A DNA stretch of 64,000 bases, from positions 14,771,735-14,835,734 of the forward strand of contig OY987307.1 in assembly GCA_963920635.1 (NCBI GenBank), written 5' to 3'. The translations under genes and the position numbers were made by a program. This DNA is from Pseudeuparius sepicola (lineage: Eukaryota > Arthropoda > Insecta > Coleoptera > Anthribidae). Of the stretch, positions 1-64,000 are shown piece after piece; position 1 is the stretch's first letter; each line of letters starts with the position of its first letter. The notes below the pieces were generated by a model that saw only the letters and a list, made by a program, of their open reading frames with translations, had not been told where the DNA came from and made no database searches.

Positions 1-740
1 CTGAGAGAGAATTCCTTGAGTGATGTGGAAGTAAAAATATAAGTTAGTACCTATAAATTTATTCCCACATCCTATAAATTAACATGTCCTCTCAAAGGGC
101 CAAATAATGTAGAATATATAGATAGGTAGGTAGTATAGAAATTTATTTCCTTGTGGATTCAAAATTATTATTGATTTTTAAAAGCAGGAATTAAAATAGG
201 CGCATATAATTCAGGTCAGATTAGTTTTTAAGGTCCGCGGCGCGAAGCGTGTGTGCGTGTGACTTGTGTTTCTGTTCTGTGCCGACTGCCGGCCAGACAA
301 CTAATCTTTCATTAAATGTCAACTACTAGTGTGTACCACCGATATCCTATATCCTCAATATCGTATATTTGATAAATCATAACATAAACTTAAAAAATAC
401 AGATTAAAAAAAAATACAAAGCATTCGGTCTTGTTTTTATCTAGCATTGTTTAGCGCTTTTTCGCTTGGTTGGTACGAGCTGCAGCCCGGCAGCCCCCCC
501 CTCGTTGCGCCACTGGTTGGAGCCCGATCAGAACATCATTTACAAATTAAGTTAGCTATATGCAGAGAAGATATTACGAGTAGTCATCCATAAAACTGCG
601 TACTCTATTTTTCTAGAAATGTTTTATGCAGCCCGGCAAATTAAGCAGGTGCCTCTGACCCGAACTATCGCCGAGCGCAGCAGCGTTCCACTTATTCATT
701 ATATTATTTTATACTTAAGTTACTTCCGTTGTATAGAATG
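1..740. other. No gene recognised
   Basis: AT-rich sequence with a short GC-rich patch near 230-300 and a C-rich patch near 490-510. I see no coding frame with recognisable similarity, no terminal repeats and no RNA gene here. Confidence 0.5.
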
Positions 741-744
741 TTAT

Positions 745-913
745 TATGGAGTTTGTTGGTGCTGGATAATAACGAACTCCACTTAAAATAATAACTATGT
801 TTTCGATTTCACAAATTTTATTAAACTGTTTTACAATTGTTTACTTAGTTACTAAACATTTTGTTATTTTCATAACCGGCCAGATCTTCATTGTTGTGGC
901 GAGGATCGCCACA
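745..913 (-). repeat. 3' LTR of the 745-3466 Gypsy element
   Basis: Direct repeat of 3295-3466. Its inner edge (GCCACA at 908-913) abuts the polypurine tract of the - strand element, which marks it as the 3' LTR. It differs from the other copy by scattered substitutions and a 3-bp length difference. Confidence 0.85.
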
Positions 914-1040
914 CCATCCCCCCTGCGGAGTGAGTTGCTATGCCTTGTAGAACTCAGTGAAACGAACACGTCGGCCTGAACGTGTGACGACTGTAGGGCG
1001 AGAGTTGTTCGTTAGAGTACATGGAGATGAACACTTGGTG

Positions 1041-3294
1041 CTACCATCTGGACAACAATGATGGGTTCTTGTTCTTGGACGGAGGAGACTTATTCTGGTC
1101 GGCTAGGTAGTAAGCTGGCTTAAGCCGGTCCAACGACACTATTGACCGCTTGCCCTGGACCATGATGTCGAAGGTCTTGTCGGCTCGGGACAGAACTAGG
1201 TAGGGTCCAGTATACGGGGGTTGCAGGGAGGTGCGGAGGGCGTCGGTGGGTGCAGGTAGCCAGATCACGGTAGATGAAGACACCGGGTGAAGCATGTCAT
1301 GATGCTGGGACGGGACGAAGTCTAGACATAAGACCCCTTAGGTGTTCCACGAAGTCTGAAGGCTCTAGGGAAGAGGGCGACGGGGAGAGGAACTCGCCAG
1401 GAACGCGCAGTGGTTCACCATATACAAGCTCGGCGGCAGATGACCTGATATCCGCCTTCCAAGCGGAGCGCAGGCCGAGAAGAACCAAGGGCAGCGAATC
1501 TGTCCAGGACGGGTCTTCGTGGCACATGATGGCGGCCTTCAAACTGCGATGCCAACGCTCCACCATACCATTGCTTTGGGGGTGATAACTCGTCGTTCTA
1601 GATAAAGAAATACCACACAAATTAGCAAGTGATTTGAACAGTTGAGATTCAAACTGTCGTCCTCTGTCAGAAGTGATACGAAGTGGACAACCGTAGCGGG
1701 AAATCCAGGTATCCACAAGAGCCTTAGCGACGGTTTCGGCGGAGATATCTTGCAAAGGTACGGCTTCTGGCCAACGAGTATAACGATCCACGGATGTCAA
1801 GCAGTTGCGAAAACTGTTTGAAGAAGGAAGTGGGCCTATCAAGTCAATGTGCACATGGGCGAAACGGATCGGAGGAACAGCATAATCACCTAGTGGCGTA
1901 GACACATGACGGGATACCTTGCTGCGCTGGCACTGGATGCAGGAACGAGCCCAATCGCGACAGTTCTTATTCAGGGACGGCCAGATGAAGCGCTGAGATA
2001 CAAGACTGGTGGACTTAGTTGATGCAGGCTACCGAAAGCTTGACGCCGGAAGGAAGGTGTAAGGTATGGACGAGGTCGGGTACAGCTAAAGTCGCAGAAG
2101 ATTGATGAGTCACCACCAGGGATGGGAATCTTCTCGAGACGGAGAGAGGAGCCGTGATCCAAGAGATCGTGAAGTTCCTCGTCCTCCTCCTGAGAGCGGA
2201 CGAGTGCAGAGAAGTCCAGAGGAGCGGTGACAATGTCTATTCGTGACAGGGCATCAGCGACCACGTTGTCTTTTCCGGAGATATGTCGGATGTCGGCAGT
2301 AAACTGCGAAATAAAATCTAAATGATTAAACTGGCGAAGAGAAAACTTTTCTTTCTTCTGTATGAAGGCGAATATCAATGGTTTGTGATCCGTGAAGATG
2401 GTAAAGTTGCGTGCCTCCAACATTGGTAGAAAATGCTTAACGGCTTCTGTTGCAGTGCCGCACCAATGGCTTGTTGACTGGCATCGACGACAAGGGCCAA
2501 GGACGCCGAAACATCTGGATGGGCCAGTAGAGTAGCATTTGACAGGGCGGCCTTGCAATCCTTGAAGGCTCTATCTAAATCTGCAGTCCAACTGATGGGA
2601 TGTGAACCTTTTACTTTTGGACCAGAGAGGATAGCGTGGAGAGGCGCCTGGGCAGCAGCCGCGTGAGGAAGATGGCGACGATAGAAATTTACCATGCATA
2701 GGAACCTTCGAAGCTGACGAACAGTAGTAGGTCGCGGAAAAGTCTCGATGGCAGCAACCTTGTCGGGCAGAGGTCGACAGGCGGTAGCTGATACGGAGTA
2801 GCCCAGGAAGATGACGTCGTCGGATCCCAGCACGCACTTCTTTAGGTTTATTATGATGCCGTGTTCGTTGAGACGGCCAAACAGCGTGCGCAAGTGGTCT
2901 CGGTGCTCTTCTTCAGATTTGGAAAACACAAGAATGTCGTCCAGGTAGGCAAAGCAGAATGGTAGGTCTTGAAGGACGTGGTCTATGAAACGCTGCCATG
3001 TTTGCGCGGCATTGCGCAGGCCAAAAGTCATAAAGATGAACTCGAACAGGCCAAACGGGGTGATGATGGCGGTCTTGGGCACATCTTCTGGGGAGACTGG
3101 AATCTGAGTGAAAGCTTTAGCACAGTCAATCACGTTGAAAAACGTGCAGCCGGAGAGAGCGTGCGAGAAATCTAGAAGGTGGCGAATGGGATACCTGTCT
3201 GGGACTGTCCGTGCATTAAGAGACCGGTAATCACCGCAGGGTCGCCAGCTGTTGTCCTTCTTGGGTACCAGGTGGAGAGGAGACGCCCACGTAC
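1041..3294 (-). pseudogene. pol: Gypsy pol remnant: RT, RNase H, integrase
   Basis: This is a decayed polyprotein read on the - strand. The RT segment (3290-2560) holds the fingers and palm, with PFGLFEF and the catalytic YLDDILVFS. RNase H follows (2560-2225) with TDHKPL and DALSRI. An integrase core lies at 1905-1297 with the first Asp in HIDLIGPL, the second in TSDRGRQF and the Glu in NGMVERWH. Its C-terminal domain (1295-1041) shows GPYLVL and RLKPAY. The reading frame changes at about 2500, around 1970-1906 (where the HHCC zinc finger should be) and at 1296. The family normally makes one continuous pol with protease in front. Here nothing precedes RT but the LTR, so this is a non-functional copy. 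Confidence 0.9.
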
Positions 3295-3466
3295 TATGGA
3301 GTTTATTGGTGCTGGATAATAAGCACGAACTCCACTTAAAATAATAACTATGTTGTCGATTTGACAAATTTTATTAAACTGTTTTACAATTGTTTACTTA
3401 GTTACTAAACATTTTGTTATTTTCATAACCGGCCAAATCTTCATTGTTGTGGCGGGGATCGCCACA
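3295..3466 (-). repeat. 5' LTR of the 745-3466 Gypsy element
   Basis: Direct repeat of 745-913. The outer edge CGCCACA (3460-3466) is followed by the TTAT target duplication. The inner edge runs straight into RT coding sequence with no primer-binding site. Confidence 0.85.
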
Positions 3467-3625
3467 TTATATTTAAACTAAAGCAAAAAATTCACAAAGT
3501 ATGAGAAATAAGAAATTGCTGATAATATGGATAGTTTCTGAATAATGGTTGAAAAGAACTTACCTACTTACTTGCACATGTACGGAAAACCTTACAAAAC
3601 TAAAAAATTACAACACGTGCCGTTA

Positions 3626-3760
3626 GCACATTTACGATAACTCCTATGTGACCGCGATCGCTCACGTCTACCAGTTAGTAATTATTGATGTGCAACACAG
3701 TACCTACACTCCAATATCTCATAGAGCAGCGCGCTCACTTTTACTTAACGTTAGCTACAT
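3626..3760 (+). repeat. Left TIR of the MULE
   Basis: Pairs with 7985-8105 in inverted orientation over roughly 120 bp with several mismatches and small gaps. Confidence 0.8.
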
Positions 3761-3897
3761 CGCTGTGTATTTTTGCTTAAGTGTGCATATGTGCCAGAAC
3801 CCGTTCATTGCGAAGTAAGCAGTTCGCTCGCAACAAACACATGCAGATACTGTATAGGTTATGAAGATTGAACAATTTATGGTAAATCTTGGCAACA

Positions 3898-5652
3898 ATG
3901 TCGGAAGATTTTGATGCTAAGTTTGTTGTAAACGCTGCAAAAAGTTGGATCGAGAACTTGTCATCAACTACTTCTACGAATTGGATTGTTGGATATACCT
4001 ATCCAAAAATTGCAAAATTGGATTTTAGGAAAGACTGGGCTTGCCAACACCATGAAAAAAAGTGACAGTGCAAAAATTGTTATCAAAATAAAGAAAGAAA
4101 ATAAAGATGCAAGATACAGAGACATCTGAAAAATGGCCTGAATGCAATAATACAAGTAAGTACAAGGTGTTCCATTTTCGTTGTCTCATCCGGCTACATC
4201 GCTAGTCACCAGCCGCCAGCAGCCTTCGTCTTCTGAAACGCCATTTGCGGGGAGGCCGGGTAGGGATGGAAAGAACAGGCGGTGTTGCCGGATGTCGCCG
4301 GGTCTCATTCATTTCGACTTGAGTTTTGACGGTCTTGCAAGTTCAAATTGGCCGCAGCTATACGTAGTTTTCGTTACGTAAATAATACGTTCATTGCAAA
4401 TGTAACAAAAATTTAGGTTTTCCAATGACCTAATGTTTTTTTTGTAAAAAAAGAAAAACAAAGATTAAAAAACTCATTTTGAGGTAACTCTATTTTTATA
4501 AATTACTAATTATTAAAGTATCATTTAAAAATTCGTAAAATTCATAATCATAAGTACATTATGAGATCTAGGTACCTACATTACAGAGTTGCCGTTGCAG
4601 AAGCTTATGGCTTTTTGCGAATTATTAAGGATACATTAGAAAAATTCGTAAAATATTTTAATGAAGGACTTTTACCTATTGAAGCAAAAGAGTTTCATAA
4701 GCCAAGAGAGGTAGTGTTTTTAGACTCGAGTGCGTCTTGTGATCAAGGATCAAGGGGGAAATTCAGTGACATTTTTTTACATCCAGCAAAGCTGGTGTCG
4801 TTCCACTTGGCTGTGCAATTCATTCAAATCAAACCGAAGAACATTACAAATTGAGTTTTCAAAATTTGAAGACGCTTTTAGGACATAAGGGCTTTTTCTG
4901 TAAATGATTTCCAGCAGTTTTTATGACTGATGACGGCACAGCCGAGCGAAATGCTCTGAAAACAGTATTTCCTCAACTCAATCCGTTCGGCTATTGTGTA
5001 CTTTCCACGTGTTACAAGCTGTTTGCCAGAGGCTTTGGGACTACACACATGGAACTAGAAACGAAGATCAAAAATCACTCAAGCTACTTTTTCGTAATAT
5101 TATGCCCACTCAAAGTGAGATTGATTGCAGTTTGCTTCGAGAGGAATTATGCAATGACTCGGAAGCACAAAAATATCACAATTTTTTATCCTATGTTTTA
5201 TCCTATTTCAACGAAAGTGGTGAGTGGTGAGTGGTGTCATTGTTTTCGTATCAACTTACAGATAAGAGGCCATAACACGAACAATATTGTTGAATCATAT
5301 CAATCCGGATATTTAAGGATATTGTTCTTAAAAGATGCAAGGCTTTTAACGCGATCTCTTGGCTTGACTTCGTTACCTCGTCCTTAGAGCAGTTTTATAA
5401 AGAGCAATTACTAAACCGTGCCATTTTTAGAGATATGAAGTTATAAATTTATTAAAAAAAAATATCACAAGGCGTTACATTTAAAAGTTAACCAGATTTC
5501 CGATTCGGAATATCAAGTTACATCTTCAGCAGATCCCAACTTTTTGTACACAGTTTATACAGACATAGAACAATGCGATTGTCACCATGGTGCTGGAGGA
5601 TAATTTTGCAAACACTTATCTGCTGTGTACAGTAGTGAAATACATTTATTTC
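3898..5652 (+). pseudogene. MULE/SWIM-type transposase, 5' and central part
   Basis: An ATG at 3898 opens a 55-codon frame that includes WIENLSS and KDWACQHH, an N-terminal domain seen in FAR1/SWIM-like insect transposases. The frame then breaks; 4160-4560 looks like an insertion or intron. The catalytic MULE domain resumes at about 4561 and is clearest at 4920-5220 with FMTDDGTAERNAL, then a frame change to ILCTFHVLQAVCQRLW. A SWIM zinc finger is visible at 5570-5625 as CDCHH then FCKH, with an in-frame stop between them. Several frameshifts and stops make it inactive. Its C-terminus lies beyond the nested LTR element at 7650-7832. Confidence 0.75.
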
Positions 5653-5694
5653 ACACACCACAACTCTCATATCAAGATCGTGTATGTTATGGAA

Positions 5695-5889
5695 TGTATA
5701 CTATATCCACCGGAAGGAACATACACTACACCGGCTAGTTAGTTTTTATGAGATGAGTGTAATAGCTATTAGGATGATATAATCATTTTGTTCGTTTGTG
5801 AGACAGTTGGTGTTGTATACTTGAAGGGAATACAAGTTGTTGTTCTACGAACCTCTGGAGATATTATTTTATTCCCAAAGACCCCAACA
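5695..5889 (+). repeat. 5' LTR of the nested LTR element
   Basis: 195 bp, nearly identical to 7152-7346. Differences include A/G near the start and GGATGA versus GCATCA at the centre. Confidence 0.85.
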
Positions 5890-5957
5890 ACTCAGAAGTG
5901 GGATTTATACAGATAGTGCCCAAATTCGTACGATTTTTTTTTTCTCTCTCTCTCGCC

Positions 5958-7147
5958 ATGCCAAAAAGGAAGCGGAAAGTATCAACTTCAAGCTCATCAA
6001 CTTCGTCAACTAGTACCAGTTCATCAAGTAGCAGCTCCCGCTCCGCTAGTAGTGATAGAAGAAGGCGTTCTAAAAGAAAGGCAAAATATAGAAAAAGAAA
6101 GAACCGTGAGTCGAAACAAAACAAAAGGACCTGAAGTTAATCGAGATTGGGGTAAGTACGGCTATGAACTCATTGCGTGAACGAACATCTGCCCATCATC
6201 TGATCAATTTAGTGCCCCAGTTCGATCCCAAAAGGGACAATGTACAAGATTGGCTTAAAATATTGGACGAAATTGCTATAAGTGGGATAAGTGGGATGAT
6301 AATACCATTAAATTTCAGGCGTTAAATAAACTAATAGGTACAGCAAATAGTTGGTACAAAAATTTTATAAAAACTGAAATAGGTTGGGCAAATTTCACTT
6401 GGCAAAAATGGAAACATATCCTGCAATCAACTTTTACGTCACAAAAAAAACACTTATGAGCTATTTATGGGCATAACAAACCATAAGCCAGTGCCAGGAG
6501 AATCCCTTTATTCTTTCCATTTCGACCATCTGGCAAAAATTGATGAATTAAAAGATAATTTTTCAGAAACCGATAAAGTTTCCTTGATAACGGGGGCGAT
6601 AAATGATGTAGCAAAGCAGCAAACATGAGTAAACTAAGTGTTTTGGCAAATTATTTAAGAGATAGGACATATGAAATTCCGGGTACTAGCAAATCTACAA
6701 ATTTATATTATTACAATAAAAATGCAAAATATAATAAAAATAAATTAGATAACAAGATTGTTGAGCAAAAGAACAACCAACCAGGAAAAAGTAAAATGGT
6801 AACTTGTTTTTGCTGTGGATCAATGGATCATAAAAAAGCAATGTGTAGATTTAATAATTCTCAGTGTACATTTTGCGGCATAAAAGGCCATACAGAAAAT
6901 ATATGTAGAAAGAAAAGGCACAGCAACATAAACATTTTAAAAAAAGAAAAAACAGAAAAAAATAGACATTATTCAAAGTAAGAACTACAAAAACAAATTT
7001 ATCTTCAACATTGGTATAAATGGTTGTAAAACTGTGGCTTTTGGCAGTGACTGCTCTATTTTACGGCACAGCAAAGCTACAGAAATGAATCTAAATGTTA
7101 TGTCATTAGAAAAACCGGTGGTGATATCCGGATTTCTAGGATATTAG
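5958..7147 (+). pseudogene. gag: Gag of the nested LTR element, with protease start
   Basis: The frame opens at ATG 5958 with a basic, Ser-rich and Arg-rich stretch of about 58 codons, then a stop. In other frames 6190-6450 encodes typical Gag text (FDPKRDN, WDDNTIKFQALNKL, SWYKNF). An uninterrupted frame at 6625-6981 carries two CCHC zinc knuckles, CFCCGSMDHKKAMC and CTFCGIKGHTENIC. A protease-like start with SDCSI in place of the usual DSG follows at about 7000-7140 and stops at the LTR. At least three frameshifts break it. The Ser/Arg-rich N-terminus should not be mistaken for a host SR protein. Confidence 0.7.
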
Positions 7148-7151
7148 GGAA

Positions 7152-7346
7152 TGTATACTATATCCACCAGAAGGAACATACACTACACCGGCTAGTTAGT
7201 TTTTATGAGATGAGTGTAATAGCTATTAGCATCATATAATCATTTTGTTCGTTTGTGAGACAGTTGGTGATGTATACTTGAAGGGAATACAAGTTGTTGT
7301 TCTACGAACCTCTGGAGATATTATTTTATTCCCAAAGACCCCAACA
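7152..7346 (+). repeat. 3' LTR of the nested LTR element
   Basis: 195 bp direct repeat of 5695-5889; the MULE sequence resumes at 7347. Confidence 0.85.
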
Positions 7347-7379
7347 TGTAGAATGGGCAACTTTGGCTGTGGGAAAAAT

Positions 7380-7436
7380 TGTTGACAACAGTTTTTTTGT
7401 TGACAACAGTTTTTTTGTTGACAACACTTTTTTTGT
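7380..7436 (+). repeat. Three tandem 19-bp units
   Basis: GTTGACAACAGTTTTTTT is repeated three times in a row, the last unit with CACT in place of CAGT. It lies in the C-terminal half of the MULE and inserts a short peptide repeat if translated. Confidence 0.85.
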
Positions 7437-7649
7437 GGATATGAATAAAAATATTAGTTACAACACCATCTACAGAAAGCAATAGTATCTCGTGGCAAAA
7501 GTTCAATCAGCCGACGAGAAATGAAAAAAGCTGTTCAATATTTATGTTGACAAAACTGTCCCAAATTAATAACGTAATGTGCAACATTTATAATACGGAA
7601 AAGTGTCCAAATATGTATAGTTCTTGTTTTAAGCCACGCAAAACATCGA

Positions 7650-7832
7650 CAAGAATTAAGGTGCAGCCAATCATTTGCTCGTCGAAGCGATAGAGGATGG
7701 AAAGCAGGCGTACGAGTTATCCAAGCAGGCAGACCTACGAAGTTGGAGGGAATAAGCAAAAAGGCTGAAGAGAAAGATATCATTGATGATAAATGTTCTC
7801 CAAAATCAACCGCACTCAACTCAACCCATCAT
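7650..7832 (+). pseudogene. MULE transposase, C-terminal part
   Basis: Short frame with VQP, RRSDRGWKAG and AGRPTK, the Arg/Gly-rich tail that follows the SWIM finger in this family. It is separated from the rest of the transposase by the LTR insertion and further frameshifts. Confidence 0.5.
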
Positions 7833-7984
7833 TAATGACTTTTATTGTATATTATAAGAAGTTACAGTTTTGTAGTAAATTAAAATCACTAACTTAATAA
7901 TTTGTAATGTATAATTATAAATTATAATTTGACAAAAGGTAATTATCTTTTGTCTGAGTGGAAGACAATGTAGGGATGTGCAAC

Positions 7985-8105
7985 CAGCTTTAACTGCATG
8001 TGGTCGCGCTGCTCTATGAGGGATTGTAGTGTACTTTGTTACATATCAATTACTAACTGGTAGACGAGAGCAATCGCGGTCACATAGGAATTATGGTAAA
8101 TGTGC
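7985..8105 (+). repeat. Right TIR of the MULE
   Basis: Inverted match to 3626-3760, ending GGTAAATGTGC at 8105, followed by the 9-bp imperfect target duplication ATACCGTTA. Confidence 0.8.
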
Positions 8106-9574
8106 ATACCGTTAGGATCAACATCCACTTTATGCCGTTGTCCGCCGGCTTAGCAAATGCCGATGAAATTGACCTGACAATATTAGTACTAGCTACCGTG
8201 AGGCTCTGTGGGTCAAAATATCGGTAATCGCTTCTTGTTGACAATATTCGCATTAGTCTTCTTACCCCGTTAACCATCTTACCCCGATCTCCCCGTTCCG
8301 AAAATAAACCTAATAATTTTTAAAAAAGTATTTTAAGCACTATGAAAGTGTGGCAGTGGGTAGGATACTCAGTTGTGTTAGCGTACATAGTTTCTATTGG
8401 TTTGTGTTGAATCTACGGGACATTTTCCCGAATTCCAGATCCGTCCGCGATAATCCCTTCAGGGTTTCCTGGGAGGAGGGAGTAGAAACAAAAAGTAAAC
8501 AGAGCCAAAATCTCTTTGAGTTATGCCACGTACTCCATTGTTTAAAGCATTTCATTTCGAAATAAACGAGTTTAATAATGAAATTAAATAAAGACACACC
8601 TCACAAAACATTAAAATAAAAAATTTAGCTATATATTAGTTCCTTGTATGTGACAATTTTAAACTAAAACTAAATTGCCATGTAATTATAGTATGCTAAT
8701 TATCGCTTTATCAAAATCGTTAACAGACACTTCAAATCGTCCAACATGGCAACGCCGCCGTCCGCCACCGCATTTAATCTCTCTGCATTGTTTGTGCTTT
8801 TTACTTCAGTGTGTTATTTTCTCCAATTGTTTTTTTTTTTGTTAATTTAGAACATTTATTAGTATTTATTTTTAGTGACTGATTTTGTAGGGACGCAGAA
8901 AGTGTGTGGTGTGTGGCCAAATTTTTTTATACGTAAAATGACCCAAAAAAAAGTTCGAGCGAAAAATTAATAGGGGTTGTTAGTTTTTACCCTTTTTTAG
9001 GGCAGTGTGTAAATGAATAGACTACCCTAAGGCGTCCTCCAGTAAGTAGATAACACATACCAAATTTCAAATTTTTAAGTAGCGCCGTTATTGAGATATA
9101 AATAAAAAATACTTTTCAGTCACCCTGTAGACCCGAATAACTTGGCAAGGAAAGCCCAAATCGAAAAATTTTATATGAAAGACCCCCCTTAAAACCACCT
9201 ACCGAACACCCCTTTAAAGTATTTACTATACATTCTGACTCACCCTGTATATATTCTCACGACAAGCTTTTATATCATATACAAGTTTATAATATAACAA
9301 AATTATTGGTTTGATTTATTGCAAAGTATATTTTCTTCCATTTAGGGCATTTAAATAAAAGCTTGTTTTTAAAAATAGGTTTTTATTCATTATTTTATTT
9401 TGTCAGAAAGGTTAGGAAACACCTTGTATATCCAACCTATCAACGTACCTAATTATTTTCTGATAAAATTTTTCATTGCGAGTAAAAAACATCGAAATGA
9501 TACTTATCAATTCGATGGTAAAAAATACCCTGTTAGTTTTCGTTTGGCCGAAAACGATTTGGTTTTTAAAAAAT
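8106..9574. other. No gene recognised; repeat scraps
   Basis: AT-rich. Around 9110-9260 are fragments with TCACCCTGTA, an end seen in several MITE-like repeats of this window. Small frames near 8080-8600 have no recognisable similarity. I see no terminal repeats bounding the stretch. Confidence 0.45.
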
Positions 9575-9736
9575 TTTAATTTTGCGGTTTGTGGGAGCGT
9601 CTATTGAAGAAGCGTACAGAGGACTGACTGCCTGCAATTCAGAATATGCCGTATTTATAACTTCAGAGCTGCTGAATTGCAAGTTACATAGTAAGCGTAA
9701 TTTAAAATAAGAATAGGCAAGTTATATATCATAACT
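9575..9736 (-). repeat. 3' LTR of the errantivirus-like element
   Basis: Matches 16606-16768 at most positions. The shared tract starts near TTTGCGGTTTGTGGG and ends ATAACT. The left boundary is uncertain by about 10 bp. Confidence 0.75.
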
Positions 9737-9791
9737 CCTCCGTGCCAAGAGAAAAACTTATCCAATGGAAAGTTTTTCAAAATATTTACTT

Positions 9792-11390
9792 TTATATAAT
9801 TATTTCATTTTCATTAATTTGTTTGGTTTTCTCAAAACATTTAAAGTATTTCGAAAGGTAATATCTATAAGCAAAATAAGCGATACATATAATTAATATA
9901 CCTAACATATACTTAATATAATTGTCCAGACACTTCTTGTTCTTCGGAAATACGTGTGGTAATATTCTCAATTTTAGATTTTTCTTCATTTATAGCAGCT
10001 TGAAGCTCTCTGGTCTTTTTCAAATTGATAGTACTTAAATCCAGCGATGAAGGGTTAAAGTTTGCCAATCGGTATTTTTGATGATATATTGATAGGTTGA
10101 ATTTTGGTAGTTCAATTCCATTGTATGATAGCAAATTTGGTTTGTAAGTTTGGAGTGCAAATGACTTGATTTGGACACTGCATGTAGGGGATGATTATAA
10201 TAGGTAGGAGCCATAGAGGGTTGTTTTTTCTTCCGATTTTTTATATGAAGGTAGCTACTAGAGACGTAGGTGTGGTGACGATCCATTTTCCATTATCTAT
10301 TTTTGAAAATTGAATGTCCTTTAACTGTAGGTGAAACGGTTGACAAGTAGTAATATTCTTCCGATGATTGATTAATTGAATTGCGCATGGTGCGTCGTTG
10401 TTGATATAGGCCTTCTGGATTCCTTTGCATAAGAATTCTTGTTCGGTAATTTCGTTGCATTTTTGGTCCATATAGGCATATTTGGCATTGCTTAGTGCGA
10501 GGTAAGGCTTATATGGTAAAATTATATGAAAATAGTTTTCTTTTTCGGGAATTGGGATAGGAAATAATTGATAATATTGATATGTGTATTCGTTTCTACT
10601 AATGGAAGTTCTAATATAAATGTAATAATGAATTCTTTAGAATAACTTTTAATTTCTATTATTTTTTTCAAATTTTAGTATGTTAGCTATATTAATATCC
10701 AAAGGCAATTTATCAATTGTCAATTGGGGATCAAGTTTCTGTATTTCTTTTAATAAATCTAATGGATCGATTATGGAATTGTGAAGAGTATTTATTTTAG
10801 CAAAACTGATAGATATTTCGACTTTATCAAGAATATTGTAGATATTTTGATACATTGATATTATTTGAGTACTACTTTGTAGAGCAACATTTTTAACTAC
10901 CTCTTCTAAGTATAATAGTTTTTTCTTTAAAATTTCTTCGTTATGTGATATTTTCGTAATTAAATATTGAAATTTTGAAATTGTCGACTCCAATAGGGTC
11001 CTTTGGTTAAGCATACTAACTTTTACCTTTTCTTGGCTTATTTGCATATCATATCTTTCAGCGTCCGTCTGATCAAGATTACCAGTAATACATTTTATAG
11101 GGTTTAAGATTCCGCGTTTTTCTCGGTGTGAGTTCAATGTTGGATTTAATTGTTTTAATTGTTCATCGATTTTTCTTTCGAGAGTAATTATTGAATTGAA
11201 TGTATTATAGTATTCATTTTTATAGTCATCTTTTGATTTTATTTCTTCAATTAGGGTTTTTGAGTTATTTTTAATAATATTAAATTCTTTTACTAATGGG
11301 TTTAGATCGTAAATTTGAACTAGTGACCAGTGATTCGAAAGAACTTTAGTAGTGCCTAATTTGTAGGGTAATAGTCCTGGATAGGTGTTT
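9792..11390 (-). pseudogene. env: Errantivirus Env (baculovirus F-like fusion protein), broken
   Basis: Fragments in several - strand frames line up with the env at the right end of the window. From the N-terminus: a segment around 11390-11150; then a furin-type site REKRG followed by ITGNLD and DAERYD at about 11120-11060; a helical stretch (11060-10650); an ectodomain in fragments (10640-10035); and near the C-terminus a transmembrane segment, GILIICIAYFAY, at about 9900. This is the F-type fusion glycoprotein layout: a cleavage site, a conserved segment after it, and a C-terminal anchor. At least four frameshifts inactivate it. Confidence 0.75.
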
Positions 11391-12463
11391 AAATCGTGGA
11401 AGACGACGTCGGTTGCGGCGATGCTGAGGGTACATCTGGAATAGAGGGGTATGTCTCAGTGCCGTCATTGTCGGGAAAAATTTTAGTTTCGTTAATATGA
11501 ATTATTTCTTTCTTTTTCGTTTTAGGATTCTCAATCTCTAATTTTGAATTTTCAAGGATAGCTGTAATTTTAAAGGGGCCTAAAAATTTATTAGTCATTT
11601 TACTAGTTCTTTTTTCTGTCTTTTTATAAATATTATCACCAGTTTTTACGTTTATCTGATGTTTCTTTTCGTTAAGTTTTTCCACAATTTTCTGTTTTTT
11701 TATCTGCCGTGTCTTGTTTTACTTTTTCGTAAAGCGCTTGCGTGTTAGTACGGTGATTATGGACATAGTATAAATTTGCATTGGCATAATCATTGGGTCT
11801 CGTGAATCTGTGTGACCGAATGTTAGCTCGTACGGCGTAAAATTCGTACTTGAGTGAATAGTGCTGTTGTAAGCGATTATAGCATATGGCATAAGAGAGG
11901 TTATTGATGCCTTATTGTCTGTTTCTTTTAGAAGTGTTAAATGCTCAATTATTGTTGAGTGGAATCTTTCCACAGGTGAATTTGATTCATGATGATAAGG
12001 AGTAGTAAAATGAATTTTTATCTTATGTAATCTTAATAAGGGTGTAAACATTTCGTTTTTAAATTCTGTCCCGTTATCTACTACTATTTGTTTTGGAACG
12101 CCACAAAAGCTAAAATAGTGAATTAATTTTTCCTGCAATGAAAGTATCTATATGTAGAATCTCAAAAGGTCGTGAGGGTGTTTCTGTAAAGACTAAAGGT
12201 TGGTCTGGGGGTTTTCTATGATATTTCGCGCGTTGGCATATCTCACAATTATTGATATATTTAGTGATGTCCGATTTCATTGATTTCCAATAATAATTTG
12301 ATTTTAAGAATTTATAGGTTTCTTCTATGCCACGGTGGTTCGTTTTACCTTCGTGTTTATATTTCATTAATAATTCGCGTTCTTCTGGATTTACATTATT
12401 TATTAGTTTTGTACAGGGTGGCCAACTAAGAATGCGAGGTACTGTATCTGGGAAATTATCCAT
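11389..12463 (-). pseudogene. pol: Integrase of the errantivirus-like element
   Basis: The zinc-finger part is at 12463-12110 (H2C2: YKHEGKTNHRGI then CEICQRAKYH) and is followed by HIDTF, which carries the first catalytic Asp. The core continues at 12138-11719 with VVDNGTEF (second Asp) and NSPVERFHST (Glu). A C-terminal segment at 11685-11389 has KFLGPFKI and ends just before env. Frame changes occur at about 12120 and 11700. The N-terminal side is cut by the DNA transposon at 12472. Confidence 0.85.
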
Positions 12464-12471
12464 CGTAGAGG

Positions 12472-14953
12472 CTTGCGGAAAAATTTTTTATGACTAAAAC
12501 GGCCAAGAGAAAAACTTGGAAAATATCTTCAAGTTTCTGAAATGGCCGCTAGGGGGCGTAACTGCAATCTTGAACCTAAAAAAGTGATGTTTCTGTGAAT
12601 TTCGCTATATTAACCTAACAAAAAAATACCTGATCTTTAAAGTCGAGGATAATCTGAACCTTTTTTGTTTGACAAGTTTTGCTGTATCTCTAAAAATAAA
12701 GTGGTGGGGGTATTCAAAGGTTTCCGTAAAAAACACCCTGTATCTTCGAAACGGCTGAGCCGATTTTAACAAACTTGAGCTAGTTGAAAAGAGTTACTCT
12801 TCGGCTACAAGAAGAAATGGTTAATTTTCTCAAAAAAATTAAATGCATTGGTATGATTTTTTTTTCATGAAAATGTAGCTAAATAATGCCTGAACAAGCT
12901 CGCGAAAACCGCATCTCGATATCTTGTTCCTAACCTAAAATTTAGGCCAAAGAAAATTTTATACGGAAATACCTTAAATTTTTATTTTCTGAAACTAACT
13001 TTTCTGGAATTCCTTTTTTGTTCGTCAGATTAAAATCGCCCTTTTTGGAAATATTACAAAGTATCCCTTAATTAATAACAAAATGCATATTTTTTGTTTA
13101 AGTGCATATTATTCATTATGGCTTATGGGTCTATACGAAAAAGACAATTAATAGTAGCAGGCCATGGAATTACAAAACAAATATCTAATCAAAACATAAA
13201 TCATCCTCAAATTGGCAATAGTTGTGAATAGTTTCGCGTTACTTTGAGCAATTTTTATGCTTAAAAAGTTTTAAAGAGTTTTACGAACGACGAAGCTGTT
13301 GATATGCTTGCAGTTTATTTTGAATGTCTTCAGAATGCCGCAGTAGCAAAAAGAGTTTACGCGGCTCGATACCCAAATCGGCGTCCATGCGATGTGAGAG
13401 TTTTTTCCCGGTTAGTGGCGAGCTTACGAGCCAATGGTTTTCGGCCTACGTTTCAACGGCAAAGAATTGGAAGACCATAGGTAAGTTCTAATTGCCATCA
13501 AAATATTGGGACTTATTTAAATTTTACTTTTTTTAAATTACTTTTAGAATGCACCCATATCATGTCGTTTTGCATCAGGCCTTGAAAGAGGAAGACTTTG
13601 ATCGGAGGTTGGACTACTGCCATTGGATGTTAGGCATGATACGCGAAAATAGAGAATTTTTATTTCAAATTCTTTGGACCGATGAAGCCACCTTTAATAG
13701 TAACGGGAAAGTCAATCTGCACAATATGCATTATTGGTGAAAATCCGCATTGGTTGCGTGAAGTTCAGCACCAAGGACGTTGGAGTTTAAATGTGTGGTG
13801 TAGCATACTGGGAGGCAGAATTATTGGGCCATATTTTTTCGAGCAATCCCTAAATGGCAATGTCTTTCTTGACTTTTTGGCCAATCAATTACCGTTGTTG
13901 TTGGAAGATGTGCCATTGGAAACACGGCAAAACTTGTTCTTGCAGTTGGATGGTTGCCCAGCACATTTTGCTATTATTGTGCGCGAGCATATTAATGCAG
14001 TATTTCATCAGCGTTGGATTGGAAGAGGAAGTCTGTTTCCATGGCCTCCGCGATCACCAGATTTAACTTGTCTTGATTTTTATTTATGGGGGCGGTTAAA
14101 GGACATCGTGTTTCAGACTCAACCTACGACCAGAGAAAATATGAAAAACCGGATTCGTAATGCAATACGTAACATACCGAGAGCCGAAACTGAAGCTGCA
14201 GTTTTGTCTACCCATGAGAGGCTTGAGCAATGCATAGAGCGTGATGGTCAGCATTTCGAGCATTTACGGGGACACTAAAAACTTTTCTTTTTTAAATCGG
14301 TCCTTTTTAGGGCCACAACTTACATAATAAAAAGATAAATAAAGAGAATTTCGGAAAAATTAGTTTACAAAAATAAAAATTTAAGGGATTTCCTTATAAA
14401 ATTTTCTTTGGCCTAAATTTTAGGTTAGGAACAAGATATCGAGATGCGGTTTTCGCGAGCTTGTTTAGGCATTATTTAGCTACATTTTCATGAAAAAAAA
14501 TCATACCAATGCATTTAATTTTTTTGAGAAAATTAACCATTTCTGTCGGAATATCGAAAAAAGCCCTCTAGAGGCGACATGTGAAATTACCAAAACTTCA
14601 AATATTATAACATTTGTAGTCCACGAGTAGCTGTTTTTAACAAGCTCAAGTTTGTTAAAATCGGCTCAGCGGTTTCGAAGATACAGGGTGTATTTTACGG
14701 AAACTTTTGAATACCCACCACCACTTTATTTTTAGAGATACGGCAAAACTTGTCAAACAAAAAAGGTTCAAATTATCCTCGACTTTAAATATCAGATATT
14801 TTTTTGTTAGGTTAATATAGCGGAATTCACAGAAACATCACTTTTTTAGATTCAAGATTGCAGTTACGCCCCCTAGCGGCCATTTCAGAAACTTGGAAAT
14901 ATTTTCCAAGTTTTTCTCTTGGCCGTTTTAGTCATAAAATTTTTTGCCGAAAG
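12472..14953 (+). mobile_element. Tc1/mariner-superfamily transposon with ~500-bp TIRs
   Basis: Long inverted repeats flank the unit: left about 12472-12975, right about 14385-14953. They share AAACGGCCAAGAG, CCGCTAGGGGGCGTAACTG, GATACAGGGTGT versus ACACCCTGTATC, and AACAAGATATCGAGATGCGG. A DDE transposase remnant lies between. It sits inside the pol of the errantivirus-like element. The right arm contains a block around 14550-14640 absent from the left. I cannot define a target duplication; the expected TA is not evident. Confidence 0.8.
13280..14278 (+). pseudogene. DD41D-type Tc1/mariner transposase, broken
   Basis: An N-terminal helical segment (about 13280-13440: AVDMLAVYF, RVYAARYP) belongs to the helix-turn-helix region. 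After a gap the catalytic domain runs 13549-14278: first Asp in LWTDEATF, second in LQLDGCPAHF, third in CLDFYLWG, with 41 residues between the last two. PPRSPDL precedes the third Asp. There is a frameshift around 13720-13740, and the second DNA-binding subdomain is missing between 13470 and 13549, where GTAAGT and TTTTAG resemble splice sites. C-terminus ends HFEHLRGH. Confidence 0.8.
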
Positions 14954-14999
14954 GCACCTTTCGAAAGGTGGTCGCAATTGGATATTTTGTAAAATCTTT

Positions 15000-16560
15000 A
15001 TTTTAGGTGACTTTGGCATTGGAGTTTCAATTTCCTTTAAAACTTCGTCAATTTCGTTTGGGTCTAGTTGGTTATTTGGATCATAATTTTCTAGATATTG
15101 TTCAATATCGTCATTTATATCGCCAGGATTATTTAAAACTGATTGTGTCTCAAGAGCATTAATTTGGTTAATTGTTATTCGCGATAGAGCATCAGCGTTT
15201 GAATTTTGTTTTTCTTTTTTATAGAGAATTTCGTAGTCGAATTCTTCCAGTCGTAGTCTCCATCTTATTAATTTTGAAGAAGGGTCTTTTAAATTAAAAA
15301 GCCATACTAAAGGGCGATGATCGATATAAATTTGAAATTTATTATAAGTACTTACATGCCCATACGATTCCTAATACTTCTTTTTCTATGGTTGAATATT
15401 TTTGTTCTGTCGTATTTAGTGTTCGAGAAACATAAGCTACAGGGTTATCATTTGGGGGCGTGCCTTGAGATAAAACAGCACCTAATGCTAGGTTTGATGC
15501 ATCTGTCGTTAATACAAAAGGTTTTTTCCAATCAGGATATTGTAATATTGGTGAATTAATAAGTAATTGTTTTAAATGTTCGAAAGATTTAATAAACTCT
15601 TGTGAATGATTTATTTTTGAATTTTTCTTAAGGCATAAAGGTAGAGGTTTTGCGATTTTCGCGAAATTTTTTATGAAACGGCGATAATAGCCTGCGAGTC
15701 CTAGAAAGGATTTTATTTCTTTTTGTGCGTTAGGTAAAGGGAAATTTTTTACTGCTGCGATTTTATCGGGATTAGGTTTTACTCAATTTTTGGTGACTAG
15801 ATGTCCTAAATATGCGACTTCTGTTTTTAAAAATTCACATTTGTCTAATTGGGCCTTAAAATTGGAATCTCTTAGACTTGAAAAACTGATTTTAATTAAT
15901 TTTTGAATGTGCTCTTGTAAGGAGGTGGAAAATACAATTATGTCATCGAGGTAGACTAGACAGGTTTCATTTTGTAATCCGCGTAATATATTATTCATAA
16001 TTCTTTGAAAAGTGGAGGGGGAATTTTTTAGTACAAAGGGCATTCGTTTAAATTCATAATGTCCTGTATCAGTGGAGAAAGCTGTTTTTGGTATATCATC
16101 GGGAAACATTTCGATCTGATGGAAGCCATTCGCCAAATCTAAAGTGATGAAATATTGTGCTTTGCCTAATTTATCTAAGATTTCTGAAATATTGGGTAAA
16201 GGGAATTTATCGTCTATTGTTTTACTATTAAGTTTGCGATAATCGATGACTATTCGCCATTTTTGTTTTCCTGAATTATCTAATTTTTTAGGTACAATCC
16301 AGATGGGACTGCTCCATGGTGAATTGGAGGGTTGTATAATTCCGTTTTTTAACATATTATCAATTTGGGTTTTAACTTCGGTTTTATGAAGTTCCGGATA
16401 TCTGTAAGTTTTTGTATAGATTGGGGTATTATCAGTTAATTCAATTTTATGTTTGATTTGATTAGTAACATAATTTTCGTATAGCTTGGTATTCTTCTTT
16501 ATTACAATGTTGCAATCGCAAATTTTTAAGATTTGATTTCAGTATATTATCGTCTTGGGT
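15000..16560 (-). pseudogene. pol: RT and RNase H of the errantivirus-like element
   Basis: The RT frame is open from 16355 to 15783 with SPWSSPIW, the linker [12 protein letters not shown] and the catalytic YLDDIIVFS. Upstream to about 16560 the same protein is visible in shifted frames, ending at the LTR with no protease. Downstream (15780-15000) RNase H is readable in fragments, including [24 protein letters not shown] and YSTIEKE, broken by stops and frameshifts. It belongs to the same pol as the integrase at 11389-12463. Confidence 0.85.
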
Positions 16561-16605
16561 GGTATAATTTACATTGTCGTCTTGTTCTAAGAAATTTTTA
16601 AAAAA

Positions 16606-16768
16606 TTTGAAATTTGCGGTTTGTGGGAGCGTCTATTGAAGAAGGGTACAGAGTACTGACTGCCTGCAATTCAGAGTATGCCGTATTTATAACTTCAAAG
16701 CTGATGAATTGCAAGTTACATAGTAAGCGTAACTTAATATAATAATAGGCAAGTTATATATTATAACT
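16606..16768 (-). repeat. 5' LTR of the errantivirus-like element
   Basis: Direct repeat of 9575-9736, ending TATAACT at 16768. The inner edge lacks a visible tRNA primer-binding site. Confidence 0.75.
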
Positions 16769-18205
16769 TGTTGGTATTTTTTGTGTATCTGTCATCGTTT
16801 AGTGGCGTGGTATTTATCTCAATGTCTTTATAAAAAAATATAAGTTAAAATATTTACTCCATATGAAGGTTAGTGTAGAAAAACGTGTTTCTGAGGAAAA
16901 GAAAGTATCTTTTCCGTTCTTTAATCGTTAGTCATCGGGCAACTCGTTCTGTTGACAAACCAAGAGTAACATTTTTTTCTGCAAAAGGCTTCAAATTACA
17001 AGATAGGAATGCTGTTTTTTCGTATTTACACCACAAATTAAAACTGACAACAGAGGCAACCTGACACTTTTGTATCGCCATTAAGGGGTGTCGTGTTCTC
17101 AATCGATACTAAATAATACGTTCCCCTGAAAAGGAATTAACGGCATATCCAGATCCAGTGTCTAAGTCTACAGCATCAAAAGCTCAAGGAAACATCAAAG
17201 AAGTTCTCTAGATGAAACAATACGCTTGGTAATTTAAGGAGAAGATACCTTTTAAGAAAACTATACAAAGTGTTTCAATTGCATGTCTTAAATAAAACTG
17301 AAAAACACATTTTAAGCAAAAAAGTTCACATGAACATAATATACCTATACAAAAATTACAAAAATAAGAATAATAAGAAAGGTATAGGGCGTTGCAAATG
17401 ACAGTCTAAATTAGTACACATTATAAAAAATGTTTTTAAATATAATAACTAAACCTCAAGCAACTCATTGTAAGCAGAAAATTTCATATGAGTACAGGTA
17501 CAGGAAAATTACCCAAGCGGCACAGATTATTCTGATGCAACCTTATGTGCGACCTATATGTTTTCCTGTTTTACACAAAATCTAAACATTCTAGGACAAA
17601 TTTACAAGAAATATGTTTTATGTGAAATTGAATTCGGATTATCTGGAACACAACAAATTATGCAAATATGGTATAGGCGTGCGTAATTTTCACGAAAAAC
17701 GGGTACCTTACCCTTCCGCACGCCACGGATGCAATTATTTGTCGTTTCCAAAATATTCAGGAACCTGTTTTTAAATTTTTACACTTGTATCTTTTTTACT
17801 AAGCGTTTTTTGACAGATTCATATGAAATTTTTTGCTTAAAATAAGATTTTCTACCACGTCTTTTATTTGCGACATTTACAACTGGAACACCCTGTATAT
17901 TTAGATATTATTCGTGAGATTTTTACTTTTTTTATTTTAGACATAAAGAAATTTTCAGTGTGGCGTTTAAAAAATAATACCAAATGCATAAACACAATAT
18001 AGAATAAACCTTGAAGACTCACAAGAGATGTAGTCTACCTCCTTGAAAAGAGTCTACGAGCACCGACACGGCCGCCAGCTTTTAGACAGTGGAAACGAGC
18101 TGGGTCAAGATCACAACAAACTATAAAAAATATACGGGCGCCACTTGTTTTTGTTTAACGTGCCGATACTCGTATTAGTATAAAGCCAAAAACAAGAAAA
18201 GCTAG
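16769..18205. other. No gene recognised
   Basis: AT-rich sequence without long frames. TGGAACACCCTGTATA near 17885 is another CACCCTGTA-type repeat end. The remainder holds nothing I recognise. Confidence 0.45.
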
Positions 18206-18412
18206 TGTGGAGACGGATCGATGAATAAGGAACGTAAAAAGAAGCAGTTATGTAAGATGGTGGTGGAACGATGGGAGTTAGTTATATTCAGACGGTCGGC
18301 GAGTGTGGATTGTACCCGATTCAAATATTATATTGTAAATGTTAATTGTTTAAATAAAAGTCAATCAGGACATAAGAGTGTGTTATCATTACGCTGGCTA
18401 CAGGGTAGCACA
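18206..18412 (+). repeat. 5' LTR of the young Gypsy element
   Basis: 207 bp; differs from the 3' LTR at T/C near base 13 and at two bases near 18314-18317. Contains AATAAA near 18351, a candidate polyadenylation signal. Confidence 0.93.
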
Positions 18413-18570
18413 AGTGACGACGAGGATGGGATACGACACTCGGGAGAATCAGCCCATAATATACAGGTATGTAATAGAACACTCTAAAAAGGCATTAAAA
18501 TGCAAAAGATGATTAAGATTTAAACTTTTTTTTCTCGTTGTATATATGGTAGTACTTATTTAAAAAAACT

Positions 18571-18781
18571 GACTGTTACCCTAATGAAGGGCAGTCCAGA
18601 AAATAGGTAGTAGATAATGCATCACTGTTACCCTAAACAAGGGCAGTCAAAAAAAGAGTTATATACGTATACAGCTGTGACCCTATGCAAGGGCAGCCCT
18701 TTCCTTAAAAAAAACTGATACCCTAAATTTTGAGGACAGTGTAACACAACAACTGATTGGTACCCTATTTTCAGGGCAATC
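18571..18781 (+). ncRNA. Array of five covarying stem-loops in the Gypsy 5' leader
   Basis: Five copies of one short structure occur between the 5' LTR and the gag start: 18571-18596, 18624-18647, 18674-18697, 18714-18740 and 18755-18781. Each has an outer stem, a 3-nt bulge on the 5' side (TTA, TTA, TGA, ATA, GTA), an inner CCCT/AGGG stem and a 5-8 nt loop. Outer stems are GACTG/CAGTC, ACTG/CAGT, GCTG/CAGC, ACTG/CAGT and GATTG/CAATC. Copies 3 and 5 carry paired changes that keep the helix. Copy 4 has one inner mismatch (AGGA). Position in the untranslated leader suggests a role in packaging, dimerisation or translation control; that role is inference. Confidence 0.75.
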
Positions 18782-18848
18782 ATCGATACTGAAGAAACTT
18801 TGATGGCAAGTACCTACTGACGCAAAGCAGAGCGGGCACTCATTAGCC

Positions 18849-19647
18849 ATGACAGAAACCAATATAAAACCATTTTTGTGTGATAATATCGACAAATCAC
18901 TAATTAGAGCCGAATGGGAAAAATGGTTGCGATCGCTGAAATTATATTTAGCTTCTGAGGACATAACGGATGCAGTCAAAAAGAGAAATAAACTTCTACA
19001 TCTTGGTGGAATCCAGTTACAAGAGGTTGCCTATAATCTCCCAGGGGCATTGGAAATATACGATGCGGATCAAAATAATGATATCTATAAAACACTTATT
19101 GATAAACTATCGGAATATTTCTCGCCTAAACAAAATTCAACGTTTGAACGTCACATCTTCAGAAGTATTAAACCGGACTAAGGTGAAAGTTTTAACAAAT
19201 TTGTCCTTAAGGTTAGACAACAAGCTGCCAAATGTGCATTCGAAAATTCTGCGCAAGAAGCCGCTAGATTTGAAAAAGAAATTGTTGGAGAAAGAAAGAT
19301 CTTTAAACGAAATTATAGAGCTATGCCAAATCCATGAACAAATTGGTAGTCAATCTAAAGCTATGGACTCACTAAGCGCAGAACCTAGTACGTCCTCTGC
19401 CGTCAATAAAATACAGATAAATAACAAAAATTATAGAAATCAATGTACAAGATGTGGAAAATCTGGACATTGGGGAAATTTAAGAGAGTGTCCGGCTAAA
19501 AGTGTTAAATGCGATAACTGTGGATTTCGTGGACATTATTCGTTTTGCTGTAGAACAAATCTGCGAACAAAACGTTTGTCTAGCAAACGACTTCATTTGA
19601 ACCCCAGAACAAATGTAGAAGAACAGGCTCTAGAGTACATTACATAG
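18849..19647 (+). pseudogene. gag: Gag of the young Gypsy element, damaged
   Basis: Starts at ATG 18849 and reads 110 codons to an in-frame TAA at 19179-19181; the same frame continues Gag-like afterwards (FNKFVLKVRQQAAKCAF). Around 19260-19290 a deletion with frame change joins to KKKLLEKERSLNEIIELC and two zinc knuckles (CTRCGKSGHWGNLREC and CDNCGFRGHYSFCC), ending at 19647. Gag would form the particle and bind element RNA; one nonsense codon and one frameshift prevent that in this copy. The pol frame is offset by -1 relative to the 3' end of gag. Confidence 0.85.
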
Positions 19648-19733
19648 AAGATGAAAGTGAAGTCGAAGGGGGCGTTAGAAATTTTGAATGTTTTAAGATA
19701 TCCACTAATCAGCAAGACGACAAAAACGACGAC

Positions 19734-22655
19734 TTGGTAGAATGCAACGTAGTTGGAATTCCTCTGGTCCTACTTATTGACTCCGGCGCAAAGGTAAACA
19801 TAGTGAATGGCGACGACTGGGCAATTCTAAAGAAAAAGAAATCCATGGTATGGGACATTAATTCAGAGCCTAGTCACACTCTAAGAGGGTATGCAGAAGG
19901 TCAACCATTAAACGTTAGACATGAATTCCAAACGACAATTAGTTTAAAATACAAGGAAGAAATCGTAGCCTCGTTTTATGTAGTAGATCAAGGAGATATA
20001 TCAACACTGGGAAAGGATACAGACAAGCGACTAGGAATCCTGAAATTAGGTTTGAATGTAGCGAGCATAACGGAAGAGAGAAAACGTTTCCCGAAAATAA
20101 AAAATATTCAAGTTAAGTTAACTATTAATCGACAAATAAAGCCTGTCAAACAACCTGTTAGAAGAGTCCCCATTTCAGTAGAAAGTTTAGTTGAGAAAAA
20201 ACTTACAGAAGCGCTACAGTCCGATATCATAGAAAAAGTCACCGAACCGAGCGAATGGATCTCGCCTATAGTAGTGATTTTTAAACCTAACGATGACATT
20301 CGTATCTGTGTCGACATGCGTAGAGCTAACGAAGCAATTCTCAGGGAAAATTATCCTCTTCGAACATTCGAATCCTTTATGACAAAGCTCCACAATGCAA
20401 AATATTTTTCCCGTTTGGACTTAACTAATGCGTATCATCAGTTAGAACTAGATGAAGAAAGTAGGCCCATTACAACATTCATCACGCACAAGGGAATGTT
20501 TCGTTACAAACAACTAATGTTCGGCGTCAATTCCGCACCTGAGATCTTCCAACGAGTTTTTGAAGAAATGCTGTCTTGTTGTAAAAATTGTTTGACTTAT
20601 CTAGACGATGTAATCGTATACGGCAGTACATTAGATGAACATGATGTTTGCTTATCAAAAGTTTTGGAAACATTTACGGTAAACAATGTACTTTTAAATG
20701 AAGCTAAGTGCATTAAAGGAGTTCAAGAACTCGACTTTCTTGGCCATAAATTATCTGATAAAGGGATCGAGGCAGATAAAACAAAAATTAAAACTATTGT
20801 GGACTTCCGATCCCCTAAAACAAAAGAAGAAACTGGAAGCTTTCTAGGTCTCGTCACTTACCTAGGAAAATTTATTCCAGACCTCGGTACAACCACCGAA
20901 CCACTGCGCCAACTAACTAGAATCGACCAAAAGTTTGAATGGTTAAAAAGTCACCAAGAAAGCTTCGACAAATTAAAACGATCACTGGCCACTCTCCCAA
21001 CTCTATCATATTTTGACCCTCAGAGAAGAACACGCTTAGTAGCAGATACGAGTCCGGTAGCACTAGGAGCAGTATTACTGCAATTTGACGAACAAAAAAT
21101 TCCACAAGTAATATTGTTTGCAAGCAAGTATCTTTCCGCTGTGGAACGGCGGAACCGACAGACCGAAAAAGAGAGTTTGGCATTGGTATGGTCGGTAGAA
21201 CGCTTTTATTACTGTCTAGCTGGCTTAGAATTCGAGCTGGTAACAGATCACAAACCATTGGAAGCCATATTCAAACCAACATCCAAGCCACCAGCTCGAA
21301 TAGAAAGATGGGTTCTCAGACTGCAATCATTCAGATTCAAAATCATCTACCAATCCGGAAAGCATAACATAGCCGATTCGTTATCGAGATTGTGCCAAAT
21401 GACAGATGGACCATCGTTTGACAATGAAAATGAGCACCATGTATTAACAGTAATAGAAAGAAATTCACCGAAAGCAATGAATATTTCTCAGATACTTTCA
21501 GAAAGTCAGAAAGATAGCCAAATAGTTGAAGCAATTGACAAAATAAAAAACAACTGTTGGAATAATGCAAATAAGAACATCTTCTATCCATTTCGTCTTG
21601 AACTCACCACAGTAGGACCGATAATGCTACGGGGAACAAGAATAATCATACCAGAATCTTTACGAAATCATGTGTTGAAACTAGCGCATGAAGGACATCC
21701 GGGAGAGACAGTGATGAAAAGAAGGATAAGAGCAAAAGTCTGGTGGCCTGTTATAGACAAAGATGTAGAGAAATTTGTAAAAAATTGTCGAGATTGTCTG
21801 TTGGTTACAACACCAGATAGACCACCACCGATGAAAAGGCACCGTTTCCCGGATGGCCCATGGCAAGGTGTTGCAATAGATCTCATGGGACCATTACCAA
21901 ATCAAGATCAATTACTGGTAATAGTGGATTATTTCTCCAGGTACCAAGAAATTAAATTTCTTAAAACGACGACTTCGTCGGTTATAATCAACCAACTCTC
22001 AGAAATCTTTTCCCGACTTGGAATACCACGATCAATAAGAGCAGACAACGGACCGCAGTTTGCTAGCCAAGAATTTAAACATTTCTGTTCAAATCATAAT
22101 ATCGACCTGATACAAACACCTCCATACTGGCCACAAGCAAACGGAGAGGTCGAAAACATGAACAGAGCTATTCTAAAACGACTCCAAATAACTCATGCGA
22201 ACAAACTGAACTACAAAACCGAACTTCAGAAATTTACTTTGAAGTATAATACAACACCTCATGGAACTACGGGAAAATCACCCTCAGAACTTCTTTTTGG
22301 AAGAACTATTCGTGATAAGATTCCATCTATAACAGACCTAATTATTGAACCCGTAGACGAAGAAGCGCGCGACAATGATCTACTAAATAAACACAAAGGG
22401 AAAGAAAAAGAGGACAAAGCCAGACAAGCTAGAGCAACTGATATAAAGGAAGGAGATAAAGTTGTAGTGAAGAATATGACAACACCGCATAAACTGACTA
22501 CTCGATTTAATAACAAAGAGTTCAATGTTATTGGCAAACAAGGAAATGAGGCCACATGGACAAATATTCAAGCGACATGTCAGTCACTTAAAGAAAGTTC
22601 CAGAGCCATCAATGGAGAATTTACTAGAATCTCAAATGTCGACTACCGGACATAA
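19734..22655 (+). CDS. pol: Gypsy pol polyprotein: protease, RT, RNase H, integrase
   Basis: A 973-codon open frame with every pol domain in order. Aspartic protease: LLIDSGAKVNIV at residues 13-24. RT: catalytic YLDDVIVYG near residue 289. RNase H: VADTSPVALGAV near 434, and TDHKPLEA. Integrase: HHCC finger near 653-690 (HEGHPG then CRDC), Asp in AIDLMGPL near 715, Asp in RADNGPQF near 771, Glu in NGEVENMN near 804. There is no ATG at the frame start and the frame stays open upstream into the end of gag, so it is probably made as a Gag-Pol fusion through a -1 frameshift. After about 22545 the family's C-terminal motif (FKRHVSHLKKV) is in the +1 frame and runs to the 3' LTR, so the last 30 or so residues listed here are out of frame. 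Confidence 0.92.
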   Translation: MVECNVVGIPLVLLIDSGAKVNIVNGDDWAILKKKKSMVWDINSEPSHTLRGYAEGQPLNVRHEFQTTISLKYKEEIVASFYVVDQGDISTLGKDTDKRLGILKLGLNVASITEERKRFPKIKNIQVKLTINRQIKPVKQPVRRVPISVESLVEKKLTEALQSDIIEKVTEPSEWISPIVVIFKPNDDIRICVDMRRANEAILRENYPLRTFESFMTKLHNAKYFSRLDLTNAYHQLELDEESRPITTFITHKGMFRYKQLMFGVNSAPEIFQRVFEEMLSCCKNCLTYLDDVIVYGSTLDEHDVCLSKVLETFTVNNVLLNEAKCIKGVQELDFLGHKLSDKGIEADKTKIKTIVDFRSPKTKEETGSFLGLVTYLGKFIPDLGTTTEPLRQLTRIDQKFEWLKSHQESFDKLKRSLATLPTLSYFDPQRRTRLVADTSPVALGAVLLQFDEQKIPQVILFASKYLSAVERRNRQTEKESLALVWSVERFYYCLAGLEFELVTDHKPLEAIFKPTSKPPARIERWVLRLQSFRFKIIYQSGKHNIADSLSRLCQMTDGPSFDNENEHHVLTVIERNSPKAMNISQILSESQKDSQIVEAIDKIKNNCWNNANKNIFYPFRLELTTVGPIMLRGTRIIIPESLRNHVLKLAHEGHPGETVMKRRIRAKVWWPVIDKDVEKFVKNCRDCLLVTTPDRPPPMKRHRFPDGPWQGVAIDLMGPLPNQDQLLVIVDYFSRYQEIKFLKTTTSSVIINQLSEIFSRLGIPRSIRADNGPQFASQEFKHFCSNHNIDLIQTPPYWPQANGEVENMNRAILKRLQITHANKLNYKTELQKFTLKYNTTPHGTTGKSPSELLFGRTIRDKIPSITDLIIEPVDEEARDNDLLNKHKGKEKEDKARQARATDIKEGDKVVVKNMTTPHKLTTRFNNKEFNVIGKQGNEATWTNIQATCQSLKESSRAINGEFTRISNVDYRT

Positions 22656-22789
22656 GACAGAAATTGAGTCTACAGGACACAATATGCAAACAAAATCAAT
22701 ACATTCATCTGAAAGCAATAAACCAGACACGGAAGCCCAGATAGCACCACCAAAGTTGTTACCACTCAAGCTGAAGAAAATGGAGGGAA

Positions 22790-22996
22790 TGTGGAGACGG
22801 ACCGATGAATAAGGAACGTAAAAAGAAGCAGTTATGTAAGATGGTGGTGGAACGATGGGAGTTAGTTATATTCAGACGGTCGGCGAGTGTGGATTGCACG
22901 CGATTCAAATATTATATTGTAAATGTTAATTGTTTAAATAAAAGTCAATCAGGACATAAGAGTGTGTTATCATTACGCTGGCTACAGGGTAGCACA
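22790..22996 (+). repeat. 3' LTR of the young Gypsy element
   Basis: 207 bp copy of 18206-18412 directly after the polypurine tract. Confidence 0.93.
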
Positions 22997-24478
22997 GTTA
23001 GGTCTTCAGAGAAGCACATTTTATTCTACAAAGTGATTCACGACATAACAGGTTATTCGTTTCACTCGCTTACTATATCTTTACTAGTAATAAAGATCTA
23101 AAATTACACACCCTACGTGCCGTATTAAAAACATAAGTATACGGTTCTTACAAGTCGGCTTAAATCCCCGAACGTGTTCACACGCGGTTCACACGACATC
23201 TGCAAATCACAATGAGCGCAAAAAGTAAACACAACGTCCGCAATAATAGTAATAACGTGTGCAATAATGAGTGACAGCAGCGTGCGCTCTCAATTGTGCA
23301 CATACTGAATTCAGCTATACTATTTCGGGTACGATAAGAAGTACATGTAGAATATAGTAAGACTTAGCTGTCTTTGAATCTTCTAAACCACGATGTCCAA
23401 TAGAAGGTATTCGACAATCCCTCAGAACGGTCAGATGGTAACATAGGACGTTTCTAAAAAGAAAAACAGATGTGGATCTCAGCTGTTGGTGACCACATTC
23501 CAGGTTCAAAAGATAAAAACACGAGCTGGCTTTAGGTGTTGGTGTCCACGCTCCAAAAGATAACACAGATCTTATGCAACCACACAGGTCCAAAAACATA
23601 TCAAGGACAAAAACTGGTCTTAAAATACTGGTCCAAAAACTCTGCTCCTATCCCAAAAAATGGCCGTATCAAAAAAAAACACTAAAACAAAAATGTTCTG
23701 TCAAACACCCCACAAGGTCGTCTAAGAAAACTTACCTGTGGTCTGAGGGTTTTCGTTCCAAAACAAACAACCAATCACTTCGTGGTTGAATCCAGTTAAC
23801 CTTCATGGTTACTATGCAAAACTTCCAATATGACCCAATTAAATGACCTTGAGATCGTGGTGGACACTCAAAAAAAGCTGGTTCTAGTCCACTAAAAGAG
23901 TTTTCGATGATGGAGGAACGAAATAAAATCAAATAACAGGCTATAAGTCACTATTACTTACGATGAAAGTATTCCGGTCTGATGGAAAAATAAAATGCTC
24001 GGAATCACGATACATAGAGTATATCATGTACGGAATGCATTTTCGTGTGGAAATAGCTGCCTTCTATCTATCCCTACTTCGATCGCTCATTTACGACAAG
24101 ATTGTCAATTATACGACACCTCTCATTTAAATTCATAGCATACACGCATGTGAACAAAGACGATTCTGAGACATTTGGCAACAGTGCGTAGCTAGCGGTT
24201 TGTTGTCGTCTTTATTCAAAGAGAAATAGCGTAGTGCGAAGTGGATAAAGTCTTCACGGGGGGTGCGAGAGGGACATAAAGGGGCGCGCGGGGTCATGGA
24301 GAGGGCTGAACGTTTTTCGGCCGGACTGAAGTGTTTCAGTTTCGCCCGTGCCGCGCCGCGCCGCGCCGCGACTGCCTGTACCCGCGCGGTTCGTCCTCTA
24401 TTCCCGAACGGTGCTTGGCATTCGCGTGTTATTATTTACTCGTGTAGTGTTCTACTCTACTTGCAATAAATAAACAAA
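22997..24478. other. No gene recognised; GC-rich leader-like stretch at the right end
   Basis: AT-rich to 24200. From 24255 to 24420 the sequence becomes CpG-rich with a short (GCCGC)n run near 24348-24370. This could be the promoter and 5' leader of the hAT-like frame that starts at 24479. No other coding signal. Confidence 0.4.
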
Positions 24479-24703
24479 ATGAAAAAAAGTGTGCAGGGCA
24501 TTTTAAAAGGTAACTTTTTAAGTCTTTCATTGTCCGAAAAAGTTGAAATAAAAACTCTTTGGAGACCAACTGAAGATAAAAATGCAGGTGCCAAATTAAA
24601 TCTTTCCCTGTTTACTCATTTGCAAAGAAGGAGTGGGGAAGACATGGGTTGTAATATGATTCAAAGACTTAAAACATATACCTGGTGGGCCGAAAAACTT
24701 TGA
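24479..24703 (+). pseudogene. N-terminal scrap of a ZMYM1/TTF-type hAT transposase
   Basis: A 74-codon frame starts at ATG 24479 with ILKGNF, SLSEKVEIKTLWRPT, a segment that precedes the TTF-type zinc finger in insect hAT elements of the ZMYM1-like group. The frame degrades after about residue 35 and no finger or catalytic core follows. The ATG is preceded by a CpG-rich leader. It is a different piece from the hAT at 44728-50837. Confidence 0.45.
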
Positions 24704-24734
24704 ACTTTTTTGTTTTAGTCATAATTCTTCTCTT

Positions 24735-25021
24735 TATAAAAGACCAGGCATCGTTATTTGCTGAAAAGAACAAGCTATTGACAGAAAGCTTCGAAATGTC
24801 CGATTTCCTAAAATCCAACATGGCGGCGATGTATAAACTTAGCCCTTTATTTGGGCTAAATCTTTTTGAAGAAAAAATGTCGGCATGATGCAAAAAGTAC
24901 GTAAAGTGGTCATTCCTCTACATTTTGAGACCACTCGAGGAAAATCTGTCTATCGGGGGCGGAGCTATACGCAATAAAAGAAAGCATCATTTTCATAATT
25001 TTTATGCCGCAGTAATAAAAT
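24735..25021 (+). repeat. Diverged tandem repeat unit, copy left of the Polinton
   Basis: Shares CCAACATGGCGGCGATGTATAAA, AAAATGTCGGCATGA and TATCGGGGGCGGAGCTATACGC-type tracts in the same order with 41940-42246, just outside the other end of the Polinton. A partial third unit lies at 42290-42450. Confidence 0.8.
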
Positions 25022-25042
25022 TTCCTTAGTAGTAATACAAAG

Positions 25043-25087
25043 AGAGTTCTAAGCCAAACCTGTCAGACTTGTCTGGCTTAGAACTCT
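25043..25087 (+). other. Terminal hairpin in the left TIR
   Basis: AGAGTTCTAAGCCA (25043-25056) pairs perfectly with TGGCTTAGAACTCT (25074-25087) across a 17-nt loop, 15 bp inside the element end. The same hairpin is present in the right TIR (41873-41917). It could serve replication or integrase recognition; function unknown. Confidence 0.8.
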
Positions 25088-25132
25088 CATAGGGTTTTGG
25101 TGGTGGGAGAGCTCCCCCACTCCAAGAATAGC

Positions 25133-25168
25133 TATATAGGTGCGTGTGGTTTAACTACGAGCATCAGT
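25133..25168 (+). promoter_or_regulatory. TATA box plus arthropod initiator for the TIR gene
   Basis: TATATAGG at 25133-25140 and TCAGT at 25164-25168 put the likely start A about 33 bp downstream of the TATA box. The mirror copy in the right TIR conserves both. Confidence 0.65.
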
Positions 25169-25177
25169 GCAGCAAAC

Positions 25178-25471
25178 ATGTCCTTCTTAAATAATTTAAA
25201 CAAGAATTTGTTGTTAAAAAATCTGGTGAACGTTCGAGATTTGGAAGTAAATGAAAAATTTGAGATTCAGAGTTTTAAGAGAATAAGTACTAAGTTTGGA
25301 GAGAAGGTGGTTGTGGAGTTTGCAGACTTCAAGACCATTCTGCCCCAGCGGTTTACGGATGAACTAACTCAAGAACGAATTGACAGTTTGAATGGTGACA
25401 AAAAAAGGCGCTTTTTAACCAGCTTGGGCCCTGTCGGCGAAACGACTAATATTATTTTTTCTGAAGAATGA
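25178..25471 (+). CDS. TIR-encoded small protein, left copy (possible OB fold)
   Basis: 97 residues from the ATG at 25178; this start lies 12 bases after the initiator, whereas the longer frame would begin upstream of the transcription start. The centre reads IQSFKRISTKFGEKVVVEF and FKTILPQRF, a pattern of short beta strands with conserved basic and aromatic residues that looks like a small OB-type nucleic-acid-binding fold. A single-stranded DNA-binding role would fit a replicon lacking other such proteins; this is inference. The right TIR encodes the same protein with about five substitutions, so the element is diploid for it. Confidence 0.7.
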   Translation: MSFLNNLNKNLLLKNLVNVRDLEVNEKFEIQSFKRISTKFGEKVVVEFADFKTILPQRFTDELTQERIDSLNGDKKRRFLTSLGPVGETTNIIFSEE

Positions 25472-25562
25472 GAGCAACATTATATGAAGGTTTAGAAATG
25501 TAAAATTGTGAAAATAAAAATATTATTTGTTTGTGTGTGTTTTACTAATATTTTTGGGGGGC

Positions 25563-25570
25563 TATAAAAG
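25563..25570 (+). promoter_or_regulatory. TATA box of the penton-like gene
   Basis: TATAAAAG, with ATCAATC about 30 bp downstream as a candidate initiator and the first ATG at 25599. Confidence 0.55.
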
Positions 25571-25598
25571 TGGTACTTGAGGTTGGAATTCATCAATC

Positions 25599-26197
25599 AT
25601 GTCGCTGCTGTTCACCCTACAAGGTTTTCCTCACTTTCTATTGACTTTAATATTCCTATACATTTAGAACCAGATTTTGAGTATGGTTTGGCACTGCTAG
25701 AATTTCACACATATAACAGCATACCCAGTATAGATGTTGGTGTCAATAAATTTTATTATATAAACGCTGATGGATATCGAAAATGTTTAGTTATTCCCAC
25801 AGGGTCGTATGAAATTGAAGCCTTAGAAGATTACATAGTTCGAGCTTTAAGAAAAGAGGAACCTGATCAGAAAAATCCAATTTCAATAAAGGCTAATAAT
25901 AGTACCTTACAGTGTGAAATTTACAGTGATAAATATACAGTAGATTTTCTACCAACAGACTCTATTGGTCATGTGTTAGGGTTTTCTCCTACACGATTAG
26001 AGTCTGGACAATTGCATACTTCCGATATATCTGTAAACATCGTGAAGGTCAGAACTATACATATAGATTGTAACGTAACATCTGGAGCATACTATAAAAA
26101 TCAACCAACTCATACGATTTACGAGTTTGCAGTTAGCTGTGATCCTGGTTACGCCATAGACGAGTCTCCGAAAAATTTGGAGTTGAAGCGTGTATGA
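25599..26197 (+). pseudogene. Penton-like minor capsid protein, frame broken near the start
   Basis: The long frame reads IPIHLEPDFEYGLALLEF, HTYNSIPS, the hallmark N-terminus of the Polinton penton (single jelly-roll) protein, and continues to 26197 with CDPGYAIDESPKNL near the end. It has no ATG. The only ATG after the TATA box (25599) is in the neighbouring frame, and the frames would meet at the T4 run 25623-25626. The C-terminus may also be shifted: YENFAIEM, similar to the family's last strand, is in another frame at 26190-26220. Penton forms the capsid vertices. Either a decayed gene or one with homopolymer sequence errors. Confidence 0.75.
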
Positions 26198-26246
26198 AAA
26201 TTTCGCTATAGAGATGGTTTTGGTTTTTGGTGGCAGATATCACCCG

Positions 26247-26254
26247 TATAAAAG
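26247..26254 (+). promoter_or_regulatory. TATA box, major capsid gene
   Basis: TATAAAAG about 105 bp upstream of the capsid ATG at 26353. Confidence 0.45.
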
Positions 26255-26263
26255 TCAATCACA

Positions 26264-26378
26264 ATGCTTTAAAAATTCACTAGTGAGTAAATCATCGAAG
26301 AGTGCAGATCGTCTCTCGTTGGAAAATCAGCAATTTTTGAAAGCGCTTGGTTATGTCCTTAACACCTCAAGTGTTTAA
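26264..26378 (+). pseudogene. Small Polinton ORF between penton and major capsid
   Basis: The frame ending at 26378 reads SLVSKSSKS and LENQQFLKALG, a short basic motif followed by QNxxFLxxLG that recurs in small proteins of insect Polintons. Its only nearby ATG (26264) is out of frame, separated by the A5 run at 26271-26275. It overlaps the start of the major capsid gene by 26 bases. A TATA box (26247-26254) sits just upstream and more likely serves the capsid gene. Function unknown. Confidence 0.4.
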
Positions 26379-27570
26379 TGTGCATCGCACACCCACATAT
26401 GACGAATCTATTCAACGCTTAGAGAAGCGTACCTATTACCCATTTGTAAAGTCATTTAGGAATAATGATATTGTGGAAATAACCATTAATCAGGGTGATG
26501 CATGGTTGTTAATGTTTGACGCGTCGATTTTTGTCAAAGGAAAAGTGACTAAGAAATCTGCTACCGGCGATTGTACGTTAGCCAACAATGGTGCCGCATT
26601 TCTCTTCGATTCTGTTTCTTACGAACTAAATGGTAAAGAGATTGAGGTGGTGAGAAACCCGGGAATTGTGAGCACGATTAGATCATATCTTTGCTATACT
26701 GCTAATGATGAAAAATGTATGTCAACAGCAAGCTGGGTTGGGGTTAATAAATCTTTTGCTGTTAACAATGATGGAACATTCAATGTAAGGATTCCGCTAA
26801 AACATTTGTTTGGGATATTCAACGACTATCAGCTGACAATTTGCGGTAAACAGACGTTGAGATTGACGCGAGCTAGAAATGATAACAATGCTTTGCTGCT
26901 ACAAGGTGCAGATACCGATGCTGAAATAACAATTTCCAACATTGAACTAAAGGTTAAACATATTCAGCCGAATGATATGATTAGATTGGATCTCCTTAAA
27001 TCTATAAAAATTGATCGTCCAATTATAATTGCGTTCCGCAAGTGGGAGCTACACAAATTACCAAATCTTACTGTAAACGCCCAAAGGGAAATATGGGCTG
27101 TAAAATCATCGTCAGCAGTGTCAACCCCTCGATACGTCATCGTTGGATTTCAGACTAATCGGAATGAAGATTCTAAAACTGACCCCACGGCATTTGACCA
27201 CATAAATACGACTGATGTAAGATTAATTGTAAACGGTGAATATTTTCCATTCGAACGTCAGAGACTGAATTTTGCTGGTAATGACTTTCTGGACGCCTAT
27301 CACAATTATGTTGAATTTTATCCAAGTTACATGAATGCGATGGAGAGTCGACCGCTACTTAGCTATGCAGATTACAAAAATAATGCAACCCTGTTTGTTA
27401 TAGATTGTTCTCGCCGAAATGAATCTATAAAAATAAATACAGTTGACGTTAAGCTGGACATAGAAAACAGCAATGGCTTTCCTGATAAAACTCGAGCCTA
27501 CTGCATAATTGTTCATGACTGTACCATGGAATATTTGCCCTTGAGTGAAACTGTACGAGATTTAATGTAG
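26353..27570 (+). CDS. Major capsid protein (double jelly-roll type)
   Basis: 405 residues from the ATG at 26353, two codons after a non-ATG opening of the frame. It reads like the Polinton/adintovirus major capsid protein: YYPFVKSFRNND near residue 25, FDSVSYELNGKEIEVVRNPG, YQLTICGKQTLRLTRARND, then FQTNRNEDS, VRLIVNGEYFPFERQRLNF and YHNYVEFYPSYMN, ending with IDVKLDIE-like and CIIVHDCTMEYLPLS segments. Length is typical of the short arthropod form. It would form the hexon trimers. The frame is intact. It lies between penton and the membrane protein, the usual structural block. Confidence 0.88.
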   Translation: MSLTPQVFNVHRTPTYDESIQRLEKRTYYPFVKSFRNNDIVEITINQGDAWLLMFDASIFVKGKVTKKSATGDCTLANNGAAFLFDSVSYELNGKEIEVVRNPGIVSTIRSYLCYTANDEKCMSTASWVGVNKSFAVNNDGTFNVRIPLKHLFGIFNDYQLTICGKQTLRLTRARNDNNALLLQGADTDAEITISNIELKVKHIQPNDMIRLDLLKSIKIDRPIIIAFRKWELHKLPNLTVNAQREIWAVKSSSAVSTPRYVIVGFQTNRNEDSKTDPTAFDHINTTDVRLIVNGEYFPFERQRLNFAGNDFLDAYHNYVEFYPSYMNAMESRPLLSYADYKNNATLFVIDCSRRNESIKINTVDVKLDIENSNGFPDKTRAYCIIVHDCTMEYLPLSETVRDLM

Positions 27571-27581
27571 AACCACATATC

Positions 27582-27610
27582 TATATAAAAGAACATTGTC
27601 ACATTTCAGT
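27582..27610 (+). promoter_or_regulatory. TATA plus initiator TCAGT
   Basis: TATATAAAA at 27582-27590 and TCAGT at 27606-27610, ATG at 27621. The spacing and very short leader match the TIR promoter. Confidence 0.7.
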
Positions 27611-27620
27611 TATAATTAAG

Positions 27621-28046
27621 ATGTTGTTGAGACTGGGTCACGTTATATTATTCCCACTAATAAATAATGTGTTCTATATTTACAACCCAGAAGATACTAA
27701 GATATCTATTTGCGAGCGGGATAAATGTTTCCCATTTAAGGCGGTAGTTGGAAAATTTTCAGTAGCAAGACTATCCAAAAATGCTACTCAATTTAAACTT
27801 CATGCAGTATTCCAAAACCATACGACTGTTGAAACTGTGTGGAGGGAGATTCCACATTTCACCACACCCACAATGGACATACTCAGAGAGCTCCCCACTC
27901 AAGATCATCATATAAAAGATCTCGCATTTGTACCACTCATTTACTACATTACTATATGTTCTTCCTTGTTAGTAGCAAAATTATTTATTGAAATAGTAAG
28001 AATATTACTCAGTGAGCAATGGAACGTAATTACGAGAGTCTTATAA
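27621..28046 (+). CDS. Membrane protein of unknown function
   Basis: 141 residues. A hydrophobic N-terminus (LGHVILFPLINNVFYIY) and a stronger hydrophobic stretch near the C-terminus (LAFVPLIYYITICSSLLVAKLF, residues about 101-122) suggest one or two membrane segments; the middle is polar with two Cys (ICERDKCF). It overlaps the start of the IAP gene by 28 bases. Several Polinton-like viruses carry a small membrane protein in the structural block; I cannot match this one to a named family. Confidence 0.65.
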   Translation: MLLRLGHVILFPLINNVFYIYNPEDTKISICERDKCFPFKAVVGKFSVARLSKNATQFKLHAVFQNHTTVETVWREIPHFTTPTMDILRELPTQDHHIKDLAFVPLIYYITICSSLLVAKLFIEIVRILLSEQWNVITRVL

Positions 28047-28441
28047 GAACATTTGAAAACTGGTCAAGCCCCCTATTAGCAGAAAAGCTTGCTCGAGCTG
28101 GATTTTTTTATATGAATTATGAAGATGTTGTCCAATGTCCATTTTGCAATATTGAAGGATATAAATGGGAAAAGAATGATGATCCATGGCAAGATCATGC
28201 TAGCTGGAGTCCCAATTGCCCGTTCATTAAAGGTGAAATCAAGCCTGTGGACATCCCACCTGAAAAAGTTGACATTGTCAATCCAGACTTTTTATGTATA
28301 GTATGCTACTGCAAAAACATAGAAGTCTTGTCAGTTCCATGTGGACATTTGGCATGCTGTATGGGTTGTGGAAACTCCATGGAGAAGTGCCCGCTGTGTA
28401 GGAGTATTGTGCAGCAGAAGATTCGAGTTTACATTCCTTAA
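28019..28441 (+). CDS. Viral-type inhibitor of apoptosis: one BIR plus RING
   Basis: 140 residues. The BIR domain spans residues about 8-70: RTFENW, LAEKLARAGFFYMNYEDVVQ, then zinc ligands CPFC, DDPWQDHASW (His) and PNC. A C3HC4 RING closes the protein (residues about 92-130: CIVC, PCGHLACCMGC, CPLC). One BIR plus a C-terminal RING is the compact plan of baculovirus-type and insect IAPs, E3 ligases that block caspases or their activators. TCAGT lies at 28009-28013 just before the ATG. Its place between capsid and ATPase genes, in the same direction and without introns, makes it part of the element. All zinc ligands are present. Confidence 0.92.
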   Translation: MERNYESLIRTFENWSSPLLAEKLARAGFFYMNYEDVVQCPFCNIEGYKWEKNDDPWQDHASWSPNCPFIKGEIKPVDIPPEKVDIVNPDFLCIVCYCKNIEVLSVPCGHLACCMGCGNSMEKCPLCRSIVQQKIRVYIP

Positions 28442-28557
28442 ATTTATTGTAATAGTTGTAGAAAATAAATATTCTTAATTGAAAACTGTTTATTATTTAC
28501 ATCCCGATATGTATATATGGGACAAGCACATGCTATATTTTTTTAGATGTTTACAAG

Positions 28558-29238
28558 ATGCACATCGAACCACATCAACTATCTTTACCAATAGAAAATT
28601 TAGATTTTGCTCGAAGTGAGAAATCTAAACATGGTGTACTCTTACCAAATTCAATTAGAGCAATATTTTGCGGTCCTAGCGGTTGTGGTAAAACAAACAG
28701 TCTACTTAGTTTAATATTCAACGAGAATGGCTTAAAATTTAAGAACATCTACCTTTACAGTAAATCTCTATACCAACCTAAATATCAGTTACTACAAGAC
28801 GTGCTTAAAGAAGCAAAATGTGTTGGATATTTTCCATTTAGCTCAAACGATGACGTCATTGCACCATCAGAGGCTAGAGAAAATTCAATTTTTATTTTCG
28901 ATGATGTGGCTTGTGGGACACAGGAAAAAATTAGAGAATATTACTCCATGGGTCGTCATAAAAATATAGATGCTGCATATCTCTGCCAGACATATTCAAA
29001 AATACCTAAACAATTAATAAGAGACAACTGTAATATAATCGTTTTGTTTAAACAAGATGATGTGAATCTTAAACATATTTTTGACGAGCATGTGTCACCA
29101 GACATCTCATACGGAGACTTCAAGAATCTCTGCTCGCTCTGTTGGAATGATAATTTTGGAACGCTGGTTATTGTCAAAGATTTCAAAATGAATGAGGGTC
29201 GATATAGAATAGGATTTGATAGGTATATAACGTTATAA
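28558..29238 (+). CDS. A32-like genome-packaging ATPase (FtsK/HerA type)
   Basis: 226 residues. Walker A is FCGPSGCGKTNSLL at residues about 39-52 and Walker B SIFIFDDVACG at about 110-120; YYSMGRHKNID, YLCQTYSKIPKQLIRDN follows, carrying the sensor-like Gln/Asn region. This is the packaging motor typical of Polintons, adintoviruses and many large DNA viruses. TATATATGG at 28512-28520 is a candidate TATA. The frame is intact. Confidence 0.92.
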   Translation: MHIEPHQLSLPIENLDFARSEKSKHGVLLPNSIRAIFCGPSGCGKTNSLLSLIFNENGLKFKNIYLYSKSLYQPKYQLLQDVLKEAKCVGYFPFSSNDDVIAPSEARENSIFIFDDVACGTQEKIREYYSMGRHKNIDAAYLCQTYSKIPKQLIRDNCNIIVLFKQDDVNLKHIFDEHVSPDISYGDFKNLCSLCWNDNFGTLVIVKDFKMNEGRYRIGFDRYITL

Positions 29239-29246
29239 TAACCACA

Positions 29247-30094
29247 ATGCTCTTATTATTAATCGAGATGTCGATGCAAGAACAGATTCAAGAAGCGCAG
29301 CGCGCAAAGAAAATCAGCGAACTAGCTCGCTCGATTAGAAAAAAATATACAGCATTAAAAATAGGTAAATTTGATGAGGATGAAACTTTGAAAAAAAATT
29401 TCAAACCTGTGACAAGCTCTCTAGCAAATCTACAAGTTAAGCAAGAATTAAAACCGGAAGTAAAAAAACCAAAAGTTGAACCGAAAGTTGAATCATTTAT
29501 GGAAAAGTGGCGCGAGTCGTTGAAAAGTCCAGTTGCACTTTTGGGAGAAATGAATGAAACGTTAAATGATGTTGAGAAAGGAATTGACAAAGTGTACAGG
29601 CATTTTGATACTGTGTATCCTAAAGTAGCTATACCGTATGTAACAGACTTTATGGATAATTCGAAAAAGTGTCTGGTGACATAATCATCAACAATAATCG
29701 ATTCACGGGAACTGATGGTCTCTACCAGCTAATTTTCTATAATAATCCAAAAAATACTAACGATGATTTGAAAAGTTACAGAGATATTTTAAATCTCACT
29801 GGTGTTCACCTTACTTCAAACGGACGATTAAAATCTAGCTATAAAAATAAGTACATTAATATTATTAAACCTCTAATGAAAGGTCCGGTGGCTACCTCCA
29901 CACCTGCGAAGGGTTCCGGCATGCACCTCAAGTATAACACAAAGCCTGTGGAATGTGTTTTCTGGGATGACCCTAATGAACTTGTAGAGAGATTAAGGTT
30001 ATTAATTGCATCAAAAGATGCCGGAAATACTTCCCATGAAAACGAAATAACCGCAATAATCAATGAGTTGAAAGAAGCGAAAATTATTCTCTAA
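29247..30094 (+). pseudogene. Conserved Polinton structural-type protein, split into two frames
   Basis: The first frame (29247-29684, ATG; further in-frame ATGs at 29268 and 29274) is basic and helical with MEKWRESLKSPVALL and ends KKCLVT. The second (29669-30094) has no ATG and reads GTDGLYQLIFYNNP, KSYRDILNLTGVH, VFWDDPNELVERLRLLIAS and HENEITAIINELKEA. In arthropod Polintons these segments belong to one protein. The switch is -1 and sits at TCGAAAAAGTG (29661-29671), so one base lost or gained in the A5 run, or a -1 slip on the ribosome, would explain it. The WDDPNELV-RLRLLIAS block is the family signature. Function unknown; a minor virion protein is plausible. Confidence 0.75.
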
Positions 30095-30116
30095 CTTACA
30101 GCATGTTATTTGTAAG

Positions 30117-30440
30117 ATGCCTTTAAACAAGTTCGCACGTGTTTCAAGGACTAGTCCCTCTTTGAATGACGGGAATTATGATTTCAAAACCCGCAGACTG
30201 TGCAACGTTAATTATCCTATTAACAGCAATGATGTTGGCACAAAGCAATATGCGGACAAACAAATCAATGCAACATTCAAAACGTTTAACATCATTCTCG
30301 AACAACATAATGTTAATATTGAGACTATCGTGAAAGACGTTTTCGAGAAAGAGATAGATGAAATAAGAAAATTTGTTAAAATTGTCAAAGAGTGTTGTTT
30401 AAAAATGGATGATGAACAGTCCGGTCAACTCCCAAATTAA
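30117..30440 (+). CDS. Fibre-tail-like protein, copy 1
   Basis: 107 residues. After a short basic head (MPLNKFARVSR) comes GNYDFKTRRLCNVNYPI, NDVGTKQYAD, which resembles the small trimer-forming motif G-D-N-R-L-NV-P-D-A-TK-YVD of virus and phage fibre shafts. A helical C-terminus follows (EKEIDEIRKFVKIVKECC). It has a paralogue directly downstream at 30482. A vertex-attached fibre or a fibre-penton adaptor fits; no knob domain is present. Confidence is for the paralogy and motif, less for function. Confidence 0.6.
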   Translation: MPLNKFARVSRTSPSLNDGNYDFKTRRLCNVNYPINSNDVGTKQYADKQINATFKTFNIILEQHNVNIETIVKDVFEKEIDEIRKFVKIVKECCLKMDDEQSGQLPN

Positions 30441-30481
30441 TAGATTTAGCACCATAATGAACCATTCAAGCTAGTTAAAAG

Positions 30482-30886
30482 ATGTCCTTAAACAAGTTCA
30501 GACGTGCTTCAAGACCCAAGAACAGGTCTTGCCCACCTGTTTACACATTAAATTTGAATCTAGAAGGAAACTATGATTGTAACAACCGCAGACTGAGCAA
30601 CGTTAATCCCCCGATCGATGACAGCGATGCCAGCACAAAACAATATGTCGATGATGGGGTCATTCATGCATTACAATATTTTTACACAAATCTTAAACAG
30701 CATACTGAGGAATGCGATCTTCATATTCGCAACACAATGATAGCCAATGTTCAAGATAAGATCGATGAATTGAGAGAGTTGATTAAAACTATAGAAGATT
30801 ATTATTTAAAAATAAGTGGTAAGCGTATGCAATCCTTACTGTCTCTCAGAGTAGTAGAGATCCTTGAGGGTGCTAGTCATGCATAG
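30482..30886 (+). CDS. Fibre-tail-like protein, copy 2
   Basis: 134 residues, paralogue of 30117-30440. Shared features are the head MSLNKFRRASR, then GNYDCNNRRLSNVNPPID, DSDASTKQYVDD, and a C-terminal helix (QDKIDELRELIKTIEDYYLK). It carries an extra 12-15 residues after the head and a longer tail. Its last 8 bases overlap the integrase start. The two copies differ at most positions outside the motif, so the duplication is old. Confidence 0.6.
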   Translation: MSLNKFRRASRPKNRSCPPVYTLNLNLEGNYDCNNRRLSNVNPPIDDSDASTKQYVDDGVIHALQYFYTNLKQHTEECDLHIRNTMIANVQDKIDELRELIKTIEDYYLKISGKRMQSLLSLRVVEILEGASHA

Positions 30887-31805
30887 TAAAGAAAAAATTC
30901 AAGTAGTTAGGGAATTACATAAACCAGCTCGAAAAAATTATCCACGTCGTCGAACTATCATTAAAGGTTTAGACGATTTGTGGCAAGCTGATCTCGCTCA
31001 GTTAGATCAGTATGCTAGTCACAATAATGGTTTCAAATTCATACTGGTTGTAATCGATTGCTTCTCTAAATTTGTTTGGTGCAGACCGCTCAAATCCAAG
31101 TCTGCTGAAGATGTTACCAACGCCTTCACTGATATCCTATCGAGAACTCGAAAGCCTCGCAACCTTCAAACTGATCAGGGCAAAGAGTTTTATTACTCTC
31201 GATTTCAAAATTTGATGCGAAAATTCAAAATTAATCATTACAGCACTTTTAGCGTCACGAAAGCCGCCATGGCCGAAAGAGTGATACGAACTCTAAAGGA
31301 ACGATTATTTAAGTATTTTAGTCTAAATGGTAAATTTAAATGGGATGATTATTTGCCTACTCTAGTTGCCGAGTATAATAACAGACAACATAGAGTGATT
31401 CAAATGAAACCTAGCCAAGTTAATAAAACCAATGAACAATATCTGCTTAAAAAAGTGTATAGTCACGTGAAGATTTTTAGAGGTAGAAAATTTAAGGTTG
31501 GAGATATTGTAAGAATAAGTAAAGAGAAACATGTATTTGCCAAAGGTTACTTGCCTAGCTGGAGTACAGAATTGTTCAAAATAATGAAAGTGCAAATTAC
31601 CAATCCACCAACATATTTGCTAGAGGATTTAAACGGTCGACCAATAAAAGGTGGATTTTATCGTGAAGAATTACAAAAGACTGAATATCCTGATGTATAT
31701 CTGGTTGAAAAGGTGCTTCGTAGAAAGAGGGGGAAGGTGCTAGTACGATGGTTGGGCTTTGATAAAGAGCATGATTCGTGGATCTCTGAGTCAAACGTCG
31801 TGTAG
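30879..31805 (+). CDS. Retrovirus-like integrase with C-terminal chromodomain
   Basis: 308 residues from the ATG at 30879 (the frame is open a little further without ATG). The DDE core shows LWQADLAQL (Asp), LQTDQGKEF (Asp) and AAMAERVIRTLKERL (Glu), with 33 residues between the last two; FILVVIDCFSKFVW lies between the first pair. A beta-rich segment (KFKVGDIVRISKEK) follows. A chromodomain closes the protein (VEKVLRRKRGKVLVRWLGFD, then SWISE). This is the Polinton integrase plan; it makes the 6-bp target duplication seen at the element ends. The canonical H2C2 zinc finger is not evident at the N-terminus. Frame intact. Confidence 0.92.
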   Translation: MHSKEKIQVVRELHKPARKNYPRRRTIIKGLDDLWQADLAQLDQYASHNNGFKFILVVIDCFSKFVWCRPLKSKSAEDVTNAFTDILSRTRKPRNLQTDQGKEFYYSRFQNLMRKFKINHYSTFSVTKAAMAERVIRTLKERLFKYFSLNGKFKWDDYLPTLVAEYNNRQHRVIQMKPSQVNKTNEQYLLKKVYSHVKIFRGRKFKVGDIVRISKEKHVFAKGYLPSWSTELFKIMKVQITNPPTYLLEDLNGRPIKGGFYREELQKTEYPDVYLVEKVLRRKRGKVLVRWLGFDKEHDSWISESNVV

Positions 31806-31821
31806 AGCTTCAAGTGGTACC

Positions 31822-32454
31822 ATGGTTGACAGCGGCTACGAATCTGATGGTAGCAATCATGAAGAAGTAAACAATGTAAGAGAAGATTCTCTGATTTTAT
31901 CATCATGCTTCACATTACCTACATATACTATTAAAAATGGTTTGAGTATTATGAGATATTTCAAACCGCAAGTTAATATCCGATCAACAGTGCGACGAAA
32001 TGTGATTTTGCTGGACTATTTGGAATGGAAAGAATTAGTGAATAATTTAAACAACTTTACCAACAACCTGGGTACCCCGATGTTTATCAGATTCAACGAT
32101 ATATTGTTAAGAACGATGTTGACTGCAGCTGGAGATCAACGAGTGTTGCTTGCAAAAAATGGTGTTTGCCAATGGTTTTCCATAGCAGAGGTTTTCGAGC
32201 TATTAAATATCGAACCATATGTATCTTTAAGGATAAGCTTTTTGATTAATTTTAAATTCTATGATTTTTACCTTAGTTTTTTAGATAAGGTCAATGAACT
32301 ATTAGTACGTAGTAACTACGGCATAAATGTAATGGAAATTGTATTTTTAATGTGCCATGCAGTATGTAGCATGGAAACATATTGCATTTTTGAACTCTAC
32401 TGTTATTATAATCAATTTTTGTTAGCAGACTTGTATAGAAGAAGGTTGGAATAA
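31822..32454 (+). CDS. Unknown Polinton protein
   Basis: 210 residues from ATG 31822, a start chosen because the frame upstream overlaps integrase coding. Acidic N-terminus (SGYESDGSNHEEVNN), then a globular part with WKELVNNLNNF, RVLLAKNGVCQWFS and a Cys-rich, aromatic C-terminus (CHAVCSMETYCIFELYCYYNQF). I do not recognise it. It is the last + strand gene of the left block and AATAAA-like signals follow near 32450. Confidence 0.55.
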   Translation: MVDSGYESDGSNHEEVNNVREDSLILSSCFTLPTYTIKNGLSIMRYFKPQVNIRSTVRRNVILLDYLEWKELVNNLNNFTNNLGTPMFIRFNDILLRTMLTAAGDQRVLLAKNGVCQWFSIAEVFELLNIEPYVSLRISFLINFKFYDFYLSFLDKVNELLVRSNYGINVMEIVFLMCHAVCSMETYCIFELYCYYNQFLLADLYRRRLE

Positions 32455-35400
32455 AGCAATGATTAAAAATATGACTTTTATTCAGGTCCCTCATCACAAC
32501 CCATATAGTGTAAGCAGAGCCATGACCAATCTGGCAACTTCACAAGAGAAGTGGTGGGGGTGTCAACCCAATCTTCTAGAATTTGAGACTTCAGACATTG
32601 CTTGCTAATTTTCTTACATTAAAATCTAGCATAAAATAGACTGACAACTTTATTTTCCAAATAAATATCGACTTTATTAAGACGAGTTTCAGTCATGAAC
32701 TGCCTTAACCCAGTCTGAAATATACAGGGTGATCATTTAAATGTGCAACATATGGGACATTTTTTTATTATTTGTACAATCAAAATATAGACATTGCCGA
32801 AAGTTGATGCATGTTCAGTAACATATAGATGCACTTAGAATAATTGTAAGTTAAACAGCATACAGGGTAGGTCAAAAATGTAAAAAGGCAAAATGTTTTT
32901 AAGAAAAGTTGTTTAGAATTAAAAGCTATACCTAAATACCAAAACATAACTGTCTAAGGAAAAAACTTCCTAAGAAAAAATTTTTTTTTCGACGATGAAT
33001 TTCCAGTTTCTTAATAAACATTTAAAATAAAAATTTTGCATCTTACATTAGAGTTTTAATATACACATTATTACTAATGTTTTATCATTTTCATAAGAAT
33101 TTTTGCGAAATTTTAAAGTTTTGTTTAAGGAGCTTCAGTGGCGTCGTTTTCCATAGTACTTGAGTGAATGCTATCCTAGTTATTTCGCGAAAAAGTCAAC
33201 CCTAGCCGCATGTGGTTGCTTCTGGGGATAGTCCTAGTATTGTGAGGGTGAGAATTATTATTATTATTATTATTATTATATCGTTGCATCAAACATGAAG
33301 TTTGTGATTCCCTAAAAAATTAAAAATCTAAGTTAATAGGATACTTGACAATATTTTTAATTGCTCTAAATTGTACTTTGTTTACAGTAGATGTGCCAAC
33401 ATCCTTATTTTTTATGATAATTAAAGACAAAGTTGCACAATTTTGTTCAGACTGAAATCTACCGTTTCGTCGTTCTATTGTCCAGAACACCAAACGTGGC
33501 AACTCTGTGCCTCTCAGGAGAAACGGAACTGTAACGTTGCCGGTACCCGTTTGCAATCATTCTGGGAACAAAGGCAAAATTGCAGTTTTCTATTCAAGTA
33601 TATTCAGCTTGTCTATGAATATCTGTTACTTAATGTATTGAAACCTTTGAGCTTTAACTAACGCAATTGCACACGCAAATTTTGTCACATAAAGACTTCT
33701 TATTACGAATATGTTCCGTATATTGACTCCTCTATATCAAAATGGTGTTTGTTTAAGCTGCACACGCTGGAAACTATATCCTTCATCTCTGCCACGTAGC
33801 AATTTAGTTAAAATATCTGAATACGGGACATACTATAAATATTCAGGTACCAATAATGGGGGAAATATTCGCGTATTTGGCAACGGTACCCGCCCACCTA
33901 GGCATCTAACCATATTCATATATCCACATGTCATCTAACACGTATGGTTTTCTGATCGGCAGATGACATCCCATGATGCCAACTGTCATTCCGTATCTCG
34001 CTAAATCAAAATATTAGTAGATAATATCTGTGCCATTTATTATAGTTTGTTATTAATATTTACTATTATATATTGTTTGCGGACACTAGGTTGTTAGATG
34101 TGTAAGGTAAGGTATCATGGACATATGGACCCTGAAAGGACAATCCGTAATACGTTGTAGTAATAATAAAGTATTATGAGTTATTAATAAAGAGAGAACC
34201 TCGGCCTAGGGACCATCTTGAAGGCGTGTTTATGAAGACGCCATAGTGCTTAGAAATAATGAGCTCGAATTCCGGACCTTAGGCCCAACCTAGCCCAAAA
34301 AATTTACAGAAAAACGATTGAATAAGTATTAACGAAAAAACCCTTCTTGACTAAAATTGTCGATGGAGGAAGGAATCAATCAACGCTAAAAGTGGTTTGA
34401 CGGGGCATCATAAGTCTGGGAGTTTGAGGTTAGAATTTTGAAATTCAAACTTTCCTTGCAACTTTCACTGCCGAATAAGGTTATGTCTCAGAAGACTTCA
34501 GTGGTATCGCTATGTTGCCAAATTGCCGTTATAAAACACTTGTGACGTCATAAGTGCTTTCCCTTCAAACTTCGAAGAAAGTCTAATAACTTGCTAATTA
34601 CGTAAATATATATTTTTTTAAATAATCGTAGGGTCTTAGGCAAGTGTCCAGGAATTGTTTTATCAAGTTTGCAAAATTTCGTCAAGTACCCTATTTTACA
34701 AATATGCGTGAATTTGAACAAAGTTATGCGAAATTGATATATTATTAGGAGGTAATGTTTTGGTATTTAGGCATAACTTTTAATTCTATACAACTTTTCT
34801 TTATAACATTTTACTGAATTTTCTGAAATACGGGTACTTTACTCTTGTACGATTTTTATATTTTTTGACCTACCCTGTATGCTGTTTGTCTTGCGTCCAT
34901 TCTAAGTGCGCCTAATATGATTATCAAACATGCACCAACTTTCGGGAATATTTGTATTTTCGTTGTGCAATTAATAAAAAAAAATCCCATATGTTGCTCA
35001 AATGATCACATTGTATACAATATTAGCAATATTTTTATTATCTATAGCAAGGGAATTATATAGAGCCGGAACTACATAACGCCACCTGTATTTCTGTTAA
35101 ACATTGGTTATTATTATTATTATTATCATCATTATCATTATTACTATTATTATTATTATATCCTTGCAATAAACATGAAGTTTGTGATTCCCTAAAAAAT
35201 TAAAAATCTAAGTTAGTTTTACAAATATGCTTGAATTTGATTAAAGTTATGCAAAATTGATATATTATTAGGAGGTTATCTTTTGGTACTTAGGCATAAC
35301 TTCTAATTCTAGACAACTTTCCTTAATAACATTTTCTGAAATAATGGTACTTCACTCTTGTACAATTCTTATATTTTTGAGCTACCCTGTATGCTGTTTG

Positions 35401-36565
35401 ACTTGCGTTCATTCTAAGTGCGAATAATATGATTATCAAACATGCACCAACTTTCGGGAATATTTGTATTTTCGTTGTGCAATTAATAAAAAAATCCCAT
35501 ATGTTGCTCAAATGATCACACTGTATACAATATTAGCAGTATTTTTAATATCTATAGAAAGGGAATTATATAGAGCCGGAACTACAATAACATCACCTGT
35601 ATTTCTGTCAAACATTGGTTATCTGGAGTATCCCGATGCTAATTTGTAGGTATCTATTTCTAACGATTTTCTGATCTGTAATTTCATTACATTATGTCTA
35701 CACACCCTCGTATTTACCATAATTCTCCGCTTCGTAGCGTTTCGGTACTAGCAGAGTACTCTAGCGGATATTTTCAGTACTCCCACGTCGCTACGTAGGT
35801 TATCGATCGACGCATAGGATCGCGTTGAAGCGTCCCTTAGTTTCAGTACCTACTAATTAAAGGGTTCTAGCGACACCGTCACACGACTGGATGTTGTCAT
35901 TATCGATCGTATGCGTTTCACTTCCCTAGAGGTTAGTTGTCTATATATAGAATCAGTGGCGGAGCTATGCATAAGAAAAATATTATCTGAATTGAGAATT
36001 TTATTACTTAGATAGTTTTATTTTAAGTTTAAGTATCTTTTTGTGGTATTGGAGTTTTTTATTTTGTTTGCTATGGAATATTTTATGTTTTTTATAAATA
36101 ATAAAAGGACTGATTCATTTAATGTATTACATACTTAGTTAATTTTAAGTTTACTTATTTTTTGTGATTTGGAGTTGTTTTTTATATTGTTTGGAATATG
36201 TACATTTTTTTATAAAAACTGATTCATCGTTATGGCAGAAGTTTACAATTTTCGAATGTCTCCTAATGTTCATATTATCTTTGAGGAGAGGGGAAACTTT
36301 TTACTTTTTGCTTATGACTCAAGGTACTCAAACACCGCCACTAGAACACTATTTTATGTTTTCTAGCAATCCCCACAGTAAAGTTTGAAAGTTGACTAAT
36401 ACCCACTTTGTATGTTTTCTTTTTAGCAAATTAGTTTTTCAATTTTATTATACAAAATATTATAAAATATATAAATATATACAATAATATACAAAATATA
36501 CAAAAAATATAAAATATATAAATAAATACTAAAAATAATATTTACAGGTTGTAGAACACATATTT
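32455..36565. repeat. Nested repeats in the Polinton's middle; no coding sequence
   Basis: A block at 32724-33030 is repeated inverted at 34740-35030 and again at 35272-35530 (the last two in direct orientation). Shared landmarks are CAACATATGGGA, GCACTTAGAAT, ACAGCATACAGGGTAGGTCAAAAA and CCTAAATACCAAAACAT. Copies 1 and 2 end in CAGGGTGATCA and its inverse next to TA, as for a mariner-type element of about 2.3 kb with 0.3-kb TIRs. (TTA)n runs lie at 33247-33280 and 35107-35160. 36430-36545 is low-complexity AT. No DNA polymerase sequence is detectable. Confidence 0.7.
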
Positions 36566-37089
36566 TTATATTTTACGTCGCACAAATTCAGCGAAGAACA
36601 TTAACTCCACTCGCGGGCAATGAACTGGTTTCCCACAACTCACGATGTGTCTTTCGCATTGCTTCACTTTCACACTTTCGTAGAACTTCTTTTGTTGTTG
36701 AACCAGAACGTCAAATTTGGGGCAGCCCAGAAGTTCTATATTGTAGCCTAGATGCTCGTACCCTGCTGCTTGCAGAAGATTCTTTTCGATCTGCCCGCCC
36801 TCATAGCTGATTAGATTCTTACCAGCAGATTCACCAAGGATTTGAAGTACTGCTATCACGTTTTCCTGAGGTTCATCAGTGTCACAGTCGGAGAATCTTA
36901 AGCCAAATTTTTCATAACCCAACGAGCACTGCAGGCGTCCTTAGAGGAGAGTGAGTTATATGACCCCACACGGAAGTAGCGAGAACTGACTTGGCGCGAT
37001 TTTAAATCATAGATAGCCAACTCCTTGGTAAGAAACTTTCCGTTCACTTGAAACCCGTCAGCGTCAATAATGTATCGTATACCCGACAT
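36566..37089 (-). pseudogene. Exonuclease-like Polinton gene, one frame break
   Basis: Two overlapping - strand frames, 37089-36898 and 36922-36566, make one protein of about 170 residues. It opens RYIIDADGFQVN, KFLTKELAIYDL, like the first motif (DxD/DxE with a following KEL) of DEDD-type RNase H-fold nucleases. Later come LISYEGGQIEKNLL, LGCPKFDVL, CERH and PVHCPRVELMFFAEF, typical of a family common in arthropod mobile DNA. The break is in the A5 run (36907-36911). TATAAAAG on the - strand at 37147-37154 is a candidate TATA. Nuclease function is inference. Confidence 0.5.
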
Positions 37090-37534
37090 GTTATAGAAAA
37101 TATGAAATTTTAATTTGGAACTAACAGTGAAAGCGTCCGGATCCCGCTTTTATATTCTTGATCCAGTATGATATAGTGGGAGCACCATCCCTAACATTTA
37201 AAAAACGTCGTTGATCTGGCAACGTTGCGCTTAGATATCTTGGTCTGCGGCGGCAGATGCTGGATGTTTATTGGATGCAGTTACGAAGGGGATCTCACCC
37301 TTAACTTTATTTCTTTAAATTTGACTCTTTGACTGGTTCAGAAAAATCGTGGTGGGAGACTAGTTGGGGAATATCTAAGACAAACAGCCTGTTGATTTGG
37401 CAACGCAGATGGTCTCATTGCAGGTTAATGGTAGCTCGGTGCAGTGGAAAGGGTTATACATATATACAGGGATCGTCATTTGGTTATCAATTTGAACCTA
37501 CAGTTTGATCAGTTTTTGTGTTCTGTGCTTCAGC

Positions 37535-39965
37535 ATGAAAACTAACACGTCAAGTCTACACCTGACAGCTGTAAGTAGAAATTTTTTTTACAAAACTTTC
37601 TTATTTTTAATAAATTGAAACTATTGAATTTAACTTTTGTATCGCCTTTGCAATTTATTACAGTACCTTCATACTTTCTATAAAAATTACATAATAACTT
37701 TTATTACAAACACTAGATCTTATTTACAGCGTCTTACAAACTCCGCGAAAACCATCGTTTTTCCATTATTTTTAGAAACTGATTTTTAAAGGAATTATTT
37801 TTCTGACAATGTGATAGTTTTAATGTTATCCCTAAATTATTACTAAAACAAGCTGTTTCGACCTGAACTGTTTTACTTGTCAGATGAAGTGAATAGTTTT
37901 AATAAAATATATCGGTTTGTTTTTATTATAAAGAGTGTTAAATTAATTTTAACAAACTTAGAAAACGATTCTGTTTGACATGGGGCTCATACTCTTTGAT
38001 GAGATTATAGTTTTAAGGTCTTAGCTTTTTGTTTTAGGAAAAATATATTTACAGAGAGTTACTTTGCAAATTTGAATGATTGAGAACCATTTCTGTTTAC
38101 TTAAAAAATTAACAGGTGTAGTTCTGGAATTACTACGGTTTTCTAGGGTTTTCACTAGTACTTGAGCGAATGCTATCCTAGTTCTATCGGGAAAAAAGTC
38201 GCAAATGATAACGAAGACAAAATAATAGTAATTGTTTCCGCACAAGCGCTTCTGCCATACTTCTAGTTTGAAGCATTGCGAGGGAGAGAATTATTATTAT
38301 TTATATTTTAAAACTGAATCTATTACTCTCACACTGTTGCTTTACTCGATGTATCATACCAAAATTTGTTATCAATATCTTTTGTAGTATTTAGAATTAA
38401 AAAATCAATAATTTTAACATGTAAAAAACAAAGTTTATTTAAAAAGAATCTCTCAAGGTGATGTAATTTCTGAATCCCCCTGTATATCCATACTACATAT
38501 TCCTATTAAAATTCTCAGACTTTAAAAGATGTAAATCTATATCTCTCTGGAATATGGTCTCATGTAAACCACTTATGCACATGTGTGTTCAATAAAAGGG
38601 GAGATTTTAAAATTGAGACCTCAAATTGAGACAGGAAAACATTCTCAGACCGTGGGACCCCCATGAGTATATGTCTAGACACATTTTTTTTGTTCACTGT
38701 TGTTTATAGCTTGCGATCCGTGGGAAGATCTCCCCCAAAATTATATGTGTCCGACAAAAGCTGGATTCATATGGGATTGTTTTTTATTTTTGGGCTAAGA
38801 TGAAACTACTCTGGGGTGATCATCTCCGCTTCAAAAAGATTTGAAATCATTAAACGTTGTGATGTTAACATACCTGTCAAAACGACATTTAATTAAATAA
38901 TGATCAAAACACGCTTTATTTGTGATTTTATCGAAAAAAGTTATTTGAAAATGTTGAAATTTTACCCCTATGTGCAGACAAAAATTCTGACAATGATAAA
39001 TTTTTTTAAAAAAATATAGTGGTCGGCAGAAAGTTGGAAAACTTTTTTATTATTAATTCCTGAGAAAATTTTATTCTCTATAAAAGTTGAGGCAACATTT
39101 CAAACTCAAAACGCCCACATCAAAATTTAAATATTTCTTCGGATACGAGGTAGATTCAATAAGTACCCTTATTTTTTAAAATACGGTCAAAAGTTACTTA
39201 CAAAAGTTGTTTGGAATCAAAGGCTGATGTCAGATTTAAAGTCATAGCCACCTAGTCAAAAAAAGAAACTTTTTGTATTTTTTCAACCACCCTGTGCGTT
39301 ACAAAATACTGCAAATGTAACTTATCACCGGTTAACAAATTTAAATTAATCTAAATCAGAGTTTAAAAATATTAAATTTTTGCAACTTTGTGCCGGTCCC
39401 TGTATAAAACTAATAGTTTTTTTTGTGTGCCATATTTGACTTTAGAACTCAACTAACATGGTTCCAACTTTTTGACTGTCACTGTACGCTGTACGTCTAG
39501 AGCCGACTCTGTTGTATAAAATTTGAACTTTTTAAAATATATTAGATTGGTTAAAAATATAGTATTATAAATTATTTTTTAATTTCAGCCAACTGACGCT
39601 GAAATTGAAGAAGCTGTTTCCACAATAATGACTCCTGTAAGTTTGTGTTAATAAAACATGAATCAGCGAAAAGACCAGGGGGCGGAAAAAATTTAAATTT
39701 ATTAAATGTCCTAGGATCTAAGCCCAGTTCTACGAAGGATGATGTTCGTAGCAGTCTTAGAGAATTGGTGGATGGACGAATTTCAAGCGTGAAAGAGGAT
39801 GTGAGAAATTCAGAGCGGGAGATGAGACGATTAAGAAAAGAAATATCAGTCTGGGAAAAAAAACTGGTAGCAACAAGAGAGAGCTATCAACGAGAAAAGA
39901 AAAAAAACGAAACCTATAAGAAAGAGGCTATGGAGATGGAGAACATAAAAAGAAAACTCGCATAA
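37535..39965 (+). CDS. Candidate spliced gene, three exons, coiled-coil C-terminus
   Basis: ATG 37535 opens a 12-codon exon that ends at a consensus donor (GCT|GTAAGT, 37571). A 48-bp segment at 39589-39636 follows a good acceptor (TTTAATTTCAG) and ends at a second consensus donor (CCT|GTAAGT); it is open and in phase. A third open frame reaches TAA after 39963; its best in-phase acceptor is AAG at 39722, giving about 80 residues rich in charged heptads (EREMRRLRKEISVWEKK). The first intron of about 2 kb is full of repeat scraps. I chose splicing because the third frame has no ATG. Function unknown; a coiled-coil adaptor is plausible. Confidence 0.4.
37571..39588. other. Intron-like/intergenic region with repeat scraps
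   Basis: AT-rich. 38145-38200 matches 33150-33190 (GTACTTGAGCGAATGCTATCCTAGTT). No open frame with recognisable similarity and no polymerase motifs. Confidence 0.45.
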
Positions 39966-40182
39966 TAATTATATAATGTACATATTTTAGATGTAAGTGT
40001 ATTCTTTTAATTTGAAATGTTTATATTTTATTTTAAAATTAAGTTTTCTTAGCATTAAGTGTATTATGAATATATTTTAGTTTATTTAGTATAATATACA
40101 ATAGATACATTTCTCTCGTTTTTGGGGATGGGAAAAGAAAAAGCACACTTCATATTTTCAGATTTTTATTTCTACAGAAACA

Positions 40183-40848
40183 TTACAGGTTCTCATTTTT
40201 TAAGAAATTTAAACACAAATTTCCACAATTTATTTCATTATAATTTTGATAAGAATTATTGTTATAAAATACTTCTATATCACTCCCTAAATATCGAATG
40301 AGTTCCTTTGGGGGTTTCAAATTGCCAAAGCTGTCAAAATATTGACACCTTTTCCCTCTTTTGCGATACGCCACCCAATGAGATCCGGAATTTTTCTGCA
40401 CATCCAAATTTAAAATGGCCGACTCATTTTTTCTCGGTTTTTTAGGTAGTGTATCTCTCATATACACACCTCTAAAATAAGGAATTCCGTGGGCAAACCT
40501 AATTAAATCTAGGTTGGATAAAGGTCTGTTGGGAGGCTTCATTAGTTTTTTTTGTTTCTTTAAAAAAAGACCGAAACCACGCCTACTTTTCCGCAAATAG
40601 AGTCCAGAACCGATGATCTTCGTAGCTTGCTTTCCATTCCCCATCAGCTTTTTTGTATTATTTACGTCAATTATAGTTTTAGCTATACTGCTAGCACCTT
40701 CGGCTATTGATCCAAGGGCACTCAGACCAGCTAGTAGAGGCAAAAGCGGAAGAAAACCTCCTTTCTTTTCTTCGAAGGGAATAATTCTAGGTATTTTTAA
40801 TTTACCTTTTCCACCAATTTTTTTAATTTGAACTCGTGCAGCCCTCAC
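40183..40848 (-). pseudogene. Adenain-type cysteine protease behind a minor-capsid-like segment
   Basis: About 221 residues without an ATG. The N-terminal third is basic, then hydrophobic and Gly/Ala-rich (GGFLPLLPLLAGLSALGSIA), like adenovirus pX/pVI-type precursors. The C-terminal half is the adenovirus-type maturation protease: catalytic His in GSHWVAYRKRG, the acidic partner in CQYFDSFGNL, and Gln and Cys in YQNYNEINCGNLCLNF. It would process virion precursors. The frame is open upstream only to a stop at 40878 and meets the phospholipase gene across an A6/A7 stretch (40868-40880), so in an undamaged copy the two were probably one fused protein. Confidence 0.82.
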
Positions 40849-40868
40849 TGCCGCTAAAGACGATTTTT

Positions 40869-41309
40869 TTAATTTTTTAGATCATTCAACTCATTGGTAG
40901 TATAGGATTTTTTTAGGGCTTTTTCAACCTTCTTTACAATGTCTCTTCTAAATGAAAATGGACGTTTCATACCCATGCCCAATTTCCTTTTAACCTTCAT
41001 TGCAGTCGTAATAAGCCAAGCGGCTGTCTTTTCACCAAATTTAGCGTCTCTCGATTTGACTCTGTCCCAAGCACGATTTTCTAGTTCCCAATCAGCCTTG
41101 TGTCGTTCTTCTAGAGATTTGCTTTTACTGTAAGCAATATCATGAATTCTACAGGCTGAATCAACGTTATTTATACCAGAATCACCTCTAGAAAGACGTT
41201 TTTCTAACTTTGTACCGGGACCACAATACTGGTAACCAGGAAGATGTAACTCAACCGGTAATTTGTCAATTAATGTGTTTACCAACCCGCTCCCTTTGAC
41301 AAGCAGCAT
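40869..41309 (-). CDS. Parvovirus-type phospholipase A2
   Basis: 146 residues from ATG 41309. The calcium loop is YQYCGPGTKL and the active-site helix DSACRIHDIAYSKS, with the catalytic HD pair; this matches the PLA2 of parvovirus VP1 and of some Polinton-like and adintoviruses, used to breach the endosome during entry. The C-terminus is basic (MKVKRKLGMGMKRPF). TATATAAG on the - strand at 41342-41349 is 33-40 bp upstream of the ATG. It ends at a stop inside an A-rich run directly before the protease frame; a fusion across that point is likely. Confidence 0.88.
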   Translation of the reverse strand: MLLVKGSGLVNTLIDKLPVELHLPGYQYCGPGTKLEKRLSRGDSGINNVDSACRIHDIAYSKSKSLEERHKADWELENRAWDRVKSRDAKFGEKTAAWLITTAMKVKRKLGMGMKRPFSFRRDIVKKVEKALKKSYTTNELNDLKN

Positions 41310-41341
41310 TAGATTGACTCAAGTTTATTCAATCACTCCCT

Positions 41342-41349
41342 CTTATATA
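41342..41349 (-). promoter_or_regulatory. TATA box of the phospholipase/protease gene
   Basis: TATATAAG on the - strand, about 35 bp before ATG 41309. Confidence 0.6.
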
Positions 41350-41390
41350 GGTTTAAAAAAACAACATACAAACAAATAATATTTTTATTT

Positions 41391-41492
41391 TCACAATTTT
41401 ACATTTCTAAACTTTTTATTTATCTCGTACATAGTAACCATCGTTTTCAGCTTTTTCAATTCCTCCACATGACTTCGCAGTCTCTCGTTCAT
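41391..41492 (-). CDS. Small coiled-coil ORF overlapping the TIR gene stop (ATGA), right copy only
   Basis: An ATG at 41492 overlaps the TGA of the 97-residue gene and opens 33 codons reading ERLRSHVEELKKLKTMV, a short coiled coil. The left TIR has lost this stretch. It could be translated by termination-reinitiation; the evidence is the overlap and composition only. Confidence 0.3.
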   Translation of the reverse strand: MNERLRSHVEELKKLKTMVTMYEINKKFRNVKL

Positions 41493-41782
41493 TCTTCAGA
41501 AAAAATAATATTAGTCGATTTGCCGACAGGGCCCAAGCTGGTTAAAAAGTACCTTTTGTTGTCACCATTCAAACTGTCAATTCGTTCTTGAGTTAGTTCA
41601 TCCGTAAACCGCTGGGGCAGAATGGTCTTGAAGTCTGCAAACTCCACAACCACCTTCTCTCCAAACTTAGTACTTATTCTCTTAAAACTCTGAATCTCAA
41701 ATTTTTCATTTACTTCCAAATCTCGAACGTTCACCAGATTTTTTAACAACAAATTCTTGTTTAAATTATTTAAGAAGGACAT
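41489..41782 (-). CDS. TIR-encoded small protein, right copy
   Basis: 97 residues from ATG 41782, the mirror of 25178-25471. Differences include GDNKRYFL versus GDKKRRFL and GKSTN versus GETTN. The TATA box and the TCAGT initiator are conserved upstream on the - strand. Confidence 0.7.
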   Translation of the reverse strand: MSFLNNLNKNLLLKNLVNVRDLEVNEKFEIQSFKRISTKFGEKVVVEFADFKTILPQRFTDELTQERIDSLNGDNKRYFLTSLGPVGKSTNIIFSEE

Positions 41783-41939
41783 GTTTGCTGCACTGATGCT
41801 CTTAGTTGAACCACACGCACCTATATAGCTATTCTTGGAGTGGGGGAGCTCTCCCACCACCAAAACCCTATGAGAGTTCTAAGCCAGACAAGTCTGACAG
41901 GTTTGGCTTAGAACTCTCTTTGTCTTACTACTTTCCTTC

Positions 41940-42450
41940 ATTCTTTTTTCCATATTTTTTTCATTTTAAAAAACTAAGCATCGTTTCTTGCGGAAAAGAA
42001 TAAGCTATTGATAGGAAACATTCCCAATGGCTGATTTTTTAAATCCAACATGGCGGCGATGTATAAAATTAGCCCTTTGTTTGAGCTAATTATTTTTGAA
42101 GGAAAAATGTCGGCATGAAGCAACCAATGTAAAAAGTTAGTAAAGTGGCCTTTCCTCTACATTTGTAGACCACTGCGAGAAAATTCGGTCCATCGGGGGC
42201 GGAGCTATACGCTATAATAGGAATCAATGTTATTCAGGAGTACCTACTGAAAATGGTTCCGTTCTTTTTCCCATATTTTTTTATGTACCAATCAATTTTA
42301 AAAAACGAGGTATCGTTGCTTGCGGAAAGGAATAATCTATTGACAAAACTTCACAATGGCCGATTTTTTAAATCCAACATGGCGGCAATTTAGCCATTTT
42401 TTGGGCTATTCTTTTTTATAAAGAACGTTGGCATGATTCAACCATATTAT
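41940..42450 (+). repeat. Diverged tandem repeat units right of the Polinton
   Basis: One full unit (41940-42246) and one partial (42290-42450) continue the repeat found at 24735-25021. Shared tracts: TTGCGGAAA, CCAACATGGCGGC, TCGGGGGCGGAGCTATACGC. The Polinton therefore sits inside a short tandem array. Confidence 0.8.
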
Positions 42451-42864
42451 ACATTACAATTATACGTTATAATTAATTATGTCATTTGTCAAAAAAAAAA
42501 TCCGCTGTAATCACCTCCTGTTGCCTAGAGCAAGTGAGAATATTTCCGGAAATTTTTTGCGTTGCTATGACAGCGAAGCTAAAAGCGAGTCTCTGATTGG
42601 TCAAAAAAGGTAGGTATGGAATTTTCAGACAAAGACCTCCGAAAAATGAACAAAGAACTACCAGCAAAGGCGAAAACTGAAAACATGCATGCTCCCAAGT
42701 GGCTCTCGTCACCGGTGAGCGCTTCCTGGGCGAGTACCAAACAAAACAGGGATGCAAAAACGCGAATGCCGAGCAAAGTAGATAAACCATTCCTTGCTTT
42801 TCTACTAACAACTTAAAATCGCCCTTGTGACAACGTCACAACACAACATTGATATTGACTACGT
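42451..42864. other. No gene recognised
   Basis: A - strand frame of about 109 codons covers 42482-42811 but is hydrophobic and Phe/Cys-rich without similarity I recognise, and a + strand frame overlaps it. Likely chance. Confidence 0.4.
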
Positions 42865-43248
42865 TTATAGTCTACCCAAGATACAGCGGCAGTAGATATA
42901 AACAAAGTCACATGACCGCCTTGCGATCGATTACCAGGGTCGGACTAATATGAGATTCCAAGTGGCATGTAATTCTCAACTAATTCTTTTAGAAGTTCTA
43001 AAATGTGTGTTTCTGCCTTTCGTGGATCTTTATAAATTTCCTTAAATTAAGTATCAAAATAAATTTACAGAATATACTGCTCGCAATCCGATCTAAAATA
43101 TGCAAAAAACTCGACTGAGGGAAGAGCCGGCCCTGCATTCTGCTTGCGTGAACACTTGACATTTTATGACGGCCAGGCCAATAAGAGAATAGGTCACGTG
43201 GTGGCCAATGTTTTGATCCACTGCCGCTGTATCTTAAATAGACTTTAA
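42865..43248. mobile_element. MITE-like element with ~55-bp imperfect TIRs
   Basis: TAGTCTACCCAAGATACAGCGGCAGTAGAT (split here as TAGTCTACCC and AAGATACAGCGGCAGT) at 42868-42898 is matched in inverse near 43218-43248 (ACTGCCGCTGTATCTT). About 380 bp, no coding sequence. Confidence 0.6.
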
Positions 43249-43859
43249 GTATCTCGTGACAACTCGATCGGATTGAATTGGATCCGATTGAGTTATGTCA
43301 ACTCTTTTATAATTCTACGTTTACATCATCAGTATTGAATCCTACGGTTTTCAATCTTCTCTAGGGACATTAAGTTATTATACTTATTCCACGGTAGGTC
43401 GGTGTACATCTGGCCAACTTCGGTTTGGAAATAGCGGCTCGACTTGAAATTTTAAATATGATTGAATTTTAATCTTCGGATCGAACGCGTTGAGATAAAC
43501 GTAGTCATTGTTTTTTTATTCAAAGAGAAAAATTTAAGTGACATTTATCTGTCACCTTAAAAAAACTGGGATTAGTTGGATGGAACTATAGTGGATGAAA
43601 GATTTCAAAATTCCAAAATTCACGATATAAAGATATGCCAAGAAACTCTTTAAAAACACGTAGGAAGTGGAGTGGCGTGGGTTTTGGAATAGGTACAGGA
43701 CGATATTATCCTAATGAAATAATCTTTTTTTTAAATGCTGCAGTAGCAATGATAAAACACGTTTTCAGAGATCTGCTATTTATACCAACTGCTTTCAAAT
43801 TGTTTACAGATTTATTTAGGTACCATTTAAAGTGAGAAAAAATCCATATGGAGAACGTA
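43249..43859. other. No gene recognised
   Basis: Contains GGATTGAATTGGATCCGATTG and a short frame at 43635-43835 without similarity. No repeats with partners inside the window. Confidence 0.4.
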
Positions 43860-44428
43860 CAGGGTGACCCATCCAAGCGGAAAAGGTGTGTTACAAGGAG
43901 ACAGGTTAACATAAAATCGTCATTCAAAAAATGAAATTGTAGTAAAATTTAAGGGAAATTCGATGGTGTACTCGGATTTTGTATACGGGGGTCGATTATC
44001 GCGAAAAAACATTTTTTGCAAAATAAAAATAATATTTTTTTACCTACGCAACCAGTAGAGAACCTTTAAACAGTATAGGTATTCCTGAATATTTAGTTGT
44101 TTTTTTTATTAAACCATTTAGGATTCCTTTTTCAATTCTGATTCCAACGATATATAATTAGACCTATTTATCTCCGAGATATTTATCAGAGAAGCTCCAT
44201 TAAACTAGATACATACTCTCATGGTCAGTGTCTGATGTACGATCTGAGTAGGCCAAACAATAACGCCAAATTTATGACAAATCAAGTCAGCCATGATAAT
44301 AAAACTGACAATCAAGTAGTCAGATTAGTCTAAAATTTTGTTTCTGAAGTGTATCATTTTTTGAATGACGATTTTATGTTAACCTGTCTCCTCGTAACGC
44401 ACTTTTTCCGCTTGGATGGGCCACCCTG
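43860..44428. mobile_element. TA-flanked MITE with ~75-bp TIRs
   Basis: Begins CAGGGTGACCCATCCAAG and ends in its near inverse CTTGGATGGGCCACCCTG. The TIR continues inward through AAGGAGACAGGTTAACATAA and GTCATTCAAAAAATGA. TA lies on both sides (43858-43859, 44429-44430). 569 bp, no coding capacity: a mariner-type non-autonomous element. Confidence 0.85.
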
Positions 44429-45357
44429 TACCGTCGCTTACAAAATGGAACGGATTGAATTTCATCAAATTTTGACACCCTATTTCAAGAAAACCGACAT
44501 TTTCAGATTATTCTCCACAGCCAAAAACACAGCAGTGCTAAATTTCAGATCAACAGCTTGACTGTTTTTGGAGATATTGCCATAAATAAATTTCAAAAAA
44601 GAACTAAAATGCCTTGTACCTCAAATTAATATTGAGATATGCATTTGCTCTATGTCCCATTATTAATGAGGCACCCTGAAATTAAAAAAACAAAGGCTTT
44701 TTGAATAGATAATCTACAGCGTATTACCAGTGCCGGACTGACCCATCTTGGCCCAGTGAGATTTTTTAAACAAGGGGACCCCCACATTAGACGAATGATG
44801 AAAATAGGTATTGCTCAAAAACTTTTTATCCCTAATTTTTTTATATCTCTTACTCTACCATATACCATATAATATATGTAGGTATAGGTAGCTACATGGA
44901 AACTTTGGATTGCTTTTTGAAAAGTAAACATATAATATAGTAAAAAGTTTAACAAAATAATAAATGAACAAGAAATTTAAAATAAACTCTAGAAACAGAC
45001 ACGGTAAATGTAGTAAATATAAGTATTTCTTTAAGCGTTCACTGAAATATTGTGAAGACTGACAATGGCTTGACATTTGACACTTTTTTAATCATTAAGC
45101 GGTTTCCAGGGGCACAAACACAATGAATTTTGTATTGTCGACTCTACTGCCACCTAAAAAGCAGGGTAGGGACTGCTGCATAGCCAGTCTTTCCAATTTT
45201 CAGTTAGTGCTTTATATAAGTTTAAGTCTAAACAATAAAATTAAAATAAAAAAAATAAAACATAAAAAATTGGAATTAAATTTTCTACACAATATCAATC
45301 ACATCTAAGTAGTAAGTACCTAGGGGCTAGGTAAGTACCTACCTACCTTTGCGTAAT

Positions 45358-46900
45358 CTAACCAACTAACATTTTTTTATATAAAGAACATTCTGAAGCC
45401 TGACGTAAGATAATTTTTTCAGGATCGATTAAACGCAATGTTTCTGCTTCCACGCTCATTAAAATAAAACTTTCCAGTAAGTGTTCTGACAAGATTGACC
45501 GAAGACGCGATTTAATTATTTTTAATTTGGAAAAGACGCGCTCACATGCTACTTGGGTACAAGATAAAGTTATAATATATTTATATGCAATAAATAGATT
45601 TTCATAAGTAGATACATGCATATTTAAATTTCTGATTAATTGAAAGCAGCAAGGAACACAGCCATGACAAGTTGCGGAAATATTATCGCCTTGTATACAA
45701 TATTTTGTTTTTATTTTTTCTAATTTATTATAAATTTCCGAAAAAAAAATTAATTATCGGTATAGTTCTTCGGGATCAACATTAATTTTATTTGAAACAT
45801 TTAATAATCTTTCTTTTTTACCCACAAGTCCAGATACTTTATCGAAATTTCTTGGATCAAGAAATGAAAATTCATGATAAATTTGTTCATTTGAGCTAAA
45901 CCTCTCTTGAATACTAATAACTGTTTGATTAATTACAGTTTTATAAACTTCAATTTCAAACTTCTTGTACTGGTCAGGCTCTACATGATCATCAGCTAGC
46001 TCTCCAGGCATTTGTTTCTTTCTAATTGTCCTTGTTTTTTTGGTAATTCGTCTTGTAAATCCAAGTCTGAATTTTAAAGCTGTTGCTTTAAGTATAGTAC
46101 GAATTCATCTGTTCGATTTTTAATATCAACAAAATTCTCATACTAAGTCTAAGCCTTCACATTGCAGATACTTAGAAGCTGGATTAAGGTACTGAAATAA
46201 TTCGAGAAAAATGAATGATATCAACAAAGTTTCATACTGATACAAATTGTTTAAAAGAGAATTGGCTTCTGAACAAGTCTTTGCATCGTAGCCTAAGTCA
46301 GTACCAATATATTTAAGTACTTGTAAAAGTGTGGAATAAAGTTCATTGTCATGATTATGTGCACTTCCGAATAAAGTTAATATGCTGTTATTCTTACTCC
46401 ACCATCTAGTCTCTTGAAGCACTGTTCCATGTGCTGATATCTTGTGTCGAATCTAATTGAACACTGAATTGTCCAGCGAGACGAATTTCTTCACTTATTA
46501 TATCTTTAATTTCTTGACCAATAAGTAATATTAGTTTGTTGATGGTAGACTTGCTAAGAAAAGTTACTAAATTTCCTCGGCCCCTGCTATCTGGGTTTTT
46601 CAGCTTCTTTTCCTTAGACTTGTGTGCAATTTCATGTACGTAATGTTTTAAAATATCATCGTACTTGGCCAATAATAAAATTAATTCCAAGAAATTTCCT
46701 CTTTGATCTACTTCATCGTCGATAAGAAAATAAGCACTCTCGTTTTCCCCTCTATAAGCTATACCCTGTTTCCCAATAAATAAAATAACATCAATTAAAC
46801 TTTTTTGTTGCGTAATATTTCCTCTGTCTTTTTATCTTGCATTTCTTTATTTATGTAATTTTCAATGTTTAGCCCTTTTCTTGCGAGAAAATAGGCATTA
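45358..46900 (-). pseudogene. hAT transposase, catalytic and dimerisation part
   Basis: Read on the - strand: NAYFLARKGLNIENYINKEM at about 46900-46840, RGNFLELILLLAKYDD near 46700, an RNase H-fold segment AGQFSVQLDST (46470-46440), then LQETRWWSKNNS, and at 45600-45400 the hAT C-terminal dimerisation block (SCTQVACERVFSKLKIIKSR). At least four frameshifts. The family cuts and pastes DNA with 8-bp duplications, as seen at the element ends. Confidence 0.85.
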
Positions 46901-46911
46901 ACGGCATCTAT

Positions 46912-49560
46912 ATAATAATAATAATAAATGGACTTTTATTAACCAAATAGATCATATTTTTACATACATTTAACCAATTTATAGAAAAAAAATGCACTAT
47001 TTGGTGGAGGCGAGGTTCAGTTCAAAGAACTGTTCTTACACCTAACCCCCAAAATTTTTTACTTATCCTAAGCATTATAATAATAGATAATGTACTATAA
47101 GCTATATACAAATCACAAGATATACAAAACAGTTCTAAATACAAAAGGTGATTCACATAATATATCAGTTTATATACAATAAGGCATCACTGGAGCTCAA
47201 ACAACCGCCCACGGATACGCTTCCTGAATGTGTTAACTCCAAACATTTTCGTTATTGACGGAATAGCATTGTAAATTTTAGCTATGTTATATAGACAAGA
47301 TCTTTTATAAAGATGAGTCTTATGAGGTGGGATGGTAAATAGCGACTTCCTTCTTATGTTTACGTTATGCACATCTGTTCTGAATCTTATTTTGTTGTAT
47401 AGGTATGGCGGACGTTTCGATACTATAATTTTATGGAAAAACACAGACATGTGTAAATGTCTACGATTGGACATGTTTAACCAAAAAATCTCCTTGAGCC
47501 TATGAGACACGTGTTCATATCTTTTAATCCCCAAAATAAGTCTGACACAACAATGCTGAATACGCTGTATCCTTCTCGAAGTTTCTAAGTCAATGCACGG
47601 GCCATATACTATGTCACAGAAAGAAAAATGAGATAACACAAGAGAGTCACATAACAGCTTGATGGAGGAACTGTCAAGAATATCTTTGTTGGAATATATA
47701 TTTTTTAAGTTTGCCATGGCTTTCCTTATGCAACCATTTATGTGACTTTTAAAACGCAATTCAGTGTCCATAAGCAGTCCAGGCACTCGCGGCGTTCCTT
47801 TGACTTTCCAAACATCATTACTGATGACTTTGCTGCGTTAATACGTAAACCATGATTTTTCGAGAGCCTTACTAAAGCCCGTAAAATGTAGTCAATAGTT
47901 TCGTTTGTAGAACGGACATCAGCTGGAAAAAAACGACTTACATAATTGAGTATCATCAGCATAGCAATGAACTTCGCATGTGCCCAAAGCTTGAAGGAAT
48001 TGACTTGTGTAGATGGAAAAAAGTAGAGGTCCCAAAACGGACCCCTGGGGTACTCCTCGATCCAACACTCTTTCGGATGAGATCTAGTTCTTTACTTTTA
48101 CAATTTGAATACGGTTAGACAAATAGCATTCGAAAAAATTTATAGTGTTTTCACTGAAACCAATATAATGCAAAATAGAGAGAAGAATAGAATGATTAAT
48201 GCAATCAAATGCTTTAGTATAATCAATTAGCATTAGAAGTGTAAGTTGATTATCATCTCTAGCTCTCAGAATATCATCAGTTATATTAGCCAAGGTAGTA
48301 CCACAACTAAAGTTCTTCCGAAAACCAGACTGTCTACTTGGCAGAATGTCAAAGGTATCTAAGTGATTGGAAAGTTGTGCAGAGATAACCTTTTCCAAAA
48401 CCTTGGACAGTGCAGGAAGGATGCTTATCGGGCGTAAGTGCTTACATTCTGTGGGCTGTGCAACCTTCGGCAGAGGTGAAACAATGGCCACTTTCCAGGA
48501 GTGGGGAAAGTAACTTTCCAACAGACAGGAATTTATTATATGAGTCATATGTGGAATTAAGTAAGGGCAACTGTGTTTTAGCTTTACGATATTAATCTGA
48601 TCACTACCGGAGGCGTTACTAGCAATGGAATGCAGTACATTAGAAAAGTCCTCAGGAGCGATTGAAGTAAAGGAGAGTAAATGCCCAATTTCATATTTAC
48701 GTTGTTGCTTATAAAAGTCTATGGTACCTTGTAAATTATTTTTTTGTCGAAGATAACTTTTCTTTTCGTGCTTAACTGCTTTGGTTGTTGAGTTTCTCAA
48801 TGCTTATAGTATGCGTAATGCTCTGACTGCAAGGAGCGGTTGTACTTGAGAAAGGCTTGATCACGGAGTTGTATCATTAATTTAATGTTATCGGTTAACC
48901 AGGGGGCTTTAGGTTTAGTAATGATTCTCATAGGAGCATGTCGTTCAAATACAGACAACAACAGTTGATGTATCTTATCATCGATATTTTTTACATGAAA
49001 GATTTGATCGAATGGTAATAATTTGAGATCTTCAATAAACACAGCACGATCAAAGTCCTTATAAACCCTAAATGTTTTAAATTCAGCCGTTTTCTTGTTT
49101 TTTATATCATTTAATATGCAGTATACAACCTCATGATCAGTGCGTAAGTCATGAACATTAAGAACACCACTATCCAAAATGTCTATGCTTCTTGAACAAA
49201 TGACAACGTCAAGCAGAGATGACCTATTAAGAGAGTGTCTCGCAGGCTCTTTGATCGGCTGGGTAAGCTCAATTACCTTCTAAAAGATCAGTAAAGCTTA
49301 AAACATCCTTATTTGGCAAATTTAACATGTATATATTAACGTCCCCCATACATACAATGTTATTAAAATTTGATAATAAGTTAAATAAAGTTTCCTCAAA
49401 GGACTCGAGATAATTCGCTACGCTATTACCTGGAGGCCGGTAAATAACTCCAATACAGTATTTAGTACGAGTCAATATAATTTGTACCCACAATTGCTGA
49501 AAACCCTCCGAAATACCTACTTGGACCTACTTCATAACGAAACTTAATTTTTATGTACAT
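46912..49560 (-). mobile_element. 5'-truncated non-LTR retrotransposon (CR1/Jockey-like) inside the hAT
   Basis: - strand element with part of an endonuclease, RT and C-terminal domain, ending in (TTA)n at 46912-46927. The flanks are the - strand sequences ATATGTGCCGT (49561-49571) and ATAGATGCCGT (46901-46911), an 11-bp target duplication with two mismatches, and the hAT protein reads on across it (HENSQCHM to DAVNAYF). The 5' end is cut within the endonuclease. Confidence 0.85.
47187..49493 (-). pseudogene. LINE ORF2 remnant: endonuclease, RT, C-terminal domain
   Basis: Endonuclease segment 49493-49269 (CIGVIYRPPGNS, GDVNIY). RT at 48800-48084 with HLRPISILPALSKVLEKVI, QSGFRKNFSCGT and TKAFDCINHSILL; the YADD-like catalytic block lies in the broken stretch before 47962. 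C-terminal region 47786-47187 with SHFSFCDIVYGP, RIQRIQHCCVRLILG and RLKEIFWLNMSNRR, typical of CR1-group and related arthropod LINEs. Frame breaks at about 49260, 48800, 48080 and 47760. Confidence 0.85.
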
Positions 49561-49571
49561 ACGGCACATAT

Positions 49572-50403
49572 GGCATTGTGAATTTTCATGAATATTTACT
49601 CGATCATAAATTACCTTAGAATTATTAACACTTGTTACAAAACTGGAGATTTTGTCCCTTGGAATATTCATACTGAATGCCATCCATTATGGAGCAAAAT
49701 ACTTTATTAAGATTGACTGAGTATGACAACTAGTTTAGTATCAAAGTTTCTCCATTTGGAAGTAATTTGTGATAGTGTTTATTACAGTTAAATGGTAATT
49801 TTAAAATTTTGCTATTGTCACCAGTGTTTGTAGTTGGTTGTATTGGATGATAAGATAAAAATTGTAATTTTTCTTTGATGGAAGTGTGAGAATTAGGTGC
49901 TATAAATTTGTTTACAAGCTCAAAATAAGGTAAGTTACCGAAATTTTCTGTTTTGCAACCTTCTTCTTCTTCTTCTCTTTCTTGGATATATTCTGTTTTG
50001 TCCTCTTCTTCTTCTTCTTCTGTTTCTTGGATATTTTCTGTTTTGTCCTCTTCTTCTGCTTCTAGTGTTCCATCTTCTGTTTTTGTTCCCGTCGTAAAGT
50101 CGGCAATGTCAATGTCACATGAATTTTGTGGACAGTTTTCAATTCTTCGGTTAAAGGTAATAATACAGGTATCGGTATCGCATCGTTTTTGGTTTGACTT
50201 TTCTCTGCATTTACTTCAGATTGAGTAGTTTGATTTAACGGTTCACAACGTTCACGTGATGTACTAGCTTGTGCTTGTAAGAAAATATTTTTTATGCTAG
50301 GTTGATTTTTTGAAGTCCCTGCTTGCAGCAACAATTTCTGCCGATTTTCTTGGCGTTTGTTACAACCAGATTTATGAATTCTCTTCTTATTATCGTTTTC
50401 CAT
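49572..50403 (-). pseudogene. hAT transposase, N-terminal part
   Basis: Starts at ATG 50403 with a basic head (KKRIHKSGCNKRQENRQK) found in ZMYM1-like hAT transposases; an acidic Glu-rich run (49960-50060) follows, then YHPIQPT and LSYSVNLNKVFCS with the TTF-type zinc-finger context, and DRVNIHENSQCHM just before the LINE. The Cys/His residues of the finger are partly readable. Two or more frameshifts. Confidence 0.75.
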
Positions 50404-51504
50404 TGTCTAAAACATCGAAAGAATAAGAATAACAATTGCAACACTAATAAGGATCTGGTATTTCATTGGCCGAGATCCTTTGCATTTTATAGGTAAGTAT
50501 TCAAAGTATAGAATGTAGGGTACTTACATTAAACTGTCTCCCAAGAGTTCCAAGTAAGTAAGAACAGTTTAGCGACAGCGTTCACCGGTTCAGCGTTCTA
50601 AACACAGATTATAGAGGTTTAGTTCTAACCTAACCTACCTCACATACTCAACATTTTAGAATTCGTTTGTTTGGGTAGGAAATAATAGAGGCCCTTGCGC
50701 CGGCGCAGCCGCCGCGCCTGCGCGTCCGGCGTGCTAACGCTCTCTGAAACCGTTCAGGGCAGGGGCCCCCAAGCGGTCTTTACAGGGGGGGGGCCGTGAG
50801 ATTTTTCTCACTATCTCACCTGTCCAGTCCGGCACTGCGTATCACAAGATTCGAGCAATGTTTTCGTTTTCAAAAGAAGGTGGTCGCGAGAGCAGGCGAG
50901 GCGATTTAGTTATTTACTGTAGATGTAACAACGAAATATGTTAGACGCTCAGTCTCCTTCCATTATTATTCTACAAAATTTTTTCAAAGACAGTGCTTTT
51001 TGGAATTTTACGTACAGAAATATTTACCTCCCACTATTTTATTTTTATTATTTTGAAATTTATGTTCCTAAAACATGGGTCCTAAAATGCATAATAAGAA
51101 AGTTACAGGGTGATAAATTATTATAGTTTGAAAAACATCTTTATCGCAATAACTTCTACAAAAGTTATGCAATTTAAATGAAACTTAGCGCAATTCTTTA
51201 TTCACTGAAGTGCAACAATTTTGTATAGAAACGATTTATTCCCATCGACCAGAGGCGGAGGGACGGGGTAGCACAATGGGTTTTATACTCATAACTTTTT
51301 TGAGATTATCTTTTTGGTCTCGCAGGTTTATCATTGTAGTGCATTTTTTTATTTTGAAATAAAAATGTACTCTTGCTTCATAATAATAAAATCAACAGTT
51401 TGCGTTGAAATCGGCAAAATGTGCCCCAAAACACCTTTTAACTCCAAAATTCGAAAAATAAAATTATCGCCTACCGCGATAAAATGTTTTACAGATGAAT
51501 TGTA

Positions 51505-51949
51505 CAGGGTGTTCCCGTATATTTTGACCCACCCCTAGAGCCTCTATTTTTTTCAAGTTCAAAAAAATTACTTAAATGAAAGTTGTAGGGTACCAAGGAG
51601 TATTGTCCCAAAAATAATTGATTGACAGGAATGCCTTTGCCTAAGTTGAAATGTTTTTCCATAGCAACCTTGATTAAATATAAAGATCGTATTTATCTGC
51701 AATTTGGAATATCATGCGAATGCTTAGAGCAAACATATAACATATTTATGTTGTTGGAATCGGAAAAATGCGTGCAATTCGAAAATCCACAAATATACAG
51801 GGTGTTCCATTAAAAAAAGTAAGTTTGTTTTATCTAGCAACAGATCCTAGCGGTTCAGAAAAAACCCTACAACTTTCATTTAAGTAATTTTTTTCTAATT
51901 CGAAAAATCTAGGCTCTAGGGGTGGGTCAAAATATACGGGAACACCCTG
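51505..51949. mobile_element. Inner MITE, TA-flanked
   Basis: CAGGGTGTTCCCGTATATTT at the left and its inverse at the right, TIR of about 95 bp reaching ACTTAAATGAAAGTTGTAGGG. TA at 51503-51504 and 51950-51951. No coding. Confidence 0.8.
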
Positions 51950-52416
51950 TACATTCAAAGTTAAGAAAAAATGACTAAGAAAAATATCACTGTTTTCAAT
52001 TTTTTGTCTCTTTAAATTGTACAATTATTTTGTAAAATTTGAAAGCGGTAGTTGAAAATTTTATTTTTCGAATTTTGGAGTTAACAGATGTTTTGGAGCA
52101 CATTTTGACGGTTGATTTTGTCGTTATGAAACAAGAGTATCCTTTTGTTGCAAAATAAAAAGATGCACTAAAATGATGAACCTGCGAGACCAAAAAGATA
52201 TCCTCAAAAAAGTTATGAGTAGAAAATCCATTATGCCACCCCGCCCCTCCGCCTCTGGTCTATGGGAATAAATCGTTTTTATACAAAATTATTGCACTTC
52301 AGTTACTAAAAAATTGTACCAAGTTTCATTTAAATTGCATAACTTCTGTAGAAGTTATTGCGATAAAGATGTTTTTCTAACTATCATCACCCTGTAACTT
52401 TCTTATTATGCATTTT

Positions 52417-52647
52417 ATTTAGTAGAGAAAGATTTCCTGGGTTTCTACCATTTATTGTAGGTTACGACAGTTTATAATCAACGACGTACGTTTCGGCCTT
52501 TTACTGGCCATCATCAGGTTAGTAAATCTGTTTTTATAAATATTATGTTTGTGTTTAACAATAATATTACATAAAAGACGTGGACAAATTAAAAATTCCT
52601 ATTTAGTGTTTACAAAGAGTTTCTACATGTTTTGACTTGACGAAAAA
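52417..52647 (-). mobile_element. 231-bp insertion with 12-bp TSD and a hammerhead motif
   Basis: ATTATGCATTTT occurs at 52405-52416 and 52648-52659 and is single in the opposite palindrome arm, so the unit between is an insertion with a 12-bp duplication. Long, variable duplications are made by target-primed retroelements, including Penelope-like elements (PLEs). No tRNA-like A/B boxes seen. It carries the - strand hammerhead motif at 52478-52522. Confidence 0.75.
52478..52522 (-). ncRNA. Hammerhead ribozyme motif 1
   Basis: On the - strand: CTGATGA (52517-52511), helix II GGCC/GGCC closing AGTAAAA (52509-52495), GAAA (52494-52491), a minimal helix III ACG-TA-CGT (52491-52484), H17 = C at 52483, then GTTG. 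Helix I pairs AAC just before the core with GTT just after the cleavage site, plus a wobble pair. Predicted cleavage is between 52483 and 52482. One extra U sits between the core A and helix II. Short helix III type-I hammerheads are known from Penelope-like elements. Confidence 0.7.
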
Positions 52648-52690
52648 ATTATGCATTTTAGGACCCATGTTTATAGGAAACTTTTTGTTC

Positions 52691-55662
52691 AAAATTACAT
52701 TTTCTATCTGTCATATTATGTTGGCACCATAATTTAGAAACACCCTATATAAACCATATTTCCCAACCAATTTATTTTGTTGATATTTGTATTTGTACCG
52801 TGTTAAAAGAATGCCTCACTTTCAAGATTTTTGTTCCAAGATGTGCCACTAATTTCTAGTTTTAGAAAATTTGGAAACAATTGAAATTCTGCCTCATAAT
52901 CTTTTAATACGAGACTTCGAGATCGCAGCTTCAGAAGCTGGGGTTATGTTTAACCCGATGCAGTAAATCTCTCGACGGCACGCCAGTTCGTAGTTGTGCG
53001 GCAATGGTAATATTAAACCAGTTTTGTGTGGCAACATGATTCCGTTCCAAACCAGGGCTATTTGTTGGGGCGAATTTAATTTCCACCCAGAACAACTAAA
53101 TCTACAAACACGGAACTAACTCAACGAGGGTCCTGTACAGCACCCGGCCATAATTAAATCGAAAGTGGAAAGACCGAATAGGGTTTATTTGAGTGGCGGT
53201 GTTTGACTATGAACTCCGGCTAAATTCATTTACAGTGTTTTATTAGATGATCAGTTTATCTATAATTTTTTATATTTCTTTATAATCATGTACTGAAAAT
53301 CTAAGCTGTTGCAATAATTTAAAGTTTGGATGTTTTATTAATAGTTAGGAACGTCTTTTCTCCACAGGAACCTGAAACAAATTTATTTAAGGGCCACTTT
53401 ATCAAGTTATCGCTTAATCGGTGGTTTGTTTTAGAACTGAAATGCTGGCACATGACTCGGTACACTCGAAATCTTACAGAGTTTCGATTCTTGCCGACAA
53501 AGTGAAAGCCTGGATGGATCGATGGATGGATGGAAACCCAACTTAATAGGTAGATACCACAAATTCTCACGTGCGTATTGCTTACACTGGGAATAGTTAT
53601 GAGGACAATATTTATCATTTGTATTGACTATACCTAAAAATTAAAAAGCATAAGTGTGATGATAGGACTAAAAGAATACCTTCTGTATTTAACAAGGGTG
53701 CCTTGTTGCCTCGGTTTTACACACCTACACTAAACATATAAAAAGAAAGGATTGGGTGAAGGTGCATATGATTGTCATGATTAAATGTACCGCCCAATTA
53801 TTGAAAGTGATCTACATTGAGTCGATGACTCTAGTCTGGCCCGTCACTTATTGCTACACTTATCTGGCACACGACGACTTGCCCCGCCTCCTTGGTTCCT
53901 CCAGGCAAAGCCTCCCGGCAGTCCAAACTCGATGAAATGAAAATCCGACAAACTCCGGCAGCCATACGCCCAGACACACAAAATTGCTCCAAAATACGCC
54001 AAATCACAATGCGTGTAATTATTCTGCGATTATTGGAGAAAAATCCTAGATAGGTTACTAGTGCCATAACTATATGGGCCACTCTAAAATTGCTCTCACT
54101 CTTCGAAGCACTGACTTGGAAATGTGCGAAAACGAAGAATGTGTCGGAACACGTAGTCACGATACTACGTAGCCGGAGTGGTTCAAACGAAGGGCAGCAA
54201 AAGTCCATCGGGGATCAACTGAAGGCCAACCCAAACCTACAGCTCGGCAGAACGAAAGGAACACCTCCAGACTTCCCATTCTACAATTCCCAAATTCATT
54301 ATCTCTGCCCAAATAATTCATCCTAACATCTGGCAGAACCTCCACTGACGTCATGCGCAAGGGTCGGTACGGAACCACCGCGCACAGCAGAGCGCCGCCG
54401 CAAGAACGGTCCCGACAGTAAGTAAGTAATGGTCGTCGACCAAAACACCAACGCGCACCACCCGCCATGAAAAAACATTCCGGCAGCCGCAAGACTAGTT
54501 CAAAGAAGGATTCTCTACCAAAATCGGTACATACTCAGGTATTACTCATCACTTTCTATGCTAGTCGAATGTTTCACGATTAAACTGAAAAATTCAACAA
54601 TGTGAACAAACCGCCACCCGAAGTTCGACTATAACTTCGATATTATTTCAGGTAAAACTATTTGAAATCCAGTAAAACTCACCCAGGATGTCCAGCAACC
54701 GACCAAGACCCAGCAAATTTGTCCAGCAATCGACCAAGCCCCAGCAAACTCGTAAAACTTCCAGGGAAAAGCCCCTAATAGTAAATATAGTAAATATCTT
54801 AATAGTGTTAATAGTAAATAACAGTGATACCGTCTTCCCGAGAGACGTCTGATCATACAAAGGATTTCACAACGCACCAAAGTTACATACAAGGAAACAA
54901 CAGATCATTCGAAAACCCCTTAACGTGCCAAATAAATTGCCCAATAAATTCTGTACCATATCTAGAATGTTTTCAGGCACCAAGTGATCATTTAAATTGT
55001 TATTTTCCCTCTGCAAAGTGGTCTAAAATGATAATAATAAATTAATTTAGTAATATATGGCTTTGAATGTTACCATTTTCTCCAAAACAGTTAGATAAAC
55101 AAAAAGCAATAAAAATTATCGTTCCCTTTACCAAAGTTGATATACCGGCGCATTCGCCTGAATTTTAATAAAATAATTTACATGGCAAAGATGTAACAAG
55201 AACAATACATTGTGTATAGGTTTTCAAAGTGAACAAAAAATGGGGTTTTATGTCGGTAGACTACTTCTTGTATATAATAAATAACCAATTCTGTTCCTTC
55301 TAAAAATCCTCTAATCTACTACAGTCTTTAAACTTTATTTTCCCATTTACGGTCTGCATAAGAGAATTATTAACTTGATGCATGGTTCCCTCCCACGTGC
55401 CTTTATGGAACTTTAGATCTTCCACTTTTGGATATATAATATGTTTCCCTTAAAGTTCGAGAATCCATTAGTCTTAAACGATGCAAACAACTCTTTTCTA
55501 GGGAAATAAACAACATTTAACTAATTGCCTTTGTTTATTACCAATGCTGAAGTTATGAATCTGTACATTTGTATAAAGACATTTTTTAGGAACCTTTTAA
55601 ATAGTAAACAGATTTCTTGTTATCATCTTCTTTATTTCTGTACATTTATATAAAGGCATTTT
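52691..55662. other. No gene recognised
   Basis: (GATG)n-like run near 53512-53532. A CpG-richer stretch at 54150-54480 contains TGACGTCA at 54347 and a donor-like ACAGTAAGTAAG at 54415, so a promoter and non-coding exon of a host gene is possible but unsupported. Frames here overlap on both strands and show no known domain. Confidence 0.35.
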
Positions 55663-57095
55663 TTAAGAACCTTTTAAATAGTAAACAGATTTCTTGTTAT
55701 TATCTTCTGCAAGGATCCCCACATAGCTAAAAGAATTTTTAGTGTTGACCACAAATACGTAAATTGCATACGAACCTGTTATTTCCAGATTCGACCACTT
55801 TCGTATCAAATGTGTTTTAAGCTCATTCTCGGTTTCTCTTATATGATTTTCAATGCTCAACTGATTCTTATACTCTTCGGGTATCGCGACAGTGGTTTCT
55901 ATGTAGTCCAGCCTTCGTTTATTGGCATCTACCTCTTCTAATTCTAGCTAGAGTTTTTTACCACTTGCAAAATACGTAGTGCATAGAGGGGTTATTTCCT
56001 TTACGGGGAAAGGGTAGAGTTTGTGAGTCATGTTGGCTCCTTTTTTTACACATCTGGAAGAACGTCGGTTGTATTTATCAGACCCGTTTCTGCGATGTTT
56101 ACTTCTTTCGGGATTATTCAAAAAGCATTCCTAGATTTTGTAAAGAACGTACTACCAGTTTAAAAAAACATTTGTGGGTGATTAGTACATTATTTTTATC
56201 ATCTTCGTCTTCTGTAATCTCTATGTAATTCGTAGGTAAGTAATTAAAGCTAAACGCAGAGAGAGCGTATTGTATAAGCTTTTCTCTCTGTGACGGGTTC
56301 TGTGGCATCATAAGTTGTACCCCAGTTAGTTTCCTCGTATTTTTGTTTCCCCAATGTACGTACTGCAAGAAGTCGTTAAACACCAGGCAACAGCCATTCT
56401 GCAATTTTTCTGTCAATTTTGTCCACATTTTATCGAGAGGAACGGGATAGAATGGAGCAACTTGGAAGTACATTTAATTATTTAATACAGCGAAGTCTCA
56501 TTGCTATTTAATTTGTTATAGCTGTATATTGTTGCCTCCAATCTTATTATACCATGCTCATGCTATTTATCCAAAGTGGAAGAAAATGTTTATATGACAC
56601 ATAAATTTATTATAAATTTTAACTCTCGCATTGGAATTTAACCATGTCAAGTAATCTATGCCTACAGTTTTACCATTTTCCACCATCACATTAGAATCAC
56701 TTCTGTATTCTCCGTAATAGCAAAAGTTGGATATCTTGGATATAATTTTCTTCGTAGGTAGCTATTAAATGAACCACAGATTTCTTTCTTTAAAACAAAG
56801 TTTCTTTTTTCTTTACTTTTTCTTCGCAGTCAGAAAGGTCGCAGATTTTAGTTACCATTATGTTATCGCAACACGGTTGCGAAATTGGCATACGTGATCC
56901 ACGGCCCAGCCGTTGTTCTTTTTCGGCATAATTAATTATCCCCACGTCAGTTAGCAAGTTGTTGTTGTCTAGGATTTCCAAAAGTAGCCACCAACTAAAT
57001 CTCTCGTTTGTAGGCTTTATTTTATTTCCAAAGAGCTGAGGGAAATTCACAAACTGAGAAGAGAACATTACACTTTTCACTACTTCAAACACACT
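55663..57095 (-). pseudogene. Broken gene with replication-initiator-like motifs
   Basis: Collinear - strand pieces make one protein: 57092-56790 (SWWLLLEILDNN, CCDNIMVTKICDLSDC); 56720-56560 (GIDYLTWLNS, RVKIYNKFM); 56551-56500 (GIIRLEATIYSYN); 56473-56114 (GCCLVFNDFLQYVHWGN, ALSAFSFNYLPTNYIEI); and 56030-55663 (KRRLDYIETTVA, GSYAIYVFVV). A tag codon at about 55950 is the only stop in the last piece. The pair RVKIYNK ... RLEATIY resembles the catalytic Tyr/Lys and following Arg-Glu of plasmid/phage Rep_trans-type initiators. I cannot name the family; origin in a virus or selfish replicon is inference. Confidence 0.4.
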
Positions 57096-57529
57096 GCAAC
57101 AATAACTAAAAGTTGCCGTACAGAGAGCGATCTGTTCACACAGAATGTCTGGAGACTAATAATTAATTTGATTGCAAATCTCCTGTTTTATAGATTCCAA
57201 CTAACTTATTCATGCACTTCCGCGCATGCGTAGCAAGCAGTTACGTTGCACAGCATTACATCATCCTATAGTTAGCTAGAACCTACATCGAATTGTTTGG
57301 ACTATAACTTGGCTTCGCGAGAGATATTCTTATCTGGAGGCTGTGACGTAGGTAGTTAAAACCCGGGTAGTTTTCGTACCTAATTGCAATTGGGTTTGGG
57401 GTAATGACCTGAGTAATTACAATGACACCAGTGTGGGCGCCTAGAGAGAGAGAGAGCAATATTTTCCAATGCATTAAAAAGAGATGGGATGTGTTTGCCT
57501 GAAGTGCCCCCCTTCCTACTAGCATCAAA

Positions 57530-57965
57530 TATAATAATATTAATAATATAAAAATAATAATAATAAATTGTTTATTTACAAAACTTACAAAGGGATAAAA
57601 TGAAAATAAGTATATAAGGCCTTAATAAATAAGGCCTTAAATAAAAAGTTTCCCAGATATAACAGTGCCCGATTACCCATTTTAAGCCAACTCGGCTTTT
57701 TATAAACCGAGGACATGTTCATATTTTCTCATCATCATTATTAATCGGCAACAACTATTTTGTACTTTTTGAATGCGATACTTATTCGCTTTATCCAAAC
57801 AAAAATGATAAATAAAGTCACAATAGCTAAATTTGGAAAGCCCAAGAGATTCGCTTAGATTTCTAAGAAGTTGCGTATTACTGAGGCAATGTCGACTATC
57901 ATACAGCATTTTTAAAGCCGCATAAGACCGTTGCAGGGGTTTCTTCACATGATCACGAAATATAT
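57530..57965 (-). pseudogene. 3' fragment of a LINE
   Basis: The - strand frame 57948-57700 reads FSYCDFIYHFCLDK, YRIQKVQNSCCRLIM and KYEHVLGL, similar to the C-terminal region of the LINE at 46912-49560. AT-rich TAA repeats at 57529-57580 mark its 3' end. Heavily 5'-truncated. Confidence 0.7.
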
Positions 57966-59031
57966 GAGTTTATTATCCATAACAATTCCAAGATTCCTGG
58001 CACCTTTCGCCACGGGCAGAGGGACACCATCCAAGTGGACAACTACTTGTTCAGATAAATATGTCCTTGGATTGAGTTAGAAAAGCAACTTTTCATTTTT
58101 GATTACTGCAAACAAATTCTTCATATAAACTATTGTTTGCGAAATAAATAAGATCGGCACGTAGCTGTTTCCTCTCATGTATACAGGGTGGCCAGAAAAT
58201 ACAAATATTTCTAAATGGAAGGAAACGCCATTTGTATTTTTAATTTTAAATTAAATCTTACCAATTGTCTGATATACCTTCTATCCAACTAGCCAGTAAA
58301 TGGATGAGTTTCAATTGCAATCTGAATTCAATAAAAAATAATCCAAAATACCAATTCAACACCTTTATTAAAAAAATCAAAACGTGGATTGTACTACTTT
58401 TTTTAGATCCATCTATATTGTTCTATAATGTTCCAGAGAAATGAAACAGATTATAACAGGATGGCTTTGCTATGATGGATTATTGCCTCTAGATCGATAT
58501 GCGATACTGTCGCAGCTCTTGGTGCTGTCACGTTAATTCGTTGATTGAGAGCTTGATTGATATTTTAGACATCTGAAATATTACGGAAATTAATCACAGA
58601 TGTGTTGTATTTTGTGCCTGGCATTTTTGTAAATAATTGCAGAACTTTTATATATTTTCATAAGGGTATACTGTATGGAGACCATTTACAAATATTTTAA
58701 AAATGCAAATGAAAACAACAAATATGATATTCTCTACCATTGCAAGATTAAGTTTAGGTACCAAATTTGAATACGATATCTTAATCGAAATTTATCGCGG
58801 ATACACACAGATACAGACATATAGAATGGCACCAATTTTAAGAATAACTGTTGAATTGTCTTTATCAGCCTTTATTACGATTAGATTATCATCTGAAATT
58901 TTACGCTTTATAGAATTGATCAAAGTAGGTAAGTTATATTATAATTACCCTGTTTTATATTAACATTATTGTGAATTTCCACTAAACCTCTCTCAAACCT
59001 CTTAAAATAGTTTGTGTTTCAACTGTCGATT
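57966..59031. other. No gene recognised
   Basis: TATACAGGGTGGCCAGAAAATAC at about 58181 is another repeat end. A frame at 58703-58963 is followed by a GTAAGT-like donor but has no recognisable domain. Confidence 0.4.
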
Positions 59032-59793
59032 CAAACATATCACAGCTTATAAGCTAGATAATTGGACATATTTTATTTTAATATTAATAATAAACGATAG
59101 CCATTTTGTTGAACAACTGAGAGGGCGGACGGCCTGGAGGCATCGTGGAAGGTGACAGGGGATATTACCAACTTTATTTATGGAAATATCAAGGAAATTA
59201 ATTTACAATTTTCTATATATAGAAAACGAACGCAAACTGATCATACCATTTCTAATTTTTCTAATCATCCACTTCAACAAAAAATGTCAGCTTTATTGCT
59301 ACATCCATCGTCTACTTAATATACCTATGTCTTCAGAAAATTATAAAAACGAACTTAATACGATCAAACAAATCGCCTTCAATAACCATTATAACCCTTC
59401 TACTATAGACTCTTTCATCCAAAAAATCAAATATAATAAATTAAAAATCCTCCTCCTCATCGATATTAAATTTTTTTATATATGTATAACTTTTTCAAAG
59501 AAATTAACTTCTCTTTTTAAAAATAAATAAGATTTCCTCTTTATTATTTCAGTTATTGTTAAACAAAAATTTATTTACACGCCCATGTCGATTTCATATT
59601 GCGCGGGCTTTTTAGTGTTATTCATGGTTTCCACTCGAGTTGGTAATATCGAAATTCCCCCGTCACCTTCCACGATGCCTCCAGGCCATCCGGCCTCTCA
59701 GTTGTTCAACAAAATGGCTATCGTATAGTTAATTAATATTAAAATAAAATATGTCCAATTATTTAGCTTATAAGCTGTGATATGTTTGAATGA
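59032..59793. repeat. Inverted repeat around a Penelope-like ORF fragment
   Basis: ATTCAAACATATCACAGC at 59032 pairs with GCTGTGATATGTTTGAAT ending 59793. The arms (about 135 bp) continue through GCTTATAAGCT, TTGGACATATTTTATTTTAA and TGGAAGGTGACGGGGG-type tracts. Inside is a frame related to Penelope-like elements. Confidence 0.75.
59180..59530 (+). pseudogene. Penelope-like element ORF fragment
   Basis: 116 codons; residues about 33-80 read CYIHRLLNIPMSSENY, LNTIKQIAFNNHYNPSTID, a segment typical between RT and endonuclease of Penelope-like elements. No RT motifs upstream and no GIY-YIG downstream, so it is a fragment. Confidence 0.5.
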
Positions 59794-59980
59794 TTTAATG
59801 TTTTTAACATGTGACAAAGCTGTTCTATCGTCGTCTATAGTTTTATATAACATATGGCATCTCAAAATTTTTTGTACACCTCTGACAAGTGAGTATAACG
59901 CAAATTGAAAAGAAATTCAGTTTTCCCAACATTATTATACGTTTTCCATCCTCTAAATTGTGTCATGCTCTCTTCCAGGT

Positions 59981-60016
59981 GGTACTGATGATGGCGAAAG
60001 CCGAAAGCGCTCTACC
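59981..60016 (+). ncRNA. Hammerhead ribozyme motif 2
   Basis: GGTA (59981-59984), CTGATGA (59985-59991), helix II (T)GGC-GAAA-GCC (59992-60002), GAAA (60003-60006), minimal helix III AG-CG-CT (60006-60011), C17 at 60012, then TACC (60013-60016), which pairs perfectly with GGTA as helix I. Predicted cleavage is between 60012 and 60013. As in motif 1 there is an extra U before helix II. It lies about 190 bp after the Penelope-like inverted repeat. Confidence 0.75.
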
Positions 60017-60239
60017 ATGCCAATTTAAATAAATATATATTTGCACGAAAATACACCTCGCGTTTTCATATACTTTCTTTTTGTTTGGTGTCAACGGTAG
60101 ATACTTGTCAATCCTAGATTTTACAGAGATCGGTGAAATAGACTTGACACGTAATTTATCTAGATACATCAGTATATGATAACGCACGGTAACGAAACGA
60201 TGAGCTTTGTAAATTATCGGGGTTGGTTGACAGCTCAAT

Positions 60240-61657
60240 AGTACTATTTTTTTAGATATGTACGGATTACGTGGGCGGTAAACTTGTTTTGTCGGTTTGA
60301 AATTTAATAAACGGATTTCGTGCAAAGCCAGAGGTGTTGTGCCTCTCATATGTTCAAATAACGGTGATTCGGTATCCAAACATTTTCTAAATCGATTGGA
60401 ATTTCGGTCAGATAATGCTAAGGGCGGTAGTGATCAGTACGGTCGGATATGTCGGTCACGGTAGTCACGGCGGTTTCCGCGAGTTTCGGTATTTTCGTAC
60501 GTTCCCCAAAACTCAGTGTTTCAGTTTTGGGACCAGAAAATTCTGCGAGCCTGGTTATGTCACCTGTGGCGGTTTCCACAGGTTCCGGCGACCTATCAGT
60601 TCTCGTAAAAATTTCTCGACAGGTTTCGAGGACGCGGTCAGAAACTTGTACGAGGTCGAATCTACTATCCGCAGCGGAGTCCACGACTCCTTGCAGCTCT
60701 TCGAACCTCGCAAAAATTTGTCGGTATTGTTTTGTACCGCAGTCAGAAAATTCCGCGAGGTCGATTACTACATCCACGGCGACGCCCGCAGATCCCTTCA
60801 ATCCCTCGTCCCTCGCAGGAATTTTCCGACAACGGTCGGTTTCGCGGTGGAGAACCTCTACGAGGAAAAATCGTTTCGGCGGATATGTAGACGGAATTTT
60901 GACAGCAAATTGCGATATAACCACGCAAGCTGGATAAATATCCAGCGGAATTCCCCCATGAAGGCGCATTAGAGTTTGCAAATCGGTGACATATTTTGAC
61001 ACTAGCGCCCCGGTGCGATGGCGTCTCCTACCTATCTCTCCTTCTCAATACAATTTATAATTAACGGGAAAATATAAAAGATATCAAAATCGCGTATAAA
61101 TTCCGGCCAAGTAGTCCAAGTTCTCCGGTTATTACCACAGACCTATAATAGGTATGTGTTATTACGAAACCAAAGCTCCGCGTCTCCCTCTAGCAGTTTC
61201 GGCATGTGAGGCAACAGCCTGTCCGTATGAATGTTTCTTGCCCTACAAATATCTTCTAATCGCTCAATGAAATCCACGGGATCGGTCCTACCATTAAAAG
61301 AAACTCTCCTCTTGTAAACTTCGAGTGGTTCTTCGACAAGTTGCGCAAGCAACGACGGTACTGTATAACCTATAATTGACGGAACTGTTGCGGTATTACA
61401 CGTAGAGATTGTAACAGTTGTACAGGAAGGACAGCATTTGCCAAGGTATACGTCGGTGACCTAATAGTTGCGGCGGGCCCTAAGTCTGAATACGCAAGTT
61501 CCGAGTTCTTCGGCGGCGGTGTCACTCGTCCTTCACGGATAAACCGATAAACCCTACAGGCCGTTTTTGTTTTTCCTTGGTAGTGCCGGTAATAGCTAAC
61601 GCAAACTTCGTTAATTCGAAATTTAAATAGAATTCCTTTAACCGGTATATCCATCAT
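60240..61657 (-). pseudogene. Decayed Gypsy gag and start of pol
   Basis: On the - strand, 61657-61370 is a Gag-like N-terminus and 61352-61143 reads FNGRTDPVDFIERLEDICRA and LLEGDAELWFRNN, a classical insect LTR-Gag motif. YVTDLQTLMRLHGG at about 60990 continues it. A CpG-rich block follows (60960-60418). Then 60379-60270 reads HMRGTTPLALHEIRLL and KPTKQVYRPRNP, the start of an RT. No zinc knuckle, protease or RT core is recognisable. Truncated and frameshifted. Confidence 0.55.
60418..61002 (-). repeat. CpG-rich block with degenerate internal repeats, open on both strands
   Basis: LAEFS recurs on the - strand translation (RLAEFSG, DLAEFSD), as do REIFTR/RQIFARF/RKIPARD segments, giving a degenerate repeat of roughly 60-70 codons. 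The + strand is also open over most of the block. The composition differs from the AT-rich surroundings. Probably a repeat-expanded, coiled-coil-like Gag segment. Confidence 0.4.
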
Positions 61658-62059
61658 ACACGTATATCTGCTGCTATTTAATCCGGCGTTACCTGTTATT
61701 AGTTATTTCGGCGAATAAAGTTAAGAATCCCCTCAGCAATAAAACCGATGCGGTGCGTGCTATCAAAAATTGCTTGGTCACGGACGCAAAGCACAATAAA
61801 AACACCGCGCGGGAACAAAAAACGAAATCAAATAAAAATAGCGCGGTGCGACTTGCCAACGATCGTCGATTCCCTACAACGCGAGGTCCGTTCATTTCGG
61901 CTGGTCTCCGGTGTTTTTTGTATTCCCCCAAAAAAAAATTAAATTACCTAGACAAAAAAACTCTTTTTGAATTCACGGAAAACGATCGCTAAAATATGCG
62001 AAACCAATCGGTATCTAAATTTCCTAAGTCAATTCAACTGTTTTTATTCCGGTTCCGGC
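61658..62059. other. No gene recognised; possibly LTR or leader of the decayed Gypsy
   Basis: Moderately GC-rich, short overlapping frames only. Its position just upstream (- strand) of gag fits an LTR/leader, but no second copy lies in the window. Confidence 0.35.
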
Positions 62060-62320
62060 AAGCTGTTATATTAACACGAGTAAATATGTAGCGCGACTTA
62101 AATTCAGTGAACGCAGATACTGGTTTTTAAAAAGATTTATTTTTCTCAAAAGGTACAATCTACAATAGATGTGAACCGTGAAATGGCTATGTCGAGACTG
62201 AATACACAAGAACGGGTGAAAACATAAAAAGTAACATTACTGCTGACAAAGGTGTTACATTACAATTATTACAAGAACTGCTTGTTTAACAAGTGTTTTC
62301 TAGTTGGCGTTGATATAACT
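62060..62320 (-). repeat. 3' LTR of the right-end errantivirus (far end approximate)
   Basis: On the - strand a purine tract (GGGGATGGAGG, 62321-62331) is followed by AGTTAT, exactly the arrangement at 9737-9746 in the other errantivirus-like element. AATAAA on the - strand near 62130 is a polyadenylation signal. The other boundary cannot be fixed without the second LTR. Confidence 0.55.
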
Positions 62321-62348
62321 CCTCCATCCCCAAATCGAGGTATATTTT

Positions 62349-63995
62349 TCAGTGGTTGAAAAATATCCGAGGGTTGGCTTGTGGATTTTCTTCCGCTTGG
62401 GCCGGTGCTACGTCTGTACATCTTCTTTTCTTGACTTGAATTATTAAAATGTACAATAAGGCAATCAGAATAAGTCCATAAATTGGTAATGTCCAAAAAC
62501 TGGTTGACAGCGGATCTAGTGATTCTTCTACCGGTGTTAATCGTTGTTGGTCCATTTGAAGCTTATGTATTTCGTCAAGTCGAATATTTTGTAGCTTTAG
62601 TGTTGGTAATTTTCTGGGGTTTTCGGTTGTTGCAATTTTGATTTCTGGTAATAACAAGGGTTGTCCCTGATTTACGGATTTGTCATTAATAAAGTTATAA
62701 TGTTTCAGTCGGAATTGGCATCCAGTCGGGATATTGATGAGATAATTTCCTTGAAGTGTTATGAAGTCGGTAGTTTCACATAATGTTTGGATTTTCGTTT
62801 TATTGGGAAAAATTCCAATATAGTGTGAATTGTCAATTTCTTGTACGAATTCTTCGTTAACTCGAACAGGGGTGAGCTGGCAGTTCCTTGGCGTAATCGT
62901 CAGTTGAAGTAATTGGAATAAACAATCTTCTTTAACTGCTCCTTCGATGAGAGAGTTTTCGGGACAGTAGAATTTGGGATGCAGGTTGGTGCAGGGAAGT
63001 GATACATATTGGTAGAAATTCTCATTCATGATCAGATATGTATTTTTAGGAATTATTGTGGTGGAATTTTGTGTTGGAATAGAAAATAAGTGATAGTATG
63101 AAAACGATTCTGGCATAGTGATTGGAAAATGAACAACGAAAATTATTTTCGATCCTGAATAGTAAGATTCTACATTTAGAACATCGTAATATCGATGAAT
63201 GTCTGTTTTTAAGGGAAAAATTAACTGTTCAGGTGAATAAAGAGTTTCTAAAATTTTTATAATATGTTGCAAATCATCAATTTTTAGTATGCTACTATGA
63301 ACTTTACCTAGTCGGGAAAATGTCACAGCATTTTCTATGTCGTTTAATAACTGTAAAACCACGTTTAGTAGTAAATTAATTTGGTCTAAAATATCTCTCA
63401 TTTTTGTATAAATTATGAATTCTGATTCAAACTTATTAACAAAATCTTCTATTACGATATTTAAGCGTTTTGTTATAAGTTCTTGATCATGTTTAATTAA
63501 TGAAACTGTTTTATTAAAATTATTGATAATTCTTGTCGTCAATGAGATTTCTTTGTTTAACTTTTTGACAACAATTTTTTGATTATCCTGTAGATTCTTA
63601 ATAGCTTGATCGTAATAGTAGGCATCGTCTGCATCTAAATTTCCGGTAATGGTTTTTATTATGGAACCTAATCCGTTTATAAGACCACGTTTTGTTCTAC
63701 CAGCTGGATTGAGTGTGTCGAACTTTGTTTCTGCTGTATGTAACTGATACTTTAAAGCTTTATCAAAATTAATTAGGTCAACGGCGAAAGCATTTTTAAA
63801 GAAATCTTTCGCAACAAGGGAAATATCACTGTACTGATTTTTAATGAGTTCAATTTCATTTTTTATGGGGTTAAGATCAATGTAATGAATAAAGGTATGG
63901 GTTCGGGAGTAAACTTTGGCAGTTCCAAGTTTATAAGGAAGGATCCCTGGATTTTTGTCGAGTTTAGTTATGGTTATGTCTGTCTGTACCTGCAC
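62349..63995 (-). CDS. env: Errantivirus Env (F-like fusion protein), N-terminus beyond the window
   Basis: An open frame of 548 codons reaching the window edge; the first residues (QTDITITKLDKNPG) normally follow a signal peptide, which is therefore outside. A furin-type site RTKRG at about residues 100-104 is followed by LINGLGSIIKTITGNLD, DADDAYYYD, the conserved segment of errantivirus and baculovirus F proteins. A long helical part, a Cys-containing ectodomain and a C-terminal anchor (LPIYGLILIALLYILII, residues about 505-521) with a short basic tail complete it. No stop or frameshift, unlike the related env at 9792-11390. It would mediate membrane fusion and make the element potentially infectious; activity is not shown. 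Confidence 0.88.
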   Translation of the reverse strand: MQVQTDITITKLDKNPGILPYKLGTAKVYSRTHTFIHYIDLNPIKNEIELIKNQYSDISLVAKDFFKNAFAVDLINFDKALKYQLHTAETKFDTLNPAGRTKRGLINGLGSIIKTITGNLDADDAYYYDQAIKNLQDNQKIVVKKLNKEISLTTRIINNFNKTVSLIKHDQELITKRLNIVIEDFVNKFESEFIIYTKMRDILDQINLLLNVVLQLLNDIENAVTFSRLGKVHSSILKIDDLQHIIKILETLYSPEQLIFPLKTDIHRYYDVLNVESYYSGSKIIFVVHFPITMPESFSYYHLFSIPTQNSTTIIPKNTYLIMNENFYQYVSLPCTNLHPKFYCPENSLIEGAVKEDCLFQLLQLTITPRNCQLTPVRVNEEFVQEIDNSHYIGIFPNKTKIQTLCETTDFITLQGNYLINIPTGCQFRLKHYNFINDKSVNQGQPLLLPEIKIATTENPRKLPTLKLQNIRLDEIHKLQMDQQRLTPVEESLDPLSTSFWTLPIYGLILIALLYILIIQVKKRRCTDVAPAQAEENPQANPRIFFNH

Positions 63996-64000
63996 TGTCA

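Follow-up and report, generated by a model that had tools for sequence, protein, structure and literature searches.

A Polinton-like element without a polymerase gene and its fuller relatives in the genome of the beetle Pseudeuparius sepicola

We analyzed a window of 64,000 nucleotides from the genome of Pseudeuparius sepicola. An element occupies positions 25028-41932 of the window and lies inside a dispersed host repeat. It has AG...CT tips; the left one, AGTAGTAAT, starts at 25028, and the right one, ACTACT, ends at 41932. The features are as follows.

25022-25027, no strand: left target-site duplication, TTCCTT; empty paralogous sites are known
25028-25471, plus strand: left terminal inverted repeat with the tip AGTAGTAAT; a further 57-nt repeat lies at 25487-25543
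25178-25471, plus strand: repeat gene, left copy, 97 codons from ATG; the second copy is in the right repeat
25577-26197, plus strand: penton (minor capsid) candidate, 206 codons, damaged
26347-27570, plus strand: major capsid protein, double jelly roll, 407 aa, passing the Pfam cut-off
27621-28046, plus strand: open reading frame of 141 aa, no profile match
28019-28441, plus strand: IAP-like protein with one BIR (3.7e-20) and one RING (2e-10)
28558-29238, plus strand: packaging ATPase of the poxvirus A32 type (PF04665, 2.8e-10)
29247-30094, plus strand: gene split into 145- and 141-codon frames, a single 317-codon frame in copy C7a
30117-30440, plus strand: small fibre-like frame 1, weak Phage_T7_tail match below the cut-off
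30482-30886, plus strand: small fibre-like frame 2, weak Phage_T7_tail match below the cut-off
30864-31805, plus strand: retrovirus-like integrase (PF00665, 1.2e-13)
31759-32454, plus strand: open reading frame of 231 aa, no profile match
32482-32493, no strand: polymerase junction, where another class of copies holds about 3.9 kb with an antisense PolB gene
32493-40136, no strand: stretch mostly free of open frames, with internal repeats
40183-40848, minus strand: candidate adenain/Ulp1-like cysteine protease (Peptidase_C5, E 0.021)
40869-41309, minus strand: phospholipase A2 (PLA2)-like gene of the parvovirus VP1u type (PF08398, 1.8e-14)
41489-41932, minus strand: right terminal inverted repeat, with the right copy of the repeat gene
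41933-41938, no strand: right target-site duplication, TTCCTT

The initial annotation had described a near-complete virion set comprising capsid, packaging, protease, phospholipase, IAP and integrase genes. This was partly upheld. The capsid, ATPase (40.5 bits, cut-off 22.8, FtsK/HerA, A32-type), IAP, integrase (51.7 bits, cut-off 32.6) and PLA2 passed their Pfam cut-offs; the protease reached 15.0 bits against a cut-off of 21.3, and the penton candidate and the gene at 29247/29669 are deleted in parts. A chromodomain at the C-terminus of the integrase matched weakly (PF00385, 2.2e-4, 21.5 bits, below the cut-off of 25.1), and the two fibre-like frames scored 13.5 and 18.4 bits, both under 25.2. 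Structure prediction, which had been proposed as a refuting test, gave a capsid model matching viral double-jelly-roll capsids. Among predicted viral structures, this model matched proteins of adomaviruses, virophages and NCLDVs and bracovirus-associated proteins. Adintovirus hexons can be recognised by BLASTp; of 356 capsid relatives here, 120 were listed, and none of these bears an adintovirus name. By sequence, the capsid found only PDB entries with E above 1, and the IAP-like protein matched BIRC proteins in the PDB. The gene at 25577, which we take to be a penton gene from sequence patterns, had no profile match. Compared with the 242-codon frame present in five of the six other copies read, its start region is altered and an internal stretch is missing in the window copy. 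The penton gene is under purifying selection. The gene at 29247/29669 is without 82 nt that C7a and C11a have, and the PLA2-like frame stops earlier than in copy C1a. Synonymous and nonsynonymous differences between the window copy and other copies were too few to be weighed (capsid 3-6 and 4-7; ATPase 8 and 2).

The exact ends claimed from the duplication, the tips and the inverted repeats were confirmed, and they exceed what chance would give. The repeats match over 444 nt at 98% and then over 57 nt at 93%; in the left one, element positions 15-61 form an imperfect hairpin. When the host flanks were joined, the best 16 genome matches all spanned the junction, with 81-86% identity. As the host flanks are continuous elsewhere, both ends of the window copy belong to one insertion. 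Such empty paralogous sites, together with other copies carrying different duplications, speak against two unrelated ends.

Other copies were sought in the same 769-Mb genome. The terminal repeat was matched at 40 scored full-length places, and the sample comprised the 22 insertions that had the left repeat among 40 scored. Copies with the same inverted repeat and different target duplications, the second proposed check, were found. Both ends were read at 21 insertions including the window copy (C3c was left out because its right end was not found). Of these, 20 had a perfect 6-bp duplication, every word being different; with the window copy set aside the count was 19 of 20, and the exception, C5a, had 4 bp in common. 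AG tips and a 6-bp duplication were reportedly given as Polinton family traits by Kapitonov and Jurka in 2006. The capsid gene was scored at 40 places, with 27 rows at 99-100% identity (the window and, twice, C6 among them). Four of the 99-100% places lie outside the examined set. Five left ends were read among the 13 at 87-98%, and L099-L101 do not match the left repeat of the window copy. C6 was considered as a head-to-tail dimer and rejected: the host flanks of both its left ends were 100% identical over 1500 nt. It therefore reflects duplicated host DNA together with the element, or else an assembly duplicate, and entered the counts as one insertion.

Judged by the double-jelly-roll capsid, A32 ATPase, integrase, PLA2, IAP, inverted repeats and 6-bp duplications, the window element is one copy of a Polinton (Maverick/adintovirus-like) family, in line with the provirus first proposed. 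Full copies, about 19.9 kb long, have genes for PolB, integrase, packaging ATPase and capsid as well as accessory genes. The family resembles insect group II Polintons/Mavericks (Eupolintoviridae in recent usage, PMC12567637; groups in PMC10328495) in PolB, retrovirus-like integrase, A32-type ATPase and double-jelly-roll capsid, and also in inverted repeats, 6-bp duplications and the 19.9-kb size of full copies. It differs from them in that PolB is missing from at least seven copies, the one in the window among them, and the protease and penton assignments are weak here. Adintoviruses (PMC11071296) have an integrase with a C-terminal chromodomain, for which the match here is weak, and anti-apoptotic and accessory genes occur in that group. 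More than 1000 contigs with adintovirus/polinton sequences have been reported in beetle data, which agree with the present family in host group and in having an integrase, PolB and structural proteins; polymerase-less classes or mosaics are not mentioned in the parts of these papers that were covered (PMC9963324, PMC12567637).

The lack of a polymerase had been counted among the features of a gene combination not yet described. For the family, this was not supported. PolB, the protein-primed polymerase that marks Polintons/Mavericks, is present in 16 of the 22 examined insertions, exactly where the window copy is without about 3.9 kb, and the 1251-codon frame is open in 12 of these 16. It is missing from six (the window copy included), all at one place; a seventh is known by its junction. 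Seven exact junction matches were found genome-wide, two of them being the duplicated C6. Thus, the absence is copy-specific, and instead of representing a new polymerase-free kind, the window element belongs to a family that carries PolB. As it lacks the gene, it was filed as a deletion derivative and not as a complete Polinton. The PolB of sister copies is well supported (PF03175, 3.5e-26, 92.6 bits, cut-off 25.8). It is of adintovirus type, 47% identical over 96% to that of a Megastigmus wasp adintovirus. By sequence it found only PDB entries with E above 0.1. Its N-terminal part had no OTU-like profile match, and the conserved D267, C270, W273 and H356 resemble a cysteine protease motif on visual inspection only. 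We rejected decay of the polymerase in place within 32.5-40 kb, as PolB sequence is absent there. A foreign origin of the middle part was rejected for most of it: the homologue of 32493-40136 follows PolB in the other class with 87-98% identity, except for about 1 kb at 33.5-34.5 kb that has no match in that class.

Among the 20 other copies compared, 18 showed a median difference of 0.08-0.16% from the rest. Therefore, the family was mobile very recently. The window copy is 0.79-0.96% from the rest, older and damaged; its decay has gone further, and it is probably inactive in its own right. All six examined polymerase-less insertions have perfect, differing 6-bp duplications. Their capsid frame is open in all six, and the integrase frame in the three read (window, C1a, C11a). 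In four recent polymerase-less copies, the capsid stretch has 0-2 differences from several PolB-bearing copies over 2.5 kb, and the junction segment that the four have in common is 2-13% diverged inside this near-identical backbone. Alleles switch at about 31.5 and 36.5-37 kb in the mosaics. Mosaics are also expected from gene conversion in place. C5b is intermediate: it is polymerase-less, 97.1% like the window copy left of the junction, as PolB-bearing copies are, and shows 90-99% identity right of it. Site 411 of the left repeat, a single site picked post hoc after inspection, has T in the four recent polymerase-less copies and C in all 15 PolB-bearing copies read, which ties the left end to a junction 7 kb away (C3c was left out here and in the capsid comparison). 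The window copy carries C, so this site does not tie it to the four.

It seems probable from these comparisons that an old polymerase-less lineage has been mobilised in trans by the PolB of fuller relatives while recombining with them. An old deletion would have taken out PolB while sparing the two repeats as well as the integrase and capsid genes. By the known biology of the family, PolB would copy the linear genome from the inverted repeats and the integrase would insert it, generating a 6-bp duplication. Other copies that lost the gene have apparently also spread, with fuller relatives supplying the polymerase for their replication and insertion, and may have recombined with these relatives and so exchanged segments. 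Non-autonomous DNA transposons, like defective or satellite viral genomes, also keep their ends, lose the replication gene and move in trans, whereas the window copy keeps capsid, packaging and integrase genes. Phrase searches in a collection of open-access papers gave none on non-autonomous or defective Polintons/Mavericks. It is possible, and we suggest it only tentatively, that the lineage is long-lived and helper-dependent. PolB would then have been lost long before the present burst; the integration genes and most virion genes would have been kept, the backbone would have been swapped repeatedly with the autonomous partner, and satellite-like competition for the partner's polymerase and capsids might restrain that partner.

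The main rival is conversion in place, in which PolB-bearing insertions were later overwritten by a polymerase-less segment from another copy. Ectopic gene conversion would then have spread the deletion, with no transposition of a polymerase-less element. The different right breakpoints of mosaics C1a and C11a and a backbone identical to PolB-bearing copies fit this reading. However, the four recent copies share the left-repeat marker that none of 15 PolB-bearing copies has (the single post hoc site), so in every case a conversion tract would need to extend over 7 kb and reach the tip of the element, and we consider this course unlikely. Repeated infection from outside, in which a circulating virus population including deleted genomes and not the copies in this genome gave rise to the insertions, appears quite improbable. 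The presence of capsid, packaging, PLA2 and IAP genes and the purifying selection on the penton and repeat genes would suit a virus, but IMG/VR scans with the capsid, penton and repeat gene gave no relative, and PolB had only two there, at 37-38% (L094 also has an A32 ATPase as well as an integrase). None of eight ORFs scanned on these two contigs matched PF21738. As IMG/VR samples insect viruses poorly, this absence weighs little. Outside infection and movement within the genome can act together. That the polymerase-less form is ancestral and the other class gained PolB at the junction is very hard to believe: it would explain a clean presence/absence difference at one point, but PolB has 3921 scored relatives, those named among the 120 listed being in beetles, ants, wasps and flies and including one adintovirus PolB, and C5b retains, at the junction, seven of the bases found next to PolB in the other class, as expected from a deletion.

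The genome of this beetle bears on whether animal Polintons still move, and on whether they do so like transposons or like viruses. It has more than 20 near-identical insertions with intact duplications, two classes split by polymerase, and mosaics; living carriers can therefore be used to test for present activity, trans-mobilisation and recombination.

The gene noted earlier in both inverted repeats was borne out. Compared with the divergent copy L102, dN was 0.071 and dS 0.575 (dN/dS about 0.12), by which it is a real gene under purifying selection; in L103 its frame is broken. A profile search gave no Pfam match, the protein collection held no relative at E 1e-3 (only two word-sharing candidates), and the fold model was poor (mean pLDDT 40.7). 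Across the copies, compared without C2b and C5b (shifted or unread end), a variant at the repeat tip occurs in all left/right combinations and the inner sites are fixed, a pattern that offers a clue to the copying of the ends.

The insertion at 25028-41932 was bounded on both sides by the target duplication TTCCTT. Its terminal inverted repeats were 444 nt long (98% identity), followed by a further 57 nt at 93%. When joined, the host flanks matched many places in the genome as a single stretch, and the best 16 matches, at 81-86% identity, spanned the junction. Therefore, the element lies within a dispersed repeat, and its two ends come from a single insertion. The host site (24878-25027 plus 41939-42088) was a dispersed, partly tandem repeat unit of about 300 nt found at many places in the genome.

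The genome that holds the window comprised 769 Mb in 16 contigs. At least 40 full-length inverted repeats and at least 40 capsid places were scored, and 27 of the capsid matches were at 99-100%, the remainder at 87-98%. We examined 22 insertions, counting the window copy. A perfect 6-bp duplication was present at 20 of the 21 insertions with both ends read, and every word was different; in the exception, C5a, the duplication agreed over 4 bp only. The capsid frame was open in 20 of 21 copies. Over a 2.5-kb region that includes the capsid gene, a median distance to the rest of 0.08-0.16% was found for 18 of the 20 other copies. The outlying values were 0.56% (C5b), 0.72% (C10) and, for the window copy, 0.88% (range 0.79-0.96%). 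At an insect mutation rate near 3e-9 per site per generation, a divergence of 0.1% would take on the order of 10^5 generations.

The window copy had no polymerase. Relative to five of the six other copies read, its penton frame (a minor capsid candidate, 25577-26197) had an altered start and had lost an internal stretch; the frame was also broken in the sixth, C3c. A 317-codon gene of C7a, a polymerase-bearing copy, was split in the window by an 82-nt deletion absent from C7a and C11a. The PLA2 and protease frames were partitioned unlike those of C1a, the one other copy read there.

Between the bases equivalent to window 32482 and 32493, C7a carried a 1251-codon PolB frame (PF03175, 3.5e-26). 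PolB was found in 16 of the 22 copies, with the frame open in 12 of these 16, and was absent from six (the window copy, C11a, C5b, C7b, C6 and C1a). The junction was identical across the polymerase-less copies except C5b, which retained seven extra bases, also present next to PolB in C7a, and probably represents an earlier state. An exact search for the junction returned seven places in the genome: the window, C11a, C7b, C1a, C6 twice (duplicated) and C7:25158444. The last is a further polymerase-less insertion outside the 22, known by its junction match. With C5b included and the duplicated C6 counted once, polymerase-less insertions total seven. The C6 insertion and its host flank were present twice (G000:C6:4427807-4465927; L007, L008, L020, L021), with two left ends and 1500 nt of identical flank, either as a recent segmental duplication or as an assembly duplicate. 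A 195-codon frame of a polymerase-bearing copy (L012:3250-3837, +) was broken in the window (36566-37149, -) and had no Pfam match.

Alleles were compared at sites differing between the window and C7a. C1a and C11a mostly had the C7a allele at 29.6-31.5 kb (11 of 12 sites in C1a) and mostly the window allele from ~31.5 kb (17 of 19 in C1a within 31.5-32.5 kb). In C1a this tract ended at ~36.5 kb, in C11a at ~37 kb, and beyond it the C7a allele again prevailed. To the left of the junction, identity to the window was 97-98% for polymerase-bearing copies, 99.6% for four polymerase-less copies and 97.1% for C5b. To the right, C11a, C7b, C6 and C1a were 97-100% identical to the window and C5b 90-99%. 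Four polymerase-bearing copies, where aligned, showed 87-90% at 32.5-35.5 kb and 96-98% at 35.5-37 kb, and had no match to 33.5-34.5 kb of the window; three polymerase-bearing copies were mutually 99.6-99.9% identical there. It follows from this divergence around the junction that the polymerase-less segment predates the burst in which it was carried. Right of the junction, window 32826-35421 contained direct and inverted repeats that have diverged (about 77-94%).

From these sequence comparisons, we favour the view that polymerase-less elements spread in trans as whole units. Alternatively, the segment could have been copied into standing insertions by conversion in place. However, left-repeat site 411 (counted from the element tip) was T in the four recent polymerase-less copies; the window copy and every one of the 15 polymerase-bearing copies read had C. 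This marker, a single site picked after inspection, ties the left end of those four copies to the junction ~7 kb away, which makes conversion in place the less favoured reading.

At sites 375, 382, 383, 412 and 415, the left repeat differed from the right in all 19 copies compared. Near the tip, all four left/right combinations were found at site 9 (GG 11, TG 5, TT 2 and GT 2; n = 20). It seems that the tips were exchanged between element ends and the inner repeat parts were not, and end-to-end exchange is possibly confined to the outer repeat; recurrent mutation may instead account for site 9. A gene lies inside both repeats, with its start at 25178 in the left one. Compared with the divergent copy L102, it had dN 0.071 and dS 0.575 on the left and dN 0.057 and dS 0.58 on the right. 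Between the left and right genes, seven of seven changes altered amino acids, a number too small to interpret. The penton gene had dN/dS of 0.10 and 0.18 against two copies. In three diverged relatives (L099, L100 and L101, first ~880 bases), the capsid was 87-89% identical to that of the window and the penton region was common to both, the left inverted repeat not, as if their left end had been exchanged.

The capsid profile PF21738 had at least 127 matches in the genome, a lower bound with 126 of 1984 candidates scored, and none of the 14 control genomes matched. Thus, Polintons form a large part of this genome's mobilome. Many of the matches had an open frame and several sets had identical scores, which suggests other recently amplified Polinton families. 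Polintons are already known from beetles (PMC9963324, PMC12567637). The Polinton gene set was defined after PMC11071308, groups I and II after PMC10328495 and adintovirus after PMC11071296. Within the literature collection searched, we found no description of a Polinton lineage that lacks the polymerase, carries a capsid gene, and recombines and moves with a partner.

Two other open frames in the window were judged by eye. One of 973 codons (19734-22655, +) resembled a Gypsy-type pol polyprotein. The other, of 548 codons (62349-63995, -), had a furin-like site and resembled the envelope protein of an insect errantivirus.
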